A DNA stretch of 64,000 bases, from the NCBI GenBank assembly GCA_031273455.1, contig JAISRZ010000107.1, forward strand, positions 1-64,000. The letters are read 5' to 3'. The stretch is from Deltaproteobacteria bacterium (GTDB taxonomy: Bacteria > Desulfobacterota > Desulfarculia > Adiutricales > Adiutricaceae). The position numbers and the translations under genes were made by a program. Numbering within the stretch: the first letter of the stretch is position 1; every line of letters starts with the position of its first letter. Under the pieces are notes generated by a model. It had not been told where the DNA came from, did no database searches, and saw nothing but the letters and a program-made list of their open reading frames with translations. Below are positions 1-64,000 of this stretch, one piece after another.

Positions 1-220
1 ATATCAATCTTGTCCGTCAAGTCTAAAGGTTTTTAAAATCACCGTGACCTAAGCGATACTTGATAAAGGGAGGGCTGGCCAGAACATAAACCCATATCCA
101 CTGGCATAATGAATGGAAAGACAAAAAACTAATGGGCAAGCAAGTTTCATGCCAAAATAACGCTACAGGCTCCTAGAACCGCTGGATTTTCGCGCTTTAT
201 AGCTAGACTTTAGAGCCAAC

Positions 221-2482
221 TTAAAACAAGACATTCCGAGGTTTAGCCCCATCCTGGGGGCCGATATAACCATCCCTTTCCATGTCCTCAATGATCCTCG
301 CGGCCCGGTTGTAACCCACCCTTAGATGCCTTTGAATAAGCGAGATAGAGGCTTTACCGGTCCTACGGGCGATGTCCAAGGCTTCTTGGTACTTTTCATC
401 GCGATCAGCCCCATTTTCGTCCTCTAGACGCTCTGGGGGCGTTAAGTTATCCAAGTACTCGGGCGGCCCAAACTGGAAGATATAGTCGGTCACCCGCTTC
501 TTTTCCCCATCCGAGACAAAAGCCCCGTGCAAGCGCTCCACGTTATTGGCCCCGGGCGACTGGAAAAGCATGTCGCCTTTCCCTAACAGCTGTTCCGCCC
601 CCATCCGATCCAAGATAGTCCGCGAATCGATCTTCGAGGCCACCTGAAAGGAGATCCGGGTGGGTAGGTTCGCCTTAATGACCCCAGTTAAGACGTCCAC
701 CGAGGGTCTTTGGGTGGCTAAGATAAGATGGATGCCCGAGGCCCGGGCTTTGGCGGCTAACCTCGTGATCGAGGTTTCCACGTCTTTCGCCGCGGTTAGC
801 ATAAGGTCACTAAGTTCGTCAATGATAATAACCAGGTAGGGTAGGGGTTTAGGCGGCTCAGCTAAAGCCTCTTCGCCTTTCGGGGACCAGGAATCGAGCT
901 CCGCCTTAATCTGATCGTTATAGCCCGCAATGTTGCGGGCCCCTTTTTCGGCCATGAGCTTATACCGAGCGTCCATCTCCGAGACCGCCCACTTAAGGGC
1001 GATGGTGGCCTCTTCGGGATCGGTTAAGACTGGGTACAAAAGATGCGGCAGATCTTGGTACTGGGCCAGTTCCACGCACTTGGGGTCAATGAGTAAAAAT
1101 CTAACTTCCTGGGGGGTGGACTTAAAGAAGATGGACATGATTAAGGTGTCCAAGCAGACCGATTTACCGCTCCCGGTGGCCCCAGCGATTAATAAATGGG
1201 GCATCCTTAGAAGATCTTTAACCACTGGTTGCCCAGTGATGTCCACGCCTAAAGCTAAGCTAAGGGGGGAACGGGAGTCCACAAACTCTTGACTGCCCAC
1301 GACTTCGCGCATGGTGACGATCTGGCGGTGGGGGTTGGGTAGCTCTAAGCCAATGGCCCCTTTGCCCGGAATGGCCCCAGTCACCCGGCAAGAGGCGGTC
1401 TTTAAGGCCATGGTCAGATCCTCAGCCAAGCGGGCCACTTTCCCGATCTTAATGCCCGGGGCCGGCTGAAACTCGTATTGGGTGATAACCGGGCCCCAAC
1501 TGACCCCGGTCACTCGGCCCTCCACTTGAAATTCTTTAAGCTTTTGCTCCAAAAGCCTGGCGTTAGCCGTGACCTCTTCCTCGGTCAACCCCGAGGAGAC
1601 GTTTTCGTTTAAGGGCTCCAGGAGCTCCAAGGACGGGCGTTGGTACTCATCGATAGAGCTAGCCATTGGCCGGGCCTCTTCTTTAGGCAAGGCTTTTTTC
1701 TTTTTTTCCCGGATGATGAGACTAGGAGGTTTAGGGGGTTCCGCGGCTAAACCTGGATCGTTAAAGTCCGCGTCCAGATCCTCGGCTAGATCGTTAGGCT
1801 CGTTGGCTGGGGTCTCGGATTTTTTGGCCTTTTTCGTGGGCTCATTAACCCGGCCTCCTCGGGGGGGCCGGATCTCAATGGTCGGATCCGCGGGCGGGTT
1901 GATCTTGGGTAGACTAATGACCTTGGCCAGAAACCGAAAGACGCCGCCCAAGCGGCCTAGGCTCCTAGGGGTTAAGCCAGTTAAGATCATTAGACCCCCC
2001 AAGGCTAAAAAGGGGGTGACCACTAAAGCCCCGACTCGGCCTAAGCCCACCGCGAGCCCTTGGGCCAAGAACTGGCCAAAAACCCCGCCGCCCGGGGAGC
2101 GAGGCCATAAAGGGGTGTCGCCGCCCGGCCAAATGAGCCCGGCTAAGGCCAATAAAGCGAAGAGGGTCAGTAAGATCCCCACTAGGGAGTTAAAAAGACC
2201 TTCTCTTTTCGCGGGGTTCCTTAAGATATACAAAGAGGCCCAAAAAAGAATGGGGGCTGGCCAGAAGGCGAGTAACCCAAACCACTTCACCAATAGCGAA
2301 GAACCCAAGGCCCCGATGGCCCCAATGTAATTGCGGGCCGCGGCTTGACCGCTGGAAGGGGAGTGGGAGATTAAAGCTAAGACCACCAGTATGGACAGAA
2401 GGAGGGCCAATAAACCCGGCACTTCCGGGGGAAAGAGCGGCTTATAAGGTTTAGCTCGAGGTTTTTTTTTCCGCTGGGCCAC
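221..2482 (-). CDS. ftsK: DNA translocase FtsK/SpoIIIE family
   Basis: A hexameric, membrane-anchored dsDNA pump that coordinates chromosome dimer resolution and segregation with division. The 753-aa product has a basic N-terminus, several hydrophobic membrane segments in roughly residues 20-175, and a charged linker of modest length. The RecA-like motor follows, with Walker A GATGSGKSV near residue 434 and Walker B VIIIDELSD near 555. The C-terminal winged-helix gamma domain (about 690-753, ending in GYIGPQDGAKPRNVLF) is the part that reads KOPS-type sequences. The start is GTG and its G is shared with the TAG stop of the upstream MetE-like gene (TAGTG), so the two are translationally coupled. 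The length is normal for a short-linker FtsK. Confidence 0.97.
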   Translation of the reverse strand: MAQRKKKPRAKPYKPLFPPEVPGLLALLLSILVVLALISHSPSSGQAAARNYIGAIGALGSSLLVKWFGLLAFWPAPILFWASLYILRNPAKREGLFNSLVGILLTLFALLALAGLIWPGGDTPLWPRSPGGGVFGQFLAQGLAVGLGRVGALVVTPFLALGGLMILTGLTPRSLGRLGGVFRFLAKVISLPKINPPADPTIEIRPPRGGRVNEPTKKAKKSETPANEPNDLAEDLDADFNDPGLAAEPPKPPSLIIREKKKKALPKEEARPMASSIDEYQRPSLELLEPLNENVSSGLTEEEVTANARLLEQKLKEFQVEGRVTGVSWGPVITQYEFQPAPGIKIGKVARLAEDLTMALKTASCRVTGAIPGKGAIGLELPNPHRQIVTMREVVGSQEFVDSRSPLSLALGVDITGQPVVKDLLRMPHLLIAGATGSGKSVCLDTLIMSIFFKSTPQEVRFLLIDPKCVELAQYQDLPHLLYPVLTDPEEATIALKWAVSEMDARYKLMAEKGARNIAGYNDQIKAELDSWSPKGEEALAEPPKPLPYLVIIIDELSDLMLTAAKDVETSITRLAAKARASGIHLILATQRPSVDVLTGVIKANLPTRISFQVASKIDSRTILDRMGAEQLLGKGDMLFQSPGANNVERLHGAFVSDGEKKRVTDYIFQFGPPEYLDNLTPPERLEDENGADRDEKYQEALDIARRTGKASISLIQRHLRVGYNRAARIIEDMERDGYIGPQDGAKPRNVLF

Positions 2483-3522
2483 TATTCGCCTCTGGCCCTA
2501 CGGGAAACATCGGCTAAGAGTTTAAAAATGGCCCCGGCCGTGGTCGGCGGTAGACTCCCCAAACCGCAGGACGTGGAAAAGAGGGTCCGGGCTTTTAGGA
2601 GATCAGGATCGATATGGCGTTTTAAGGGTTTTAGGCCCTCGTCAAGGCGGTTAAGCAAAGTTTCCGCGGTTAAATCCGGCGAGTAATCCTCGGTGGGGAC
2701 TAAGCCAAAGGCGATATAACCGCCCTTAGCCAAAAAGGCGGCCAGTTCCCGGGGGTAAAGGCTAAAGGGCTCTAAGTGGCTAAAGGCGTCAAAGTTTAGG
2801 ATGTCCAAACCAGCTTGACTTAATAAACCCCAATCGGTGTTCCCGCAGACGTGGCAACCTAAGTAAACCGGGCCTTGGCTTCTAGCCGTCTCCGTGGCTT
2901 GGCCTAGGGATTTAAGGATAGTTTCGGCGCTTAAGGTGGAAAAAGCCGAGCCATAACCGGTGAGCCCGGGCTCATCGATAAAAACCACCGCCGATCTACC
3001 AGTGGCCCGGATTAAACCGGCTAAGTAGGCGGCTTTGGCCCCTAGGCCTAAGCTTAAGGCCTCTAGGACATCAGGTTGATCCAGGGCGGCGGTCCCGTTA
3101 GTTAGCTTAATGGACTGGGCTAGGGTCAGGGGGCCGACCACTTGGGCTTTTAAATAATCTTCGCCAAAGGCGGGCGTGGCTTTAGCCCGAGCCAGAAAGG
3201 GCTCTAAACCCAAAGAGGACTTGGGGGACAAAGCTAAAAAGGCGTAATCCCCAGCGTAAAAGCTCTCATAAAACTGGGCCAGGTTGTCGGCTAAAAGGTC
3301 GTCCTCGATTAAGACCTTCTTTTCGGCCTCTTGGACCTTAACAAAGGGAAAGCCGTCTAAGGCCCCAAAGATCATGTCCTCGTAAAAACTGACCTTAACC
3401 ATCTGGGGGGCCGCGGGAATGTCCAAAAGAGCCAATAGATCGAGGGCTTCTTGGGGGTCAGAGTAAGGGACCGAGCCAATGGCTAAACTGGAAAAAGGTT
3501 TTAGACCGTTAGTATTATCCAC
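2482..3522 (-). CDS. Core MetE-like (UROD/MetE superfamily) methyltransferase
   Basis: A 346-aa protein about half the size of classical MetE, matching only its C-terminal catalytic barrel. Visible zinc ligands are the His and Cys of HVCGN (around residue 223), the Glu of FIDEPG (around 182) and the Cys of STSCGLGSL (around 319), the H-x-C...E...C set known from MetE. Known core-MetE proteins of anaerobes take a methyl group from a corrinoid protein instead of methyl-THF; that this one does so is inference. The GTG start has a GAGG box 6 nt upstream. It lies 20 nt after the large coiled-coil gene and overlaps ftsK by one base, so all three are probably co-transcribed. It could instead be another thiol methyltransferase of the same fold. 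Confidence 0.8.
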   Translation of the reverse strand: MDNTNGLKPFSSLAIGSVPYSDPQEALDLLALLDIPAAPQMVKVSFYEDMIFGALDGFPFVKVQEAEKKVLIEDDLLADNLAQFYESFYAGDYAFLALSPKSSLGLEPFLARAKATPAFGEDYLKAQVVGPLTLAQSIKLTNGTAALDQPDVLEALSLGLGAKAAYLAGLIRATGRSAVVFIDEPGLTGYGSAFSTLSAETILKSLGQATETARSQGPVYLGCHVCGNTDWGLLSQAGLDILNFDAFSHLEPFSLYPRELAAFLAKGGYIAFGLVPTEDYSPDLTAETLLNRLDEGLKPLKRHIDPDLLKARTLFSTSCGLGSLPPTTAGAIFKLLADVSRRARGE

Positions 3523-3542
3523 AACCGCCTCAAAGTAGAAGT

Positions 3543-6500
3543 TTAGAAAAGGGCCGAGTTTGGGCTAACTTTATTGACGTAATAATCCGCTAGTTTTTTC
3601 TTTTTGGCCAATAAACAGTCCAAAGGCGTCTGGCTCCAGGATAAGGCTAATAAATCCAAATCGCAAATGGCTGGTTGGGTCTCGGACCATTTCTGGCTGT
3701 GTTTCTCGATTTCCGAGGCTAACCACCGATTGGCCCCGTAGACCTCCAAGGCCCGGGGCCAGGGGGAGCCCTTTTCCTGACTAATCTCGGCCAAGATGGC
3801 CATAAAGGTCCAAGGGGTCCCAAAGATGGAGCTAGTGGCGCAAATGTCGGCGGCTAAGGTCGCGACCTTGGGCGAGATTTCCCCGCCCTTTTTCCGAAAG
3901 GGCAAAGCTGGCCAGTTGTCTTGGATGTAAGCGGCCAAATGCGGTTGGACCCGATCCGGCGGCTCATGGTCCAAGGCCTTGGATAAACCTAACCGCCCGC
4001 CGTATTCCATTTTTAAGCGGTGGTCCGCCCGCCGCGATAAGTGCCAGGCTAGACCTAAAGCCGATTCCTCTAGATCCGTGGACCTTTGGAAAAAATCCAT
4101 AAACAAGCGGTCCCAAAAGTCGGCCGTGGTTTTGGACAAACCGTCTAGGGACTTTAAAAGGTAAAGCCCTAAAACCCGTTTACAATCGCTCCGCCGCGCC
4201 ATGCGCGTTAGTTGCGGCAAATAAGGCCTAGCTAAGACCAAGACCGCGTTATCGTCGTTTAAGTCAGTTAAAAAGACGGTCTTATCCCGGTCGTAAGCCC
4301 CCCGAACTAACCGCATCCAGACGGCTTTGTCCAGGTTCCAATCGCGGGCTTGCTTGGTCAAAAGATCCATGGCCGCCGCTTCAACGTCCACTGGCCCTTC
4401 CACGGGCAAAAAGCTTAAATCAATGACCCGGCTGAGCCGCCGAAAAACGGCCCGGGTGGCCAAGGCCTCAAACGGGGCTTTGGGGCTGGGGTCGCTTTCC
4501 CAACGGGGCTCGCCGCTAAAGTGGCCCAAAGGGCGTAAACCCGGCTCCGGCCGAACCGGGACCGCGGCCAAGTTGGGGCCCCAAGTGGGGACGCTTACGG
4601 CTTCCAGCCCCACCATGGGCGTTTGCGGGGTCCCTAAGAGCAAAGGGGTGGCTTGACCCGGGGTCGGGAGGTTTAGGACCAAGCCGCCCGCTAAAACTAA
4701 GCCAAAAAGGCTCTTTTTGGCGGCTTTGCGGATTTCATTCAGTAACCCGCTCATGAGTAGGCCCTTTTCCCCGGTTTTCTTGGGTTTGCCCTCATTAGCC
4801 TTATCTTGGTCAGACTTATCCTCGCCCGAGCTATCCTCGCCCGACTCATCGTTGTCGTCCTCGACTAAAGGCGGGGGCAGGGTGACAATCTCCGGGGCGG
4901 GTAAATTAAGTTGCCCATCCGCCGACATTTGGACCACGGTCCAGAACAGAAGGGCTAAGCTATCTTGCCGTTTCTCCAGCTCTTGAATGGTGTCGTCCCG
5001 GTTCCTTAACTGGCCTTGCAATTCCTCCAGTTTTCTCGCCTCTTGGTCCAAACGGTTCCTTAAGGCGCTCAGAGAGTCGGCTGAGCGGGCCCCCATGTAG
5101 TTGATGGCGGCTAAGGCCGCGACCACCTGGCCATCTTGGTTGGGCTGGTCTTTTAAGGCCTCCAGCTCCTTTTGCCGGGCCGCGAGCTCGGCGGCTTGGC
5201 GGTCGGCGGTCTCGCTTAAGCTTTGGTTGACCCCGGTTAGCCTTCGCGACTCGCTTCTTAAGTCAGCCAAGGCCTTGTCCTGGTCGGCCAGTTTTTTGGC
5301 CAAGCGGGCGATCTGGGCCTTTTGGGTGGCGAAACGCTCCTCCGAGGCGGCTTTTTCCTCATTATTGGCTTTGGCTTGGTTCCTTTGCCGCTCCAGCTCC
5401 ACCTCGGCCCGGTCCATCTGGCCTTTGAGGATGTTGTTTTCGGCCTCTAAGGTCGATAGCTGGCCTAAAACCCGGGTCAGCTCGGCTTGGTTCTCGGCTT
5501 CCGTGGCCAGGGGCGAAGGCCCGTTTTTGGCCGCGTGGAGGGCGGTTATCTGGACGAGCAAGGTGTCGCGTTGGTTCCAAGCCTCGGCTAAGGACAGGGT
5601 GTTTTCCACAAACTTTTGGATCAAAAAGGCGATCAGATCCCGGCGCTCGTTTAACTTTTCTTTGAACCCGGCTTGGGTCTCCAAAAGGGATTTCCGCTCA
5701 GCCCACAGCCCTTGGCGATCCTCGCGGACCCGATCGAGCTCGGCGGCCAGGTTGGCGTTCTCCTCCCGTAAGAAAAAAAGGACCGCTTGCCGGGCGTCCC
5801 CGGGGATGGGGCCTTGGGTCCAGAAGTCCAAGCCCGACTCCAAAAAGAAGCCCACTAAGGGCACTAGCTCGCTTAACCAAGCTTGATGCTTTTTTAAGGC
5901 TTGGGCCTGGTTTTGGACCAGATCCTCTAAGTCGGATTTAACGCTGGCCGCCTCGGCCCGTTGGGCGTTAAGAAGATTTTTTAGGTTGCGCAAACCCCGG
6001 GTCAGCTTTTCGTGGCGCAGGTCCGAGGCCACCAAAGCCACGCTCAGTTGGTTAACCACCCAAGTCTTTTCCTCGGAGTCGGTTTTGGCCCCCTCTTTGG
6101 TGACGTTTAATTCGCCCTCTAAGGCGTCGCGCTCGGCGGTGAGCTTGGTTAAATCCTTTTCCTTTTGGTTTAAGCGCTCTAAGTACTGGATTTCCTTAGT
6201 GGCCCCTTGGATGCGGATGCCAGCCTCCCGGGCGGCCCCTTCTTTTTTGAGGCGGGCGATCTCCTCTTGGGAGTTTTCCATATAGACCCGCGTGGCCGCC
6301 TCCCCGCGCCAGAGGGCCAGACCCAAGAGCTCTATTAAGGGTTTAAGGTTATGGTCCATCTCCGAATGGAGGGCGGCTAACTCGGCCTTTAAGCGCTCCT
6401 CAATCTCTTTGGCCGCCTTTAAGTCGTTTTGGGATTTTTCCCGGAGCGTGGCCGTTTCCCCTTTAACCGCGTCGGTTTCGCTCTTCGCCCGCTCGGCCTC

Positions 6501-8660
6501 GGCTCTAGCGGCCTCGATTTCCCCGCTAAGACGAGCCCTCTCGTTTTCTAAGCCCTCCAAGCGAGCTTGATAGGTCCCCAGCTCCGCTAAAAGCCGATGC
6601 CTTTTGGTGACCTGGGCGATTAAGGCTTTTTTGCTTTTGGCTAGCCTTATCTTTTGCTCTTCCCGCTCCAGATCGCTTTGGGCTAAGGCCAACTCCCGAC
6701 GGCGGTGGGAGTCCAACAAAGCCTGATGGGCCACGATTAAGCGATCCAACTGCTTCCGGTAGCCAGTGATGATTAAACCTAAGCTCTCCCGGTTAGCCGT
6801 GGCCTCGGCCAGCTCCTCTTGATGGCCCGCCAACTCGGCGGCTAAAGCCGCCTCTTGGCCTCGGGCTTGGTCGAGATTTAAGGCCAGCTCTTGGCCTTTA
6901 GCGGTTAGAGTTTTATTCTCCTCTTCCAAGTTTCGGGTTTGCAGATCTAAGGCCGACATTTGGCTGGCTAAAGCGTTTCTTTCGCTTAAAAGGTCCTTAA
7001 GTTGGCCTTCCCGGGTTTTGGCCCCCCGTAAAAGCTTTTGGAACTGGTTCTGACCGTGTTTGTACTGCTCGATTAAGTTGGCGTGACGGCGGCGGATCAA
7101 GGCCAACCGCTCCTGGTTCTCGGTTAACTGGCGGGTTAAGTTGGTCTTCTCCTGGGACACCTCTTTTAAATGCCGCCGGGCCCATTCCACTAGCTTCATG
7201 AAGCGGGCCTTAACTTGGCCAGCCTCGGACAAACGATCTTTTAAGGCTAAAAGCTCTTCTTTTAAGCGGTCCCTTTCCGAGGCCACGGCGTAAAGCTCTT
7301 CATAAAAGACGGTGGCCGAGGTTCCTAGACCCACGGGAGAGGGCCTTTCCGGGGGTTTGGGGGCGCTAGAGCGGCTTTTTAGGGCGTTTTTCAGGTCATC
7401 AAGACGGCGGTTGGCTCCCCTTAACAGAGCGGGGGAGCCGGTCTCCCGATCCACGGCCAAAGCCGCTCGGGCGGCTTTTCTTAACTCCTGGGAGCTAGAG
7501 AGGCGACTGGCGTTTAAAGTTAAGCGCGAGCGCAACTCCTCCAATAAGCTTTGGGTCCGGCCAAAGTTAATGGCCGCGTACAAATAGATCCGATCCAAGT
7601 AAACCGGTCGGCCCACTAAGGCCCCTATGGACCACCAGGCCTCGGCTAGCTCAGTCCGCCGGGCCAAGGTGGACTTTAATAAAACGTCCACGCTGGCGGC
7701 CAAACCTTCCCAGCGCTTTAAGCTCGACCCCCGACCGTCGCCAGCGGCCCCGTTCTCGGCTTCCTCCAAGGCGGCTAAGGCGTTGGCCAAGCGGCGGTCC
7801 GACTCTTGGCGGCGGAGGCTTAATTCCGAGCGTTTACCCTCCAAATCGCTTAACCGGCTTTCCAAGCTTTTGACCCGGGAGCCCCAGTCAGCCTCCCGCT
7901 CGGACCCGGCCTCCAAAGCCGCCTTTAAGCTATCCATCTCCTCAATTAAAAGGCGGGAGAGGTTTCGCCAGCGTTTTTGGCCCTCTAAGACCTGCCGGGC
8001 GATCCCCAGCTTTTCTTTGAGGTTATGGGTCAGATCGGTCACCGCCGGGGGCGTTTTCCCGGCGGTCCCCTCGGGGGCTTTGGCTAAAAGGCGGGTGGCC
8101 TCTTCCAGTTTCCGGGCTTTTTGGTAGATATCCAAAGACTCGGGCCGCCAGCGGGTGGCTAAGATCTCCAGCTCTTTGGCCAAGCTCTTGGCCCGATACA
8201 AGGAGGCCTTAATGGCCGAGAGCTCGCCAATGACTTTTTTATACAGAATGGGGTTAACCGAGTTGTAGCCGTCTAAAGTCTCCTCCACGGCGGCGATGGC
8301 CCCCACCACGGACTCGGGGCCCCTCGGGAAGGGGACGGACCTCCGGCGCTGGCTTGGGTCCTCTTTAGTCACGCCTAAGGTTTTTAGAAAGTAAGCGGTT
8401 AAACTGGGGGCGCCCAAGACGCGGGCCATGGAGCTAGTTAAGGTGGGCTCGGGGACTATAGGCTCGGGCGCGTAACCCTCCACGGGCCGGAAAATGGCTA
8501 GAGCTTTACTGAACTCCCGGGCCACGGCCAGAAGTTTGGGGACGTCTAGCTTTTCGCCAGCCTGATAACGCAAAAGCTCCAAGGTCTGGGGATCGTCCAT
8601 CTCCCAGTCGTTCCCGGGGCCTTGACGTTTAGCGCCAGACTGTCGCGAGTCCAAAGCCAT
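3543..8660 (-). CDS. Giant coiled-coil protein with one internal hydrophobic segment
   Basis: About 1705 aa, family not recognised. After ~140 residues of globular N-terminus, residues ~150-1240 are almost continuous heptad-rich, charged helix (many E, K, R, Q, A, L), like SMC/tropomyosin-type coiled coils, but no Walker motif was seen. An Asp/Glu/Ser-rich linker (~1265-1300) leads to a hydrophobic stretch (SLFGLVLAGGLVLNL, ~1315-1330). A ~370-residue C-terminal globular domain rich in Trp and Arg follows. The start chosen is ATG at 8660, preceded by GGGGGAGG 13 nt upstream; an in-frame TTG at 8684 lies before that box. The gene is first in an apparent operon with the MetE-like gene and ftsK, which hints at a cell-envelope or division role, but this is inference only. 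Confidence 0.75.
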   Translation of the reverse strand: MALDSRQSGAKRQGPGNDWEMDDPQTLELLRYQAGEKLDVPKLLAVAREFSKALAIFRPVEGYAPEPIVPEPTLTSSMARVLGAPSLTAYFLKTLGVTKEDPSQRRRSVPFPRGPESVVGAIAAVEETLDGYNSVNPILYKKVIGELSAIKASLYRAKSLAKELEILATRWRPESLDIYQKARKLEEATRLLAKAPEGTAGKTPPAVTDLTHNLKEKLGIARQVLEGQKRWRNLSRLLIEEMDSLKAALEAGSEREADWGSRVKSLESRLSDLEGKRSELSLRRQESDRRLANALAALEEAENGAAGDGRGSSLKRWEGLAASVDVLLKSTLARRTELAEAWWSIGALVGRPVYLDRIYLYAAINFGRTQSLLEELRSRLTLNASRLSSSQELRKAARAALAVDRETGSPALLRGANRRLDDLKNALKSRSSAPKPPERPSPVGLGTSATVFYEELYAVASERDRLKEELLALKDRLSEAGQVKARFMKLVEWARRHLKEVSQEKTNLTRQLTENQERLALIRRRHANLIEQYKHGQNQFQKLLRGAKTREGQLKDLLSERNALASQMSALDLQTRNLEEENKTLTAKGQELALNLDQARGQEAALAAELAGHQEELAEATANRESLGLIITGYRKQLDRLIVAHQALLDSHRRRELALAQSDLEREEQKIRLAKSKKALIAQVTKRHRLLAELGTYQARLEGLENERARLSGEIEAARAEAERAKSETDAVKGETATLREKSQNDLKAAKEIEERLKAELAALHSEMDHNLKPLIELLGLALWRGEAATRVYMENSQEEIARLKKEGAAREAGIRIQGATKEIQYLERLNQKEKDLTKLTAERDALEGELNVTKEGAKTDSEEKTWVVNQLSVALVASDLRHEKLTRGLRNLKNLLNAQRAEAASVKSDLEDLVQNQAQALKKHQAWLSELVPLVGFFLESGLDFWTQGPIPGDARQAVLFFLREENANLAAELDRVREDRQGLWAERKSLLETQAGFKEKLNERRDLIAFLIQKFVENTLSLAEAWNQRDTLLVQITALHAAKNGPSPLATEAENQAELTRVLGQLSTLEAENNILKGQMDRAEVELERQRNQAKANNEEKAASEERFATQKAQIARLAKKLADQDKALADLRSESRRLTGVNQSLSETADRQAAELAARQKELEALKDQPNQDGQVVAALAAINYMGARSADSLSALRNRLDQEARKLEELQGQLRNRDDTIQELEKRQDSLALLFWTVVQMSADGQLNLPAPEIVTLPPPLVEDDNDESGEDSSGEDKSDQDKANEGKPKKTGEKGLLMSGLLNEIRKAAKKSLFGLVLAGGLVLNLPTPGQATPLLLGTPQTPMVGLEAVSVPTWGPNLAAVPVRPEPGLRPLGHFSGEPRWESDPSPKAPFEALATRAVFRRLSRVIDLSFLPVEGPVDVEAAAMDLLTKQARDWNLDKAVWMRLVRGAYDRDKTVFLTDLNDDNAVLVLARPYLPQLTRMARRSDCKRVLGLYLLKSLDGLSKTTADFWDRLFMDFFQRSTDLEESALGLAWHLSRRADHRLKMEYGGRLGLSKALDHEPPDRVQPHLAAYIQDNWPALPFRKKGGEISPKVATLAADICATSSIFGTPWTFMAILAEISQEKGSPWPRALEVYGANRWLASEIEKHSQKWSETQPAICDLDLLALSWSQTPLDCLLAKKKKLADYYVNKVSPNSALF

Positions 8661-8684
8661 GAGTTTATTGTCGCCTCCCCCCAA

Positions 8685-8981
8685 TAGTGGCGGAAAAAAT
8701 CATTGGCCCCATGGCGAGTCCTTAGGGCCCTAAGCCCTATCAATATAGCATATCACGATATCAATTTAAACAGATTTCCATTAATTCTTGAAATAGCTTT
8801 CTAAATGATAACTAACCACATCATAGCCCTTGTTAGCCGAAAGGTTCCGCTATTTGAAGGATATTTTAGCCCGGGAAACAGACCGGAAAAAAAGCGCCTT
8901 GGCCCTAAATAATCTGGCTCCAAGGCGTTTTAACCCAATATTAACCCCCAACTGGGGCTCATTTAGGGGGCCTTTGGTCCC
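8685..8981. other. Intergenic region upstream of the coiled-coil operon
   Basis: About 300 bp without a gene. It holds the ispG terminator at 8891-8931 and presumably the promoter of the coiled-coil/metE-like/ftsK operon. The stretch 8745-8830 is AT-rich, but no convincing -35/-10 pair was singled out. Confidence 0.5.
8891..8931 (-). terminator. Rho-independent terminator of ispG
   Basis: CGCCTTGG (8895-8902) pairs with CCAAGGCG (8920-8927) around a 17-nt loop. Reading leftwards the stem is followed by GC and a run of seven T. It lies about 50 bp past the ispG stop and separates ispG from the next operon. Confidence 0.75.
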
Positions 8982-10046
8982 CTAACTTTGGCCCTCGCTT
9001 TCCGCCTGACCCCAAAGGCGGGCTTTGGCCGCCAAAAGCTCGGGGATGGCCTCTAGGGGATAGTGGCCCAAGATCCGGCCTTTAAAGTAGACCGCCCCTT
9101 GACCGCTGGCGGCCCCAGTGACCCCAAGATCGGCCATTTTAGCCTCCCCGGGGCCATTGACCTCGCAGCCCATGACGGCGATGGTTAAAGGGGTGGTTAG
9201 ATCCAAAAGCCGAGCTCGTAATTCAGTGATTAAGGGTAAAGGGTTAAGGCGCGAACGGCCGCAGGTGGGGCAGGAGACGTACTCCGGGCCCCGGGCCCTA
9301 AGTTTTAAGGCCTTTAAGATTTCCCAGGCGCAATCGACTTCCTCTTCCGGCGGGCCAGTTAAGGAGACCCGAATGGTGTCCCCTAAACCCTGGCTAAGGA
9401 GGATCCCTAAGCCCACCGCGGATTTAACCACCCCGGTCTTTAAATCCCCAGCCTCGGTGATCCCCAAGTGCTGGGGGTAATCGGAAAGCTTCGCGAAAAG
9501 CTTAACCGCTTCCACGGTTAGGTTAACGCTGGAGGCCTTGATCGAGACGATAATGTTGTTAAAGTTAATAGCCTCCAGTAAAGCGATTTCTTTTAAAGCC
9601 GATTGGACCAACCCTTCAGCCCCGTGACCGTATTGGCTAATGATTTCTGGATCCAAAGAACCAGCGTTGACCCCGACCCGGATAGCCACCCCGGCGGCCC
9701 CAGCGGCCTCGGCCACCTTTTGGATTTTATGAGGATCGCGAATGTTGCCTGGGTTTAGCCGCAACCCCGCGACTTTAGCTTTTAAAGCCAGCGTGGCTAA
9801 ACGCCAATCAAAGTGGATGTCCGCGACCACCGGAACTTTAGAGGCGCTGACAATCTCCGGTAAAACTTCCCCGGCCTTTTCGTTCGGCACAGCCAGACGA
9901 ACCAGTTCCGCCCCTCTACGCGCCACCCGCTCGATTTGGGCTAAAGTGGCCGCCACGTCCAAAGGATCGGTGTTGGTCATGGTTTGGACGATAATGGGCT
10001 GACCCCCGCCTATGGCTAAAGGCCCAACCTTAGCTATTCTAGTCAA
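8982..10046 (-). CDS. ispG: 4-hydroxy-3-methylbut-2-en-1-yl diphosphate synthase (IspG/GcpE)
   Basis: Catalyses the penultimate step of the MEP isoprenoid pathway, reducing MEcPP to HMBPP with a [4Fe-4S] cluster. The 354-aa product is the short bacterial form: a TIM barrel, then the iron-sulfur domain. The cluster ligands are visible as SCPTCGRSRLN (near residue 261) and GCEVNGPGEA (near 293; Cys plus the Glu ligand). The start is TTG at 10046, preceded by AAAGGCGG; no ATG or GTG lies between it and the upstream in-frame stop. It is a single-gene unit with a terminator downstream. Nothing is unusual apart from the TTG start. Confidence 0.97.
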   Translation of the reverse strand: MTRIAKVGPLAIGGGQPIIVQTMTNTDPLDVAATLAQIERVARRGAELVRLAVPNEKAGEVLPEIVSASKVPVVADIHFDWRLATLALKAKVAGLRLNPGNIRDPHKIQKVAEAAGAAGVAIRVGVNAGSLDPEIISQYGHGAEGLVQSALKEIALLEAINFNNIIVSIKASSVNLTVEAVKLFAKLSDYPQHLGITEAGDLKTGVVKSAVGLGILLSQGLGDTIRVSLTGPPEEEVDCAWEILKALKLRARGPEYVSCPTCGRSRLNPLPLITELRARLLDLTTPLTIAVMGCEVNGPGEAKMADLGVTGAASGQGAVYFKGRILGHYPLEAIPELLAAKARLWGQAESEGQS

Positions 10047-10332
10047 TGAAGCCGCCTTTGTTAAAAATGGAATATTTAGGAGTTATTGAGGAAATTTTTA
10101 ATCCAAAAAAAAAACGAGGTGTTGACATAAGTCGCGAAAATGGGTGAGATCATTCCAGGGCGAAAAAGAGTCCCAGAACCACGTTATAAGGAGCGCGTCA
10201 ACCAAAAAAACGCCAAAAATAATCGGAAAAGCTCTTAGCTTAAGTCAGCACTTGTTTAAAAGTATTCAGTCCAAAAGACGCGACGCGCTATTCCAGTCAT
10301 CGGACCGCCAAACTTGGATTACGAAGCTTGGA

Positions 10333-12003
10333 TTACGAATCTTGGTCAAAAATAGCTTTGACTTCGCCCCGACCATAAATTCCAACGCCAACCGCGATAA
10401 CCTTGAGGCCTTGACGGCGGAGTTGTTCGCCGTAATTTTTATCGTGGATGAATTTTAAGGCTTCATTGGCTTTACTATTTAAAACGGTATCAGATTTCTT
10501 TTTGTCATCTAGTCGCTCATACTTCATTTCGATAATCGCGTAAGTCTCTTGGTTAAGACGCAGAGTTAAATCAGGATTCCCCATATAACCCTGTTCTTCA
10601 GGCATAGAACTCATCAGTAATCCCCGGCTATACGCCCAAAAAAGGGAATGGTAGAAAGATTCCTTACGTCGATACTCTTTATCGGGATGGAGAACAGCCG
10701 GAAGTTCGGCGTAAAGGGCCCCGATGATGTTAGTTAAGGATTCAGCGTCGCGCTTCATTAAGGCTTCTTTCAGCTCTAAAGCTTTCATCGCCTTATCACT
10801 GTCTTTAACTAAAATCTTAAATAAAGCCTCAGATAAGCCGTTATAAAATTCACCGCTTAACTCAGAATTAGGAACTTTAAAATTATAGTAAGTAATTTTA
10901 TTCCTAATATTTATTTTATCTACTGTTAAATAACCTGTCTGAAACAAAAGGGACGCTGGCGTGATTTGGCCTGGAATTAACGAAGTGATGTCTCTTAAGG
11001 GGACATCTTCCAACTTGTCAAAGGTGAGTTCACTAGCGTTGTCTTGAAACATATTTAATAAAAAATGTGTCGATGGAGAGTTCAATTTCCAATATTGGCC
11101 AAAAGATTGTTCCTTAAAAAAATAAAGGATCGATATCGGATTTAAGACGTTAGTCTGTCCATCCCAGGAATATCCATCATACCATTTAAGTATCTCCGCC
11201 TTAAGGTCCGCCACCGTGGATAAATGGGCTTGCTCGTCTACGGTTGGCGGATAATCATTTTCCTTTATGGATTGGAGAACAATGGGATAACGATCGCCAA
11301 AATAAAGATCCATCTCTTCTGGAGTAAAGCCGCAGATGGCCGCGTACTTCTGAACTAATGAAATGTCGTAAAGGTTGTTAAGTCCAGCCGATATCCCCAC
11401 CATTGAGTAACGAGTGACTCCGGTCACAAACGCGAAACGTATAAGTTCATTGACAGTCTTAAGACTCATGTAGAAAGAGGAGAGAACTTGGAGAAACGCC
11501 TTGGATAAGGGCGTATTTGGCGGAACTGAGCTAAGCGGACAATCATATTCGTCAATTAAAACCACAACGTTTTTTTTGTATTTATCGCGCAATCCAGTAA
11601 TCAGTTGAATAAGGGCGTTTTCAAAGTCTGATAACTTAATAGTCAGTTTCGCTTGTTCCGCCAAAAATTTAAGCCTATTCAGGATCGCCCGCTCAAGTTT
11701 TTGTGGGGAGGAACTGACTATACTCATATCCAATCTTAAGACAGGATGTTGAGGAAAATCATACCCTGATTTTTCAATTTGTAAGCCTTTAAAAAGACTC
11801 CTATCTCCGCTAAAGATTTCCGCGATGGTTTTCAATACTAAAGATTTGCCGAAACGTCTGGGACGGGAAAGGAATACCGCGTTCTCAGATCCCTTAATCA
11901 GTTCTAACAACATGCCTGTTTTATCCACATAGACTAAATCTTGTTTTATTAGCTCCTTAAAAGAAATTAAACTAGTTGATATTTGTTTTAAATAGGTATT
12001 CAT
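10333..12003 (-). CDS. AAA-ATPase-like / PD-(D/E)XK nuclease family (DUF1703), copy 1
   Basis: A 556-aa member of the AAA-ATPase_like (PF09820) plus PDDEXK_9 (PF08011) family. The N-terminal P-loop reads RPRRFGKS (residues 47-54) and Walker B VVVLIDEYD (146-154). The C-terminal nuclease signature is PD at 477-478 with E-M-K at 492-494, so all catalytic residues are present. The cellular role of the family is unknown; it is often multiplied in genomes of gut and symbiotic bacteria. The ATG start has AGAGG 6 nt upstream. It is the leftmost of four tandem paralogs, each with a related leader. Copies 1 and 2 are nearly identical over their last ~350 residues. Confidence 0.92.
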   Translation of the reverse strand: MNTYLKQISTSLISFKELIKQDLVYVDKTGMLLELIKGSENAVFLSRPRRFGKSLVLKTIAEIFSGDRSLFKGLQIEKSGYDFPQHPVLRLDMSIVSSSPQKLERAILNRLKFLAEQAKLTIKLSDFENALIQLITGLRDKYKKNVVVLIDEYDCPLSSVPPNTPLSKAFLQVLSSFYMSLKTVNELIRFAFVTGVTRYSMVGISAGLNNLYDISLVQKYAAICGFTPEEMDLYFGDRYPIVLQSIKENDYPPTVDEQAHLSTVADLKAEILKWYDGYSWDGQTNVLNPISILYFFKEQSFGQYWKLNSPSTHFLLNMFQDNASELTFDKLEDVPLRDITSLIPGQITPASLLFQTGYLTVDKINIRNKITYYNFKVPNSELSGEFYNGLSEALFKILVKDSDKAMKALELKEALMKRDAESLTNIIGALYAELPAVLHPDKEYRRKESFYHSLFWAYSRGLLMSSMPEEQGYMGNPDLTLRLNQETYAIIEMKYERLDDKKKSDTVLNSKANEALKFIHDKNYGEQLRRQGLKVIAVGVGIYGRGEVKAIFDQDS

Positions 12004-12193
12004 AAAAACCTCTGGTTAGGGCGCGATCGCTAAAAATCGTCAAAAATCGCGTGCCCTTAATAGGCGCCAAAAAGCTAGGGTCGACCATTGGCCGGGTGAC
12101 TGGGGCATATTTTTCCGTGTCCGGGGTCTTAGAGATAATAGGGAGACTCAACTATTTCGGAAAAAACAACAAAAATATAATTCTTATAATTTT

Positions 12194-12221
12194 ATTATAC
12201 AGGTCTTTAAAATGAAATCAA
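12194..12221 (-). promoter_or_regulatory. Sigma-70-type promoter of DUF1703 copy 1
   Basis: Reading leftwards: TTGATT (12221-12216), 16-nt spacer, TATAAT (12199-12194), about 190 bp ahead of the ATG at 12003. The same pair occurs at the same relative place before copies 2 and 4. Confidence 0.7.
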
Positions 12222-12249
12222 GTTTTTTTTTTGAGGCCGAGGACGGCTG

Positions 12250-12285
12250 GCCTGATAGACCAAATCATGGCGTGGTCTATCAGGC
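12250..12285. promoter_or_regulatory. 13-bp palindrome upstream of the copy 1 promoter
   Basis: GCCTGATAGACCA (12250-12262) and TGGTCTATCAGGC (12273-12285) form perfect arms around a 10-nt loop, 28 bp upstream of the -35 box. No T-run follows on either strand, so an operator or other protein-binding site is likelier than a terminator. It is conserved before copy 2 and degenerate before copies 3 and 4. Confidence 0.55.
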
Positions 12286-12548
12286 TAAAAAGACTTAAGG
12301 GCTCTTCCTCACCAGGAGGAAGTTTCCTCTCCACGAATATTTTAATCAATAAATCCTTCTTTAATAAAATTAAAATATTTAAACGTTATTAGTGATATTT
12401 TAACTAAAAAATATCAGACAAGGTGTTTACCCAAGACGCGAAAAAGGCGTGAGATCATCGTTCGCGCGAGAAATGGATCAAGTTACCCTGTCCAAAGGAC
12501 TCTTTACCGCTTTTCAGTTGTCGGATTCCCAAAGCTGGACGGTTTATC

Positions 12549-12720
12549 TTAGCCAAAAATAACTTCCACCTGGCCTTGGCCATCAACCCCAACGCCCACC
12601 GTCACCGTCTTCTGGCCTTGACGATGGGGCCGTTCGCTAGACAATTTTTCTTGGCTGGCTTTCAAGGCTTCTTGAGCCGCGCGCCGCAAAACGTCCGGAG
12701 GGTTGTCTTGGTCATCGGTC
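12549..12720 (-). pseudogene. Truncated tail of a DUF1703 gene (copy 3 type)
   Basis: The reverse strand encodes about 57 C-terminal residues nearly identical to the end of copy 3 (15204-15375), including the RRAAQEALKASQ region and the ending VEVIFG-stop. Homology breaks exactly where the right duplication block begins (12721). The 75 bp downstream of the stop (12475-12548) also match the 3' flank of copy 3. The rest of the gene is absent, so this is a duplication scar and not a functional gene. Confidence 0.85.
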
Positions 12721-13000
12721 GACATAAGTCGCGAAAATAGGTGAGATCTTTGTCAGGGCGAAAAGAGTCCCAGAACTACGTTATAAGGAGCGCGTCAACC
12801 AAAAAAACACCAAAAATAACCGGAAAAGCTCTTAGCTTAAGTCAGATTTTTTTAAAAGTATTCACGAAAAAAATTAAAAACATACTTTAAAGGCGCAAAA
12901 AGCTGAAAAAATAGATCAAGTGAGAATTACAATGTCCAAAAGACGCGATACGCCATTCCAGTCATCGAACCGCCAAGCTTGGATTACGAATCTTGGATTA

Positions 13001-14668
13001 CTAATCTTGGTCAAAAATAGCTTTGACTTCGCCCCGACCATAAATTCCAACGCCAACCGCGATAACCTTGAGGCCTTGACGGCGGTACTGTTCGCCGTAA
13101 TTTTTATCGTGGATGGATTTTAAGGCTTCATTGGCCTTACTATTTAAAACGGTATCAGATTTCTTTTTATCATCTAGTCGCTCATACTTCATTTCGATAA
13201 TCGCGTAAGTCTCTTGGTTAAGACACAGAGTTAAATCAGGATTCCCTATATAACCCTGTTCTTCAGCCCTAGAGCTCTTCAGCAATCCCAGGCAATACGC
13301 CCAAAAAAGGGAATGGTAGAAAGATTCCTTACGCCGATACTCTTCATCGGGATGGAGAACAGCCGGAAGTTCGGCGTAAAGGGCCCCGATGATGTTAGTT
13401 AAGGATTCAGCGTCGCGATTCATTAAGGCTTCTTTCAGCTTTAAAGCTTTTATCTCAATATCACTGTCTTTAACTAAAAGCTTAAATAAAGCCTCAGATA
13501 AGCCGTTATAAAATTCACCGCTTAACTCAGAATTAGGAACTTTAAAATTATAGTAAGTAATTTTATTCCTAATATTAATTTTGTCTATCGTTAAATAACC
13601 TGTCTGAAACAAAAGGGACGCTGGCGTGATTTGGCCTGGAATTAACGAAGTGATATCGCTTAAGGGGACATCTTCCAACTTGTCAAAGGTGAGTTCACTA
13701 GCGTTGTTTTGAAACATATTTAATAAAAAATGTGTCGATGGAGAGTTCAATTTCCAATATTGGCCAAAAGATTGTTTCTGAAAAAAATAGAGGATCGATA
13801 TCGAATTTAAGACTTTAGTCTGTCCATCCCAGGAATATCCATCGTACCATTTTAGTATCTCCGCTTTAAGGTCCGCCTCCGTGGACAAATGGACTTTCTC
13901 GTCTACGGTTGGCGGATAATCATTTTCCATTATGGAGTGGAGAACAATGGGATAACGATCGCCAAAATAAAGATCCATCTCTTCCGGGGTAAATCCGCAG
14001 ATGGCCGCGTACTTCTCGTCAAATGAAATGTCGTAAAGGTTGTTAAGTCCAGCCGATATCCCCACCATTGAGTGACTAGTGACTCCGGTCACAAACGTGA
14101 AATGCAAAAATCTACTAACAGTCTTAAGACTAGCGTAGAAATCAGAGAGAACAAGGCTATTACCATCTGATAGGGCTTTATTTTGAAGTTTTGAGCTAAT
14201 CGGGTAATCGTATTCGTCAAATAAAACCACAACATTTTTTTTGTATTTATCGCGCACAAGCTCAATAAGTTCTTTAAGAGCGTTTCCATAGTCAGTGGAC
14301 TCCAAAGTTAATTCTTCTTTTTTCGCTAAAAGGATTAACATATTAAGGATCGCCCGCTCCAGTTTTTCCGGGGAGGAACAGGTCAGACTCATATCAAATC
14401 TTAAGACAGGATATTGGGGAAAATCATACCCTGATTTTTCAATTTGTAAACCTTTAAAAAGACTCTTATCTCCGCTAAAGATTTCCGCGATGGTATCCAA
14501 TACCAAAGATTTACCGAAACGTCTGGGACGGGAAAGGAATATCGCGGTCTCAGATCCCTTAATCAGTTCTAACAATATGCCTGTTTTATCCACATAGACC
14601 CAATCATTTTCGATTAGCGCTCTAAAGGAAATTAAACTAGTTGATAATTGTTTTAAACAGGTATTCAT
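13001..14668 (-). CDS. AAA-ATPase-like / PD-(D/E)XK nuclease family (DUF1703), copy 2
   Basis: A 555-aa paralog of copy 1, with RPRRFGKS P-loop, Walker B VVVLFDEYD and the intact nuclease signature GNPDLT...IIEMKY. Nearly all differences from copy 1 lie in residues 10-200, especially in the segment after the P-loop domain (about 100-190). The C-terminal half is almost invariant, which suggests recent duplication or gene conversion. The ATG start has the same AGAGG ribosome-binding site and leader as copy 1. An ATPase-nuclease is likely; its target is unknown. Confidence 0.92.
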   Translation of the reverse strand: MNTCLKQLSTSLISFRALIENDWVYVDKTGILLELIKGSETAIFLSRPRRFGKSLVLDTIAEIFSGDKSLFKGLQIEKSGYDFPQYPVLRFDMSLTCSSPEKLERAILNMLILLAKKEELTLESTDYGNALKELIELVRDKYKKNVVVLFDEYDYPISSKLQNKALSDGNSLVLSDFYASLKTVSRFLHFTFVTGVTSHSMVGISAGLNNLYDISFDEKYAAICGFTPEEMDLYFGDRYPIVLHSIMENDYPPTVDEKVHLSTEADLKAEILKWYDGYSWDGQTKVLNSISILYFFQKQSFGQYWKLNSPSTHFLLNMFQNNASELTFDKLEDVPLSDITSLIPGQITPASLLFQTGYLTIDKINIRNKITYYNFKVPNSELSGEFYNGLSEALFKLLVKDSDIEIKALKLKEALMNRDAESLTNIIGALYAELPAVLHPDEEYRRKESFYHSLFWAYCLGLLKSSRAEEQGYIGNPDLTLCLNQETYAIIEMKYERLDDKKKSDTVLNSKANEALKSIHDKNYGEQYRRQGLKVIAVGVGIYGRGEVKAIFDQD

Positions 14669-14846
14669 AAAAACCTCTGGTTAGGGCGCGATCGCCAAAA
14701 ATCGCGTGCCTTAATAGGCGCCAAAAGGCTAGTATCGACCATTGGCCGGGTGACTGGGGACTATCTTTCCTTGTCCGGGGTCTTAGAGATAATCGGGAGA
14801 CTCAACTATTTCGAAAAAAAAACAAAAATATAATCCTTATAATTCT

Positions 14847-14874
14847 ATTATACAGGTCTTTAAAATGAAATCAA
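14847..14874 (-). promoter_or_regulatory. Sigma-70-type promoter of DUF1703 copy 2
   Basis: TTGATT (14874-14869), 16-nt spacer, TATAAT (14852-14847). Identical in layout to the copy 1 promoter. Confidence 0.7.
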
Positions 14875-14902
14875 GCATTTTTTTTGAGGCCGAGGACGAC
14901 TG

Positions 14903-14938
14903 GCCTGATAGACCACATCATGGCGTGGTCTATCAGGC
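14903..14938. promoter_or_regulatory. 13-bp palindrome upstream of the copy 2 promoter
   Basis: Perfect arms GCCTGATAGACCA (14903-14915) and TGGTCTATCAGGC (14926-14938), 28 bp upstream of the -35 box. Only the loop differs from the copy 1 element. Confidence 0.55.
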
Positions 14939-15203
14939 TAAAAAGACTTAAGGGCTCTTCCTCACCAGGAGGTAGTTTTCTCTCCGCGAATATTTTAATC
15001 AATAAATCCTTCTTTAATAAAATTAAAATATTTAAGCGTTATTAGTGATATTTTGAACTAAAAAATATAAAACAAGGTGTTTACCCAAGACACGCCAAGG
15101 CGCGAGATTATCGTTCGCGCGAAAAATGGATCAAGTTACCCTCTGTCCAAAGGACTCTATACCGCTTTTCAGTTGTCGGATTCCCAAAGCTGGACGGTTA
15201 ATC

Positions 15204-16883
15204 TTAGCCAAAAATAACTTCCACCTGGCCTTGGTTATCAACCCCAACGCCCACCGTCACCGCCTTCTGGCCTTGGCGATGGGGCCGTTCGCTAGACAAT
15301 TTATCTTGGCTGGCTTTCAAGGCTTCTTGGGCCGCGCGCCGCAAAATATCCTTAGGGTTCCCCTCGCCATCATCGGGCGCGTATTTTAGTTCGATAATGG
15401 CGGAAGTCTTACGGTAAAGACTAACGGTCAAATGAGGGGCCAGCGTAAAGCCCGGCTCCTCAACCTTAGCGAGCGATCCTAATCCCCGGCAGTATGACCA
15501 TAGAAGGGAATAGAAAAAAGATTCCTTATAACGACAATCAATTTCTTTAACCTTATCCTCGCGGGGATAAAGAGCCTCTGGGAGCGCGGCGAAAAGGTCC
15601 CCGATGATTTTAGTTAAGCGCTTGGCGTCGCGATCGAACAAGGCGTCTTTCAGCTCTATAGATTTGTCATATGAATTATTGCCTTTAATTAAAAGTTTAA
15701 ACAAAGAATCAGATAAAGCGTCATAAAATAACGAACTTATTTCAAAATTAGTAGGTTTAAGGTTACAATATTGTATACAATCCCTAACATATCCATTGGC
15801 TATCGTTAAATAACCTGTCTGAAACAAAAAGGGAACTGGCGCGATATGGCTAGGAGTTAGCGACGCGAGGTCGTTTAAGGGGACGTCTTGCGACTTGTCA
15901 AAGGTGAGCGCGCCAGCGTCGCCCTTAAAGACAGTCATTAAAAAATGTTTTGATGGAGCGGTTAATATCCAATATTGACCAAAAGAGCTTTTCTTAAAAA
16001 AACGAAGGATCGACAGGGAATTTAAGACTTTAGTCCGTCCATCAAAGGAATAGCCATCGTACCATTCAAGTATCTTAGCCTTAAGGTCCGCCACCGTGGA
16101 CAAATGGACTCTCTCGTCTACGGTTGGCGGATAATCCTTATCATTTATGGATTGGAGAACAGTGGGATATCGATCGCCAAAATATTGATCCACCTCTTCC
16201 GGGGTAAAGCCGCAGATGGCCGCGTACTTCTCGTCAAAAGAAATGTCGTAAAGATTGGTTAGACCAGCCGATAACTCCTTCACTGAGAAACGAGTGACTC
16301 CGGTCACAAACGCGAAACGCAGAAGATGATTGACAGACTTAAGACTAGCGTAGAAAGCGGCGAGAACTTGGTTATTGGCCTCGGCTAAGGACGCGTTGTG
16401 GATATTTGAGTCAACCGGATAATCGTATTCGTCAATTAAAAGCGCGACGTTATTATGGTATTTATCGCGCAATCCCGTGATTAGCTCTATCAGGGCGGTT
16501 TTAAAGTCCGTGGACTTCAAAGTCAATTCTTCTTTTTCCGCCGCCAGGTTTAACATATTAAGGATCTCCCTCTTCAGTTCTTCCGGGGAGGAACTGGCTA
16601 TACTCAAATCCAATTTTAAGACAGGATATTGGGGAAAATCATACCCTGATTGATCGATTTGTAAGCCTTTAAAAAGGTTCCGGTCTCCGCTAAAGATTTC
16701 CTCGATGGTGTCCAAGGCTAAAGATTTGCCGAAACGTCTGGGCCGGGAAAGGAATACGAAATTATTAGGTTCGTTAATTAGTTCTAACAATAAACCAGTT
16801 TTATCCACATAGACCAAGTTGTTTTCTATTAGATACTTAATATTACTTGCAGTAGTTGTGATTTGTTTTAAACAGGTAGTCAT
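15204..16883 (-). CDS. DUF1703 AAA-ATPase-like paralog, copy 3, nuclease Asp lost
   Basis: A 559-aa, more divergent paralog. The P-loop RPRRFGKS and Walker B VALLIDEYD are intact. In the nuclease domain, the PD of copies 1 and 2 is PH (APHLTV) while the downstream E-L-K is kept, so the metal-binding Asp of the PD-(D/E)XK motif is missing. A nuclease-dead ATPase is a plausible reading. The ATG at 16883 follows a GGAAG box. The 252-bp gap to copy 4 keeps a decayed form of the leader (GACCATTGGC motif near 16930, broken palindrome near 17018-17045) but no recognisable promoter, so it may depend on read-through from copy 4. Confidence 0.88.
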   Translation of the reverse strand: MTTCLKQITTTASNIKYLIENNLVYVDKTGLLLELINEPNNFVFLSRPRRFGKSLALDTIEEIFSGDRNLFKGLQIDQSGYDFPQYPVLKLDLSIASSSPEELKREILNMLNLAAEKEELTLKSTDFKTALIELITGLRDKYHNNVALLIDEYDYPVDSNIHNASLAEANNQVLAAFYASLKSVNHLLRFAFVTGVTRFSVKELSAGLTNLYDISFDEKYAAICGFTPEEVDQYFGDRYPTVLQSINDKDYPPTVDERVHLSTVADLKAKILEWYDGYSFDGRTKVLNSLSILRFFKKSSFGQYWILTAPSKHFLMTVFKGDAGALTFDKSQDVPLNDLASLTPSHIAPVPFLFQTGYLTIANGYVRDCIQYCNLKPTNFEISSLFYDALSDSLFKLLIKGNNSYDKSIELKDALFDRDAKRLTKIIGDLFAALPEALYPREDKVKEIDCRYKESFFYSLLWSYCRGLGSLAKVEEPGFTLAPHLTVSLYRKTSAIIELKYAPDDGEGNPKDILRRAAQEALKASQDKLSSERPHRQGQKAVTVGVGVDNQGQVEVIFG

Positions 16884-17135
16884 AGTGAACTTCCGCTTTA
16901 GAGTTCGAACGTCAAAAAGTTTTGGCCGACCATTGGCGCGACATTGCCGCGCGGTTGGGGCCTATCCTTGGCTTAGGGTCCAATATTTCCGCGGCCAAGG
17001 ACGTTTGGCCCCCCGTTTAGACCCCCTCATTACGAAGTCTATCCGGTAAAATGGGCTTAGGAGCTTTTACCCCCAGGCGGTGGCTTCATTTCCGCGGCTA
17101 TTAAATTTAATGAGGCCACCATTATTAAAAATGGC

Positions 17136-18893
17136 TCAAGAAAAATGAAAATCCAGGCCAAAGCAAGTGAAGCGCCTTTCTTTCCTCTGATCCTCAAAGC
17201 TGGACTCTGAATCGCCGCCAAAAACAACTTCCACGTCGCCTTGACCATAAATCCCAACGCCAACTGTCACTACCTTTTGGCCATTAAGGCGGAGTCGTTC
17301 GCCATAAATATTTTTTTGACTGGCTTTCAAGGCTTGATCGGCTTTACCGCTTAGAGTATCCGCGATACTCCCTCTGTGGCGGTCGCGGGCGTATTTCAGT
17401 TCGATAATCGCGTAAGTCTGATTTGTAAGACTCATTATCAACTGAGGAGCCCCCTTACCACCGGGCTTCTCAACTTGAGCGAGCGACAGCAATCCTCGGC
17501 AGTAGGCCCAAATAACAGCGCGATGGAAAGATTCCGTAAACCGACAATCTATCTCCTCAATACTAGCGCCGCGGAGACGGATAGACGTTGGAATCTCCTG
17601 GAAAAGGTAAAAGAAGAGGCGAGCTAAGGATTTGGCGTCGCGGGTCAATAAAGCGATTTCCAGTTCCTGAGCTTTCATTTTCTTATCACTGTCTTTAACC
17701 AAATAAATAAATAAAAAATCAGCTATGCCTTTATAAAATTTACTATTTAATTTATTATTAGGAACGTTAAAGTTAAAATAATGGATACAACCACTAACAT
17801 ATCCATTGGTTACCGATAAATAACCTGTCTTAAAGAAAAGGGAGCTTTGGGGTATTTGGCTAGGGGTTAGCGACGCCAGCTCGCTCATAGGGTCAACTTC
17901 CAACTTGACAAAGGGGCGCTCGCTAGAAGTGTCTTGAGTGACGCTCGTTGGAAAATTTGTCGATTGAGAGGTTAATTTACTACATTGTTTAAAAGAATGT
18001 TTCTTGAAAAAATTAAGAACCCATAATGGGTTTAAAACTTTAGTCTGTCCAGCGAAAGAATAGCCATCGGACCAATTTATGATCGCCGCCTTAAGGTCCG
18101 CCACCGTGGATAAATGGGCTTTCGCGCCGATGGTTGGGGAAAAATCATTTTCCTTGATGGAACGCAGAACAATGGGATAATGATCGCTAAAATATTGATC
18201 CAGCTCTTCCGGGGTAAAGCCGCATATGGCCGCGTACTTCTTGTCCAAAGAAATGTTGTCCAGGTTATTCAGCGCGGTCGACAACCCCGCCATTGGAATA
18301 CGAGTGACTCCAGTCACCAACGTGAAACGTAGAAGATTATTGACAGTCTTAAGACCAGCGTAAAAATCGGAGAGAGTTAGGATATTCGCCTCGGCTAAAG
18401 GCGTATTTGGCGGAACTGAGCTAACCGGACAATCATAGTCGTCAATTAAAACCACAACGTTTTTCTGGTGTTTATCGCACGTTCTTTTAATCAGTTCTTT
18501 AAAAGTATATCCAAAGCTCTTTGACTTCAAAGTTAATTCTTCCTTTTCCGCCAAAAATTTAAGTCTATTTAGGATAGTCAGCTCCAGTTCATCCGTAGAG
18601 GAACTGGTTATACCCATATCCAATCTTAAAACAGGATATTGGGGAAAATCATATCCCGCTTTATCGATTTGTAAGCCTTCAAAAAGACTCCTATCTCCGC
18701 TAAAGATTTCCTCGATGGTATCTAATATCAAAGATTTGCCGAAATGTCTGGGACGTGTAAGAAGTATTGATTTATTAGGGCCTTTAATCAGGTCTAACAA
18801 TAATTCTGTTTTATCAACATAGACGCGGTTATTTTCGATTAGCTCCCTAATGGAATTACAACCAGTTGAGATTTGTTTTAAACAGGTCGTCAT
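17136..18893 (-). CDS. DUF1703 AAA-ATPase-like paralog, copy 4, several motif changes
   Basis: A 585-aa product and the most divergent copy. The P-loop reads RPRHFGKS, Walker B has IDDYD for IDEYD, and the nuclease PD is PQ (APQLIM), although E-L-K is retained. It ends with about 24 extra residues after the usual VEVVFGGD terminus. The reading frame is fully open, so the changes are not simple decay. It has its own copy of the family promoter at 19071-19099 and a GGAGG-like site before the ATG. It is probably inactive as a nuclease, and ATPase activity is uncertain. Confidence 0.85.
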   Translation of the reverse strand: MTTCLKQISTGCNSIRELIENNRVYVDKTELLLDLIKGPNKSILLTRPRHFGKSLILDTIEEIFSGDRSLFEGLQIDKAGYDFPQYPVLRLDMGITSSSTDELELTILNRLKFLAEKEELTLKSKSFGYTFKELIKRTCDKHQKNVVVLIDDYDCPVSSVPPNTPLAEANILTLSDFYAGLKTVNNLLRFTLVTGVTRIPMAGLSTALNNLDNISLDKKYAAICGFTPEELDQYFSDHYPIVLRSIKENDFSPTIGAKAHLSTVADLKAAIINWSDGYSFAGQTKVLNPLWVLNFFKKHSFKQCSKLTSQSTNFPTSVTQDTSSERPFVKLEVDPMSELASLTPSQIPQSSLFFKTGYLSVTNGYVSGCIHYFNFNVPNNKLNSKFYKGIADFLFIYLVKDSDKKMKAQELEIALLTRDAKSLARLFFYLFQEIPTSIRLRGASIEEIDCRFTESFHRAVIWAYCRGLLSLAQVEKPGGKGAPQLIMSLTNQTYAIIELKYARDRHRGSIADTLSGKADQALKASQKNIYGERLRLNGQKVVTVGVGIYGQGDVEVVFGGDSESSFEDQRKERRFTCFGLDFHFS

Positions 18894-18940
18894 AGGAAAC
18901 CTCCGCTTAAGCGCGCGAACGCCAAAAAGTTTGGGCCGAC

Positions 18941-18974
18941 CCGCGCCGACCCTCGCCGACCCGCGTTGACCATT
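18941..18974. repeat. Short tandem repeat in the copy 4 leader
   Basis: About three and a half copies of a 10-bp unit, GCCGACCCGC with single-base variants, directly before the conserved GACCATTGGC motif of the family leader. This looks like local slippage. Confidence 0.6.
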
Positions 18975-19070
18975 GGCGCGACCTTGACCGCGCGCCTGGG
19001 GCTTGTCCTGGGCTTAGGGTTTAAGAAATAAACGGTTGACTTAACTTTTTTGGCTCAAACAACAAAAATA

Positions 19071-19099
19071 ATTATACATGCCTTAAAAAATTAAATCAA
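19071..19099 (-). promoter_or_regulatory. Sigma-70-type promoter of DUF1703 copy 4
   Basis: TTGATT (19099-19094), 17-nt spacer, TATAAT (19076-19071). The spacer sequence differs from copies 1 and 2 while both hexamers are conserved, which supports function. Confidence 0.7.
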
Positions 19100-19168
19100 G
19101 CCTATTTTTCCTTAACCCAAGGGCGGTGGGTTTCGCTTGGGGGCTCCTATGACGCGGTCTATGGGGGC

Positions 19169-19221
19169 GCCAGGGCCACTATGGCCACCAGGGCCACTAT
19201 GGCCACTAGGGCCACCAAGGC
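19169..19221. repeat. 18-bp tandem repeat between copy 4 and the radical SAM gene
   Basis: Nearly three copies of CCAGGGCCACTATGGCCA with a degenerate last unit. No coding role is seen. It lies just downstream of the radical SAM gene stop. Confidence 0.7.
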
Positions 19222-19242
19222 CCGCCAATTGCCCCCAAGACC

Positions 19243-20259
19243 TTAAATATCCACGGTGGAAAGGTAAGGAACGCTACAGGTAAGGCAGGCGGGTATGGTT
19301 CGGTAGGCCCCGTCTTTATGGGCGGCCCGGAGGCTCTGGTAGGCGGCTGAGTTCCAAAGGTCGGCGATAAGGGGAAAGCTGTCCGCGTCGCCTAGGGGAA
19401 TCTTGCGGGACCAATCCCCGCAGCAGGGGCCGTAAACCCCATCTTGGTAGACAAAGATCCGCCGAAAGAGATCCGGGCAAACAAAGGTTGGGGGGTTTAA
19501 GCTAGCGTAATCCCGGTCCATGATCGTGGGAAGGCCAAAGCCGATCTCGGCCACCTTTAACCGACGAAAAAGGCGGACGTAATCAGCCTTAATCTCCTCT
19601 CGCCCTTCTGGGTCCTCGGGGAGAACCATGCTGGCTCGGGTCTGGAGGCCTTTTAAGCCTAAGGAGTCTTTGAGCTCCATAAAAGCCGCGATATTATCCA
19701 AAACCCCCTTATACTTAGCCCCTTGGCGGATAGCCTCATACTCTTTAGGGTACGGGGAGTCAAAGGAAAAGAAGATGTCGGTTAAACCGGCCAACAATAA
19801 CCTTTTGCCTAGGTCATAAGTTAAGGCCACGGCGTTGGTGTTGAGCATGACCCATAAAGATTTTTGGGCCGCGAGCTTAACCATTTCGGGGAGTTTAGGG
19901 TAAAGAAGGGGTTCGCCTAAAAAGTTGAGCTTAACCGATTGTAAGCCCTTGGCCGCCCCTTCCTGGATTAAGCGGGCGTAAAGGTCAAAATCCATATCCC
20001 CTAAGCCACTGGGGGCCCAACTATTGTCCCTTAGGGTTAGATAATAGGTCCTTGGGCACATGGGGCACTTTAAGTTACAACGGTTAGTGGGGTCCACGTC
20101 CAAATGCAAAGGATAGTCCCCGGGGTCAGCCGTAAGGCCCCGGCGGTCCCATTCGGCCCGGTAAGCGAAGTAACTCGCCGGTCGATACGGGCGCCAATCC
20201 AGTTCTTTTGGGGCTTTTAGCTCATAATAGGTTGGGCTACGGTAGTTGGGTTTAGTCAA
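19243..20259 (-). CDS. Radical SAM/SPASM-like protein
   Basis: A 338-aa radical SAM enzyme. The [4Fe-4S]-SAM motif CNLKCPMC has its cysteines at residues 61, 65 and 68, and GEPLLYP later in the barrel fits the family. C-terminal cysteines (PCCGDW and CLTCSVP) resemble a short SPASM/twitch auxiliary-cluster region. The start is TTG at 20259; no ATG precedes the cluster motif. The gene follows the amino-acid ABC transporter ATPase by 23 bp on the same strand, so it may be the last gene of that operon. The substrate is unknown, and the link to amino-acid uptake rests on position only. Confidence 0.85.
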   Translation of the reverse strand: MTKPNYRSPTYYELKAPKELDWRPYRPASYFAYRAEWDRRGLTADPGDYPLHLDVDPTNRCNLKCPMCPRTYYLTLRDNSWAPSGLGDMDFDLYARLIQEGAAKGLQSVKLNFLGEPLLYPKLPEMVKLAAQKSLWVMLNTNAVALTYDLGKRLLLAGLTDIFFSFDSPYPKEYEAIRQGAKYKGVLDNIAAFMELKDSLGLKGLQTRASMVLPEDPEGREEIKADYVRLFRRLKVAEIGFGLPTIMDRDYASLNPPTFVCPDLFRRIFVYQDGVYGPCCGDWSRKIPLGDADSFPLIADLWNSAAYQSLRAAHKDGAYRTIPACLTCSVPYLSTVDI

Positions 20260-20282
20260 AATAGCGTCGCTTTTTAAGTTAC

Positions 20283-21098
20283 CTAAAAGATGACCGGCGG
20301 GGTTAACGGGGAGTCGCCGGAATCGCCTTTCGCGCCCTCGTTTTTATGATAATCGTCATACTGGAAGATGTTTAAAAACTTTTTGGCCCGCTCAGTGGCC
20401 GGGTTCTCGAAAAAGACCGTGGGGCTCGCGTCCTCCACGATGACCCCCTCATCCAAAAAGATGATCCGGTCGGCCACGGCTTTGGCGAAAGCCATCTCGT
20501 GGGTGACGATGAGCATGGTTAACCCTTCTTTGGCCAGGGTTAAGATAACGTCCAAAACCTCGCGCACCATCTCGGGATCCAAAGAGGCCGTGACCTCGTC
20601 AAAGAGCATGATCTCCGGGTCCATGGCCAAAGCCCGGACAATGGCCACCCGTTGCTTTTGCCCGCCCGAAAGCTCCCTGGGGTAAGCGTCCCGCCGGTCC
20701 CACAGCCCGACCCGGGTTAACCAGCCTTCCGCCACGGCCAAAGCCTCCTCTTTTTTCCGGTTCTGGACGCGTAAAGGCCCCAATAAGATATTTTCTAGGG
20801 CCGTTAAATGGGGAAAGAGCTCGTAGTTTTGAAAGACCATGCCAATCCGCTGCCGGGTCCGACTCCAATTGGTTTGGGGATCGGTTAAGAACTGGCCCCC
20901 AAAGACGATCTCCCCGCCATTAACCTTTTCTAGGCCATTAAGGCACCTTAAAAGGGTGCTCTTGCCGCAGCCCGAGGGGCCAATGATGACCAAGACCTCC
21001 CCCTGGCGCACGGTTAAGGTTAAGCCCTTTAAAACCGCGGTCTCCCCAAAGCTTTTTTTCAGGTCTTTAATTTTCAGAACTTCTGGGCCAATCGCCAT
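20283..21098 (-). CDS. Polar amino-acid ABC transporter ATP-binding protein
   Basis: A 271-aa cytoplasmic ATPase of the GlnQ/HisP type that powers import. Walker A is GPSGCGKST, the signature LSGGQKQR, Walker B IMLFDEVTASLD, and the switch His lies in IVTHEMAFA. About 20 residues beyond the usual GlnQ end (around DDYHKNEG) are a low-complexity tail. It is downstream of two permease genes and the binding protein in one minus-strand operon. Specificity within the polar amino acids cannot be read from the sequence. Confidence 0.95.
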   Translation of the reverse strand: MAIGPEVLKIKDLKKSFGETAVLKGLTLTVRQGEVLVIIGPSGCGKSTLLRCLNGLEKVNGGEIVFGGQFLTDPQTNWSRTRQRIGMVFQNYELFPHLTALENILLGPLRVQNRKKEEALAVAEGWLTRVGLWDRRDAYPRELSGGQKQRVAIVRALAMDPEIMLFDEVTASLDPEMVREVLDVILTLAKEGLTMLIVTHEMAFAKAVADRIIFLDEGVIVEDASPTVFFENPATERAKKFLNIFQYDDYHKNEGAKGDSGDSPLTPPVIF

Positions 21099-21117
21099 AA
21101 ATAACCTTAATAACGCG

Positions 21118-21795
21118 TTAGTTTTGCCAACGTCGCTCTAAATAACGCGAAAAAAGAGAGATCGGATAGCAGATCAGAAAATAAATCAGAAAAATAAAAC
21201 CATACACCCAGACCGAGGCCAAGGGGTTGCGCATCCCAGCCACCTCCACGATCTGCTGACCCACTTTGACCAGATCCGGCAGGTTAATGAAAAAGACAAA
21301 GGGCGTGGTTTTGACCATGCGGGTGGTGAGGTTGATAACCCCCGGCAGCAACCGCCGAATGGCCTGGGGGATGATGATAAATAAGCTGACCTCAACTTCC
21401 GATAAACCCAAAGCCCGACCGCTCTCCCATTGGTGGCGCGAGACCGAGGTCACCGCCCCCCGGACCAGATCGCTCATCTCCCCGGCCCCCCACAAGGTGA
21501 AGACCAAGATGGAGACGCTCATGGCCGAAAGGTTGATGTTCCAGAACTTACTTAAGCTGTAATAGAACAAGAACAATAAGACCAAAATGGGCATGACCCG
21601 GATAAACTCCAAGTACAAGCGGAGCAAAGCCGGAAAAACGGGTTTGCGGCTGGCCATTAAAAGTCCCATGGGCACGCCTAAAAGCAAAGACAAACCCACG
21701 GCGGTCAAAGAGATCTGGAGGGTGATCCCTAAGCCTTCTAAGAGCCGGGCCAGGTTTCGGCCCATGGTGAAAACTTTAAGAGCCGAATCCAGCAA
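21118..21795 (-). CDS. Polar amino-acid ABC transporter permease (second)
   Basis: A 225-aa inner-membrane subunit of the HisM/GlnP family with about five hydrophobic segments. The EAA-type loop (SGRALGLSEVEVSLFIIIPQAIRRLLPG) contacts the ATPase. The start taken is TTG at 21795, which has AGAGG 7 nt upstream and overlaps the preceding permease by 20 bp. An internal ATG at 21765 has no such site. The pairing of two permeases implies a heterodimeric channel. Confidence 0.92.
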   Translation of the reverse strand: MLDSALKVFTMGRNLARLLEGLGITLQISLTAVGLSLLLGVPMGLLMASRKPVFPALLRLYLEFIRVMPILVLLFLFYYSLSKFWNINLSAMSVSILVFTLWGAGEMSDLVRGAVTSVSRHQWESGRALGLSEVEVSLFIIIPQAIRRLLPGVINLTTRMVKTTPFVFFINLPDLVKVGQQIVEVAGMRNPLASVWVYGFIFLIYFLICYPISLFSRYLERRWQN

Positions 21796-22432
21796 AACGT
21801 AACCTCTTCTCCAGCCGGGCGAAGATCAAAGAGACTGGCAGGATGATGGTTAAATAGGCGGCGCACAACAGGAAATTGGTCTCAGCGCCCCGGCCCTCCT
21901 TTAATAAATCTTTCGCCACGTACATAAGGTCCGGGATGGCCACGATGCTAAAGACCGAGGTCTCTTTCATGAGAAAGATGACCGTGGCGCTAATGGCCGG
22001 TAATGACACGGCCAAAGCTTGCGGGGCCACCACGTACCTTAAGAGCTGAAACCGGCCTAAACCAATGGATAGGCCGGCTTCCACCTGGTCTTTGCCCACC
22101 GCGGCTAGCCCCCCGCGAAAGGCCTCGGCCATATAAGCCCCGCCTAAAAAGGTCAGGCCCACGATGGCGCAGGTTTGCCCCGATAAGACGAGGCCAACGC
22201 GGGGGAGGCCAAAGTACAGGAAAAATAGCTGGACCATAAGGGGGGTGTTGCGGGCCAGCTCTATGTACGCGCCCGCTAACTGGCTGACTAAAGGCCAGCG
22301 ATAAAACCGGGTCACCGCGCACATAAGGCCTAAGGCCGCGGATAAGATCACCCCCCAAAAAGCCAAAACTAGGGTTAGCTTGGCCGCGGCCACAAAGACC
22401 GGGGATTTGTCGAGGATATAAGTTAAATCCAC
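21776..22432 (-). CDS. Polar amino-acid ABC transporter permease (first)
   Basis: A 218-aa inner-membrane subunit of the HisQ/GlnP family. It carries the ARNTPLMVQLFFLYFGLP stretch typical of these permeases and an EAA loop (VEAGLSIGLGRFQLLRYVVAPQA). The start is GTG at 22432 with AAGGCG upstream. It is 20 bp downstream of the binding-protein gene and overlaps the next permease. Confidence 0.93.
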   Translation of the reverse strand: MDLTYILDKSPVFVAAAKLTLVLAFWGVILSAALGLMCAVTRFYRWPLVSQLAGAYIELARNTPLMVQLFFLYFGLPRVGLVLSGQTCAIVGLTFLGGAYMAEAFRGGLAAVGKDQVEAGLSIGLGRFQLLRYVVAPQALAVSLPAISATVIFLMKETSVFSIVAIPDLMYVAKDLLKEGRGAETNFLLCAAYLTIILPVSLIFARLEKRLRFAGFGS

Positions 22433-22452
22433 TAGGTGTCGCCTTAGCGGTT

Positions 22453-23280
22453 TTAGTTGAGGTTCTCGATTAAGACCGTTTTGGGGTCCACGGCCGGGCC
22501 AAAGGCCGGGGCCAAGGTGGACTTATAAGCTTCCTCAAAGAATTTGTCTTTAGTCAGCTTAACGATCTCCTCGTTTAACCAAGCCAGCAACTCGGGCCGA
22601 TCCTTTTTGATGGCCGGGGCGATGGTGTCTTCGCTGCCTAAAAAGTCGATGCCAGTCACGAACCGGTCATCGTACTTGACCCAAGCGAAGAGGAAGGTGT
22701 TGTCGTGGGCCAGCCCGGCCCCGCGACCGTCCACCAAGGCGTTAAAGGCCTCGGTGTTTTGGTCGAACTTTAACAGCTTAATCTCGGGATGGTTTTTGGT
22801 GAAGTAAAAGTCGGCGGTGGTCCCTTTGGTGACGATTAAGGTTTTCCCCTTTAACTGCTCCACCTTGGTGATGGGGGCGGTCTTGGGCGAAGTCACCCCC
22901 AAGGCCACTTTCATATAGGGTTTGGCGAAATCCACCTGCTGGGCCCTTTCCTCGGTCACGGTGAAGTTGGCTAAGACCAGATCGGCTTTATTGGCTAACA
23001 AAACCTCGATGCGGCTCGCGGCTTCCACTAAGACGTACTCGATTTTCTCATCCGAGCCTAAGAGGTCTTTACCGATCCGGCGAGCTAAAAAGACGTCATA
23101 CCCTTGGGGCACCCCATACTCATCCACATAGCCAAAGGGCGGTTTGTCGCCAAAGATGGCTATGCGGATTTTCCCGGCGGCTTTAAGGTCGGCGAGATCC
23201 CCAGCCCATAATTTATCGGCGGTTAAAGTGGCCGCGAGGAGCGTGGCCAAAGCTAAGAGCGGTAAAAGCGAGCGCTTCAT
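22453..23280 (-). CDS. Periplasmic amino-acid-binding protein of ABC transporter
   Basis: A 275-aa family 3 solute-binding protein with a Sec signal peptide (basic MKRS, hydrophobic core, cleavage near LWA-GDLADL). The mature part has the two-lobe signatures KIRIAIFGDKPPFGYVDE and the ADLVLANFTVTEERAQQVDFAKPY type. It delivers a polar amino acid to the two permeases encoded downstream. The ATG is preceded by GGGAGG 5 nt upstream. It is the first gene of the transporter operon, with a promoter at 23351-23379. Confidence 0.94.
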   Translation of the reverse strand: MKRSLLPLLALATLLAATLTADKLWAGDLADLKAAGKIRIAIFGDKPPFGYVDEYGVPQGYDVFLARRIGKDLLGSDEKIEYVLVEAASRIEVLLANKADLVLANFTVTEERAQQVDFAKPYMKVALGVTSPKTAPITKVEQLKGKTLIVTKGTTADFYFTKNHPEIKLLKFDQNTEAFNALVDGRGAGLAHDNTFLFAWVKYDDRFVTGIDFLGSEDTIAPAIKKDRPELLAWLNEEIVKLTKDKFFEEAYKSTLAPAFGPAVDPKTVLIENLN

Positions 23281-23350
23281 AAAATCCTCCCAAAAAAATC
23301 TGGATCAAGGTGGAAAGAAAATTGTCTTAAAAATGTCAACCCGTCAAATC

Positions 23351-23379
23351 TATATAGATTTAGCGACCAAAAAAGTCAA
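23351..23379 (-). promoter_or_regulatory. Candidate promoter of the amino-acid ABC operon
   Basis: TTGACT (23379-23374), 17-nt spacer, TATATA (23356-23351), about 64 bp of leader before the ATG at 23280. Confidence 0.5.
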
Positions 23380-23515
23380 ATAAGGCTCCGCGGGCCTTAC
23401 GGCCAATTTAAGTTAGATTAGTTAAAATAATCGTATTTTAACTAAAATATCTTTTAAATATATTTTTAGACAGGTTAAATATCATTATCGCGTATTTTTT
23501 TAAGCTAATTGTCCT

Positions 23516-24538
23516 TTAAGAACTGGACTCCGCTGGGCTAGGCGGCGGGGCCGCTTTTTGGCGCTTAAGGGCGATTCGCCGGGCTAGGTAAGCGCAGGTT
23601 AAAAGTTGGGCCTGATGGAAGATCATTAAAGGCAAGATAATGGAGCTGGCCAACTCCGGGGCGAAGATGATATTGGCCATGGGCACCCCGGCGATGAGGC
23701 TCTTTTTGGAGCCGCAGAAAAGGATGGTGATCTGATCCGGTTGGTCAAACCCTAAAGCTTTCCCGGCTTTGGCCGTGGTTATTAGAGCGATAGCCAGAAT
23801 AAGGGCGCAAGCCACGATTAAGGACAAAAACATGGGGACCGATAAAGTCCCCCATAGACCGGTGGTGGTGCCCCGGCTAAAGCTAACGTAGACAATAAAA
23901 AGGACGGAGAGCCGATCCGTAAAGCCAATCATTTTCCGGCGGCGCTCCACCCATTGGGCGAGCTTCAGGCGGGCCAATTGACCCAAAGCGAAGGGCAGAA
24001 CCAACTGGAGGGAGAGGTCCAAGATGGCCTGGCCAAAAGACCCTTTGGAGCTAGCCCCTAAAGCCAGCCAGACCCAGATAGGGGTGATAAAGACCCCCAA
24101 TAAGCTGGAAGCCGAGGCCGAGCAGACCGCCGCGGCCACGTTCCCGCCGGCCATGGAGGTGAAAGCGATGGAGGATTGGACCGTGGACGGGAGAAAGCAT
24201 AAAAAGAGTAACCCTAAGTACAGATTCGGGCTGGATAGCCACAATAAAACCGGCTTAAGGCCCAAGCCCAACAAAGGAAAAAGAACGAAGGTGGCTGTGA
24301 CCACCACCAAATGGAGGCGCCAGTTGGTCAGACCGGCCCAGAGGTTCTGGGGGGACAGCTTTAACCCATGCATGAAAAATAAGGAGGCCACGACCAGATT
24401 GGAAAGGGTGGAAAATATCCGGTAACCCTGGCCGTGGGCCGGCAGGGCCACGGCTAAGGCCACGGTCAGGACTAAGGCTAAAGTAAAGCCATCCACGTAT
24501 TTTTCATAAAAAGCGTATATTGATCTAAAAATACTCAC
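23516..24538 (-). CDS. SBF-like (bile acid:sodium symporter family, YfeH-type) transporter
   Basis: A 340-aa polytopic inner-membrane protein with about nine or ten hydrophobic segments, resembling SBF-like (PF13593) YfeH proteins. Visible landmarks are the FFMHGLKLSP motif in an early helix, the FLPSTVQSSIAFTSMAGGN stretch and FCGSKKSLIAGVPMA in the second half. The substrate is unknown. The start is GTG at 24538. It lies 235 bp upstream of the amino-acid ABC operon on the same strand, with a promoter in between, so it is probably independent. Confidence 0.88.
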   Translation of the reverse strand: MSIFRSIYAFYEKYVDGFTLALVLTVALAVALPAHGQGYRIFSTLSNLVVASLFFMHGLKLSPQNLWAGLTNWRLHLVVVTATFVLFPLLGLGLKPVLLWLSSPNLYLGLLFLCFLPSTVQSSIAFTSMAGGNVAAAVCSASASSLLGVFITPIWVWLALGASSKGSFGQAILDLSLQLVLPFALGQLARLKLAQWVERRRKMIGFTDRLSVLFIVYVSFSRGTTTGLWGTLSVPMFLSLIVACALILAIALITTAKAGKALGFDQPDQITILFCGSKKSLIAGVPMANIIFAPELASSIILPLMIFHQAQLLTCAYLARRIALKRQKAAPPPSPAESSS

Positions 24539-24858
24539 TATTACCTGACTCCGCGGATAATTGGACTATAAAAGAGCCTTGGGGCCAAAGTTTAGGCGGC
24601 GGGTTGGAGCCCCCCTAAACCTCTAGACAGGGGGCCATTATATCGGATCTTGGCCAATCTCCCTATAAGCCCCAAAAACGGCCCAAAAGAGCCCTTCCTG
24701 GCTCGATGCGTCGCTAAGCCATAGAAAGCCCCAGGGCCAGGTTTTTCGGGAAATTAGGCTTAAATCGACTCGGGCGAAAAATTAAGTTGATTAGGGAGAT
24801 TGGGGTTAACCCCCCTTCGACCGAGACCGGTCGAAGGGGGGCCATAAGGTAAGGGGGG
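24539..24858. other. Intergenic region between tex and the SBF-like gene
   Basis: 320 bp with no coding signal. Its only clear structure is the long hairpin at 24810-24841 just past the tex stop. Confidence 0.6.
24810..24841. terminator. Strong hairpin after tex
   Basis: A perfect 14-bp stem, CCCCCCTTCGACCG (24810-24823) with CGGTCGAAGGGGGG (24828-24841), and a 4-nt loop. It lies 18 bp downstream of the tex stop. No T-run follows, so it may act with Rho or as a 3'-end stabiliser. Confidence 0.55.
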
Positions 24859-27111
24859 TTAATTTAGATCTTTTAAGGCCGCGAAGGGGTTATTAAAGGG
24901 CCCTTTAGGCCGACTGGGTTTCCGGTTGGGCGGCCCGCCGGTGGGTAACCCGGAGGCCACCGGGGCGTTTTTGTCTTTGGGTAGGGTCCTTAAGGACAAA
25001 GACAGGCGCTGCCGACTAATGTCCACGCCTAAAACCGTGACTTGGACCTCTTGACCCAAGCGGACCACGTCCGTGGGAGTCCGCACATAGTGGTCGGCCA
25101 TCTCGCTTAAGTGGACGAGGCCATCGTGATGGACCCCCACGTCCACAAAAGCCCCAAAGGCGGTGATGTTGGTGATCCGACCGGGGATTTTGAGCCCCGG
25201 GGTCAGATCCTCGAGCTTTTCTAGCCCTTGGGCGAAGGAGAAGGTCCGAAAAACCCGCCGCGGATCCCGGCCCGGTTTTTCCAGCTCGGCCATGATATCC
25301 ATCAAAGTCGGTAAACCGACTAGATCCGAGACGTAAGCTTGGGGTTTGATTTTGGTTCTTAAGGCGCTGTGCTCCAAAAGGTCGGTGACGCCCACTCGCA
25401 GATCTTGGGCCATCTTCTCCACCACCCAGTAAGTTTCGGGATGGACGGCGCTCCGATCCAAAATTTGGGAGCTTTGGTTGATCCGTAAGAACCCAGCGCA
25501 CTGCTCAAAGGCTTTGGGCCCCAAGCGCGGAACCAATAAAAAATCTTGGCGGCTTTGAAAGGGCCCATGATCCGAGCGGAATTTCACAAAGTTGCGGGCT
25601 AAAGTGGGGCTAAGGCCCGAGACGTAGGATAAAAGCTTTTCCGAGGCCGTGTTGGCTTCCACGCCCACCCGGTTGACGCAACTGACCACCACGTCGTCTA
25701 AGCTCCCCTTAAGTAAGGTCTGGTCCACGTCATGCTGGTACTGGCCCACGCCAATGGATTTGGGATCGATTTTAACCAGCTCGGCCAAAGGATCCATGAG
25801 CCGCCGGCCAATGGAGACGGCCCCGCGAAAGGTTAGATCCAGATCTGGAAACTCTCGCCTAGCCTCCTCGGAGGCCGAGTAGATGGAAGCCCCGCTCTCA
25901 TTGACTAAGACAATGGGAATGTCCGGTAAATTGGGGATGGCCCGGACAAAGGCCTCGGTCTCCCGGCCAGCGGTCCCGTTGCCAATGGCGATGGCCGTTA
26001 AGTTATGGGTTTTGATTAAAGAGAGGACTTTGGCCCCCGCCTCTTTTCTAGCCCCTTCCGAAGTGTGCGGTTGGATGGCCACGTATTCCAAAAGCCGGCC
26101 ATCCGCCCCCAAGGCCACGGTCTTACAACCGGTCCGAAAGCCTGGGTCAATGGCCAAAATGGGCCGTTCGCCCAAAGGCGGCTCCATTAAAAGCTCGCCA
26201 AGGTTCTGGGAGAAGATCTCGGTGGCCGCTAGATCGGCTTTTTTCTTGGCCGAAAGGCGGACCTCCGTCTCCAAAGAGGGCGAGATGAGCCGCTTATACG
26301 AGTCTTTAATGGCCTCAGCCACTTGCCTTCCGGCTAAAGAGTCGTTTTTTAAAAAGAGCTTATTTAAAATGGAGACAGCCCGCTCGCTATCCGGGACAAT
26401 GGAGAGGGCGAGGATCCCCTCGGCCTCGCCCCGCCGAATGGCCAGATAACGGTGGGAGAGGATGGTGGCCACTTTATCGCTGAAGTCAAAGTAGTCCGAG
26501 TAGTTTTGCCCAGCTTCCTCTTTCCCTTTTAAGACCTGGCTTTTGACTACGCCCTCGGTCTCAAAAAGGGTCCTTAAACTTTGCCGAGCCTCGGGATCCT
26601 CGCTAAATTTCTCCGCTAAGATGTCTCTGGCCCCGGCCACGGCGCTAAAGGCGTCAGCCACGCCTTTTTCCTCGTCAATGAAGGGCTCGGCCAAGACCAT
26701 AGGGTCATCGTTCGGATTCTGCTCCAAAATGAGGGCGGCCAAAGGCCCCAAGCCTTTTTCTTGGGCGATTAAAGCCCGGGTGCGGCGTTTGGGTTTAAAG
26801 GGGAGGTAAATATCCTCCAAGGTGGCTAGGGTCTCAGCTTTAGCTAAGTTACTTTCCAGCTCCGCGGTCAATAAATCCCTCTCAGATAGGGATTTTATGA
26901 TGGCCAGACGCCTTTGCTCCAGCTCAGCTAAGGCTTTTAAGCGATCGCGAATTTTCGCGACCTGAACCTCATCCAACCCGCCAGTGGCTTCTTTCCGGTA
27001 GCGGGCGATAAAGGGGACTGTGGCTTCCTCGCTTAGTAAACCAGCGGTGGCGGTCACTTGCCAAGGGGTTAGGTTAAGCTCCAAGGCGACTTGGGGTATG
27101 AAATCCGTCAA
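24859..27111 (-). CDS. tex: RNA-binding transcription accessory protein Tex
   Basis: A 750-aa Tex protein, an RNA-binding factor linked to transcription and virulence gene control. Domain order is as expected: N-terminal helical domain (VALELNLTPWQVTATAGLL, PFIARYRKE), the YqgF RNase H-like fold (ILAIDPGFRTGCKTVAL), helix-hairpin-helix repeats and a C-terminal S1 domain (NITAFGAFVDVGVHHDGLVH). A short Pro/Lys-rich tail follows. The start is TTG at 27111 preceded by AAGAGAG. It stands alone with a hairpin downstream. Confidence 0.96.
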   Translation of the reverse strand: MTDFIPQVALELNLTPWQVTATAGLLSEEATVPFIARYRKEATGGLDEVQVAKIRDRLKALAELEQRRLAIIKSLSERDLLTAELESNLAKAETLATLEDIYLPFKPKRRTRALIAQEKGLGPLAALILEQNPNDDPMVLAEPFIDEEKGVADAFSAVAGARDILAEKFSEDPEARQSLRTLFETEGVVKSQVLKGKEEAGQNYSDYFDFSDKVATILSHRYLAIRRGEAEGILALSIVPDSERAVSILNKLFLKNDSLAGRQVAEAIKDSYKRLISPSLETEVRLSAKKKADLAATEIFSQNLGELLMEPPLGERPILAIDPGFRTGCKTVALGADGRLLEYVAIQPHTSEGARKEAGAKVLSLIKTHNLTAIAIGNGTAGRETEAFVRAIPNLPDIPIVLVNESGASIYSASEEARREFPDLDLTFRGAVSIGRRLMDPLAELVKIDPKSIGVGQYQHDVDQTLLKGSLDDVVVSCVNRVGVEANTASEKLLSYVSGLSPTLARNFVKFRSDHGPFQSRQDFLLVPRLGPKAFEQCAGFLRINQSSQILDRSAVHPETYWVVEKMAQDLRVGVTDLLEHSALRTKIKPQAYVSDLVGLPTLMDIMAELEKPGRDPRRVFRTFSFAQGLEKLEDLTPGLKIPGRITNITAFGAFVDVGVHHDGLVHLSEMADHYVRTPTDVVRLGQEVQVTVLGVDISRQRLSLSLRTLPKDKNAPVASGLPTGGPPNRKPSRPKGPFNNPFAALKDLN

Positions 27112-27212
27112 AGTAGACTCTCTTTATAGGGCGTATAGGCGATCGACAGCGATCGTTATCTATGGGCGCTAACCAAGCTATGGGCGATAGTTAGCGCTTT
27201 TGGGGCCAAAGG

Positions 27213-27866
27213 CTAGTCAGCGTTAGGCCTGGCTAAACCTTGACCCTCATTTTTCTTAACTTGTAAGGCGCGAGCCCACATCTCGGCGAACTCGGGATCG
27301 TGGCGCTTTAAAAAGTACAAAGAGCTCACCGGTAGGTTCAGCTCAGCGGCGGCGGTCTCAATGGCTGACCCTTGGCTGACGGCCACAAAGAAAGGCCGAA
27401 AGTCCAGGTTTTTGAGTTTGGCGATCTTCTTTTCCCGACCAACGGCCACGGCTTCGACCCAAGCCGCGTCAAAGGCGGGGTCTTGGCGGCGGTTTTCGGT
27501 GAGCTGAATTAGGCAACGGCCCACCAAACGGGCGGCGGCGTTGACGGCGAGGCCACTATGCAAAAGCTCCAGGAACTTCTGCCGCACGTCAGCCTCAAAC
27601 TGAGCCCCAATTTCCGCGGCCTTAGCCCAAGCCGCGGCGAACTCCGGGTCGTTCCGGCGGCGATAAACGAAACACCCCTCCGATTTACCGGCCCGCATGG
27701 CCGACTTCCGAAAAGTTTGACCCGAGGCTAAAGCGGCCAGGAAAACTCGGTTAGTCTCCTTATAACTTTCGTTTTTGGACAAGGGCTCGCCCGTGGCCGA
27801 AAGGAGATTAGGCCCCGGGTAAGGCTTTAGGCGCTTAGCTCTGGTCTTGGGTGGCTGATAAGTCAT
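27213..27866 (-). CDS. Protein with three homeodomain-like (terminase small subunit-like) repeats
   Basis: 217 aa from the ATG at 27866, chosen because GGAGG lies 6 nt upstream; an in-frame GTG at 27905 would add 13 residues. Three ~50-residue repeats share the plan hydrophobic-AA-x-G/L...R..DPxFxxxWxxA, with DPEFAAAWAKA, DPAFDAAWVEA and DPEFAEMWARA closing each unit. This resembles the helix-turn-helix of small phage terminase subunits and related DNA-binding proteins. It is rich in basic residues. A DNA-binding role is inferred; no phage genes are nearby. Confidence 0.65.
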   Translation of the reverse strand: MTYQPPKTRAKRLKPYPGPNLLSATGEPLSKNESYKETNRVFLAALASGQTFRKSAMRAGKSEGCFVYRRRNDPEFAAAWAKAAEIGAQFEADVRQKFLELLHSGLAVNAAARLVGRCLIQLTENRRQDPAFDAAWVEAVAVGREKKIAKLKNLDFRPFFVAVSQGSAIETAAAELNLPVSSLYFLKRHDPEFAEMWARALQVKKNEGQGLARPNAD

Positions 27867-28348
27867 GGCCCACCTCCGGCGCTGGCGGCCATAACGCGCC
27901 GCCACGAAACAAAAATCATTATAAAATAGCCTATTTCTTAGGGCTTTGTCAATAACAAATCAAGTTATTGATTGAAATAGCCAGGCTTCACTCTTAATAC
28001 CGTTGGCTAAAGGGGGTTTCAGTTAAGCCTAAAAATAAGCTTAACGCTAATTGTGGCGTGGGTTTGCGCCCGAAAAAAAGGGTATTTAAAAACTTGACAG
28101 ACGGCGGTGAATGACGGAAAATAAACCCTAAAATAAATTATGAATATTTATCTCAGTCAATCGAGGTGAATATCAGATATCAAATAAGTTTATGAATTTA
28201 GCTTTAATCATTAGCTAAAGAATAGCGTCGGGGACGTTAGCGATAAATGGCCTTAGGCGGTGATTAGGTTTAGCGGCCGGTGGGAGGCTGGCGCTTAAGG
28301 CTCGCTAATGCTTTTTTGAAGCGTTTTACAACTCATTGGAGTAAATCT
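27867..28348. other. Divergent intergenic region
   Basis: About 480 bp between the repeat protein (minus) and the YgiW-like gene (plus). A TTGACA hexamer is present at 28094-28099 on the plus strand but lacks a good -10 box at the right distance. Nothing else is recognised. Confidence 0.4.
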
Positions 28349-28747
28349 ATGCGAAAAAGTCTAGTTATTGTGGCTTTATTGTGTCTTTCGTTAGGTTGGG
28401 GGTCGAGTTTGGCTTGGGGCCAACTGGGCGGCGGCGTCCAAGGCGGGGCGGTTGGTCAGCAAGGGGGCGGTTTCACCGGTCCGGGGCTCTCCTTAACCAC
28501 CGTGGCTGAGGCCCTAAAACTTCCCGATGACTCTTACGCCCACTTAAAAGGGAATATCATCCGCCACTTGGGTAAAGATAAATACCTTTTTAGCGACGCC
28601 ACCGGGGAAATCAACGTGGATATTGACGCTGACAAGTGGCATGGCCAGAACGTCACCCCGGAAACCACCGTGGAAATCAAAGGCGAGATCGATAAGGATT
28701 GGAACAGCGTGGAAGTGGACGTGGATCAGATCGCCATTGTCAAATAA
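28349..28747 (+). CDS. YgiW/YdeI-type periplasmic OB-fold (BOF) protein
   Basis: 132 aa from the ATG at 28349 (GGAG 9 nt upstream); a longer reading from 28280 would put residues before the signal peptide. The signal peptide is MRKSLVIVALLCLSLGWG with cleavage near AWG. A Gly/Gln-rich stretch is followed by a BOF domain with TVAEALKLPDD, GNIIRHLGKDKYLFSDATGEI, and DADKW near the middle, as in YgiW/YdeI stress-tolerance proteins. Family members bind small ligands and help resist oxidative or acid stress. Function here is by family only. Confidence 0.85.
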   Translation: MRKSLVIVALLCLSLGWGSSLAWGQLGGGVQGGAVGQQGGGFTGPGLSLTTVAEALKLPDDSYAHLKGNIIRHLGKDKYLFSDATGEINVDIDADKWHGQNVTPETTVEIKGEIDKDWNSVEVDVDQIAIVK

Positions 28748-28925
28748 TGTTTCAGGCCCGCCTTAAACGGCGAAAATCTTTCTGGGGGAGCCTAAAGCTC
28801 CCCCCAAACCAACAAAAAAGTTTAGCCGCGAGCTTGGGGTTTAAGACCCTAAACGGCTCTTCACAGTCAACCACATCTAAATTAAACGGAGTTTTAGGTT
28901 TAATCATGTAAAAAGGTATAAGGAG

Positions 28926-30020
28926 ATGAACGTTAACGAGTTAACTAGCGAAAGCGTCATACCGGCCCTGGAAATAGATCGCCTTATCGCGCGCATGACC
29001 GATTCCCGGCGGGAAATGGATTATCGGACCCGGGATTACACCATCGACTTTTTGGTGGCCTTGTTTAAGGAGGGCGAGTTCTTCATTAACCCGGAGCTCC
29101 AACGGAGTTTTGTCTGGGACGATACCCGCAAATGCCGCTTTATCGAGTCTATTTTCTTGGGGTACCCCATACCCACCATGTTCTTTTCGGACCACGACGA
29201 CGGGCGTTGCGACATCATTGACGGAGCCAAACGGGCGGCCACTTTAGAGGAGTTCGTTAGCGACGACTTGGTCTTAACGGACCTGGAAAAGCTCACTTGT
29301 CTCAATGGGTTTTCCTTTCAGCGTTTGCCAGCGCCCATCCAAAAGAAGTTTCGGTCCGCCACTTTACGCGTCATCGCCTTGGACCAAGACACCCCTTTGG
29401 AGGTTCGGCGAGAGATTTTCACCCGAGTCAACCCCCCGAGCCAAGGTAATCAGACCGCCACGCGCTTAAAAGCCCACGCCGGGGAGTTCACCAATTTTTT
29501 GCTGGAGTGCTCCGAAAAACCCCTTTTCCATAAATTATGCCCCATTAGCGACCACTGTAAGAAAAGTTGCGAGCATGTGGAGCTGGTCACGCGCTTCTTC
29601 GCTTACGCCCGTGATTACCAATCGTTTGAGAGCGAAGTGGACGACTTTTTGGACCGGTTTGTCGCCCGTCATCGCCAGCGTTTTGACCGAGCCGCTTTGG
29701 AAGAGGAGTTTTCGTCCACCCTGGACTTTGTGGATAAACTTTTTCCCCATGGTTTTAAGCGGCGGCCCCATTGTAAGTTCACCCCTAGGCCCCGGTTTGA
29801 GGCCATCGCCGTGGGCGTGGCCTTGGCTTTACGGGAAAAGCGCGATTTAAGCCCAGCGGTCCCTTTGGACTGGGCGGATATTGATTCCGAGCGGGGGGCT
29901 CGTTTTAAACACCACACCACCACTCACGCCAAAGACAATAAAAAACGTTTAGCCGGGCGCGTTGAGTACGTTAGGGATATGCTTCTACACGGGAAGGAGC
30001 TTAATGGTCATAGTTTATAG
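28926..30020 (+). CDS. Stand-alone DUF262 (ParB/GmrSD-N-like) protein
   Basis: A 364-aa protein with the DUF262 signature: INPELQRSFVW (residues 54-64), IESIFLGYPIPTMFF (73-87) and DIIDGAKR (96-103). The usual catalytic DGQQR is DGAKR here. The domain is known from type IV restriction (GmrSD) and related NTP-dependent nucleases, where a DUF1524 HNH nuclease follows. No HNH motif is seen in this C-terminus, which is basic with LAGRVEYVRDML near the end. The start follows an AAGGAG that directly abuts the ATG; a further AAAAGG lies 9 nt upstream. No partner nuclease is adjacent, so a defence role is only possible. Confidence 0.8.
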   Translation: MNVNELTSESVIPALEIDRLIARMTDSRREMDYRTRDYTIDFLVALFKEGEFFINPELQRSFVWDDTRKCRFIESIFLGYPIPTMFFSDHDDGRCDIIDGAKRAATLEEFVSDDLVLTDLEKLTCLNGFSFQRLPAPIQKKFRSATLRVIALDQDTPLEVRREIFTRVNPPSQGNQTATRLKAHAGEFTNFLLECSEKPLFHKLCPISDHCKKSCEHVELVTRFFAYARDYQSFESEVDDFLDRFVARHRQRFDRAALEEEFSSTLDFVDKLFPHGFKRRPHCKFTPRPRFEAIAVGVALALREKRDLSPAVPLDWADIDSERGARFKHHTTTHAKDNKKRLAGRVEYVRDMLLHGKELNGHSL

Positions 30021-30110
30021 GGCGTAGCGTCAGCCAACGGTTTAGGCCAACCTGGATTTGGCCTCATAACCCCCCTTATGGGAGGCGGGGGGGTTTATGT
30101 CACCGGGGTC

Positions 30111-30293
30111 TTAACCATAGTTGTCGGCGTTGGAAAGTTCCCTAAAAAGTTCCCTAAAAAGTTCATAAAGTACCTAAAAGTTCCTAAAAGTTCATAAAAG
30201 TTCCCTAAAAAGTTCCCTAAAAAGTTCCCTAAAAGTTCCCTAAAAGTTCCCTAAAAAGTTCCCTAAAAGTTCCCTAAAAAGTTCCCTAAAAAA
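30111..30293 (+). pseudogene. Remnant of an AlbA_2-type gene with expanded linker repeat
   Basis: Bases 30111-30145 match 31735-31770 inside the intact AlbA_2-type gene: both contain AGTTGTCGxCxTxGGAAAGTTCCCT. From 30135 to 30293 the 11-12-nt unit GTTCCCTAAAAA is repeated about 13 times with variants. In the intact gene the same codons make the KFPDKLPEKLPE linker. The winged-helix part is missing and no open frame remains. This is the 3' part of a decayed second copy. Confidence 0.75.
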
Positions 30294-30390
30294 GGCTCTT
30301 CAGGAATTTCGGATCTTTTTTTAAATCCAGCCAATAACCATAATAACGTTCGCCCTAAGCGGTTTAAAAATAATTAAGCACTTTAACTAA

Positions 30391-30620
30391 TATAGTTAGA
30401 GTAATTAGGTATTGTTTATAGTATATATTATTAATATCAACCTAATTTAACAAAGAAATGCTAAATTCGCTTTCACCTCAAAAATATCGCCTATTCCCCC
30501 TAAGATTGAAACGGCCAAAAAGCTGGCGGCCTATGGCTAGGGGGGTTTGGGGGAAATTCGTTAGCCTTTGGTCATTTTTATATGACTTGATTTCTCCTTT
30601 CAACGCTGGAATAATCTTTA
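30391..30620. repeat. ~225-bp direct repeat, left (R1)
   Basis: Starts at TATAGTTAGAGTAATTAGG and ends at GGAATAATCTTTA. It matches 31988-32212 with scattered substitutions and small indels. It lies immediately upstream of the AlbA_2-type gene. Confidence 0.9.
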
Positions 30621-30649
30621 ACTATTCGTTTACATTAGGATGCTCGAAC

Positions 30650-31987
30650 GTGGAGAAGCAAAATATTGAATGGAAAAGCTCGTGGCACGACAATTATCTG
30701 AACACGCTCTGCGGATTCGCAAACGCCGCCGGCGGCACTATGGAAATCGGGCGATCTGACAACGGCGAAATTATAGGCGTTACCAAAATTAAAAAGCTGT
30801 TGGAGGACTTACTGAATAAAATCAGTAGCGCAATGGGCATCGTTCCTTCGATAGACGTTTTGGAATTTAACGGCAAGCAGTATCTCTCGATAACGATTAG
30901 GCCGTATTCGTTTCCGATTAGTTGTAATGGCAGGTATTATCTGCGTTCTGGTGGTACGACACATGAGCTGTCAGGCATAGAACTTGACGGTTTTATTCTG
31001 CGCGTTCATGGCAAGACTTGGGATAGCGTTCCCGTTCCGTATGTGAAGGTTGACGACTTCGAGAGCGACGCTTTCAAGGCGTTTCGCCATAAAGCAATCG
31101 CAAGCGCGCGTTTGACGGCGCGGGACTTGGAAATCACCAACGAAATGCTTTTGCGCAATTTGCGACTCGTTGAGGGCGATTATCTTACACGCGCCGCGAT
31201 TTTGATGTTTCACCAAGACCCCGAAAAATGGGTACAAGGCGCGTATCTCAAAATCGGATTTTTTGAGAACGCCGCCGACATTCTCTATCAAGACGAAATC
31301 CACGGGCCGCTTATTACGATGGCCGACAAAACAGAGGATTTGGTCTATTTGAAGTATTTTAAGGGGATGATCAGCTATGATGGCTTACAGCGGATAGAAA
31401 ATTATCCAATACCTCGGCAAGCGTTCAGAGAATCCGTTTTGAACGCCGTCATTCACCGTGATTACAGCACCGGAAATCCGATTCATATTCACATTTACCC
31501 TGACAAAGTGCTGATTTACAACGATGGCAAGCTTCCTGAACATTGGACGGTTGATGATTTGCTCATGGCCCACACGTCAAAGCCGTATAACCCATTGATA
31601 GCGCGGGCGTTTTTTCGTTCTGGGCAGATTGAGGCTTGGGATCGAGGCATTGAGAAAATTACAAATTCCTGCAAGTCTTGGGGTAAGCAAGAACCGTTCT
31701 ACCGCATACGCTCTAACGAGGTTATGATAGGCTTTAACACCGAAGTTGTCGACATCGGAAAGTTCCCTGATAAGTTACCTGAAAAGTTACCTGAAAACGA
31801 AACGCAACGAAAAATTATTGAGATGATACTCGCGAATCCATATGTGAGTAGAGTTTCCATAGCCGCCGAAATCGGGATTACAACTCGTGGCGTTCAGAAA
31901 AGCATCAACGCGCTAAAAGAGTTAGGCTTGATCGAACGCGTGGGCGCGACGAAAGGTGGTCATTGGGTGGTCAAGACGAATACTTAG
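30650..31987 (+). CDS. AlbA_2-domain/ATP-binding regulator with winged helix (RecG-related, COG2865 type)
   Basis: 445 aa from the GTG at 30650 (AGGA 9 nt upstream). The start fits the family, whose members begin EKQNIEWKxSW; a longer frame to 30458 is only translated R1 repeat. Domains: Schlafen/AlbA_2 (PF04326; FANAAGGTMEIG, YYLRSGGTTHELSG), a HATPase_c_4-like region (RESVLNAVIHRDYS), a linker of KFPDKLPEKLPE, and a C-terminal winged helix (VSRVSIAAEIGITTRGVQKSI). A transcriptional regulator is likely. Its base composition (fewer GGCC runs, more AT-neutral codons) differs from its neighbours and suggests transfer. It is flanked by direct repeats R1 and R2. Confidence 0.9.
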   Translation: MEKQNIEWKSSWHDNYLNTLCGFANAAGGTMEIGRSDNGEIIGVTKIKKLLEDLLNKISSAMGIVPSIDVLEFNGKQYLSITIRPYSFPISCNGRYYLRSGGTTHELSGIELDGFILRVHGKTWDSVPVPYVKVDDFESDAFKAFRHKAIASARLTARDLEITNEMLLRNLRLVEGDYLTRAAILMFHQDPEKWVQGAYLKIGFFENAADILYQDEIHGPLITMADKTEDLVYLKYFKGMISYDGLQRIENYPIPRQAFRESVLNAVIHRDYSTGNPIHIHIYPDKVLIYNDGKLPEHWTVDDLLMAHTSKPYNPLIARAFFRSGQIEAWDRGIEKITNSCKSWGKQEPFYRIRSNEVMIGFNTEVVDIGKFPDKLPEKLPENETQRKIIEMILANPYVSRVSIAAEIGITTRGVQKSINALKELGLIERVGATKGGHWVVKTNT

Positions 31988-32212
31988 TATAGCTAGAGTA
32001 ATTAGGTATTGTTTGTAGTATATATTATCAATATCAACCTAATTGTTCAAAAAATACTAAATTCGCTCTCACCTCAAAAAACAACCCCAATCACCTAAGA
32101 TTGAAACGGCCCTACTTACAGTCCACGGCTAAGATTTCTTTGGGGGAAATTCTTTAGCCTATGGTCATTTTTATATGACTTGATTTCTCCCTTCAACGCT
32201 GGAATAATCTTT
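31988..32212. repeat. ~225-bp direct repeat, right (R2)
   Basis: Second copy of R1, starting at TATAGCTAGAGTAATTAGG directly after the AlbA_2-type gene stop and ending at GGAATAATCTTTA. Confidence 0.9.
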
Positions 32213-32330
32213 ATGTTCCATTAACTTTTACCTTAGAGACTATTTTATCCGCCGAACCTTAAGATTATTTTGACGATCTTTAGTCAACGCGATGGCTAAC
32301 CCGACCCATTAAAAGCCCGGGCGCAAGGGG

Positions 32331-32366
32331 GACAATACGACAGACAATACGACAGACAATACGACA
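32331..32366. repeat. Three perfect 12-bp tandem repeats
   Basis: GACAATACGACA repeated three times without change. It lies in frame with the conserved pRiA4b ORF-3-like sequence that follows and would encode DNTT units. Confidence 0.9.
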
Positions 32367-32489
32367 ACCATACCGCCTGATAAACAGATTTTTGAGTTTC
32401 ACTGTGAGCTGGTCAATTTCCGACCGAAAATATGGCGGGATTTCCAGGTCCGCGGCGACATCACGCTCCATGATCTAGCCAGAATCCTC

Positions 32490-33044
32490 ATGACTTTGTT
32501 CCAGATGGACGGAACTCACTGTTACCGGATGATTTTTGCGCCTAAAGGTCGGATTAAAGCGGGTCGGCTCCATTTTGAGCCAATAGCGCAAAGAATTGGC
32601 TTTGGCTTTGGCTCTTCCGATGATGAGGAAGAGGTTTCAAACGATGACGATGACGAGTTCGAAGTCGAGGATTTTTACAAGCATACGCTGGAAGTCGATG
32701 ATCCAGGCGACATTGACAAATACAGTTTACATCAATTCTTGATTCCCAAAGGGGCTAAGTTTTTTCTCCATTATGACTATGGCGATGACTGGTTTGTCGC
32801 CGTCAGGGTGAAAAAGGTCTTTGTGGACGATAAGCTGGATTCCGTGAATCTCCCTCGGGTTCTAAAGGGCGAAGGTTATGGGATCGTTGAGGACGCGGGC
32901 GGCGTTTGGGGGCTAGAGGAGCTTTTCGAGGTCTCCGAGAACGGCGAGCGCTCGGAGCGTTACCTTGAATGGTTCCAATATGATGGCCCCGAGATTTCGG
33001 ACTTTGACCTGGATGATATGAACGCCAAACTTCATTATTCTTAG
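32490..33044 (+). CDS. Plasmid pRiA4b ORF-3-like protein, N-terminus out of reach of a start codon
   Basis: 184 aa from the first ATG, with the family's features: DGTHCYRMIF, a Asp/Glu-rich loop (SSDDEEEVSNDDDDE), FLHYDYGDDWFVAV and LPRVLKGEGYGIVEDAGG. Family homology (PF07929) clearly extends upstream in the same frame from about 32388, reading IFEFHCELVNFRPKIWRDF and GDITLHDLARIL, which is the conserved first strand and helix. That frame runs back to a TAA at 32310 without ATG, GTG or TTG, so the gene either uses an unusual start or has lost it, perhaps through the 12-bp repeat insertion at 32331-32366. The family occurs on plasmids and in mobile contexts; its role is unknown. Confidence 0.75.
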   Translation: MTLFQMDGTHCYRMIFAPKGRIKAGRLHFEPIAQRIGFGFGSSDDEEEVSNDDDDEFEVEDFYKHTLEVDDPGDIDKYSLHQFLIPKGAKFFLHYDYGDDWFVAVRVKKVFVDDKLDSVNLPRVLKGEGYGIVEDAGGVWGLEELFEVSENGERSERYLEWFQYDGPEISDFDLDDMNAKLHYS

Positions 33045-33129
33045 TTGGAGCTCTGTTAGGCTTAGGTCAAAGATTATAAGGCGTTGGAACGTTAGGCTTG
33101 CGGCCCCTAACCCCTAACCATGAACAATC

Positions 33130-33167
33130 AAGGCGTCATGAGGATTTCCTCATAACGCCTTTGTTTT
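33130..33167 (+). terminator. Rho-independent terminator
   Basis: AAGGCGT-c-ATGAGG (33130-33143) pairs with CCTCAT-a-ACGCCTT (33148-33162), a 14-bp stem with one mismatch, followed by TGTTTTA. It lies between the convergent pRiA4b-like and lipoprotein genes. Confidence 0.75.
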
Positions 33168-33196
33168 ATCCCGCGCTTAGCCTTAACGGCCCTATC

Positions 33197-34057
33197 TCAC
33201 CGGTAAAATAAGGGGTACCGGTCCCAAGTCCAAGGCGGCCTACCCAAGCGAAACATGATGTCCGTGGCTCGGCTTAAAGCCTCGCGGTTTCTAATGTCGT
33301 CATAGCTCCGATAAGCTAGGCGGTAGTATTTCCAAGCCTCATCCAAGCGCCCGGATCTCTCGTGATACAGGGCTAGGTTGTATAAGGCCGGGGCGAAGTT
33401 GGGGTTCTCTTGGAGGATCTCCTCCCACTTTCTGGCGGCCCCGTCCCAATCGTCCGCGTTAACTAACTTCGTCGCCTCCACTGACCGGGGATCGGCGGAG
33501 CGAGCCAGGTTATAGGGGGTGTGATCCGGGCCCAACTCGGCCACGATTAGGGCGGCTAAGGATCTGGCTAAGTTGTCTTGGGTCTTTTCCGGGCCTTCCG
33601 GGGTGGGGTCGGCCACGCCTTCTTGGGCTAAGTACCCGCCATAGCTCCGCCGAAAGTTCTCCTCGGTCCGCCCGGTTCTCGTAGGCCGAGCGGCCCCGGG
33701 GGCGGTGAGGGTCCAGATGGCCCTTAAGTGGGCCTCGGCCATGGTTAAGGGGATGGTCTCCGTGGTCTTTTGGCCATTGGACTTTTTGGTGACCGTTATA
33801 ACCGTCTCTTGGGACTGGGCGGTCTGGTAATCAAACTGGGTGGACCCGGCCAGAACCAAGGTCCGACCGCTAAAGGGCCTGGGCGACTCGCGTCTTTTCA
33901 GCTCCGTGGTTAAAGCTTCCCCGCCCGGGCCCGTGAACTCGCCCACCTCAATGGCCGGGGGCAATAAGGAGTGCCAGACGGGTTTGGGGGAACAGCCAAA
34001 AATCGCCAGAAGGCCAAGCCAAGCCAAAAAGACCGTAGTTTTATGACCAATGGGCAT
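33197..34057 (-). CDS. Predicted lipoprotein with TPR-like C-terminus
   Basis: A 286-aa protein with a lipoprotein-type signal (hydrophobic FLAWLGLLAIFGC, Cys near residue 22; the lipobox has Phe at -2 and is slightly atypical). The middle is Pro/Thr/Arg-rich. Residues ~210-265 form TPR-like helices (NPNFAPALYNLALYHERSGRLDEAWKYYRLAY), a protein-protein contact fold. The ATG at 34057 overlaps the trmFO end by 17 bp, so the two are coupled. An envelope location is likely; the exact role is unknown. Confidence 0.75.
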   Translation of the reverse strand: MPIGHKTTVFLAWLGLLAIFGCSPKPVWHSLLPPAIEVGEFTGPGGEALTTELKRRESPRPFSGRTLVLAGSTQFDYQTAQSQETVITVTKKSNGQKTTETIPLTMAEAHLRAIWTLTAPGAARPTRTGRTEENFRRSYGGYLAQEGVADPTPEGPEKTQDNLARSLAALIVAELGPDHTPYNLARSADPRSVEATKLVNADDWDGAARKWEEILQENPNFAPALYNLALYHERSGRLDEAWKYYRLAYRSYDDIRNREALSRATDIMFRLGRPPWTWDRYPLFYR

Positions 34058-35372
34058 AGTTAATTTCTTTCAAAAATGGCCCCCAAGCCGCCTGGGCCGC
34101 GCTTAAACGTCTGGCCCCGGTCGATTCGGAGGTCCTTAAGGGGGTAATGGCCGGGAAAAGGCCAAAGTTAATATTGGAGGGGGCGAAACCCTGCCGCCCG
34201 CCAAAGCTCTCCAGATGGCTCAGTAATGACCCCAAAGCGGTCTCGCGGGGCGGGGTTAAAAGGGGGAGACCCTGAACCAGCCGGGCCGCGTTTTCGCCGG
34301 CCCAAAGTCCTTGGGCCGCGGACTCCACGTACCCCTCCACCCCCGACAACTGGCCAGCGATAAAGATGGACGGGGCTGATTTTAGCCTTTGGAAGGGGTC
34401 TAAGACCGCCGGGGCCTCCACGTAGGTGTTCCGGTGGATGGCCCCGTACCGGCTAAACTCGGCTTTCTCTAGCCCTGGGATGAGCCGAAAGACCTTATCC
34501 TGGGCCGGGCGGGTTAAGCGCGTCTGAAAACCCACCAGATTCCAGAGGGTCCCCGATAGGTTCTCCCGCCGCAGTTGGACCACCGCCGCTGGCCGGAGCC
34601 CAGTTTTGGGGTCATTTAAGCCCACGGGCTTCATGGGGCCAAAGGCTAAGGTTTTGGGGCCCCGACTGGCCATGATCTCAATGGGCAAGCACCCCTCAAA
34701 GCAACGGTTTTCCTCAAAGGACCGGGGCTCCACCTTGTCCGCGGCCACTAAAGCCTCATAGAAGACCGCGTACTCTTCTTTAGTTAAAGGGCAGTTTAAG
34801 TAATCGCCTTCGTTAGGGGCCCCGTACCGGTCAGCCTGGTACATTTTAGTTAGATCCAAAGACTCATAGGTGACGATGGGGGCTAAGGCGTCATAAAAAT
34901 AGAGGCTCTTTTCCGGGTTATAGCGCTTAAGTAAATCCACTATGGGTTCGGAAGCCAAGGGCCCCGCCGCGATGATTAAAGGGTCCGAGGGGAGATCGTC
35001 CCCTAAAAACTCGGCCCTTTTAATGGTCACTAAAGGGTGAGACTCTAAGATTTCCGTTATGGTTTGGCTAAAAAGGACCCGGTCCACGGCTAAACACCGG
35101 CCCGCCGGCACCCGCCGCTCGTGAGCCGCCTTCATGACCACCGAGCCTAAGCCCTCTAGCTCTAGCTTTAAAAGCCCCACGGCCTTTTCCGGGTTATCCG
35201 AGCGCAAAGAGTTGGAGCAGACCAGCTCCGCCAAGGTCGCGAGGCGATGGGCCGGGGAAAATTTGGCGGGCTTCATCTCCCAGATAACCGCCCGAAGGCC
35301 GTTGGCCGCCAGCCGTAAAGCGGCCTCACTCCCGGCCAGCCCCCCGCCAATGACGTGAACCTCGGCGGTCAT
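34041..35372 (-). CDS. trmFO: tRNA (uracil-54-C5)-methyltransferase, folate/FAD dependent
   Basis: A 443-aa TrmFO that makes ribothymidine-54 in the tRNA T-loop using methylene-THF and FADH2. The FAD-binding motif is VIGGGLAGSEAAL at the N-terminus, followed by the family stretches LVCSNSLRSD, AGRCLAVDR, CFEGCLPIE (with the conserved Cys pair) and SAQGLWAGENAAR. The ATG is followed directly by TAEVHVIGGG. The length is typical. It heads a two-gene unit with the downstream lipoprotein gene. Confidence 0.97.
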   Translation of the reverse strand: MTAEVHVIGGGLAGSEAALRLAANGLRAVIWEMKPAKFSPAHRLATLAELVCSNSLRSDNPEKAVGLLKLELEGLGSVVMKAAHERRVPAGRCLAVDRVLFSQTITEILESHPLVTIKRAEFLGDDLPSDPLIIAAGPLASEPIVDLLKRYNPEKSLYFYDALAPIVTYESLDLTKMYQADRYGAPNEGDYLNCPLTKEEYAVFYEALVAADKVEPRSFEENRCFEGCLPIEIMASRGPKTLAFGPMKPVGLNDPKTGLRPAAVVQLRRENLSGTLWNLVGFQTRLTRPAQDKVFRLIPGLEKAEFSRYGAIHRNTYVEAPAVLDPFQRLKSAPSIFIAGQLSGVEGYVESAAQGLWAGENAARLVQGLPLLTPPRETALGSLLSHLESFGGRQGFAPSNINFGLFPAITPLRTSESTGARRLSAAQAAWGPFLKEINYAHWS

Positions 35373-35587
35373 TGGGGGGCTAACCCCCCGGTTGGGGCCT
35401 TAAGGCTAAAACCTATGGGGCCTAGATTTAAGATAAATATCATTATAGTCTTTTTAAGTCCTTATTTATAGCCAAAAAGCTAGTTAAAGGGAGAGGGGGA
35501 TTTAATAGGTTGACCTAAATTCGCGCCCATAGTCAATAATTTTAAGGGTTTTAGGCTAGCCTGTAAAGGGGGCGGTTAATATGGATA

Positions 35588-35616
35588 TTGACAGTTTAGG
35601 AATGGAAGTATATCAT
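35588..35616 (+). promoter_or_regulatory. Near-consensus sigma-70 promoter
   Basis: TTGACA (35588-35593), 17-nt spacer, TATCAT (35611-35616). It is one of the best -35/-10 pairs in the window. Transcription would begin near 35623, about 190 bp upstream of the small-protein gene. Confidence 0.7.
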
Positions 35617-35622
35617 TGTTAA

Positions 35623-35790
35623 TAATTCTGGGCCCTGGCTCCGGGGCGCTTGGGCCTCTAGCCAAGCGAATTATGGTTATTTTTGGTTAAATTTAGTTTT
35701 TTTTAAGTTCCTTTACTCTTCCGGTCTTCGCTGTTGGGAAAGTCCAGAGTCACTGGCCTGGCCATATTAACTCTAGGTCTTTTTTATTTT
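35623..35790 (+). ncRNA. Candidate small RNA or attenuated leader
   Basis: A non-coding stretch of about 170 nt bounded by a strong promoter and a terminator. It contains a perfect hairpin, CGCTTGG/CCAAGCG with loop GCCTCTAG (near 35648-35670), and a second GC-rich segment before it. No known RNA family was recognised. It could be an independent sRNA, or a leader with an attenuator for the gene at 35814. Confidence 0.35.
35744..35790 (+). terminator. Terminator or attenuator upstream of the small zinc-ribbon-like gene
   Basis: CCAGAGT (35744-35750) pairs with ACTCTAGG (35770-35777) with one bulged A, followed by TCTTTTTTATTTTT. The ribosome-binding site of the next gene is only about 10 bp further on. 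Confidence 0.5.
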
Positions 35791-35813
35791 TCGTTTCACA
35801 AGGATTGCTCCGT

Positions 35814-36059
35814 ATGGCCATGCAGAAACCTAATATCGCCTTGTGTATTGATGGCAAACCGCACGCCTGGATGGTGGTGGCCGAAGAGAATGTCCAGGCT
35901 GGGGATATTAATAAGCTGGAGCACCGTTGGTGCAAAAAATGTGGCTGTTTAACTCAGGTCGGCATTAGCTCCACCACGGGTGAGCCGGTGGTGGCGGTCA
36001 ACGAGGCTGGTCAACCCCACCTGGCCGCGCCCAAGATCTTAAGCGTGGTCATTAAGTGA
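35814..36059 (+). CDS. Small conserved-looking protein with a CxxC pair
   Basis: 81 aa from the ATG at 35814 (AAGGA 9 nt upstream; an earlier in-frame TTG at 35805 overlaps that site). The sequence has an N-terminal strand-rich part (PNIALCIDGKPHAWMVV) and a CKKC in RWCKKCGCLTQVGIS that could bind metal or form a disulfide with the nearby third Cys. No signal peptide or membrane segment. The family was not recognised. A possible sRNA or leader precedes it and typA follows on the same strand 214 bp later. Confidence 0.6.
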   Translation: MAMQKPNIALCIDGKPHAWMVVAEENVQAGDINKLEHRWCKKCGCLTQVGISSTTGEPVVAVNEAGQPHLAAPKILSVVIK

Positions 36060-36273
36060 GGTGGCTATTTTAGGGTTTTAGGGCTTAAGTTAGAGCCAGA
36101 AAAGAGTTAAAGAGCGTCTAAGGCGGGGCGACTTGGCCCCGCCAGGCGGTGGGATTATAGGCTTTGACGCGACTAGCGGTCGGTCGCTTAGGCTAGTGAG
36201 TTTGGTGGAAAAGGGCGGCTCCGGATGGTTTTCCGGGGCTTTTTTTTTGGAGATGGAGGGAAATCCAAGCCTT

Positions 36274-38085
36274 ATGAGGCGGGAAAATATTAGAAACGTG
36301 GCCATTGTCGCCCACGTGGATCATGGGAAAACCACTCTAGTGGACGCCATGCTCTGGCAAAGCGGTCTTTTTCGGGAAAACCAGTCGGTTAAAGAGCGGG
36401 TTATGGATAACCTGGATCTGGAGCGCGAAAAGGGCATCACCATCATGGCCAAAAACACTTCCATTAACTTTGGCCAAGTGAAGATCAATATCGTGGACAC
36501 CCCAGGGCACGCGGACTTTGGCGGCGAGGTCGAGCGGACCTTAACCATGGTTGAGGGGGCCTTACTTCTGGTGGACGCCTCGGAGGGGCCTTTGCCCCAG
36601 ACCCGGTTCGTCTTGCAGAAAGCCTTGGAAAAGCGGTTGCCCATCATCGCGGTCATTAACAAAATCGACCGCCCGGACCGTCGGCCCAAAGAGGTTTTGG
36701 ACGATATCTACTCCCTACTCATCGACTTAGACGCGGACGACGCGCAGTTGGAGTTTCCAGTCCTCTACGCCAACGCTAAAAAAGGGGCCGCCTGGCTGTC
36801 CCTAGACGCGGCCGAGAACCCTAACCCCGATGATCGGGCTAACCTTTTACCTCTCTTTCAAGCCATCTTGGACCATATCCCGGCCCCCAGCGGCGATCCC
36901 AGCGCCCCGGCCCAGTTTTTGGCCACTAGCTTAGAGTGGTCCGATTACCTTGGCCGGATGTGCGTGGGGCCCTTACGGGCCGGGACTTTAAAAGCCGGTC
37001 AAGAGGTGGCTTTGCTGAAAAACGGGGTCTTGACCCAAAAAGCCCCGCTTAAAGCCCTCTTCACTTACGAGGGCTTGAGCCGAGTGGAGGCTACCCAGGT
37101 CGAGGCCGGGGACATCGTGGCCATCGCCGGGTTACCCGAGGCCTTTATCGGGGACACCGTGGCCGATCCTTTGGACCCGAGGCCTTTGCCCCCAGTGGTG
37201 GTGGATGAGCCCACTTTAACCATGGAGTTCGCGGTCAACTCCTCGCCCTTAGCTGGCCGGGAGGGCTCCATTGTCACCTCCCGGCAGATTAGGGCCCGTC
37301 TGGAAAAAGAGGCTTTGTACAACGTCTCCATCCGGGTCAGCTCGGATCCCCAAGGCTCGGGCGAAAGCTTCCAGGTCGGGGCTAGAGGGGAGTTACAACT
37401 GGCGGTCTTAGTGGAAACCATGCGCCGGGAAGGGTATGAGCTCACTTTAGGCCCCCCCAAGATTATCGTGAAGACCATTAATGGCCAGGCCCATGAGCCC
37501 ATGGAACTGGCCGTTCTGGACGTGCCCGAGGAGTTTGTCGGGGTGGTGGCCGAAAAGCTCTCAGCCCGGAAAGGCCGGGTGGTTAAATTGACTAACCACG
37601 GCTCCGGTCGGGTCCGCTTGGAGGTCAAGGTGCCCACTCGGGGCTTAATCGGTTACCGGGGCCAGTTTATGACCGACACCCGGGGGGAGGGGATTTTAAA
37701 CGCCATCGCCTTGGGCTACGCCCCCTTCACCGGGGAGATTAAAGGCCGGGCCAACGGGTCTTTGGTCTCGGATCGCCAAGGGGTGGCCGTGGCTTACGCT
37801 TTATTCCACTTGCAGCCCCGGGGCTCCATATTTAGCTCCCCCGGGGATCCGGTGTACCCAGGCTTAATCATCGGCGAGAACTCCCGGACCGAGGACATCT
37901 GGGTTAACCCTTGTAAGGAGAAAAAACTGACCAACATCCGGGCCAGCGGCTCGGATGAGGCTTTACGGCTTATCCCGCCTCGGCGCTTATCCTTAGAGGA
38001 AGCCATCGAGTACCTGCGGGAAGACGAGGTCTTGGAAGTGACCCCCAAGTCCACGCGTCTAAGGAAGAAAAACCCTAAAAGTTAA
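36274..38085 (+). CDS. typA: Ribosome-associated GTPase TypA/BipA
   Basis: A 603-aa translational GTPase that binds the 70S ribosome and assists 50S assembly under stress or cold. The G1 motif is AHVDHGKTT, with DTPGHADFGGEVERT for G3 and NKIDRPDRR for G4. The EF-G-like domains and the BipA-specific C-terminal domain (LSARKGRVVKLTNHGSGRVRLE, PTRGLIGYRGQFMTDTRGEG) are complete. The start MRRENIRNVAIVAH matches the family; an in-frame ATG at 36253 and a longer frame from 36133 lack support. Confidence 0.97.
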   Translation: MRRENIRNVAIVAHVDHGKTTLVDAMLWQSGLFRENQSVKERVMDNLDLEREKGITIMAKNTSINFGQVKINIVDTPGHADFGGEVERTLTMVEGALLLVDASEGPLPQTRFVLQKALEKRLPIIAVINKIDRPDRRPKEVLDDIYSLLIDLDADDAQLEFPVLYANAKKGAAWLSLDAAENPNPDDRANLLPLFQAILDHIPAPSGDPSAPAQFLATSLEWSDYLGRMCVGPLRAGTLKAGQEVALLKNGVLTQKAPLKALFTYEGLSRVEATQVEAGDIVAIAGLPEAFIGDTVADPLDPRPLPPVVVDEPTLTMEFAVNSSPLAGREGSIVTSRQIRARLEKEALYNVSIRVSSDPQGSGESFQVGARGELQLAVLVETMRREGYELTLGPPKIIVKTINGQAHEPMELAVLDVPEEFVGVVAEKLSARKGRVVKLTNHGSGRVRLEVKVPTRGLIGYRGQFMTDTRGEGILNAIALGYAPFTGEIKGRANGSLVSDRQGVAVAYALFHLQPRGSIFSSPGDPVYPGLIIGENSRTEDIWVNPCKEKKLTNIRASGSDEALRLIPPRRLSLEEAIEYLREDEVLEVTPKSTRLRKKNPKS

Positions 38086-38104
38086 CTTATTGGCCTTAAC
38101 CTTA

Positions 38105-38138
38105 ACCCCTAAAGAACCTTAGAAGGATCTTTAGGGGT
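38105..38138 (+). terminator. Hairpin downstream of typA
   Basis: ACCCCTAAAGA (38105-38115) and TCTTTAGGGGT (38128-38138) form an 11-bp perfect stem with a 12-nt loop. No T-run follows, so termination is possible but not certain. Confidence 0.5.
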
Positions 38139-38575
38139 AGCTATTAGGGTTCTTAAAGGGGTTGGAACATTAGGAAAAGAATTTTAAATTTTTAGAGGAT
38201 ATGCTATTATAACCTCGATTTCGCGATTAAAAATAGCCATTGGCGACCAAATTTTGCGAGCGGCTAATCCTTTTAGCCCCTTAATAACCTTTGGAGCCTT
38301 ATCCCTTTTTGGTGGCCTTAGGAACCTTTTGGGGGCTAGGTTTAGCCTTCTGGTTAGCGCCCGAATTGTTCCCTAGGGGCGATGATTGGGGATTAAGACT
38401 TTAAAAAAAATAAGCGTATTTTTTAAACTGGTTTAGCGTTTTTTGAAGCTTTTTTTGAAGACGCCCACAGGGCCGGGGTTGGCCCAAAAGGTTCATTAGG
38501 TTTTTCCATAAAGTTATAATATATTTTTTGGATCTATATAGCGATGGCCTACACATTATCCTCTAAGGGTGCGCT
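38139..38575. other. Intergenic region upstream of the DUF2726 gene
   Basis: About 440 bp without a gene. A perfect -10 box TATAAT lies at 38515-38520 with a weak TTCATT 17 bp upstream (38492-38497), a reasonable promoter for the following gene. Nothing else is seen. Confidence 0.45.
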
Positions 38576-40225
38576 ATGGACATGTTCGTTGATGATTTGA
38601 TTAAGTTTTTCACTAATATGGACAACGCGCCCATTTGGGGCGGGGGCCTAGCCTTTATTGTGATCTTGAGTTTTCTTCTGCGTCGCCGGAAGAAGAACGC
38701 GCCCGGGGAAAAGGAAAAACGTCCCCCCGCTCCGAAAAAAGCCGAAAAAAAGGCGGAAAAATTAGAAAAAGCCCCGCCAAAAGAGAAGCGATCCTTTTTC
38801 TCCCGCAAACCCCCCAAAGCCCCCCCGACCCCAGCTCCAGCTCCGGTGGCCGAGCCTAGCCCAGCGGCGGCGGCTCCTTTAGCCGCGCCGGGGGATAACG
38901 GTTTTCGGGCGGTGCAATTGCGTTCGGTGGATGGCGCGGTTTTTGAGGACACCCAGTCTTTGATTCTGGCTCAGGATTTCGCCCAGGCCGCTCAGCCCTC
39001 GCCCAGCGTCGCTCCCTTAGCCCCGCCGCCCATCGCTCCGGTGGCCGAACCTAGTTTAGTGGCCCCGCCGCCTATCGCTCCGGTGGCTGAACCTAGTTTA
39101 GTGGCCCCGCCAACGCCTCAGCCGGTTCCCGTGGCCCCGCCGACTCCACCGGCCCCACCGGTTCAACCAGCTCCACCGGCTCCACCAGTTCAAACAGCTC
39201 CCGTGGCCCCACCAGCGCCTCAACCCGTGGCTCCTCCGGTGGCTCAACCCGTGGCTCCCCCAGCGCCTCAACCAGCCCCGCGGCCAGTCCCCGTGGCCCC
39301 CGTGGCTCCGCCGGAATTGGCCCCACCCTTGATCCAGATAATGGAGTCTTTGCCCCAAGATGTTATTCCGGGCGCCCAGGATCTGTTGGCCCAAGCGGCC
39401 CAGTTAGCCCCGCCGGCTCAAGCGGCTCGGCCAGCTCAGCCAGCTCCGTTGGCTCCGCCAGTAGAGGTGGCGGTGAGCCCCCCGGAAATCATTCCGCAAC
39501 CCGCGGACGCCTCCGGGCAACTGCCTTCAGTGGAGCTAGTGGCGGCCCCGGAAGCCGTGGCCCCCATGGTGGTGGTCAGCCCGCCCAAAGCCGCTCAACC
39601 TGGGCAGAAAGCCCCGCCCGTGGCCGCGGTCCCTTTATCGGCGGCCCCGGTGCCCACGGTCTCGGTCTCGCCCGCTTTTGAGGTCCACGACGAGCTAGAC
39701 GACTTGACCCCAGCGGCCCCGCCGCGGCCAGCCCGTTTGGCTCGGCCCGACCAGACCATGATGAGCGCCCCCATCCAGATCGATCAGACCCAGCCACCGG
39801 CCCAAGTCCGATCGGTCGAGAAGAAGGCGGTGACCATCCAAGATCTGGAAGTGGATTATGAAGTCACCCCGTTTATGACGCCTTTGGAGATAGTTTATTA
39901 TCGGTTGCTAAGGTCAGCTTTAAACCAGTATCTGATTTTCCCCAACGTCATCTGTCGGTCGGTCATCAAAGCCTCCTCCAACCACCCGGAGCACAAAAAG
40001 ATCGCGGACAATGTCTTAAACGGCACGAGCTTAAGTTTTATCGTCTGCGACGTGAAGCTGAACATTGTGGCCGTGGTCGAGGTCATTGACGAAAGCAAAT
40101 CCCCGACCAATAAGGACAAAGCTCGGAACTACATTTTAAAGAAAGTGGGTTTTGTCCTATTGCGTTTTTATAGCGGGGACAAACCGCCGGACACCGAGAC
40201 CATAAGGCGTCACATTTTAGGCTAA
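38576..40225 (+). CDS. Membrane-anchored Pro/Ala-rich protein with C-terminal DUF2726 domain
   Basis: 549 aa. One N-terminal transmembrane helix (WGGGLAFIVILSFLL, ~20-34) is followed by a highly basic stretch. About 270 residues of Pro/Ala/Val-rich repeats come next, including two copies of a PPPIAPVAEPSLVA unit. The C-terminal ~115 residues (VTPFMTPLEIVYYRLL to RRHILG) fit DUF2726, a PD-(D/E)XK-like fold, with SFIVCDVKLNIVAVVEVIDESK as the conserved core. The linker may span the envelope or keep the domain away from the membrane. Enzymatic activity is unproven. A strong terminator follows. Confidence 0.8.
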   Translation: MDMFVDDLIKFFTNMDNAPIWGGGLAFIVILSFLLRRRKKNAPGEKEKRPPAPKKAEKKAEKLEKAPPKEKRSFFSRKPPKAPPTPAPAPVAEPSPAAAAPLAAPGDNGFRAVQLRSVDGAVFEDTQSLILAQDFAQAAQPSPSVAPLAPPPIAPVAEPSLVAPPPIAPVAEPSLVAPPTPQPVPVAPPTPPAPPVQPAPPAPPVQTAPVAPPAPQPVAPPVAQPVAPPAPQPAPRPVPVAPVAPPELAPPLIQIMESLPQDVIPGAQDLLAQAAQLAPPAQAARPAQPAPLAPPVEVAVSPPEIIPQPADASGQLPSVELVAAPEAVAPMVVVSPPKAAQPGQKAPPVAAVPLSAAPVPTVSVSPAFEVHDELDDLTPAAPPRPARLARPDQTMMSAPIQIDQTQPPAQVRSVEKKAVTIQDLEVDYEVTPFMTPLEIVYYRLLRSALNQYLIFPNVICRSVIKASSNHPEHKKIADNVLNGTSLSFIVCDVKLNIVAVVEVIDESKSPTNKDKARNYILKKVGFVLLRFYSGDKPPDTETIRRHILG

Positions 40226-40245
40226 AACCCCCTTTTTAATAACCA

Positions 40246-40285
40246 CCCCTTTCTTGGCCGTTTAAGGCTAAGAAAGGGGTTTTTT
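40246..40285 (+). terminator. Rho-independent terminator of the DUF2726 gene
   Basis: CCCCTTTCTTGGCC (40246-40259) pairs with GGCTAAGAAAGGGG (40266-40279), a 14-bp stem with one G-U pair, followed by six T. Confidence 0.9.
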
Positions 40286-40849
40286 GATGGCCTTTAACCA
40301 AAACCCCATACGACATATTCCGACCCCTACAATCCCTTTATAGTTTTGCCTATCTAAAGCGAATCGCCGAGTTTTCTAACTTTTTCGGTATTATTGGCGC
40401 TATAGACAACCCATCATAGCGATCTAAACTTTTTGACTTAAGGCTTCGCCTTGACTCTTGGGCCAATAAACCCTACAATTTATTATACGTTAAAATTAGT
40501 TTGGTTATCTCGTTTAAGCCAATATTAAAGGGTTTTTGGAAAAATGTCTTTAGGGTGGCTTAACTTGTTAAGGTTCTTAAGGTCAAAAACTATCTTTATG
40601 GTTTCGCTTAATGGCCGACAAAAGGGGTTAGTCTATAGGGTTTTATGATCCGGTTTTGGTCCCCATGGCGCGTTTATTAGTGGCTTTTTATTTATTTAAA
40701 CCTTACGGCCCTAATGGCGATCTTTAAGGTAATTAAAGGGTTAGCTCCCAATTACGCGTATCGCTTAATAATAGGGGGCCCTTAAGTTAGCCATCACGGT
40801 TAAGGTTAGGGGCGCTTTTAGGGCCTAATAGACTATGGGGGAAGGTAGG
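40286..40849. other. Long intergenic region
   Basis: About 560 bp between a terminator and the outer-membrane protein gene. No ORF, hairpin or convincing promoter was identified on either strand. Confidence 0.5.
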
Positions 40850-41779
40850 ATGAAGTTAATAAAAATGGCGATTATAGTCGCCTTTCTGACCTTTTGGGTT
40901 TTCTTTTTCCCCAAGGCGGACGTGGCTAGCGGCTCGGCTCATTTCTCCACCGGCGGCAGCGGGTACAAGCTAGCCACCATGCCCCCGCCGGGACTGTATT
41001 ATTTGATGTACAACGCCTACTTTGACGCCGATGACTATATCGATGATCGCGGCCACAAGATTAAGGGGAAAGACACCCATACCACGGTTTTTTCCCAGAC
41101 TCACCGTTTGGTTTGGTCCACGCCCGTGAAAATCCTCTCGGGCAACTTATTGTTGGATATAGTTATACCGGTCTACTCTTTCGACTTAGGCCGGACTTTA
41201 GTCGGCCCCAATGGCGACACCCACCATTTTGGCGTGGGCGACCCGTATAGCCACGTGACCATCGCTTGGCACGGCCCAACCTATGACGCCTTGGCCTCCT
41301 TGGCCTTCTTTTTCCCCATTGGCGAGTACCGTCAAGGGGAGGCGGCTAGCCCGGGCAAAGGTTACTTCGGTCTCCAACCGACCTTTGGCCTCACCTGGTA
41401 CTTTGATAAGGCCAGAACTTGGACTTGGTCCACCATTGTCCGGTATGAGTTTAGCTATAAGCAACGCCATACTGGCCTCCGCGAGGGCGATAACTTCCAC
41501 TATGAGACCTCGGTGGGTAAACAACTGGGCAATATCGCTCTGGCCGTCTCCTCGGCTGGCTCCTTTCAGACCACCAACGCCAAAGGTAAAGGGAGCGACG
41601 AGGCTAACGCGGCTTTAACTAGAACCTTTTCTTTGGGCCCGGAAGTGGTCGTGGGCCTTGGCCGGCTGGGGAACTTAAGCTTTCGCTGCTTATTTGGCTT
41701 AGAGGCCCGCAATAGCTCTAAAGGCGTGACCTCAGTTTTGACCTGGACGGTTCCCATCTTCATGTACGATCAGAACTAA
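40850..41779 (+). CDS. Outer-membrane SphA/Phenol_MetA_deg family protein
   Basis: 309 aa from the ATG at 40850, which has GGAAGG upstream; an in-frame ATG 5 codons earlier overlaps that site. A Sec signal (KLIKMAIIVAFLTFWVFFF) is followed by many alternating beta strands. The N-terminal mature motif PPPGLYYLMYNAYFDADDYID and the GVGDPYSHVTIAWHG segment fit the PF13557 barrel family, often annotated as transporters of aromatic or hydrophobic compounds. The ligand is unknown. It converges with a small minus-strand gene at a shared terminator. Confidence 0.8.
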   Translation: MKLIKMAIIVAFLTFWVFFFPKADVASGSAHFSTGGSGYKLATMPPPGLYYLMYNAYFDADDYIDDRGHKIKGKDTHTTVFSQTHRLVWSTPVKILSGNLLLDIVIPVYSFDLGRTLVGPNGDTHHFGVGDPYSHVTIAWHGPTYDALASLAFFFPIGEYRQGEAASPGKGYFGLQPTFGLTWYFDKARTWTWSTIVRYEFSYKQRHTGLREGDNFHYETSVGKQLGNIALAVSSAGSFQTTNAKGKGSDEANAALTRTFSLGPEVVVGLGRLGNLSFRCLFGLEARNSSKGVTSVLTWTVPIFMYDQN

Positions 41780-41807
41780 GCGTAAGTTTACCCTGGTTAA
41801 ACTAAAA

Positions 41808-41840
41808 CCCCCCGAGGCTGGATCAATCAGGCTCGGGGGG
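41808..41840. terminator. Bidirectional terminator
   Basis: CCCCCCGAG (41808-41816) pairs with CTCGGGGGG (41832-41840). Reading leftwards TTTTAG follows, so it fits best the minus-strand small gene and may also stop the outer-membrane protein transcript. Confidence 0.7.
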
Positions 41841-41879
41841 GTATTGGCGGCCTAAGGTCCGCTTATTTAAAATACGCGA

Positions 41880-42083
41880 CTATTTGTTAGGTTTAAACGG
41901 GCCTTTAGGGCCAATCATCGCGCCTTGAGGTTGGGCGGGGCCAGCCGTTTCCGGCGGGAGGCTAGCTTTCTCTATACGAATATACTCAATGATCTCGTCC
42001 ACGGACATATCTTTGACTTTTTCAAAAAAATCGGGGTGGAGTTCCTCTACCTCACCTTCGGCGTTTTCTTTGTGTTTGGTCAT
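41880..42083 (-). CDS. Small acidic hypothetical protein
   Basis: 67 aa from the ATG at 42083 (GAGG 7 nt upstream). It is Glu/Lys-rich and helical in the first half (HPDFFEKVKDMSVDEIIEYIRIEKASLPP) and Pro/Gly-rich at the end (IGPKGPFKPNK). No signal or membrane segment. The family was not recognised. A promoter-like AAGACA/TATATA pair (42159-42131, leftwards) and a downstream terminator support a real single-gene unit. Confidence 0.55.
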   Translation of the reverse strand: MTKHKENAEGEVEELHPDFFEKVKDMSVDEIIEYIRIEKASLPPETAGPAQPQGAMIGPKGPFKPNK

Positions 42084-42746
42084 TTGGAGCCTCAAGCGCT
42101 ACGTCAATGGTTATAATATTTTATCGTAACTATATAGTGAAAATAAAGTTTCTTGTCTTAACTTTATTGATATGTTTGGCGCCATAACTTATTAGCTAAA
42201 GCCTTTAGAGCGACCCCGCTAAATCGACCAGTTGGCCCAACGACCCAAAGTCGCGAATTTTATCCATTATAGGTTAGCTTAAACGGAGAATCAAACCGTC
42301 CTTAAGCTAGAACCCCGCCTAACATCCCTTACCCAGCGACCCAACCGTTGATAACCAAAAAACCGCCCTTAACCAACTGACTAGAATTACGGTTGATTAT
42401 TCAGCTATTTCCAGCTATTTTTGAGAAATGAAAATCCGGCTAGCCGTTTAAAAGACCCATCCTAACTGGCCTTGGGGTGGGAAGAGATCTTTAATTTTAT
42501 ATAATGGTCTCTAATTATTCTGGTATACGCTAAAATCACAATATTTATCATAAACTAATATATTTCAATGTATAAACGTTGGCGGCGGGCGGGCCTATTA
42601 AAGTCGACCCGTTGGTTAAGTGGGGCGCCCGGTTGAGGCGGGAGATCCTCCTTACCAACTCCAAAAGTTAACGTTTACCCTTATAATTTTTCTTTTTTGA
42701 CGTTTAAAGCGGTTTTATTAAGAACTATAATCTTCATAGGTCAAGC
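42084..42746. other. Divergent intergenic region
   Basis: About 660 bp. The leftward AAGACA - 17 nt - TATATA pair at 42159-42131 could drive the small gene. Towards the right several AT-rich TATAAT boxes (42682-42687, 42726-42731) occur without matching -35 boxes. No ORF or RNA gene is seen. Confidence 0.45.
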
Positions 42747-44597
42747 GTGTTGATAGATTTTTTGGTTAAAAGCCTTTTGGTTTTTGGATTAGTCTACCTC
42801 TTCGGGTGGCTGGCCCCTAATATGCCCTTAGGGGTCTTTTCCCTCTGGCTAATAGCTCTGGCTTTGCCTATGTCCTTCTATGTGGCCCATGGGTTCGCGG
42901 TCAGAAGAACCCGCTTAGCCCACACTTTTAGCCAAAATGGCCTGGTTCAGAAGTTTTTAGCCCGTAGTTTAGGGGTTAACGTTCTCGTGTTCTTAGCCTC
43001 TCTGGTTATCTCATTTTTCACCCTCATAAATTTCGCTCTTTTGCGGGGTTGGGACTGGGTCTGGGTGGCCCTTTCCTTTGGGGTCTTTTATCTGGCCCAG
43101 GTCTTACTTCCTAAGCGGTTAGTGGGCGAGTCCGTCCCCTGGTTAAGGCCAGCTAGGTTTAGCGCCTGGACTTTATTCCTCGCGCCGCTCCTTTTAGGGT
43201 TACTTAGGGCGGTCTTTTTGGGGTTAAGCGCGCCCGGCGGGTGGTTAGATGGGGCTTGGCGCTTACTAAAATCGAGCTCCAACTTTTTGGCCGCCATCGC
43301 CCCTAGCGGGGGGATCGGCGAGTTCGTTCCCTTTGGGGAGTCTTCCTCGGCCTTTTTAAAGTTGGCCGGCGGTTACGCGGCTTTAGTGGGGTCTATCGGC
43401 CAACAATCTTTGGATCTTTTAGAAAGTTACTCTTGGTTTTTAGGTCTTTTTTTTCAAACTTTAAATAGCGTCTGTCTTTATGGCGGTTGTTTCGCGGTGA
43501 TCGCTTTTTTAACTATGGCCCCGGGGGAGTGGCGCCGCCCTTTGGTCGCTCCAGCGGAAGTCTCGCCGCCCCCCAAGGTTCCGCGCTCCGCGGCTCTTTG
43601 GCATTTAGCCGTTTTGGCTTTGGTGGGCCTAGCGTTTTTCTATCCTCGCCCCAGCTTATTGGACAATTATTCCTCTGGCCCTAAGGGCGTAGCCTTAGAG
43701 AGCTTCAGGGTTAAGCTACAAAGAGAGATGACGCGGTTTATTTACGCCTTAGGCGGGAGATTTTACGATGAGGGGCTCGAGGCTAGAGTCCAGGAGTTAG
43801 CCCAAGGTAAGCTCAAGGCCATAAGTTTAAAGCGTGAGGATCTGATAGTTAGGATCAATCAGGATTTTAACGGCTACAAAAGTCGAGTCGACCATTTCCT
43901 GGACTGGTATTACAGTTTAAGCGGGGAGTTAGGCCAGCTGGCCCAGCTAGTCCAGGGAGGCCAAGAGGCGGCGGAGCGATACTTGCGCGAAAAAATGGCC
44001 GAGAGTATCGCGGCCCAAAGCGACTCGCAAAAACTTTACGCGGACATTAAAAAGTATGTGGATGAAGTTAACTCTTTTAAGTCCGAATTGGAAGAGGACA
44101 TCCAAATAATTTTGCCTTTGTATGAGGTTTCCCCGGAATTTATGGTTAATTACAAACTCCAGCGGATCACCTTAGCTGAACTGGCTAATAAAGCCACTCC
44201 CGTGACCCTAACGCGCTTTCCAACTCGGGCGGTGGCCAGCGCTATCGCGGGTTTGGGCGCCGGGTCAGTCACGGCGGTTATTGTGGCTAAGTTAGCCAAA
44301 AAAATCATCTTCAAAAAAGCGGTTAAAGCCTTGGTCAGAATCGCCGCCACTCGCGGTCTAACCGTCGCCGGTGGGGCGGCCGTTGGCGGGGCCGCCGGTA
44401 GCGTCATCCCCGGGGCGGGCACGGCGGCGGGGGCGGTGGCCGGATTGGCGGTGGGTTTGGCGGCGGGCTTGGGCTTGGACAAAATTATCATCGAAATAGA
44501 GGAGTTTATGAACCGCGAGGAGTTTAAGCGGGAGATATTTAAGACCATTGACGCGGAAAGGATGGAGCTTTTAAGGGCCTTAAAACCGAAAGATTAA
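42747..44597 (+). CDS. Multi-pass membrane protein with a C-terminal glycine-zipper segment
   Basis: A 616-aa protein of unrecognised family. It has about seven hydrophobic helices in residues 1-300, then a charged, helix-rich region (~310-465) with coiled-coil character. Next come two hydrophobic stretches (~490-515 and ~530-580); the second is a dense Gly/Ala zipper (GGAAVGGAAGSVIPG and onward), and a basic/acidic tail ends the protein. Such zippers pack tightly in membranes and occur in pore-forming and envelope-integrity proteins. The start is GTG at 42747 with TAGG upstream; TTG at the next codon is possible. It converges with mutS2, 11 bp between stops. Confidence 0.65.
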   Translation: MLIDFLVKSLLVFGLVYLFGWLAPNMPLGVFSLWLIALALPMSFYVAHGFAVRRTRLAHTFSQNGLVQKFLARSLGVNVLVFLASLVISFFTLINFALLRGWDWVWVALSFGVFYLAQVLLPKRLVGESVPWLRPARFSAWTLFLAPLLLGLLRAVFLGLSAPGGWLDGAWRLLKSSSNFLAAIAPSGGIGEFVPFGESSSAFLKLAGGYAALVGSIGQQSLDLLESYSWFLGLFFQTLNSVCLYGGCFAVIAFLTMAPGEWRRPLVAPAEVSPPPKVPRSAALWHLAVLALVGLAFFYPRPSLLDNYSSGPKGVALESFRVKLQREMTRFIYALGGRFYDEGLEARVQELAQGKLKAISLKREDLIVRINQDFNGYKSRVDHFLDWYYSLSGELGQLAQLVQGGQEAAERYLREKMAESIAAQSDSQKLYADIKKYVDEVNSFKSELEEDIQIILPLYEVSPEFMVNYKLQRITLAELANKATPVTLTRFPTRAVASAIAGLGAGSVTAVIVAKLAKKIIFKKAVKALVRIAATRGLTVAGGAAVGGAAGSVIPGAGTAAGAVAGLAVGLAAGLGLDKIIIEIEEFMNREEFKREIFKTIDAERMELLRALKPKD

Positions 44598-44608
44598 GCG
44601 GCTTTTAT

Positions 44609-46978
44609 CTATGGGGCCAGCTCCACGGTGGTGACGCCTAAACCCCCGGGGCCGGGGGTGGGCCAGATCAGCTCTTGGACTTTGGGGTGGGTTTTTAAAT
44701 GGGCTGTCAGACCTTTTCTTAAGCGACCAGTGCCTAAGCCGTGGATGATAATCAACCGTTTCCGCCCACTGAGGGCGGCTTGGTCGATTTCCCGGTCAAT
44801 GACCTCAATGGCTTCCTCCACGGTCTGGCCCAATAAGTTTAAAGATAAGCCTAGGTCGGTCTCTTGGGTCACCGCGAAGGTCACTCTGGTCTGGGGGCTT
44901 CCCTCGGTCTTGGGGGCCTTAAAAAGGTCGCTTAAAGGGGACTTAATGGAAAAGGCCCCGCAATCGATAAGGGCCTCAGACTTTTCTAGGTTGACGCTTT
45001 TAACCACCCCAGGCCGCTTGAGCTTAGCCACTAGGACCCGTTCCCCCGGGGCGACTGAGGTTAAGGGCTCCGAATCTAAGGTTGGGGTCGCCTCTGGCCG
45101 AACCGCGGTTAAGGCTTTGGCCAGGGCCGCGGCTTTTAAGCTTAGGGCCACGGGATCCGGGGTCTGGTTTTTGGCCAAAGACTCGCGGATTTCTTTTTTC
45201 AGCTCGGCTAACTCCCGCCGTTGCCGAACTAAAGCCGAGCGGATCTCTTGGTCCAGGCGCGTGGACTGGCGCTTTAGATCCTCAGTTTGTTTAGCTAGGG
45301 CCTTTTGGGCCGCGGTCGTGACTTGGGCTAAGTCGCGCCTTTCTTCGGCTAAGGCCGTTTTCTCTAAGAACAGAGCCTCCCTTTCCTCGTCTAAACGCTT
45401 TAATAAATTCATGGCCTCTTTATGGCCCTCGTCCAAATAGCTTTCCGCTCTTTGGACTAAATCCTCGGGCAAACCTAACCGTCTGGCCATGGCTAAACCG
45501 CCGGAAAAGCCCGGGGCCCCGTAAGTTAAACCGTAGATGGGCCGCCCGTCTTTGGAGGCTCTAACGGCCACCGAGACCACCCCGGGGGTTAACGCGGCCC
45601 AGCTTTTAATGAGATGGTAATGGGTCGCGGCTAAGCATAAGGCCCCTTTGGCCCGTAACTTTTCTAAAACCGCTAAACCTAAAGCCGCCCCTTCGGCTGG
45701 ATCCGTGCCCCCGCCAATCTCGTCCAGTAAGATGACCACCCCTTCTCGGGCCTCGTTTAAAGCCTCGCCAATGGCCTTAATATGCCCGGAGAAAGTCGAG
45801 AGATCGGCGGCTAGATCCTGATTGTCGCCCATGATGGCGATGATGTCCTCGGGAAAATCGACCTTAGAGCCCTCAGCCGCTGGGATGGGCAAACCCGTTT
45901 TGGCCAAGGCTAAAACTAAGCCCAAAGTTTTTAGGGCCACGGTTTTGCCGCCAGCGTTAAGACCAGAGATGACTAATAAGGGCGAGTCCGGTAAGACCAC
46001 CAGATCCAAGGGGATCAGCTCGCGGCCTTCGGCGGCCAGTCTTTTTTCCAGTAAAGGGTGCCTTAGCTCACGGAGATCTAAACCCTGGCCGGGCTGATAA
46101 TCAGGAGTTACGGCCTTCCAATAGTGGGCTAACCGAGCCTCGGCCAAGATGAGATCAAGCTTGGTTAAAGCCGCTTGGCTAGTGGCTAAAACTGGGGCTA
46201 AAGCCCGACATTGACTGGAGAGGCTTAAAATTATCCGATAGATTTCCTCTTTTTCCCGGCTCTTTAGAAACGTTAAGCGGTTATTGTCCTCGACCGTCTC
46301 CAATGGCTCGAGGTAAGCCGTGGCCCCGCTTTTGGACCAATCGTGGACTAACCCCCGGGATCGACCGGCGGCCCCCGCCCGCACCGGGACCACAAACCGG
46401 TCCCCTCGGGTGGTGATGATCTCGTCTCGTAAAAGGGGTTTAAACTCCGGGTCGCGCATGAGCTCGGTTAGGCGGGAGGTTAAAGCGGCTTTGGCCGAGG
46501 CCAAATCCCGGCGTAAGCGGGCTAAAAGGGGGCTAGCCGTGTCCAGGATTTCCCCTTCCGGGCCCACGCTTTTTTCGAGATCCTCAACTAAAGGTTTAAA
46601 GTCGTCAAGGTCATTGGCGATTAAGCTGAGCTTGGGGGACAACTCCAGCTTTTCGGCGAAATAGGCTTTAGCTTCCCTGGCCGTTCTAGCCACCCGGCTA
46701 ATGACCAACAACTCCAAGGGTTCGAGTAAGGAGCCTTCAGGGCCTAAGGTTTTTAGTAAAGCCGAAAGATCGGTTAGATCATGAAAATCCGGGCTCTCGC
46801 TCACGGCCAGTAAAGCCCTAGCTTCCTCGATTAAAGCCCAGGAGGCCTGGATGGCCGCCGGGGTGAGATCCGGCTTTAAGGCTAAGGCTAAAGCCGCGCC
46901 CGGCTCGGAGTGGGCTCGATCGGCTAAAGCTTTTAAAGCCTCGGGAAAATCTAAGAGGTCTAAGGCCACTGGGTTCAT
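44609..46978 (-). CDS. mutS2: MutS2 (ribosome-rescue/recombination-suppressing ATPase)
   Basis: A 789-aa MutS2. The MutS-family ATPase carries Walker A GLNAGGKTV and Walker B VILLDEIGGGTDPAEG, followed by a long coiled coil (LLKRLDEEREALFLEKTALAEERR) and a C-terminal Smr domain (LIIIHGLGTGRLRKGL). It lacks the mismatch-recognition domain of MutS. MutS2 proteins act on collided ribosomes or recombination intermediates. The ATG overlaps the hisA stop (ATGA), so it is the last gene of the ilvN-hisB-hisA-mutS2 operon. Confidence 0.96.
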   Translation of the reverse strand: MNPVALDLLDFPEALKALADRAHSEPGAALALALKPDLTPAAIQASWALIEEARALLAVSESPDFHDLTDLSALLKTLGPEGSLLEPLELLVISRVARTAREAKAYFAEKLELSPKLSLIANDLDDFKPLVEDLEKSVGPEGEILDTASPLLARLRRDLASAKAALTSRLTELMRDPEFKPLLRDEIITTRGDRFVVPVRAGAAGRSRGLVHDWSKSGATAYLEPLETVEDNNRLTFLKSREKEEIYRIILSLSSQCRALAPVLATSQAALTKLDLILAEARLAHYWKAVTPDYQPGQGLDLRELRHPLLEKRLAAEGRELIPLDLVVLPDSPLLVISGLNAGGKTVALKTLGLVLALAKTGLPIPAAEGSKVDFPEDIIAIMGDNQDLAADLSTFSGHIKAIGEALNEAREGVVILLDEIGGGTDPAEGAALGLAVLEKLRAKGALCLAATHYHLIKSWAALTPGVVSVAVRASKDGRPIYGLTYGAPGFSGGLAMARRLGLPEDLVQRAESYLDEGHKEAMNLLKRLDEEREALFLEKTALAEERRDLAQVTTAAQKALAKQTEDLKRQSTRLDQEIRSALVRQRRELAELKKEIRESLAKNQTPDPVALSLKAAALAKALTAVRPEATPTLDSEPLTSVAPGERVLVAKLKRPGVVKSVNLEKSEALIDCGAFSIKSPLSDLFKAPKTEGSPQTRVTFAVTQETDLGLSLNLLGQTVEEAIEVIDREIDQAALSGRKRLIIIHGLGTGRLRKGLTAHLKTHPKVQELIWPTPGPGGLGVTTVELAP

Positions 46979-47724
46979 AGAGAGGCTGGGCTTTCGTTAA
47001 AGATTTTTAGACCCGCGGCCAGATCCAAGGTCCCTTCGTAAATGGCCCGGCCAGTGATGGCCCCAATGATGTTTGGGGCTTGTAAGTCCCGGAGGGCCAG
47101 AAGATCTTTTAAACCCGAAACGCCCCCAGCGACGATGGTCGGGAGATCGGCGGCTTGGGCCACTTTAGCGGCTAGCTCCAAGTTCGGGCCGCTTTGGGCC
47201 CCATCCCGGTCCACGTCCGTGTGGATGACCACGGAGACGCCTAAGTCCTTTAAGCGGCTGGCGGCGGTTAAAACGTCTTGGCCCCCGTCCTCCAGCCAAC
47301 CCCGGATTTTAAGCCTTTCCCCCACCGAGTCCAAGGAGGCGGCGAGGCGCGTTGGGAATAAGCTGGCGGCTTTAGCCACAAGTTTGGGATCCTCGCAAAT
47401 GACGGTCCCTAAGATGAGCCGATCCACCCCCAAGTCCAGCCAGGCTTTCATGTCCTCTAAGGTTCGGACGCCCCCGCCCAATTGGAGTTTAACCGGAACG
47501 CTTTTAACGATGTTCCGGATGGCCGCTAGGTTAGCGTTTTTTAGGCCAATGGAGCCATCCAGGTTGACTAAGTGGAGGTAATTGGCCCCTTCATTCACCC
47601 AGCGTTGGGCCATGGCCACGGGGTCGTCCCCGTAGACGGTGGCCTCGTTAAACCGGCCTTTAAATAAGCGGACGCAACGACCGTCTTTGAGGTCAATGGC
47701 GGGAAAAAGGGTTAAGGGGCTCAC
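46975..47724 (-). CDS. hisA: Phosphoribosylformimino-5-aminoimidazole carboxamide ribotide isomerase
   Basis: A 249-aa (beta-alpha)8 barrel of histidine biosynthesis converting ProFAR to PRFAR. The catalytic Asp pair is visible in FPAIDLKDGRCVRL and HTDVDRDG, with phosphate-binding LQLGGGVR and IVAGGVSG. The start is GTG at 47724, overlapping the hisB stop by 4 bp (GTGA). Normal length. Confidence 0.97.
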   Translation of the reverse strand: MSPLTLFPAIDLKDGRCVRLFKGRFNEATVYGDDPVAMAQRWVNEGANYLHLVNLDGSIGLKNANLAAIRNIVKSVPVKLQLGGGVRTLEDMKAWLDLGVDRLILGTVICEDPKLVAKAASLFPTRLAASLDSVGERLKIRGWLEDGGQDVLTAASRLKDLGVSVVIHTDVDRDGAQSGPNLELAAKVAQAADLPTIVAGGVSGLKDLLALRDLQAPNIIGAITGRAIYEGTLDLAAGLKIFNESPASL

Positions 47725-48317
47725 AGAACGCCTTTGGTGGAAAAGGCCCCGCCTTGGCGCGGGGACAAAGCTCGCCGGGCGGCTAAACCCACGGCCTTAA
47801 ACAAAGCCTCGGCCATGTGATGGGAGTTTTTGCCCCGGCGGAGGGTTAAATGGAGAGTCCAACCGGCTTTTTGGGTCAAAGCCCGGAAAAACTCCTCCAC
47901 TAAGCAGAGGTCAAAGTCCCCGGTGGTCGCTTGAGGCCAATCGGCCTCAAAGTGGAGGTAAGGCCGCCGCCCAGCGTCCAAAACCGCCTCGGCCAAGGCC
48001 TCGTCCATGGGGATTAGGCTATAGCCAAACCTTTGGTGCCCAGTGAAATCCCCTAAGCACTCAAAAAGGGACTCGCCGATCAAAAGACCCGTGTCCTCCA
48101 CGGAGTGGTGATGGTCCACGTCATGATCCCCAGCCACGTAGAGCTCTAAACCCCAACCGGCGTAGACGGCCAAGGTGTCCAGTAAGTGACGGAAAAAGCC
48201 CGGGGCCACGGTCAGCTTAATGGGGCCGCCATCTAAGTTTAAAGCCCCGGAGATACTGGTCTCTAAGGTGACCCGGTCGCGTTTGGCTTGCCGCGGCGGA
48301 ATAGAGGAGTTTGACAT
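47721..48317 (-). CDS. hisB: Imidazoleglycerol-phosphate dehydratase
   Basis: A 198-aa monofunctional HisB that dehydrates IGP to imidazole acetol phosphate. The manganese-binding motifs VDHHHSVEDTG and KNSHHMAEALFKA are both intact. The ATG shares a base with the ilvN stop (TAATG). It sits between ilvN and hisA in an amino-acid biosynthesis operon; the other his genes are not in this window. Confidence 0.97.
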   Translation of the reverse strand: MSNSSIPPRQAKRDRVTLETSISGALNLDGGPIKLTVAPGFFRHLLDTLAVYAGWGLELYVAGDHDVDHHHSVEDTGLLIGESLFECLGDFTGHQRFGYSLIPMDEALAEAVLDAGRRPYLHFEADWPQATTGDFDLCLVEEFFRALTQKAGWTLHLTLRRGKNSHHMAEALFKAVGLAARRALSPRQGGAFSTKGVL

Positions 48318-48814
48318 TAGGAAGCCTCAACCGTGTCAGTCCGCCGGGGCAGAGCCACCAGCCCGGTTCTAGCCATGGCGACAATGGTGTACGGAGTTAA
48401 AGCGGCCACGGCGGTGTCCACGTCCCGAGCCGAGCCAGCCACCTGGATGGTCACCCGATCGGCCAAGATGTCAATGAGCCGAAAGCCCATATGGCTAGCC
48501 AAGTTGACGATCCGGTTCCGGCGACCGGGGCCGGCTTTTAAAGTGATAATGGCCAGCTCCCCGGTTAAAGCGTCCTCGTGCTCCAAGATCTCCACGGAAA
48601 TGACGTCAATGAGCTTTTGGAACTGCTTAACCACTTGCTCCACGGTGGCCGTGTCCCCGGCCACCACTAAGGTGATGCGGGTGACGCTATGATCCTCGGT
48701 GGGGCCCGCGGCGATGGACTCCACGTTGTAACCGCGACGGGTCACTAACCCGGCCACGTGGGACAAGACCCCGGGCCGGTTGTGAACTAATATGGTGATC
48801 AGATTCTTTTTCAT
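48317..48814 (-). CDS. ilvN: Acetolactate synthase small (regulatory) subunit
   Basis: A 165-aa regulatory subunit (IlvN/IlvH) that binds valine and activates the catalytic subunit in branched-chain amino-acid synthesis. The N-terminal ACT domain starts ITILVHNRPGVLSHVAGL, and the second domain has ELAIITLKAGPGRRNRIV. It is first in the operon with hisB, hisA and mutS2. The large subunit gene is not adjacent, which is unusual because ilvB normally precedes it. A hairpin in the leader (48855-48876) may affect expression. Confidence 0.95.
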   Translation of the reverse strand: MKKNLITILVHNRPGVLSHVAGLVTRRGYNVESIAAGPTEDHSVTRITLVVAGDTATVEQVVKQFQKLIDVISVEILEHEDALTGELAIITLKAGPGRRNRIVNLASHMGFRLIDILADRVTIQVAGSARDVDTAVAALTPYTIVAMARTGLVALPRRTDTVEAS

Positions 48815-48854
48815 GGGCGTTATATATGGGTTTTAAGTTCCTAAAAAAGATATA

Positions 48855-48876
48855 GGGCCTTAAGGAGTTAAGGCCC
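48855..48876 (-). terminator. Hairpin with T-run in the ilvN leader
   Basis: GGGCCTTAA (48855-48863) and TTAAGGCCC (48868-48876) form a 9-bp perfect stem with a 4-nt loop. Reading leftwards TATATCTTTTTT follows, and TATAAT lies just before it (48887-48882). It may terminate terD or act as an attenuator for ilvN. Confidence 0.5.
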
Positions 48877-49029
48877 CCGGAATTATAACATAGGTAGGCT
48901 TGGCCTAAAGGTCGCGAAAGAGCCAGCCGCCTGGAAATAGGCCGCGAAAACGGGGCGAAAACCGCCCTTAGCGCGGCGATCTAGCCATTGGCTAGGGTAA
49001 TGTAGGTTAGACGAGGAACCGAAGCGTTT

Positions 49030-49611
49030 TTAGGCGGTGGCGTCCACCCCAAACTTCTGGCAAAGGGCCAGTAACCCGCCGCTATAGCCTTGGCCCACCG
49101 CCCGAAACTTCCAATCCTGTTGGTGGCGGTAAATCTCGCCAAAAATCATGGCGGTTTCCACGCTAAGATCCTCAGTCAGATCGAAGCGGGCGATTTCCCG
49201 GTTGTCCAGCTGGTTAACGATGCGGATAAAGGCGTTGGAGACCATGCCAAAGTTCTGGCCGCGTTGGGTGGCCTCGTAGATGGTGACCACAAAGACCAGC
49301 TTTTGGATCTCGTTGGGGACTTTTTCGAGGTTGACTTTTAAGACCTCATCGTCGCCTTCGCCGCCGCCGGTCAGGTTATCGCCGGTGTGCTCCACTGACT
49401 TATCCGGGGAGGTGAGGTTACCGTAGAAGATAAAGTCCTCATCCCGGCGGACCTTGCCAGTGGCGTCCAAAAGAAAGACCGAGGCGTCCAAGTCAAAATC
49501 AGCCCCCACCGACTCCCGAGCGTCCCAACCGAGGCCCACAAAGACTGATTTTAAGCCGGGAACCTCGCCAGTAAGTGATATATTCGCGCCTTTGACTAAA
49601 GAAACGGCCAT
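49030..49611 (-). CDS. terD: TerD-family calcium-binding stress protein
   Basis: A 193-aa TerD/TerE-type protein. Hallmarks are [12 protein letters not shown] at the N-terminus, [24 protein letters not shown] and [17 protein letters not shown] (acidic calcium-binding loop), and [22 protein letters not shown] near the end. Such proteins belong to the ter chemical/phage stress response and associate with TerY-type VWA proteins, one of which starts at 63128. The ATG has AGAGG 7 nt upstream. It is a single-gene unit. Confidence 0.95.
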
Positions 49612-50338
49612 AATAAACCTCTTTAAATCGTAAAATTAAAAAATAACCTTTAAAACCACCAAAAAAAGGGGGTCTGGAGAAATTTTGGGTTATAAAAAAA
49701 AATTTTAAAAATAGATTGATATAAACTCGCGGCCCTAAGGTTAAGAAACGGTTAGATCCTAATGGCGGTTGGCTCAAAACCCCATCGCGACCCCCGTAGC
49801 GCCAAGGGATAATCTAATCTTTAACTTAACCGGAACCCTTAAGGTCGCCTAAACCTTTGGCCAGGGGCCAAGTTTAAGGGGTAGGGGGATTGGAACCCAT
49901 GATTATAGCTTAGCTTTAAGAGAGAAGCAAAACAAAATCTAAGGTTAAGCTGGGTTTTTTTGGGTATAATTTATTTAGTTTTATACTGATATAAAGTTTT
50001 TAAATACTAAAAGGTCTAAGTCAGTTTGTTATAGTTTTATTATTATTATTTAATAGTTTATAAATTAAATATTAACGTAAAATATTAATAATTTTCCTGA
50101 CGCCCTAAAATAAAAATCCCCCCTTCTCCCCCAAAGGGGCCTAAAGCCTTTTAGGTCTAAAACCATGGCCCCTAAAAAAAAACGGCCCAAAACCCATAAT
50201 TTATATCGCTTACTCCAGTAAAAAATGTTATTATTATAAAACCTTCCTTGGAGGTTTAGAGCCTAACGTTAGGCCAGCGAAAAGGCGGCGACCGATTTCG
50301 CAAAAGGTTTTAGGGCCGAAAGGATTCATCGGCGTTAG
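49612..50338. other. Gene-free, partly very AT-rich region
   Basis: About 730 bp. From roughly 49960 to 50110 the sequence is strikingly AT-rich (runs such as TTATTATTATTTAATAG) compared with the GC-rich surroundings. No ORF is seen. It may mark an insertion boundary next to the ATPase remnant. Confidence 0.45.
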
Positions 50339-50661
50339 ACACGCTTAAATCAATTATCCAGAGTAATCAGGCGACCCAGTTCCCCCTCGGGACGCCTAGA
50401 TGCGGCTAAATATCCAGAGACTATCCCGGGAAAAGCCACCGCCATTATTGGGGTTAGGCGCTGTGGCCAGACCACCTACCTTTTAAGGACCTAACCCCGT
50501 CCATGGAGGCCCTAAGCCTTAATAACGTGATTATCGTGACCTTCCGCGACTCCGCGAGAATCGAGAATAACGGTCGAGTGATAACCACGCTGCCAATCTG
50601 GGGCTTTTTAACGCTCCCATTAGAGCGGTTGGTGGAGTTTAAACCGTGGCTTAAAGTCTAA
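50339..50661 (+). pseudogene. Internally deleted DUF4143-type AAA_14 ATPase
   Basis: Two fragments in different frames. 50339-50494 encodes an N-terminal part, LNQLSRVIRR then AAKYPETIPGKATAIIGVRR, leading to the P-loop GVRRCGQTTYLLRT with Lys replaced by Gln, ending at a TAA. 50503-50661 encodes MEALSLNNVIIVTFRDSARI followed by GRVITTLPIWGFL and a stop, matching the C-terminal end of AAA_14/DUF4143 proteins. The central ~250-300 residues are gone. It is beyond doubt non-functional. Confidence 0.75.
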
Positions 50662-51136
50662 GCGGCGGCGCTCTTAGAGCGCGCCCTACGGGGCCATTAA
50701 GGGGCTCTATTTAAGTAGAGCTAAGTAGAACGGTTGGTCTTAAGAGCGGGGCGGCGGCCAGGCGCTTTTTTAGGGCCAGCCGATTTTCAAGGCGGATAGG
50801 CAAAAGAAACTAAAATGTGAGTTTATCCCCAACCGGCCCATTTTTAAGATCCTGACGATTTTCCTAAAACGGGCAATCTAACTTAAAGGTCTTTTTTGGG
50901 GCCGATCACTAAAAGTTTTTGGACTTAACCCGCGCAAAAATATGGGCCTAAAGGCGATAATCTAACAAAAACGTCTCCTTATAGGGCGCGGAATTGTCGA
51001 GATATGTTTCAACGTTTTCGTGGTTTTCTGGGCTAGCGACCGCTGGCCACCTTTTTAATTTTACAAAAATATTACAAAAATTTAACTTTTTCGAACCAGA
51101 TTTGAAAATTTCCCGGACCTACCTGGCCTTAAGTCG
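50662..51136. other. Intergenic region between the ATPase remnant and the sigma-54 promoter
   Basis: About 475 bp with no ORF. A sigma-54 activator-binding site would be expected here, but no clear palindromic pair was identified. Confidence 0.4.
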
Positions 51137-51151
51137 TGGCACATGAATTGC
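51137..51151 (+). promoter_or_regulatory. Sigma-54 (RpoN) promoter
   Basis: TGGCAC (51137-51142), 5 nt, TTGC (51148-51151): the consensus -24/-12 layout with GG and GC at the correct 10-bp spacing. It points at the transport operon, whose first ATG is 51455, leaving a leader of about 290 nt. Confidence 0.75.
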
Positions 51152-51454
51152 TTGACTTAATGGCGTTACTTTTACCCCCCAATTTAAATTGTGGCGCGAA
51201 AAAGGCCCTTCTGGCCTTTAAGGCCATAGCCTTAAGCGATAGCTTCTTTTTTTAGGCCGTCAAAGGTCTTTAGGGGGTATAGGCCCATCGCGCTTAAACT
51301 TAACCATAATGACTTTAGGCGGTTTAAACGGTTGAGGGTTTTTGGGGCTCGGGGTCGTGACATTAAGGTTAGGCGGTTAGGGCCATTTTTCGCCCAAAAC
51401 TTAGAAACTTTCGCCTGACCGCTTACCGGTTAAACCTTAAGGGAGGTTACGCTA

Positions 51455-53038
51455 ATGCCAGACGGTCATAAGCCAGGGGAGGAGTCTTTGGGCCAGACCT
51501 TGGAGAGCTACGACGCGGGGTTAATCAACCGCCGGACATTTTTGAAGCGGCTGGGTTTATTGGGCGTGGGTCTCGCGGTGGCCAACGCCGTGTCCCTATC
51601 CCCTTTGGGGGCGGTTAAGGCTTTCGCGGCCATTGGGGGGCCTGAGGAGAGGGCCTGGGCGTTAGCCAAGGAAGAGGCGGCCAAAGCCACCAAAAAGACC
51701 TTGACCCTTTTGATCCCCACCGGCTCCATCGGCAACATGACCCCTTACGTGGACAAATGGAAAAATGAGCTGGGTATTACCCTGGAGTTCATTGAGGAGC
51801 CCGATGAGGTGGTCCACACCAAGGGTATGCAAGAGGCCGTGGCCAAAACCGGGCGCTATGACGTCATGATGCCCACGGCCATGTCTTACCCCGACTGGTT
51901 GGACTCTGGGCTCATTTACGATTTAACCGACTGGGTCGATAAATATCAGCCCGATCTCTTCCACCCCGAGTGGGGGGTGGTTTTTCCGGCCAGTCACCAC
52001 GCCCAGCTGTATAACGGTCGGGTGGTGGGCCTCCTTTGCGATGGCGACCAGATCACCTTATTGGCTCGCCGGGATTTTCTGGAAAACCCGGACAAAGCCA
52101 AAGCCTTCGCCGATCAGTACGGTTACCCCTTAGACATCCCCAAAACTTGGAAGGAATACTACAACCTGGCCAAGTTCGCCCATGACCCCAAGAACAATTT
52201 CTACGGTTCCCTGGAGTATCGCTCCCGCTACTACTGTAAGTGGATGTTTATGCAGCGCTTAGCCTCCAAGGGGAGCTTATGGTTTGACGAGAACTTAAAC
52301 CCCACCTTTAACTCCCCTAAGGGTTTGGAGGTCTTAGAGGACATGCTCGCGGTCAACGAGTTTCTCCATCCGGACGCTTACAGCTTCACCTGGTCCTCTA
52401 ACTACAACGCTTACGGGCGGGGCGAGGGGTTACTCAACATCGTCTGGCCCTCGGGGTTTAAGTACTCCATGGCCCCGTCCACTGGCCCGGCCACCACTGG
52501 CAAGATTAAAGCCACGGTCATGCCGGCTGATACCTTAGCCGACGGAACCAACCTCTACGCGGGCATGTTCTGTTGGGGTTACGGCTTCGCCATCTCCAAA
52601 TACTCAGCCAATCCTCTTTTATCTTACGCCTACGCTCAATGGATGACCTCCCCGACCATCTCCGCCGATGCCATTCCCTACCTAGGCGGCTATTCGGATC
52701 CCTACCGGGTCAACCATATGCTCGAGCCCACGGAAAGGCTAGTTTCGACCTACACGAAAGAGTACTTGGGGACTTTGTACAACAACATCGTTAACACCGT
52801 TCCCGACTTCTGTTTACCTGGGGGTTTTGAGTATCAGGACGCTTTGGATAAGGAGATCCACGCCTGTTTGACCGGGGACAAAAAACCGAAAGAAGCCCTC
52901 GATGACGCGGCTCGGGTCTTTGAGCGGATCACCCGACGCCAAGGGAAAGATAAAGTTCGGTCCGCTTGGTTCGCTTTGACCGAAAACCTGGCTGAGCCCA
53001 TTAAAAAGGCCACTGGCCGGGCAAATTGGAAACTTTAA
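51455..53038 (+). CDS. Tat-exported ABC solute-binding protein (family 1)
   Basis: A 527-aa extracytoplasmic binding protein. Its N-terminus has a twin-arginine signal (NRRTFLKRLGLLGVGLAV, cleavage near AFA) after about 25 leader residues. The mature part follows the family 1 plan (VDKWKNELGITLEFIEEPDEV, YDVMMPTAMSYPDWLDSGLIYDLT, FAISKYSANPLLSYAYAQWM). The ATG has GGGAGG 8 nt upstream. Two permeases and two ATPases follow, a layout known from GlpVPQST-type glycerol and related CUT1 importers. The ligand cannot be read; the neighbouring ligase suggests a nitrogen compound. Confidence 0.88.
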   Translation: MPDGHKPGEESLGQTLESYDAGLINRRTFLKRLGLLGVGLAVANAVSLSPLGAVKAFAAIGGPEERAWALAKEEAAKATKKTLTLLIPTGSIGNMTPYVDKWKNELGITLEFIEEPDEVVHTKGMQEAVAKTGRYDVMMPTAMSYPDWLDSGLIYDLTDWVDKYQPDLFHPEWGVVFPASHHAQLYNGRVVGLLCDGDQITLLARRDFLENPDKAKAFADQYGYPLDIPKTWKEYYNLAKFAHDPKNNFYGSLEYRSRYYCKWMFMQRLASKGSLWFDENLNPTFNSPKGLEVLEDMLAVNEFLHPDAYSFTWSSNYNAYGRGEGLLNIVWPSGFKYSMAPSTGPATTGKIKATVMPADTLADGTNLYAGMFCWGYGFAISKYSANPLLSYAYAQWMTSPTISADAIPYLGGYSDPYRVNHMLEPTERLVSTYTKEYLGTLYNNIVNTVPDFCLPGGFEYQDALDKEIHACLTGDKKPKEALDDAARVFERITRRQGKDKVRSAWFALTENLAEPIKKATGRANWKL

Positions 53039-53103
53039 GTAACTAATATCCGGCTTTGGCCCTACCTTAGGGCCAAAGCCCTATAAAGGCCCCTTATCGC
53101 GTT

Positions 53104-54000
53104 ATGGCTGAAGCTTACGGCAAACCCCCCAATCAAGGCCGGATCCTGACTATCCCCGGGCAAATCGTCTCCTTATTGGTTTTAGTGACGCCTTTAGTGG
53201 TGGCTCTATACATGAGCTTCACCGATTGGTCGCCCACAAGAAGCGGCCTTAAGGACGCGAGCTTTGTGGGGTTAGAGAACTACCAAGAGCTTTTAATCTA
53301 TGATCACCGGTTTTTGCAAGCTGTGGGCCGGACCGCCTTATTAGCGGTTATTTGTTTATCATTGGAATTTGTTTTAGGTTTAGGTTTAGCCACTTTGTTC
53401 TTACGGACCTTTCGGGGGAAACGTTTTTTCTTTTCGGCTTTTTTAACCCCCATGATGGTTCTGCCGGTGGTCGTGGGCTACACCTTTTGGATGCTCTTCC
53501 AGTCCAATGGCCCGGTTAACCAAGTCTTGGCCCTCTTGGGGCTACAAGGCCTCGAGTGGTTTCGGGACAGTACTCTGGCCTTTGTGGCCGTGGTCTTAAC
53601 CGAGGTCTGGCACTGGACGCCCCTTTTTTTCCTCATCCTCTTTTCCGGGCTGAACGCGGTCCCGGAAAACCCCATTCGGGCCGCCGTCATCTTAGGGGCC
53701 TCGCCCCGGCAAGTATTCTGGAAGGTGGTCTTTCCGGCCATTAAACCGGTCATTATCGTGGCTTTTGTCATTCGAGCCATGGAAGTTATTAAGATCTTCG
53801 ATGAGGTCTTTTTATTGACTCGCGGGGGGCCCGGCTCGGCCACCGAGACCATCAGCCTCTACATCTACAAACTGGCTTTTAACGATTTTCAGTTGGCTTA
53901 CGGGGCGGCGGCGGCCTTTTTGGTCTTAGCCGGGTCTTTAGTCATGGTCCACTTACTGTTAATCCCAGTGCGGGACCAACTATTGGAGCGCAGGGATTAA
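53104..54000 (+). CDS. CUT1-type ABC permease (MalF/UgpA-like)
   Basis: A 298-aa inner-membrane permease with about six helices. The family signatures are VTPLVVALYMSFTDWSPT near the N-terminus and the EAA loop RAAVILGASPRQVFWKVVFPAIKP that docks the ATPases. It pairs with the next permease, 4 bp downstream. No strong ribosome-binding site is seen before the ATG. Confidence 0.93.
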   Translation: MAEAYGKPPNQGRILTIPGQIVSLLVLVTPLVVALYMSFTDWSPTRSGLKDASFVGLENYQELLIYDHRFLQAVGRTALLAVICLSLEFVLGLGLATLFLRTFRGKRFFFSAFLTPMMVLPVVVGYTFWMLFQSNGPVNQVLALLGLQGLEWFRDSTLAFVAVVLTEVWHWTPLFFLILFSGLNAVPENPIRAAVILGASPRQVFWKVVFPAIKPVIIVAFVIRAMEVIKIFDEVFLLTRGGPGSATETISLYIYKLAFNDFQLAYGAAAAFLVLAGSLVMVHLLLIPVRDQLLERRD

Positions 54001-54004
54001 AACC

Positions 54005-54865
54005 ATGTTAAACCGCCCCTTAAGCTATTGGCAGATCCCGGTTTTAATCTTGGCCTTGGCTCTAACCCTTTTTCCGGTCTTTTGGCTGGTCATGACGGCC
54101 ATAAAGCCGCCCATTGATTGGAACGCCTCGCCGGCCATTTGGGTCCCCAGCGAGCCGACCCTCATTAACTTTCGGACCTTGTTTGACCCAGCGGCCATTC
54201 GGGCTTACGGGGTGGGCGGGGTTAGCCAAGCGGCCACTAAAGCCGTGATTGGCTCCATTTTGGCCTCGGTCTCGGCCACCTTTTTAGCCATGGCCTTAGG
54301 TCTCGTCTCGGCCATTGGCCTATCGCGCTACAGTCGGACCAGTTGGGCCACCCCCTTAGTCATCTTATCGGGTCGGATGTTCCCGCCCGCGGCCATCGCC
54401 GTCCCGTTTGTCATTATTTTCTCCTTAACCAGCCTCATGGACACTTACCCGGGCCTTATCGCCATCTACACCGCCGTGACTTTGCCTTTTTCCACCTGGA
54501 CTTTAAAAAGCTTTGTTGATGATTTACCCCGGGAAATGGAGGAGGCGGCCATGTTGGACGGTAAATCGCGGCTCATGGCCCATCTGACCGTGACCGTGCC
54601 CCTCATTAAGGGCGGGCTCTTTTCCACCGCCATGCTGGTTTTCATCCTGAACTGGTCGGAATACATGTTCGCCCAGGTCTTATCCAACACCGAGCTTTCC
54701 ACCATCCCCGTCCAGTTGGCCAAGTACGTCACGGCCACGGCGGGGACCCTTTACGGGGTTCAAGCGGCCTTAGCGGTCTTGGCCATGGTCCCCTTGATTT
54801 TGGCTGGCTTTTTTATCCAGGGTCATCTGGCTCGCGGGTTAACCTTTGGGGCCATTAAGAAATGA
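54005..54865 (+). CDS. CUT1-type ABC permease (MalG/UgpE-like)
   Basis: A 286-aa inner-membrane permease, second half of the channel. It has the MalG-type N-terminus (ALTLFPVFWLVMTAIKP), the FSTWTLKSFVDDLPREMEEAAMLDGKS EAA region and a late NWSEYMFAQVL. It overlaps the first ATPase gene by 4 bp (ATGA). Confidence 0.93.
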   Translation: MLNRPLSYWQIPVLILALALTLFPVFWLVMTAIKPPIDWNASPAIWVPSEPTLINFRTLFDPAAIRAYGVGGVSQAATKAVIGSILASVSATFLAMALGLVSAIGLSRYSRTSWATPLVILSGRMFPPAAIAVPFVIIFSLTSLMDTYPGLIAIYTAVTLPFSTWTLKSFVDDLPREMEEAAMLDGKSRLMAHLTVTVPLIKGGLFSTAMLVFILNWSEYMFAQVLSNTELSTIPVQLAKYVTATAGTLYGVQAALAVLAMVPLILAGFFIQGHLARGLTFGAIKK

Positions 54866-55971
54866 TCGAGTTAATTGAGCTGACCAAGGAATACCCAGGC
54901 TCCTCGCAACCAGCGGTGGATAGACTAAACCTTACGATTTTCAAGGGCGAGACCATCGCTTTACTGGGCCCCTCAGGCTGCGGGAAGACCAGCGTTTTGT
55001 CCATGATCGTAGGCTTAGAAAAACCCACCGCCGGGGACATCCAGATCGATGGCCAGTCCATCGTTAAAGTCCCGGTGGAAAAACGCGGGATTGGCTTGGT
55101 TTTCCAAGACTACGCCATTTTCACCTCCATGACGGTAAGAGGGAACCTGGCCTTTGGCCTCACCGTGAGGAAAACCCCTAAAAGCGAGATCGCCTCAAAA
55201 GTCAACGACACGGCCAGCTTTTTAGGGTTAACCCCCATCCTGGACGTTAAAGCCAGTCGCTTAAGCGGCTCAGAACTTCAAAGGGTGGCTTTAGGCCGAA
55301 CCTTAGTCACCCGGCCCTCCATTCTCCTTTTGGATGAGCCCTTATCCAACTTGGAGCCCGAGGCCCGCTTGGCCACCCGTCAGGAGCTAAGGCGCTTACG
55401 TCAGGAATTGGGTTTAACCATCATCTACGTCACTCACGACCAAGTGGAAGCTTTGTCCCTAGCCGATCGGTTGGCCATTATGAGCTTTGGTCGGATTTTA
55501 CAAGTGGAGAAAACCTCCGTCATCTTGGAAAAGCCGAAACTAGTCCAGGTGGCCCAGTTTTTAGGCTCGCCCCCCATGAACATTTTTCAAGGTTTTTTCC
55601 ACCAAGATAACGGTTACTTGGCCTTCCGCCAAGGGGCCGTGGACTTACGGCTCCCCTTTAAAAGCTTAAGCCCCAAGGTCGAGCTGGGGAGCGCCCGCTT
55701 TTACCACTTAGGCCTACGGCCCGAGGACCTTGACTTCACCGAGGAATCCGAGCCCTTCTTCCGGGGCCAAGTGAGTGGCTTAGAGAACCGGGGCTTTGAC
55801 AGCGTGGTTAGTTTGGCCAATGGGAACTTGGAGATGAAGGCTTTAGACCCGCAAAACGTTTTTACCTGGGGGGAAACTGTGGCCGTCAAGGCTAAGGCGG
55901 AAAGCTTTTTCCTGTTCGATAAATCTGGGCGGCTCATGGAAGGCCAGCTTTTTGAGGCCAACCATGACTAA
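54862..55971 (+). CDS. ABC transporter ATPase, MalK/GlpS-type, first
   Basis: A 369-aa ATPase with C-terminal TOBE-like regulatory domain. Walker A GPSGCGKTS, Q-loop FQDYAIF, Walker B ILLLDEPLSNLEPE and switch His in VTHDQVEAL are intact. The signature is LSGSELQR, with GS-E in place of GGQ. It probably forms a heterodimer with the next ATPase, as in two-ATPase CUT1 systems. Confidence 0.92.
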   Translation: MIELIELTKEYPGSSQPAVDRLNLTIFKGETIALLGPSGCGKTSVLSMIVGLEKPTAGDIQIDGQSIVKVPVEKRGIGLVFQDYAIFTSMTVRGNLAFGLTVRKTPKSEIASKVNDTASFLGLTPILDVKASRLSGSELQRVALGRTLVTRPSILLLDEPLSNLEPEARLATRQELRRLRQELGLTIIYVTHDQVEALSLADRLAIMSFGRILQVEKTSVILEKPKLVQVAQFLGSPPMNIFQGFFHQDNGYLAFRQGAVDLRLPFKSLSPKVELGSARFYHLGLRPEDLDFTEESEPFFRGQVSGLENRGFDSVVSLANGNLEMKALDPQNVFTWGETVAVKAKAESFFLFDKSGRLMEGQLFEANHD

Positions 55972-57070
55972 TCCTTTGGCTATGAAGGGTTTGACCGTCC
56001 AAAACCTGGGCAAAAATTATGGCCCTAAAGCGGCCTTAAAGGACGTCTCCTTCACCGCTGGGGACGCGGTCTTCACCGTCTTACTTGGCCCGGGCGGGGC
56101 CGGAAAAACCACGACTTTACGCTTAATCGCCGGCTTAGAGCCCCAAACTTCGGGCCAGATCTTTTTAGACGGCCAAGAAGTCTCGCGTTTAGCCCCCCGG
56201 AAGCGCGATTTAGCCATGATCTTTGATAACTTGGCCCTTTACCCCAATAAAAATGGCTTTCAGAACTTAGCCAGCCCTTTAATCCAACGGAAAAGGCCCA
56301 TAGAGGAGATCCGGGAAAAAGTCTTCGCCATGGCCGCCAAGCTCAACCTAACTTTAGTCTTAGATCGTTTGCCCAAGACCATGTCCGGCGGGGAAAAGCA
56401 ACGATTGGCTTTGGGCCGGGCCTTGGTTAGGGAGCCCCGGTTCTTTCTTTTGGATGAGCCCTTAAGTAGCTTGGACGCCCCTTTGCGCTTTAAGCTTCGC
56501 TCAGAGCTTAAAAGGCTGCAAAAAGAGGAGGGCCACTCCTTTTTAATGGCCACCCCCGATTTTACCGAAGCCTTGGCCGTGGGCGACGTCATCATCGTCT
56601 TGGAGGGTGGCGCGGTGGCCCAGGTGGCGTCCCCCAAGGACCTCTACGAAAAGCCCATTGACACCCGGGTGGCCCTTTTTGTGGGATCCCCCCGGATCAA
56701 CCTGTTTAAGGCCGGGGCCAGCGAAGGGAACTTAAACTTTTTTGGCTTAATCTCGCCCATCCCGGAAAGCTTAAAAGAGCCTTTAGCTAAAGAGACCGGG
56801 GAGTTTACGGTGGGGGTTAGGCCGGAGAACGTGATTTTAGGCCAAAGCCTAGACAAAAACGCGGTTAAAGGAAAGGCTATCGTCGTGGATATCGAGTCTT
56901 TAGGCCGCTCCTTAGCCGTGACCATTAGCCGCGAAAAGGAGCGCTTAACCTTTTTGGCCCCTTCTTTAGATCTCGGATTGTTAGCTATTGGCGACCAGGT
57001 GGATTTTTTTCTAGCTGACCCTAATAGCCTCTTAGCCTTTAAACCGGATGGCCGCAATTATCTGACCTAA
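55964..57070 (+). CDS. ABC transporter ATPase, MalK/GlpT-type, second, switch His missing
   Basis: 368 aa from the ATG at 55964, overlapping the first ATPase by 8 bp. Walker A reads GPGGAGKTT, the Q-loop position IFDNLALYP has D in place of Q, the signature MSGGEKQR is good and Walker B is FFLLDEPLSSLD. The switch region is MATPDFTEAL, with Pro where His is expected in THDQ. One of the two ATP sites is therefore probably degenerate. A TOBE-like domain closes the protein. Confidence 0.9.
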   Translation: MTNPLAMKGLTVQNLGKNYGPKAALKDVSFTAGDAVFTVLLGPGGAGKTTTLRLIAGLEPQTSGQIFLDGQEVSRLAPRKRDLAMIFDNLALYPNKNGFQNLASPLIQRKRPIEEIREKVFAMAAKLNLTLVLDRLPKTMSGGEKQRLALGRALVREPRFFLLDEPLSSLDAPLRFKLRSELKRLQKEEGHSFLMATPDFTEALAVGDVIIVLEGGAVAQVASPKDLYEKPIDTRVALFVGSPRINLFKAGASEGNLNFFGLISPIPESLKEPLAKETGEFTVGVRPENVILGQSLDKNAVKGKAIVVDIESLGRSLAVTISREKERLTFLAPSLDLGLLAIGDQVDFFLADPNSLLAFKPDGRNYLT

Positions 57071-57099
57071 GCGCAATCCGGCGTTTATAGGAGTTTTTC

Positions 57100-58539
57100 A
57101 TGACCTATCCGCCCGATCCAGAATCCGTCCTCACCCCCAAAGAGGCCTTAGCCAAGGCTAAAGCCAGCCCCCGGGGCGGCGATCTTCTTTTGTCCATTGA
57201 AAAAGCCATTAAAGAAAACGACATTAAGTACGTTCGCTTTGAACAATACGACCTTTACGGCATCCCCCGCAGCAAAAACGTCCCCATTAGTTATTTCGCC
57301 CATTACCTGGAAAGTGGGCTCAACTTCTACGGGGGCATCTTAACCTGCGATGTCCAGACCCGTTGCGCCCCGGGCACGGGCTACGGGGAAGAGGTCACTT
57401 ACGGGGACGCTCGGACCATTCCCGATCTGGCCACTTTTATGGTTTTGCCTTGGGTCCCCAACACGGCCCGGATTATCGTCGATCCTCACTGGTACGATGG
57501 TCGGCCTTTAATGGGGACCCCCCGGATCCTCTTAAAGAAGGTCTTAAAAAAGTTTTACGATTTAGGCTATATCGTTCGGTTTGGCTTTGAGTTTGAGTTT
57601 TATCTCTTTAACGAGGGAACCTTGGAGCCCGCTTACGGGTCCCAGCCCATTTTCCTGACCCTGTACAACAATTTTGACGTGGATTACCTCTACGGGATGA
57701 TGGACACCCTCCAGAAGGCTGGTTTTCGGATCATCACCCAGAATTCCGAGCAAGGCCCAGGGCAACAAGAGATTAACCTGGATTGCCGGGACGGCCTGGC
57801 CGCCGTGGACGAGGCCCAGTGCTTTAAGTACGCGGTTAAAGAGATATCCCGGCAATACGGTTATGTGGCCTCCTTCATGACCAAACCCTGGATTGACCGC
57901 TGCGCCTCCGGGGCCCATATCCACGTCTCTTTAATCGACCGTCAGACCGGGGCCAACGCCTTTTTAGACCCCAAAGACCCGGACGGCCTTTCGCCCCTCC
58001 TACGCCAATTTATCGCTGGGGTGGCCCGGCACGCTCCGGCCAACACCGTCTTCACCGCCCCCACGGTCAATTGCTACAAACGGTACCGCCCCGGGGTCTG
58101 CGCCCCGACCACGGCCACCTGGGGTTTTGAGAACCGGTCGGTGGGTTTGCGGGTTAAAGGGACCCGGGGCCAAAGCACCCACCTAGAAAACCGCTTGGCT
58201 TGCGCGGCCACTAACCCCTACTTATCGGCCTTATCGACCTTACAGTCCGGGCTACTAGGGATTGAGGAGAGCCTCCCTTGCCCAGAGCCGTCTTTAGGGG
58301 ATGTTTGGGCTGACCCGAAGGCTAAGCTTTTACCGGCCACCATGGAGGAGGCCTTAGCCGCCTTTGAGAGCGACGCGAAGCTGAAAGCGGCCTATGGCCC
58401 AGAGTTTGTCCAAGTGGTCGTGGCCATGAAGAACTGGGATATCCAGATCGCCAAAGAGAACTGCCCCGCTTACGGGACCCCGGATTTTAAGACCTTTATC
58501 TCCGATTGGGAGCGGGCCGAGTTTCTGGAAATCCTCTAG
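57100..58539 (+). CDS. Glutamine synthetase-family ligase (probable gamma-glutamyl-amine/amide synthetase)
   Basis: A 479-aa protein of the GS fold. Catalytic landmarks are present: GFEFEFYLF (metal Glu pair), GPGQQEINL, GAHIHVSL (His of the ammonia/ATP site), NCYKRYRPG, WGFENRSVGLRV and ENRLACAATNPYLSAL. The sequence differs from housekeeping GS and lacks the adenylylation-type context. Family relatives such as PuuA, GMAS and IpuC join glutamate to amines. The ATG has AGGAG upstream and is 29 bp after the last transporter gene, so an imported amine is the likely partner of glutamate (inference). Confidence 0.85.
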   Translation: MTYPPDPESVLTPKEALAKAKASPRGGDLLLSIEKAIKENDIKYVRFEQYDLYGIPRSKNVPISYFAHYLESGLNFYGGILTCDVQTRCAPGTGYGEEVTYGDARTIPDLATFMVLPWVPNTARIIVDPHWYDGRPLMGTPRILLKKVLKKFYDLGYIVRFGFEFEFYLFNEGTLEPAYGSQPIFLTLYNNFDVDYLYGMMDTLQKAGFRIITQNSEQGPGQQEINLDCRDGLAAVDEAQCFKYAVKEISRQYGYVASFMTKPWIDRCASGAHIHVSLIDRQTGANAFLDPKDPDGLSPLLRQFIAGVARHAPANTVFTAPTVNCYKRYRPGVCAPTTATWGFENRSVGLRVKGTRGQSTHLENRLACAATNPYLSALSTLQSGLLGIEESLPCPEPSLGDVWADPKAKLLPATMEEALAAFESDAKLKAAYGPEFVQVVVAMKNWDIQIAKENCPAYGTPDFKTFISDWERAEFLEIL

Positions 58540-58839
58540 ACCCTAAAAAACGGCTTAAAACGGGCTAGGTGGGCATAACCTTTAGGGGTAGGGAAGAAAT
58601 ACCCCTTTGGGCCGCTCGGGCCAGGCGGGGGGATTTTGACCCGTTTTCTGGCCTATTAGGTGGCCAGGGGTCTTCCTCTAAGCCTTGGAAGTTTTTAGGG
58701 AAATTGGATTTACTGGAAAAAAAGTTCTCTTTTTAAAGGCTAATCAGTTATAATCTGGGGGACAATGGCCCTTAGAAAGTTTGTTTATGGCCCTAACGTC
58801 TGAAGGCTAAGTCGGCGAAAGGGCTTATAGGGAGGCGAG
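58540..58839. other. Intergenic region with candidate internal promoter
   Basis: 300 bp after the GS-like gene. It has a 7-bp hairpin (58584-58606) without T-run and a TATAAT at 58749-58754 with no good -35 box. The following three genes may therefore form a second transcription unit. Confidence 0.5.
58584..58606 (+). terminator. Weak hairpin after the GS-like gene
   Basis: AGGGGTA (58584-58590) pairs with TACCCCT (58600-58606), loop 9 nt, only TT following. Partial termination at most. Confidence 0.35.
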
Positions 58840-59934
58840 GTGGCGGCTATCAGGATACTGGAGTTAAAAGGTGAAGGCCGCCCCTTGGGTGAGGGTCACG
58901 GCGAGGCCTTGCGCGCGGAGATTAAAGAGTTTATCGCCCGAGCCTTAGAGGTCCACGCCCAGAATATTAGCCACAAAGTCGGAAAAACCGAGCTTTTGGG
59001 GTTCGCTTCGCGGAATCTAGCGGCCATTAAAGCTTACAGCCCCCTTCTTCTTGAGGAGATGGAAGGGATAGCCGCTGGGGCCAAGGTCGATTTTTCCGAG
59101 ATTCTTTTTTTAAACTCCTTTTTAGAGCTGGAGGATTTGCGGCCCCCGGCTTTAGGCGGGCGACTTTTAGCTAAACCTTTGTGGGGTTGCACGAGTTTTA
59201 ACGTTCTCCCTAAGGCCGCCGCTAACGGCCAGACTTATCTGGCCCAGACCTACGATATGGAGCCTTACTACGCCCGTTATAACGTGGTCTTAAAGATCGA
59301 AAGACCTAAAGGTCGCGAGATCGTCCAAACGGTGGCCGGGGTTTTAGGCTTAAACGGGCAAAACGACCGCGGGGTCGGGCTAGTTATCAATAAACTAGTG
59401 GCTAAAGACGCCCGGCCTGGGGTTATTTACCCGGTCATCGTCCGGAAGGCTTTAGCCCAAGACCGTTTAGGCGACGCTTTTGGGGCCATTGTCTTCGCCT
59501 CTAGGGCCACGGGCATGAACTACCAACTGGCCAGTTCCGATGGCTTGGGTTTTTGTTTGGAGCTAACCGCTGGCCAATACTACCTTTGGCCCATTGACGG
59601 GGCCATCGCCCACACCAACCACTTTTTATCCGATTACTTAAAGCCTTATGAGACGCCCAACTGGCTAAGCCACGGGGGCTCTTATGTCCGCCGGGAAGTG
59701 GCCAGCCGCTTCTTAAAGGAAAACCACGGGCGGATCGATGTCGAAGCCCTTAAGACCATCTTACAAGACCACACCAATCACCCCCGGTCCATTTGCGCCC
59801 ACTATCTGGAAGGGGAACCAGAGTCCACGGCTTGCGCCACCATTATGGCCGTGATTTTAGACCTCAATAAGGGGGTAACCTACGTGACCTCGGGCAACCC
59901 CTGTCAAAACGAGTTTACGGAGATCGCTTTTTAG
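58840..59934 (+). CDS. C45-family Ntn hydrolase (acyl-CoA:6-APA acyltransferase-like)
   Basis: A 364-aa protein of the AAT/peptidase C45 fold. The auto-processing site Gly-Cys is in LWGCTSF (Cys near residue 117), which becomes the N-terminal nucleophile after self-cleavage. Later landmarks are GVGLVINKL, SSDGLGFCLELT and AHTNHFLSDYL. Family members hydrolyse or transfer acyl/amide groups. The GTG start at 58840 has GGAGG 4 nt upstream. Following the GS-like ligase, it could hydrolyse a gamma-glutamyl or other amide, but that is inference. Confidence 0.85.
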   Translation: MAAIRILELKGEGRPLGEGHGEALRAEIKEFIARALEVHAQNISHKVGKTELLGFASRNLAAIKAYSPLLLEEMEGIAAGAKVDFSEILFLNSFLELEDLRPPALGGRLLAKPLWGCTSFNVLPKAAANGQTYLAQTYDMEPYYARYNVVLKIERPKGREIVQTVAGVLGLNGQNDRGVGLVINKLVAKDARPGVIYPVIVRKALAQDRLGDAFGAIVFASRATGMNYQLASSDGLGFCLELTAGQYYLWPIDGAIAHTNHFLSDYLKPYETPNWLSHGGSYVRREVASRFLKENHGRIDVEALKTILQDHTNHPRSICAHYLEGEPESTACATIMAVILDLNKGVTYVTSGNPCQNEFTEIAF

Positions 59935-59995
59935 CCTCTAAACCATTTGGCCATAAACCATAGAAGCCTAAATCCAAAAGGGGGTAAGTTTAACC

Positions 59996-60922
59996 ATGCT
60001 CAATCTGTTTATCACCCCTAAATGCGACTTGGGTTGCGACTATTGCTTTGTGGCCCCGGATTTTGGCGGGGCCAAGAAGGATCTGGCTCGGGCGGAGTTT
60101 GATCTTCTTCTAGCCTGGCTAGAGGAGACCGGGGCTTACTCTTTAGGCTTATTGGGCGGGGAGCCCACCTTACACCCGGATCTCTTTTATTTTCTGGAAA
60201 GGTTAGGGGCCAAGGGGATCGCCCCGGTTGTTTTCACCAATGGCCTTTTCCCCCATGACTTTTGCGAGCCTTTAGCGGGCTTAACTAAAGGGTTAGTGGT
60301 TAACTACAACGACCCCAGCGCCTTAAAACCCGAAGGCTACGCCTTACGCGAAAAGAACCTTGATTGTTTAGCCAATCTCGGGGCTAAGCTCACCTTGGCC
60401 AAAAACTTCGCCCCCGGGCGAATGGATTACGACTATCTCCTGAAAGCCGCGGCTCGCTATGGGGTCAAAACCATCCGTTGCGATCTGGCTCGGCCCCGGG
60501 CGGATGGCCGGAATAACCACTTTATAGGCGAAAGCTTAAAGGCCGCGGCCAAGGTCTTAGCGGCTTTTGTCATTAAATCATTTTTAGCCGGGATCGAGGC
60601 TGGGGTGGACTGCTGTTTACCGGCTTGCTTTTTTAGCCCTCGGGAACTAAGTTTTTTGGAAGTCGAGCCGCGGCCTTTAAGGGGCGTTTGTTTACCGTCT
60701 TTAGATATCTTACCGGATCTTTCGGTCATTCATTGTTGGCCTTTAAAAGATATCCAAGCCCCGAAAGCCACGGTCTTTGACGGGGAAACCGATTTATTGG
60801 GCCACTTCGCCCAAGAGGTCGTTAGTCTTCGGGCCCAAAGGCGGGCCACTTGCCAGGAGCCCTGTCGGCCAGCCTTTTCTTGTCAAGGCGGATGCTTATC
60901 CCCTAGCTGGTCCACATTCTAG
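59996..60922 (+). CDS. Radical SAM protein with Cys-rich C-terminus
   Basis: A 308-aa radical SAM enzyme. The cluster motif CDLGCDYC starts at residue 10 (Cys 10, 14, 17), followed by GGEPTLHP. The last ~80 residues carry many Cys (CLPSLD, HCWPL, CQEPC, SCQGGC), a SPASM-like pattern for auxiliary iron-sulfur clusters. It lies 61 bp after the C45 hydrolase and 20 bp before the molybdopterin oxidoreductase. The substrate is unknown; no small precursor peptide was found nearby. Confidence 0.85.
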   Translation: MLNLFITPKCDLGCDYCFVAPDFGGAKKDLARAEFDLLLAWLEETGAYSLGLLGGEPTLHPDLFYFLERLGAKGIAPVVFTNGLFPHDFCEPLAGLTKGLVVNYNDPSALKPEGYALREKNLDCLANLGAKLTLAKNFAPGRMDYDYLLKAAARYGVKTIRCDLARPRADGRNNHFIGESLKAAAKVLAAFVIKSFLAGIEAGVDCCLPACFFSPRELSFLEVEPRPLRGVCLPSLDILPDLSVIHCWPLKDIQAPKATVFDGETDLLGHFAQEVVSLRAQRRATCQEPCRPAFSCQGGCLSPSWSTF

Positions 60923-60942
60923 CTGAGTTATCGGTCTAAATT

Positions 60943-62871
60943 ATGTCTAAATTGATTAAAACCGCCTGTATTCGGGATTGTCCCAACACTTGCTCGCTAC
61001 TCGCCAAAGTCGAGGGCCAGCGGGTGGTCTCTTTAACCGGCGATCCCGAGGCCCCCACCAACCAAGGCCGGGTCTGCCGGAAATGCCAAGGGTACGTGGC
61101 TAGAGCCTACGATCCCGAGCGTCTTTTATATCCTTTAATCAAATCCCACGGTCAGTTTACTAGGGCCTCTTGGGCCACGGCCTTGGATCTGGTCGCGGAC
61201 AAGATCAAAGAGCTTCTGGCCGCTGACCCCTCAAAGATTCTTTATTATCAGGGGTTTGGCTCGCGGACGGCCTTAAAACTTTTAAACCGCCGGTTTTTTA
61301 ACCTTTTGGGCCCAGTCTCCATCACCAAGGGGACTATCTGCGGCGGGGCCGGTCAAGGGGCCCAGGATCTGGACTACGGGGCCCGGATTTCCCACGACAT
61401 TCGCGATCACCTCAATAGCCGCCTTTTGGTCCTCTGGGGCCGTAACCCTATCGTCACTAGCCTAAACCTTTTGCCGGTCATTAAAAAACTAAAAGAAGAG
61501 GGTAAAGAGGTTGTCTTAATCGATCCCGTCCACACGGAAAGCGTCCCTTTAGCCACCTTCTGTTTAGCCCCCCGGCCCGGCTCGGATAGCCAACTGGCTT
61601 TGGCCTTAGCCCGCTTGGTCTTTGAGGCCAAGGCCGAGGACTTAGATTTTTTAACCAACCATTGCGAAGGGTTTGAAGCCTATCGGAAGATAGTTTTTCA
61701 AGAGGATTTAACGGCTAGGGCTAAGGCCACGGATCTGGACCCTCAAGATATCGTTAAGTTAGCTGAGCTGATGATGGCCCATAAGCCAGTGGCCTTGGTT
61801 TTAGGCTGGGGTTTACACCGCTGGCGCCATTCCCATATCACTATAAGGGCCATTGACGGCTTAGGGGCGGTCTTAGGGTCCATTGGCGCGGTTGGCGGCG
61901 GGGTCAGTCAAGGGTTTGAGGAGTATCAGCCCTATGACTGGGCTATCTGGGGCGACGAAGCTTGGCCTAACCGGCGGAAGCTCTATATGCCTTTACTGGG
62001 CGAGGAGCTAGAAAAGGCCGACCCCCCGGTGGAGATGATTATGATCACCGCCGGTAACCCGGCGGCCATGTTGCCGGATTCGTCAAGAGTCAGAAAGGCG
62101 ATCGCGCGGATCCCCTTTAAGGTGGTGGGCGGCCATTTTCTGGACGACACCGCCGCCTTAGCGGACGTCTTTTTACCGGCCACCTCCTTTTTGGAGGAGG
62201 ACGACGTGGTGGCCTCGTATGGGCATAGTTATATTTGCCCGATTAATAAGGCCATTCCGCCCTTAGGGGAAGCCCGCTCGGACTTTGACTTATTTATGGA
62301 CTTAGGGGCTAGGTTTGGTTTAACGGACTACGTTAAACCCCGGGACGAGTGGCTAAGGCTCATCTTAGCCCCCACCATCAAAATGGGGGTTAGTTTAGAG
62401 ACCATCCAAGCGGGCGGGGCGTACCAACCGGATATTCCCCACGCTCCCTTTCAGGATAAGGTCTTTCCCACGCCAACTGGCAAGTTTAACCTTTTAACCG
62501 AGTACGAGGACCCGGCGATCTTTGACCCCGAGCGCCGGTTCGCCCTATTAAGCGTCTCCCCAAAGGAGTGGCTTTGCTCAGAGATTCGCCCTGGGGAAAG
62601 GGTTAAGGTCTTGTGGGTTAAGGTTAACGCGGAAGTGGCTCAAGAATTGGGTTTCACGGAAGATGAGCTAGTCTTGGTCAAAAGCTCGGTCGGCCAGTTA
62701 AAAGCCACGGTTAAGTTGGAGCCTAAGCTAAGGAAGGATTTAGTGGTCATCCCCCGGGGCGGCTGGGCCATGGATGGTTGCGACGTTAACGTTTTAACTA
62801 GGGCCGTCTTAACTAAAGTCGGCTCGGGAACCGCCTATTACCAGACTCGGGTCAACCTGGAAAAATTTTAA
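60943..62871 (+). CDS. Cytoplasmic molybdopterin-dependent oxidoreductase
   Basis: A 642-aa member of the DMSO reductase superfamily. The N-terminal [4Fe-4S] motif is C9, C13, C17 and C45 (CIRDCPNTC ... RVCRKC). Molybdopterin-binding segments include the likely metal-ligand Cys in TICGGAGQG (near 133) and VLWGRNP, TAGNPAAMLPDS and the C-terminal dinucleotide-binding domain. There is no Tat signal, so it is cytoplasmic. No electron-transfer subunit is adjacent, so the partner is unknown. It is last in the cluster. Confidence 0.9.
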   Translation: MSKLIKTACIRDCPNTCSLLAKVEGQRVVSLTGDPEAPTNQGRVCRKCQGYVARAYDPERLLYPLIKSHGQFTRASWATALDLVADKIKELLAADPSKILYYQGFGSRTALKLLNRRFFNLLGPVSITKGTICGGAGQGAQDLDYGARISHDIRDHLNSRLLVLWGRNPIVTSLNLLPVIKKLKEEGKEVVLIDPVHTESVPLATFCLAPRPGSDSQLALALARLVFEAKAEDLDFLTNHCEGFEAYRKIVFQEDLTARAKATDLDPQDIVKLAELMMAHKPVALVLGWGLHRWRHSHITIRAIDGLGAVLGSIGAVGGGVSQGFEEYQPYDWAIWGDEAWPNRRKLYMPLLGEELEKADPPVEMIMITAGNPAAMLPDSSRVRKAIARIPFKVVGGHFLDDTAALADVFLPATSFLEEDDVVASYGHSYICPINKAIPPLGEARSDFDLFMDLGARFGLTDYVKPRDEWLRLILAPTIKMGVSLETIQAGGAYQPDIPHAPFQDKVFPTPTGKFNLLTEYEDPAIFDPERRFALLSVSPKEWLCSEIRPGERVKVLWVKVNAEVAQELGFTEDELVLVKSSVGQLKATVKLEPKLRKDLVVIPRGGWAMDGCDVNVLTRAVLTKVGSGTAYYQTRVNLEKF

Positions 62872-63127
62872 ACCTTAGCGTCTTTTTTATCGCCTTTTAC
62901 CCCCCCCCTTAGCCGCCAGGCGCTATACCGCCCCCCGCGTCACCGCTAAAGTTTAGGGCGCGGTTGGGGCTATAATGTGACGATTTTAAAAATTTGCCCA
63001 ATCGATCTATAATGTCCCCAAGAAAATTAAATAAGCGCCCCATCTAACTTCCAAAAGGCCTCAAATCCTGGCGGTTTAAGCTAAGGGCGGCGCTTACTCA
63101 ACCCCATTATTTCCCAGGTGACTTTTT
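62872..63127. other. Intergenic region with two -10 boxes
   Basis: Two TATAAT boxes occur at 62971-62976 and 63008-63013 on the plus strand, plausible for the VWA gene, but neither has a strong -35. A C-rich run (62901-62909) precedes them. Confidence 0.45.
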
Positions 63128-64000
63128 ATGGTTAGGCGACTTCCGGTGTATTTTCTATTAGACTGCTCGGAGTCTATGGCCGGCGAACCGTTATTGGCGG
63201 TGGAAAACGGGGTGCGGGAAACTTTGGCTCATCTTAAAAAAGACCCCCATTCTTTGGAGACAGTTGCCGTTGGCGTTATCGCCTTCGCGGCCAAGGCTAA
63301 GACTTTGGTCCCCTTAACCGAGCTTTACGCGGTCCGTACACCTAGCTTAAGCTTAAGGCCGGGCACGGCCTTGGGGGCGGCCCTGGATCTCTTACGCGAG
63401 TCGATTTCACAAGAGGTGGTCAAATCCACTAAAGAGGTTAAGGGGGATTATAAGCCCATTGTCATGATTTTAACCGATGGCCGCCCAACGGATGACTGGC
63501 GCGGTCCTTTGGCTCGCCTTAAAGCTTTGAAACCCTCCGCGGGCTCTATCTACGGTTTTGGTTGCGGCCCGGAGGTTGACTTTTCGACCTTAAGCCAAGT
63601 GTGCGACGTCACCTTCCATTTAGCTGATCTAAACTCCGAGAGCTTAAGTAAATTATTCCAGTTTGTCACCAGAAGCGTCGGAGCCTCAGTTTTGGCCCCG
63701 GAAACCCCCATTTCCTTAGAAAAGCGGAGTCTAGAGGAACAGGGTCTGACTATGATCGATAAAGCCGCGCCGCCTCAATCCCTTGAGGAAAGCTCAAGGA
63801 TTTACGTTCACTTAACCTGCTATAACACGCGTAAATTAATGCTCCATCGATATAAAAAGGATCTTAATTCTTCTAATTATCTCTTTGATCAAGCCTTTCC
63901 TCTGCCCGATGATTTCTTAGCCGATGGGTCAGCTGGAGCTCCCAGCGTCGCAGGATCTAAGCTAGTTAGCCCCTATGGGACCCCATGCCCTCATTGCGAA
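63128..64000 (+). CDS. TerY-like VWA-domain protein (3' end outside window)
   Basis: At least 291 aa, open to the window edge. It begins MVRRLPVYFLLDCSESMAGE, the TerY start. The MIDAS residues are DCSESM, the Thr in PGTALGAAL and TDGRPTDDW, all intact. At the edge a PYGTPCPHCE suggests the zinc-ribbon that ends some TerY proteins. GGTG lies upstream of the ATG. TerY proteins often neighbour a PP2C phosphatase and a kinase; those would lie to the right. Links to terD (49030) by family. Confidence 0.88.
   Translation, partial: MVRRLPVYFLLDCSESMAGEPLLAVENGVRETLAHLKKDPHSLETVAVGVIAFAAKAKTLVPLTELYAVRTPSLSLRPGTALGAALDLLRESISQEVVKSTKEVKGDYKPIVMILTDGRPTDDWRGPLARLKALKPSAGSIYGFGCGPEVDFSTLSQVCDVTFHLADLNSESLSKLFQFVTRSVGASVLAPETPISLEKRSLEEQGLTMIDKAAPPQSLEESSRIYVHLTCYNTRKLMLHRYKKDLNSSNYLFDQAFPLPDDFLADGSAGAPSVAGSKLVSPYGTPCPHCE

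Follow-up and report, generated by a model that had tools for sequence, protein, structure and literature searches.

The window, by which we mean the whole stretch of 64,000 nucleotides that was analysed, contains an insertion at 10047–19242, between ispG (GcpE) and a radical-SAM gene, with a G+C content of about 40–48% compared to about 54% around it. Within it lie four uninterrupted DUF1703 open reading frames, all on the minus strand and together spanning 10333–18893: copy 1 (10333–12003; 556 aa), copy 2 (13001–14668; 555 aa), copy 3 (15204–16883; 559 aa) and copy 4 (17136–18893; 585 aa). The family, which joins an ATPase domain (PF09820, AAA-ATPase_like) to a PD-(D/E)XK nuclease domain (PF08011, PDDEXK_9), was described by Knizewski et al. 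in 2007 (PMC1913061). The array shares with that description the domain order, the RPRRFGKS Walker A, the DEYD Walker B, the PD...ExK nuclease motif and the motif-I Glu, and its nearest members in other genomes reach 46–48% identity. All motifs are intact in copies 1 and 2 (RPRRFGKS, IDEYD/FDEYD and PD...EMK). The defining Asp of the described family is missing from copies 3 and 4. Copy 3 has both ATPase motifs (RPRRFGKS and DEYD) and PH...ELK for the nuclease motif (Asp478 to His, codon CAT); copy 4 has PQ...ELK (D478Q, codon CAG) and also lacks the Walker-A Arg (R50H, giving RPRHFGKS) and the Walker-B Glu (E152D, giving IDDYD). Both retain the nuclease Glu and Lys despite the loss of the Asp. 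The four open frames and each of these motifs are exactly as a preliminary description had claimed, and that observation is confirmed. All four copies match PF09820 (E ≤ 1.1e-41). PF08011 lies above the Pfam cut-off in copies 1 and 2 only and is unlisted for copies 3 and 4 at E ≤ 0.001; these two nonetheless align end to end with the others, and the AlphaFold model of copy 4 has the same C-terminal elements, together with a C-terminal extension of ~24 aa predicted with low confidence.

Copies 1 and 2 are the products of a tandem duplication of ~2.6 kb. One unit (10121–12704, minus strand) consists of copy 1, a spacer and a relic, and is 91–92% identical to the other (12718–15359, minus strand), which consists of copy 2, the spacer and the 3′ end of copy 3. 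The relic, at about 12508–12725 on the minus strand, is a truncated copy-3-like C-terminus at the duplication junction, with a 58-aa ORF at 12549–12725; the earlier count of four copies had missed this fifth, truncated one. A promoter of its own had also been thought special to copy 4. The same TTGATT-16/17-TATAAT match precedes copies 1, 2 and 4 alike, and the total of 22 promoter-like matches is within about 1.5 s.d. of that in shuffled sequences (16.0 ± 4.1). The strongest inverted repeat at the array is a 14-bp hairpin (14903–14938), which has a weaker counterpart at 12250–12285; a search around the array for mobile flanks and other strong inverted repeats found none beyond this hairpin.

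In six of six genus relatives ispG and the radical-SAM gene adjoin each other with no DUF1703 gene between them, and several more distant relatives show the same adjacency; the array is an insertion missing from this site in the six. The insertion contains no integrase, transposase or accessory gene, and its spacer DNA has only short, weak matches elsewhere in the genome. The source genome has 29 PF08011 and about 84 PF09820 matches, and some of its DUF1703 members elsewhere carry in-frame stops or are short fragments. Most genomes in the bacterial family share this expansion, with up to about 240 first-look candidates in one of them; it was not found in the sampled other families of the order or class. 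Members also occur on plasmids and viral contigs in several phyla. Among the other genes of the window are one for a 1713-aa protein, seemingly mostly coiled-coil, downstream of ispG (3543–8684), one for a small protein with a sub-threshold match to the Sf6-like terminase small subunit (27213–27905), and two adjoining genes for a GmrSD_N (DUF262) protein in which no GmrSD partner domain is evident (28926–30020) and a Schlafen/AlbA_2 protein with a winged helix (30458–31987). The lower-GC stretch that holds the last two is a possible defence island.

The losses in the four copies had been described as a progressive series. They fall instead into two clades, 1+2 and 3+4, so what looked like a gradient is really the difference between these. 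Copies 3 and 4 group as sisters throughout, whether in the whole protein, the N part, residues 301–555 or the nuclease alone (support 86–98), and they have rare residues in common, for instance I519S, that are absent from every other member. At position 478 the intact copies have GAT, where copy 3 has CAT and copy 4 has CAG. Given the sister pair and these codons, a single shared loss is the simplest history: the Asp was probably lost once in the ancestor of copies 3 and 4, with a second step later in copy 4 (GAT>CAT>CAG). The loss is thus probably older than the split between the two, which would mean that disarmed genes persisted. No ortholog of either copy was found in other species, where the best match is 48% identical over the full length.

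Selection on these copies was estimated with our own implementation of a branch codon model on 10 genes, which assumes a single tree although block swapping occurs (see below). The background omega is about 0.44, which is high for a gene family as a whole. The preliminary description had proposed that copies 3 and 4 are dead but maintained, with dN/dS as one of the checks, and here the two copies part: over the whole gene omega=1 is rejected for copy 4 (omega 0.67; 2ΔlnL 5.3) and is not rejected for copy 3 (0.72; 2ΔlnL 2.8). Over residues 1–300 omega is 0.44 in copy 4 (omega=1 rejected, 2ΔlnL 13.3) and 0.65 in copy 3, compared to 1.17 and 0.89, respectively, over residues 301–555. Within the latter part, residues 301–439 have an omega of about 2 in both copies, significantly above background but not above 1, while the nuclease residues 440–555 have 0.50 in copy 3 and 0.67 in copy 4, neither significantly different from background or from 1; relaxation is therefore strongest in 301–439, where the raised omega could equally reflect positive selection.

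Under neutrality 18 stop codons would be expected in copy 3 and 25 in copy 4, and none is found (P = 9e-9 and 2e-11); with neutrality limited to a quarter of each branch, the probabilities would be 0.009 and 0.002. The frames have stayed open far beyond neutral expectation, and the dead copies were thus retained. Additionally, neither copy has lost E448, E492 or K494 (chance 0.04 if neutral), hinting that the pocket may still do something. The proposal of maintained dead paralogs holds, then, for the retention of the frames; it does not hold for the dN/dS values, which are unlike those of well-kept regulators, nor for copy 4, which is the worst at near-invariant sites, and the earlier interpretation as a whole is partly supported. 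In our reading, copies 3 and 4 may have been kept for some use that does not depend on the nuclease, and copy 4 is by now eroding.

Motif residues were counted in a profile-based sample of 202 full-length members: 28 from the same genome, 97 from family relatives and 77 from named genomes of many phyla, these last picked for their resemblance to the query and, in part, for an intact Walker A. The near-invariance of the PD Asp, which the preliminary description had singled out for checking, is borne out (Asp478 kept in 194 of 202), as is that of Glu492 (197), Lys494 (194), the Walker-A R50 (191) and the Walker-B E152 (196). Of the 125 members from the expanded family, 18 have a broken nuclease triad, compared to 0 of the 77 others (p=2e-4, the 77 being partly picked by an intact Walker A), and the losses in the expanded family are spread over every motif. 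Of the 14 ATPase-broken members, ten have a broken nuclease as well (p=2e-7), a coincidence expected if both activities belong to one machine. All six changes at E152 are accompanied by a change at R50 or K53 (p=6e-7). It has been proposed that the extra Walker-A arginines substitute for sensor residues (PMC1913061); the coupling of R50 and E152 fits this proposal, though shared decay would yield the same correlation. Among the eight members without the Asp, seven keep the Glu and Lys and four keep all tested ATPase residues. Copy 4 shows 16 departures at 75 conserved columns. At the 45 columns with conservation of 95% or more it has 8, exceeding each of 114 others, and copy 3 has 3. It has the most near-invariant-site violations of 118 members, in both domains, in a sample chosen by a Walker-A pattern that left out some variants.

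Similar examples are found elsewhere. The same genome has another tandem pair (L062, contig C152; 86% identical) with PT for PD and RPRRFGRT for Walker A; the Walker-A K>R change and the loss of PD are common to both copies, and the frames are open. No ortholog of this pair was found in other species (best 39% identity over the full length), and its intact relatives in other genomes are no closer than about 40%. In a further tandem pair of this genome (L071, contig C133) both copies carry RPRGFGKS and one carries IDDYD; the nuclease motif of its complete copy is intact. Long-form members at two loci of another genome (G002; L336 and L355) have Ala in place of the PD Asp, another independent disarming.

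A different kind of change distinguishes the two intact copies. Copies 1 and 2 are 23–31% diverged in 11421–11720 (minus strand; about codons 95–195 of copy 1), compared to about 6% elsewhere, spacer included. Within this block some parts of copy 1 look like copy 4 or copy 3; at codons 151–175, for instance, copy 1 has 85% nucleotide identity to copy 4 and 65% to copy 2. The same part of the gene stands out in other members: of 22 segments along the protein, residues 101–125 are the most divergent in 8 of 21 independent recent pairs (p=2e-6; the segment was chosen after seeing copies 1 and 2, a pair that is not among the eight). Over residues 96–145 both dS and dN are several-fold above the rest, or saturated, in about ten of the 21 independent pairs, across phyla (for example, dS of 1.38 compared to 0.13, 1.65 to 0.19 and 1.15 to 0.25). 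A dS raised together with dN is what replacement by recombination, and not point mutation alone, would give, and, as judged from the sequences, residues ~96–145 are exchanged between DUF1703 paralogs by recombination in several phyla. The pairs include a triple tandem array in Bacteroidales (L289) and a pair in Persicobacter; other loci with a swapped block are L309/L278, L132/L134 and L083/L112, among others. AlphaFold models the block in copy 2 (pLDDT 88.8, pTM 0.86) as two confident helices, 100–117 and 127–142, between a strand and Walker B.

The DUF1703 family and its expansions are already known. The most similar case is that of Cardinium cCpun, where a large expansion (25 paralogs) likewise shows intragenic recombination (PMC6387759). 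The present case differs in its number of ATPase-domain matches (about 84), in a tandem array whose duplication junction and relic can still be seen, in sister copies with a dead nuclease, and in recombination that is concentrated in a single block ahead of Walker B. Recombination among DUF1703 paralogs was thus known from that study, but we did not see confinement to one such block reported there, and the localised swap appears to be new.

The best Foldseek match is Apaf-1 (E 7e-6, TM about 0.25), and ORC subunits and EfAvs5 (an Avs5 STAND protein) are also matched. Whole-chain superpositions on Apaf-1 and ORC are weak (TM 0.2–0.34), so that “STAND-like” is a lead only. A sequence search of solved structures detected no DUF1703 relative, a search of NCBIfam found nothing, and PHROGs gave one weak, uninformative match. 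The combination of ATPase and nuclease resembles the logic of STAND and AAA+ defence ATPases with nuclease effectors, such as Avs, and of RADAR/PARIS, which are listed among the systems sharing PF09820 matches (PMC10952713). Unlike these, the array has no significant match to PADLOC models (weak partial ones only, E about 0.002–0.003), no accessory gene and no known sensor repeats, none of the STAND type being seen in the AlphaFold model or among the fold matches. Judging from fold and motifs, intact members are most likely ATP-switched nucleases, in which a triggered AAA+/STAND-like ATPase module would activate the C-terminal PD-(D/E)XK nuclease.

Several explanations can be weighed for the disarmed copies. 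They might be pseudo-nuclease regulators that co-assemble with copies 1 and 2 via the ATPase domain and damp or tune the nuclease, as the age of the Asp loss relative to the 3/4 split, the selection on both frames to stay open and the constraint on the ATPase half of copy 4 would suggest. The Asp-less members that keep the Glu and Lys or every tested ATPase residue, and the C152 pair with its shared PT and Walker-A K>R, also point this way. However, both R50 and the Walker-B Glu are gone from copy 4, which holds the record for conserved-site violations, neither copies 3 and 4 nor the C152 pair have an ortholog in another species, and the swapped block, a possible determinant of partner specificity, sets copies 1 and 2 apart from the others; we regard such regulators as possible, if doubtful. 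That copies 3 and 4 are plain pseudogenes, open by chance, is improbable. The omega near 1 over residues 301–555, the raised site violations and the losses across many motifs in the expanded family are what such genes would show, but the open-frame arithmetic, also when a quarter of the branch is taken as neutral, disfavours a pure pseudogene, and the ATPase half of copy 4 rejects omega=1.

A broader alternative is that DUF1703 genes are selfish, homing-like elements whose nuclease drives their own spread, the dead copies being a late stage in a cycle of invasion, degeneration and loss. A DUF1703 homolog is reported to belong to the Medea selfish factor (PMC6387759), and the many copies, the entry into a conserved gene pair with no transposase or integrase beside the array, the members on plasmids and viral contigs in several phyla, and the dead and broken copies alongside intact ones are all consistent with this. 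Lineage expansions may, however, reflect immune or competition functions, and the swapped block suggests diversifying recognition and not a single cut site; we think this very improbable. It is also conceivable, though unlikely, that residues ~96–145, with their two helices between strand 2 and Walker B, are a cassette-like specificity module exchanged between tandem paralogs across phyla, with nuclease-dead paralogs kept as partners and cassette donors. If true, block exchange in DUF1703 would be a diversification system for an ATP-switched nuclease.

The explanation that we favour, and hold to be somewhat on the probable side, is that the array is a lineage-specific block of DUF1703 paralogs, horizontally gained or transposed, that evolves by tandem duplication, exchange of one helical block and gene decay, and that encodes an ATP-switched nuclease together with the retained, disarmed copies 3 and 4. 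In this scheme the ancestor of these two would have lost the metal-binding Asp of its nuclease, and the frames of its descendants would have stayed open, with the ATPase half of copy 4 constrained while the middle and the nuclease part drifted. Both may have been used for some time independently of the nuclease, by sharing an ATPase assembly or as donors for block swapping. Copy 4 would later have lost ATPase residues as well, and is probably on its way out.

DUF1703 is a widespread and repeatedly expanded family, and the array offers a natural experiment within it: active copies that are nearly identical, with most of their differences in one block, stand beside long-retained copies without the Asp. 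Two questions thereby become testable: what is recognised by the swapped block, and whether the ATPase has a role in the absence of nuclease activity.
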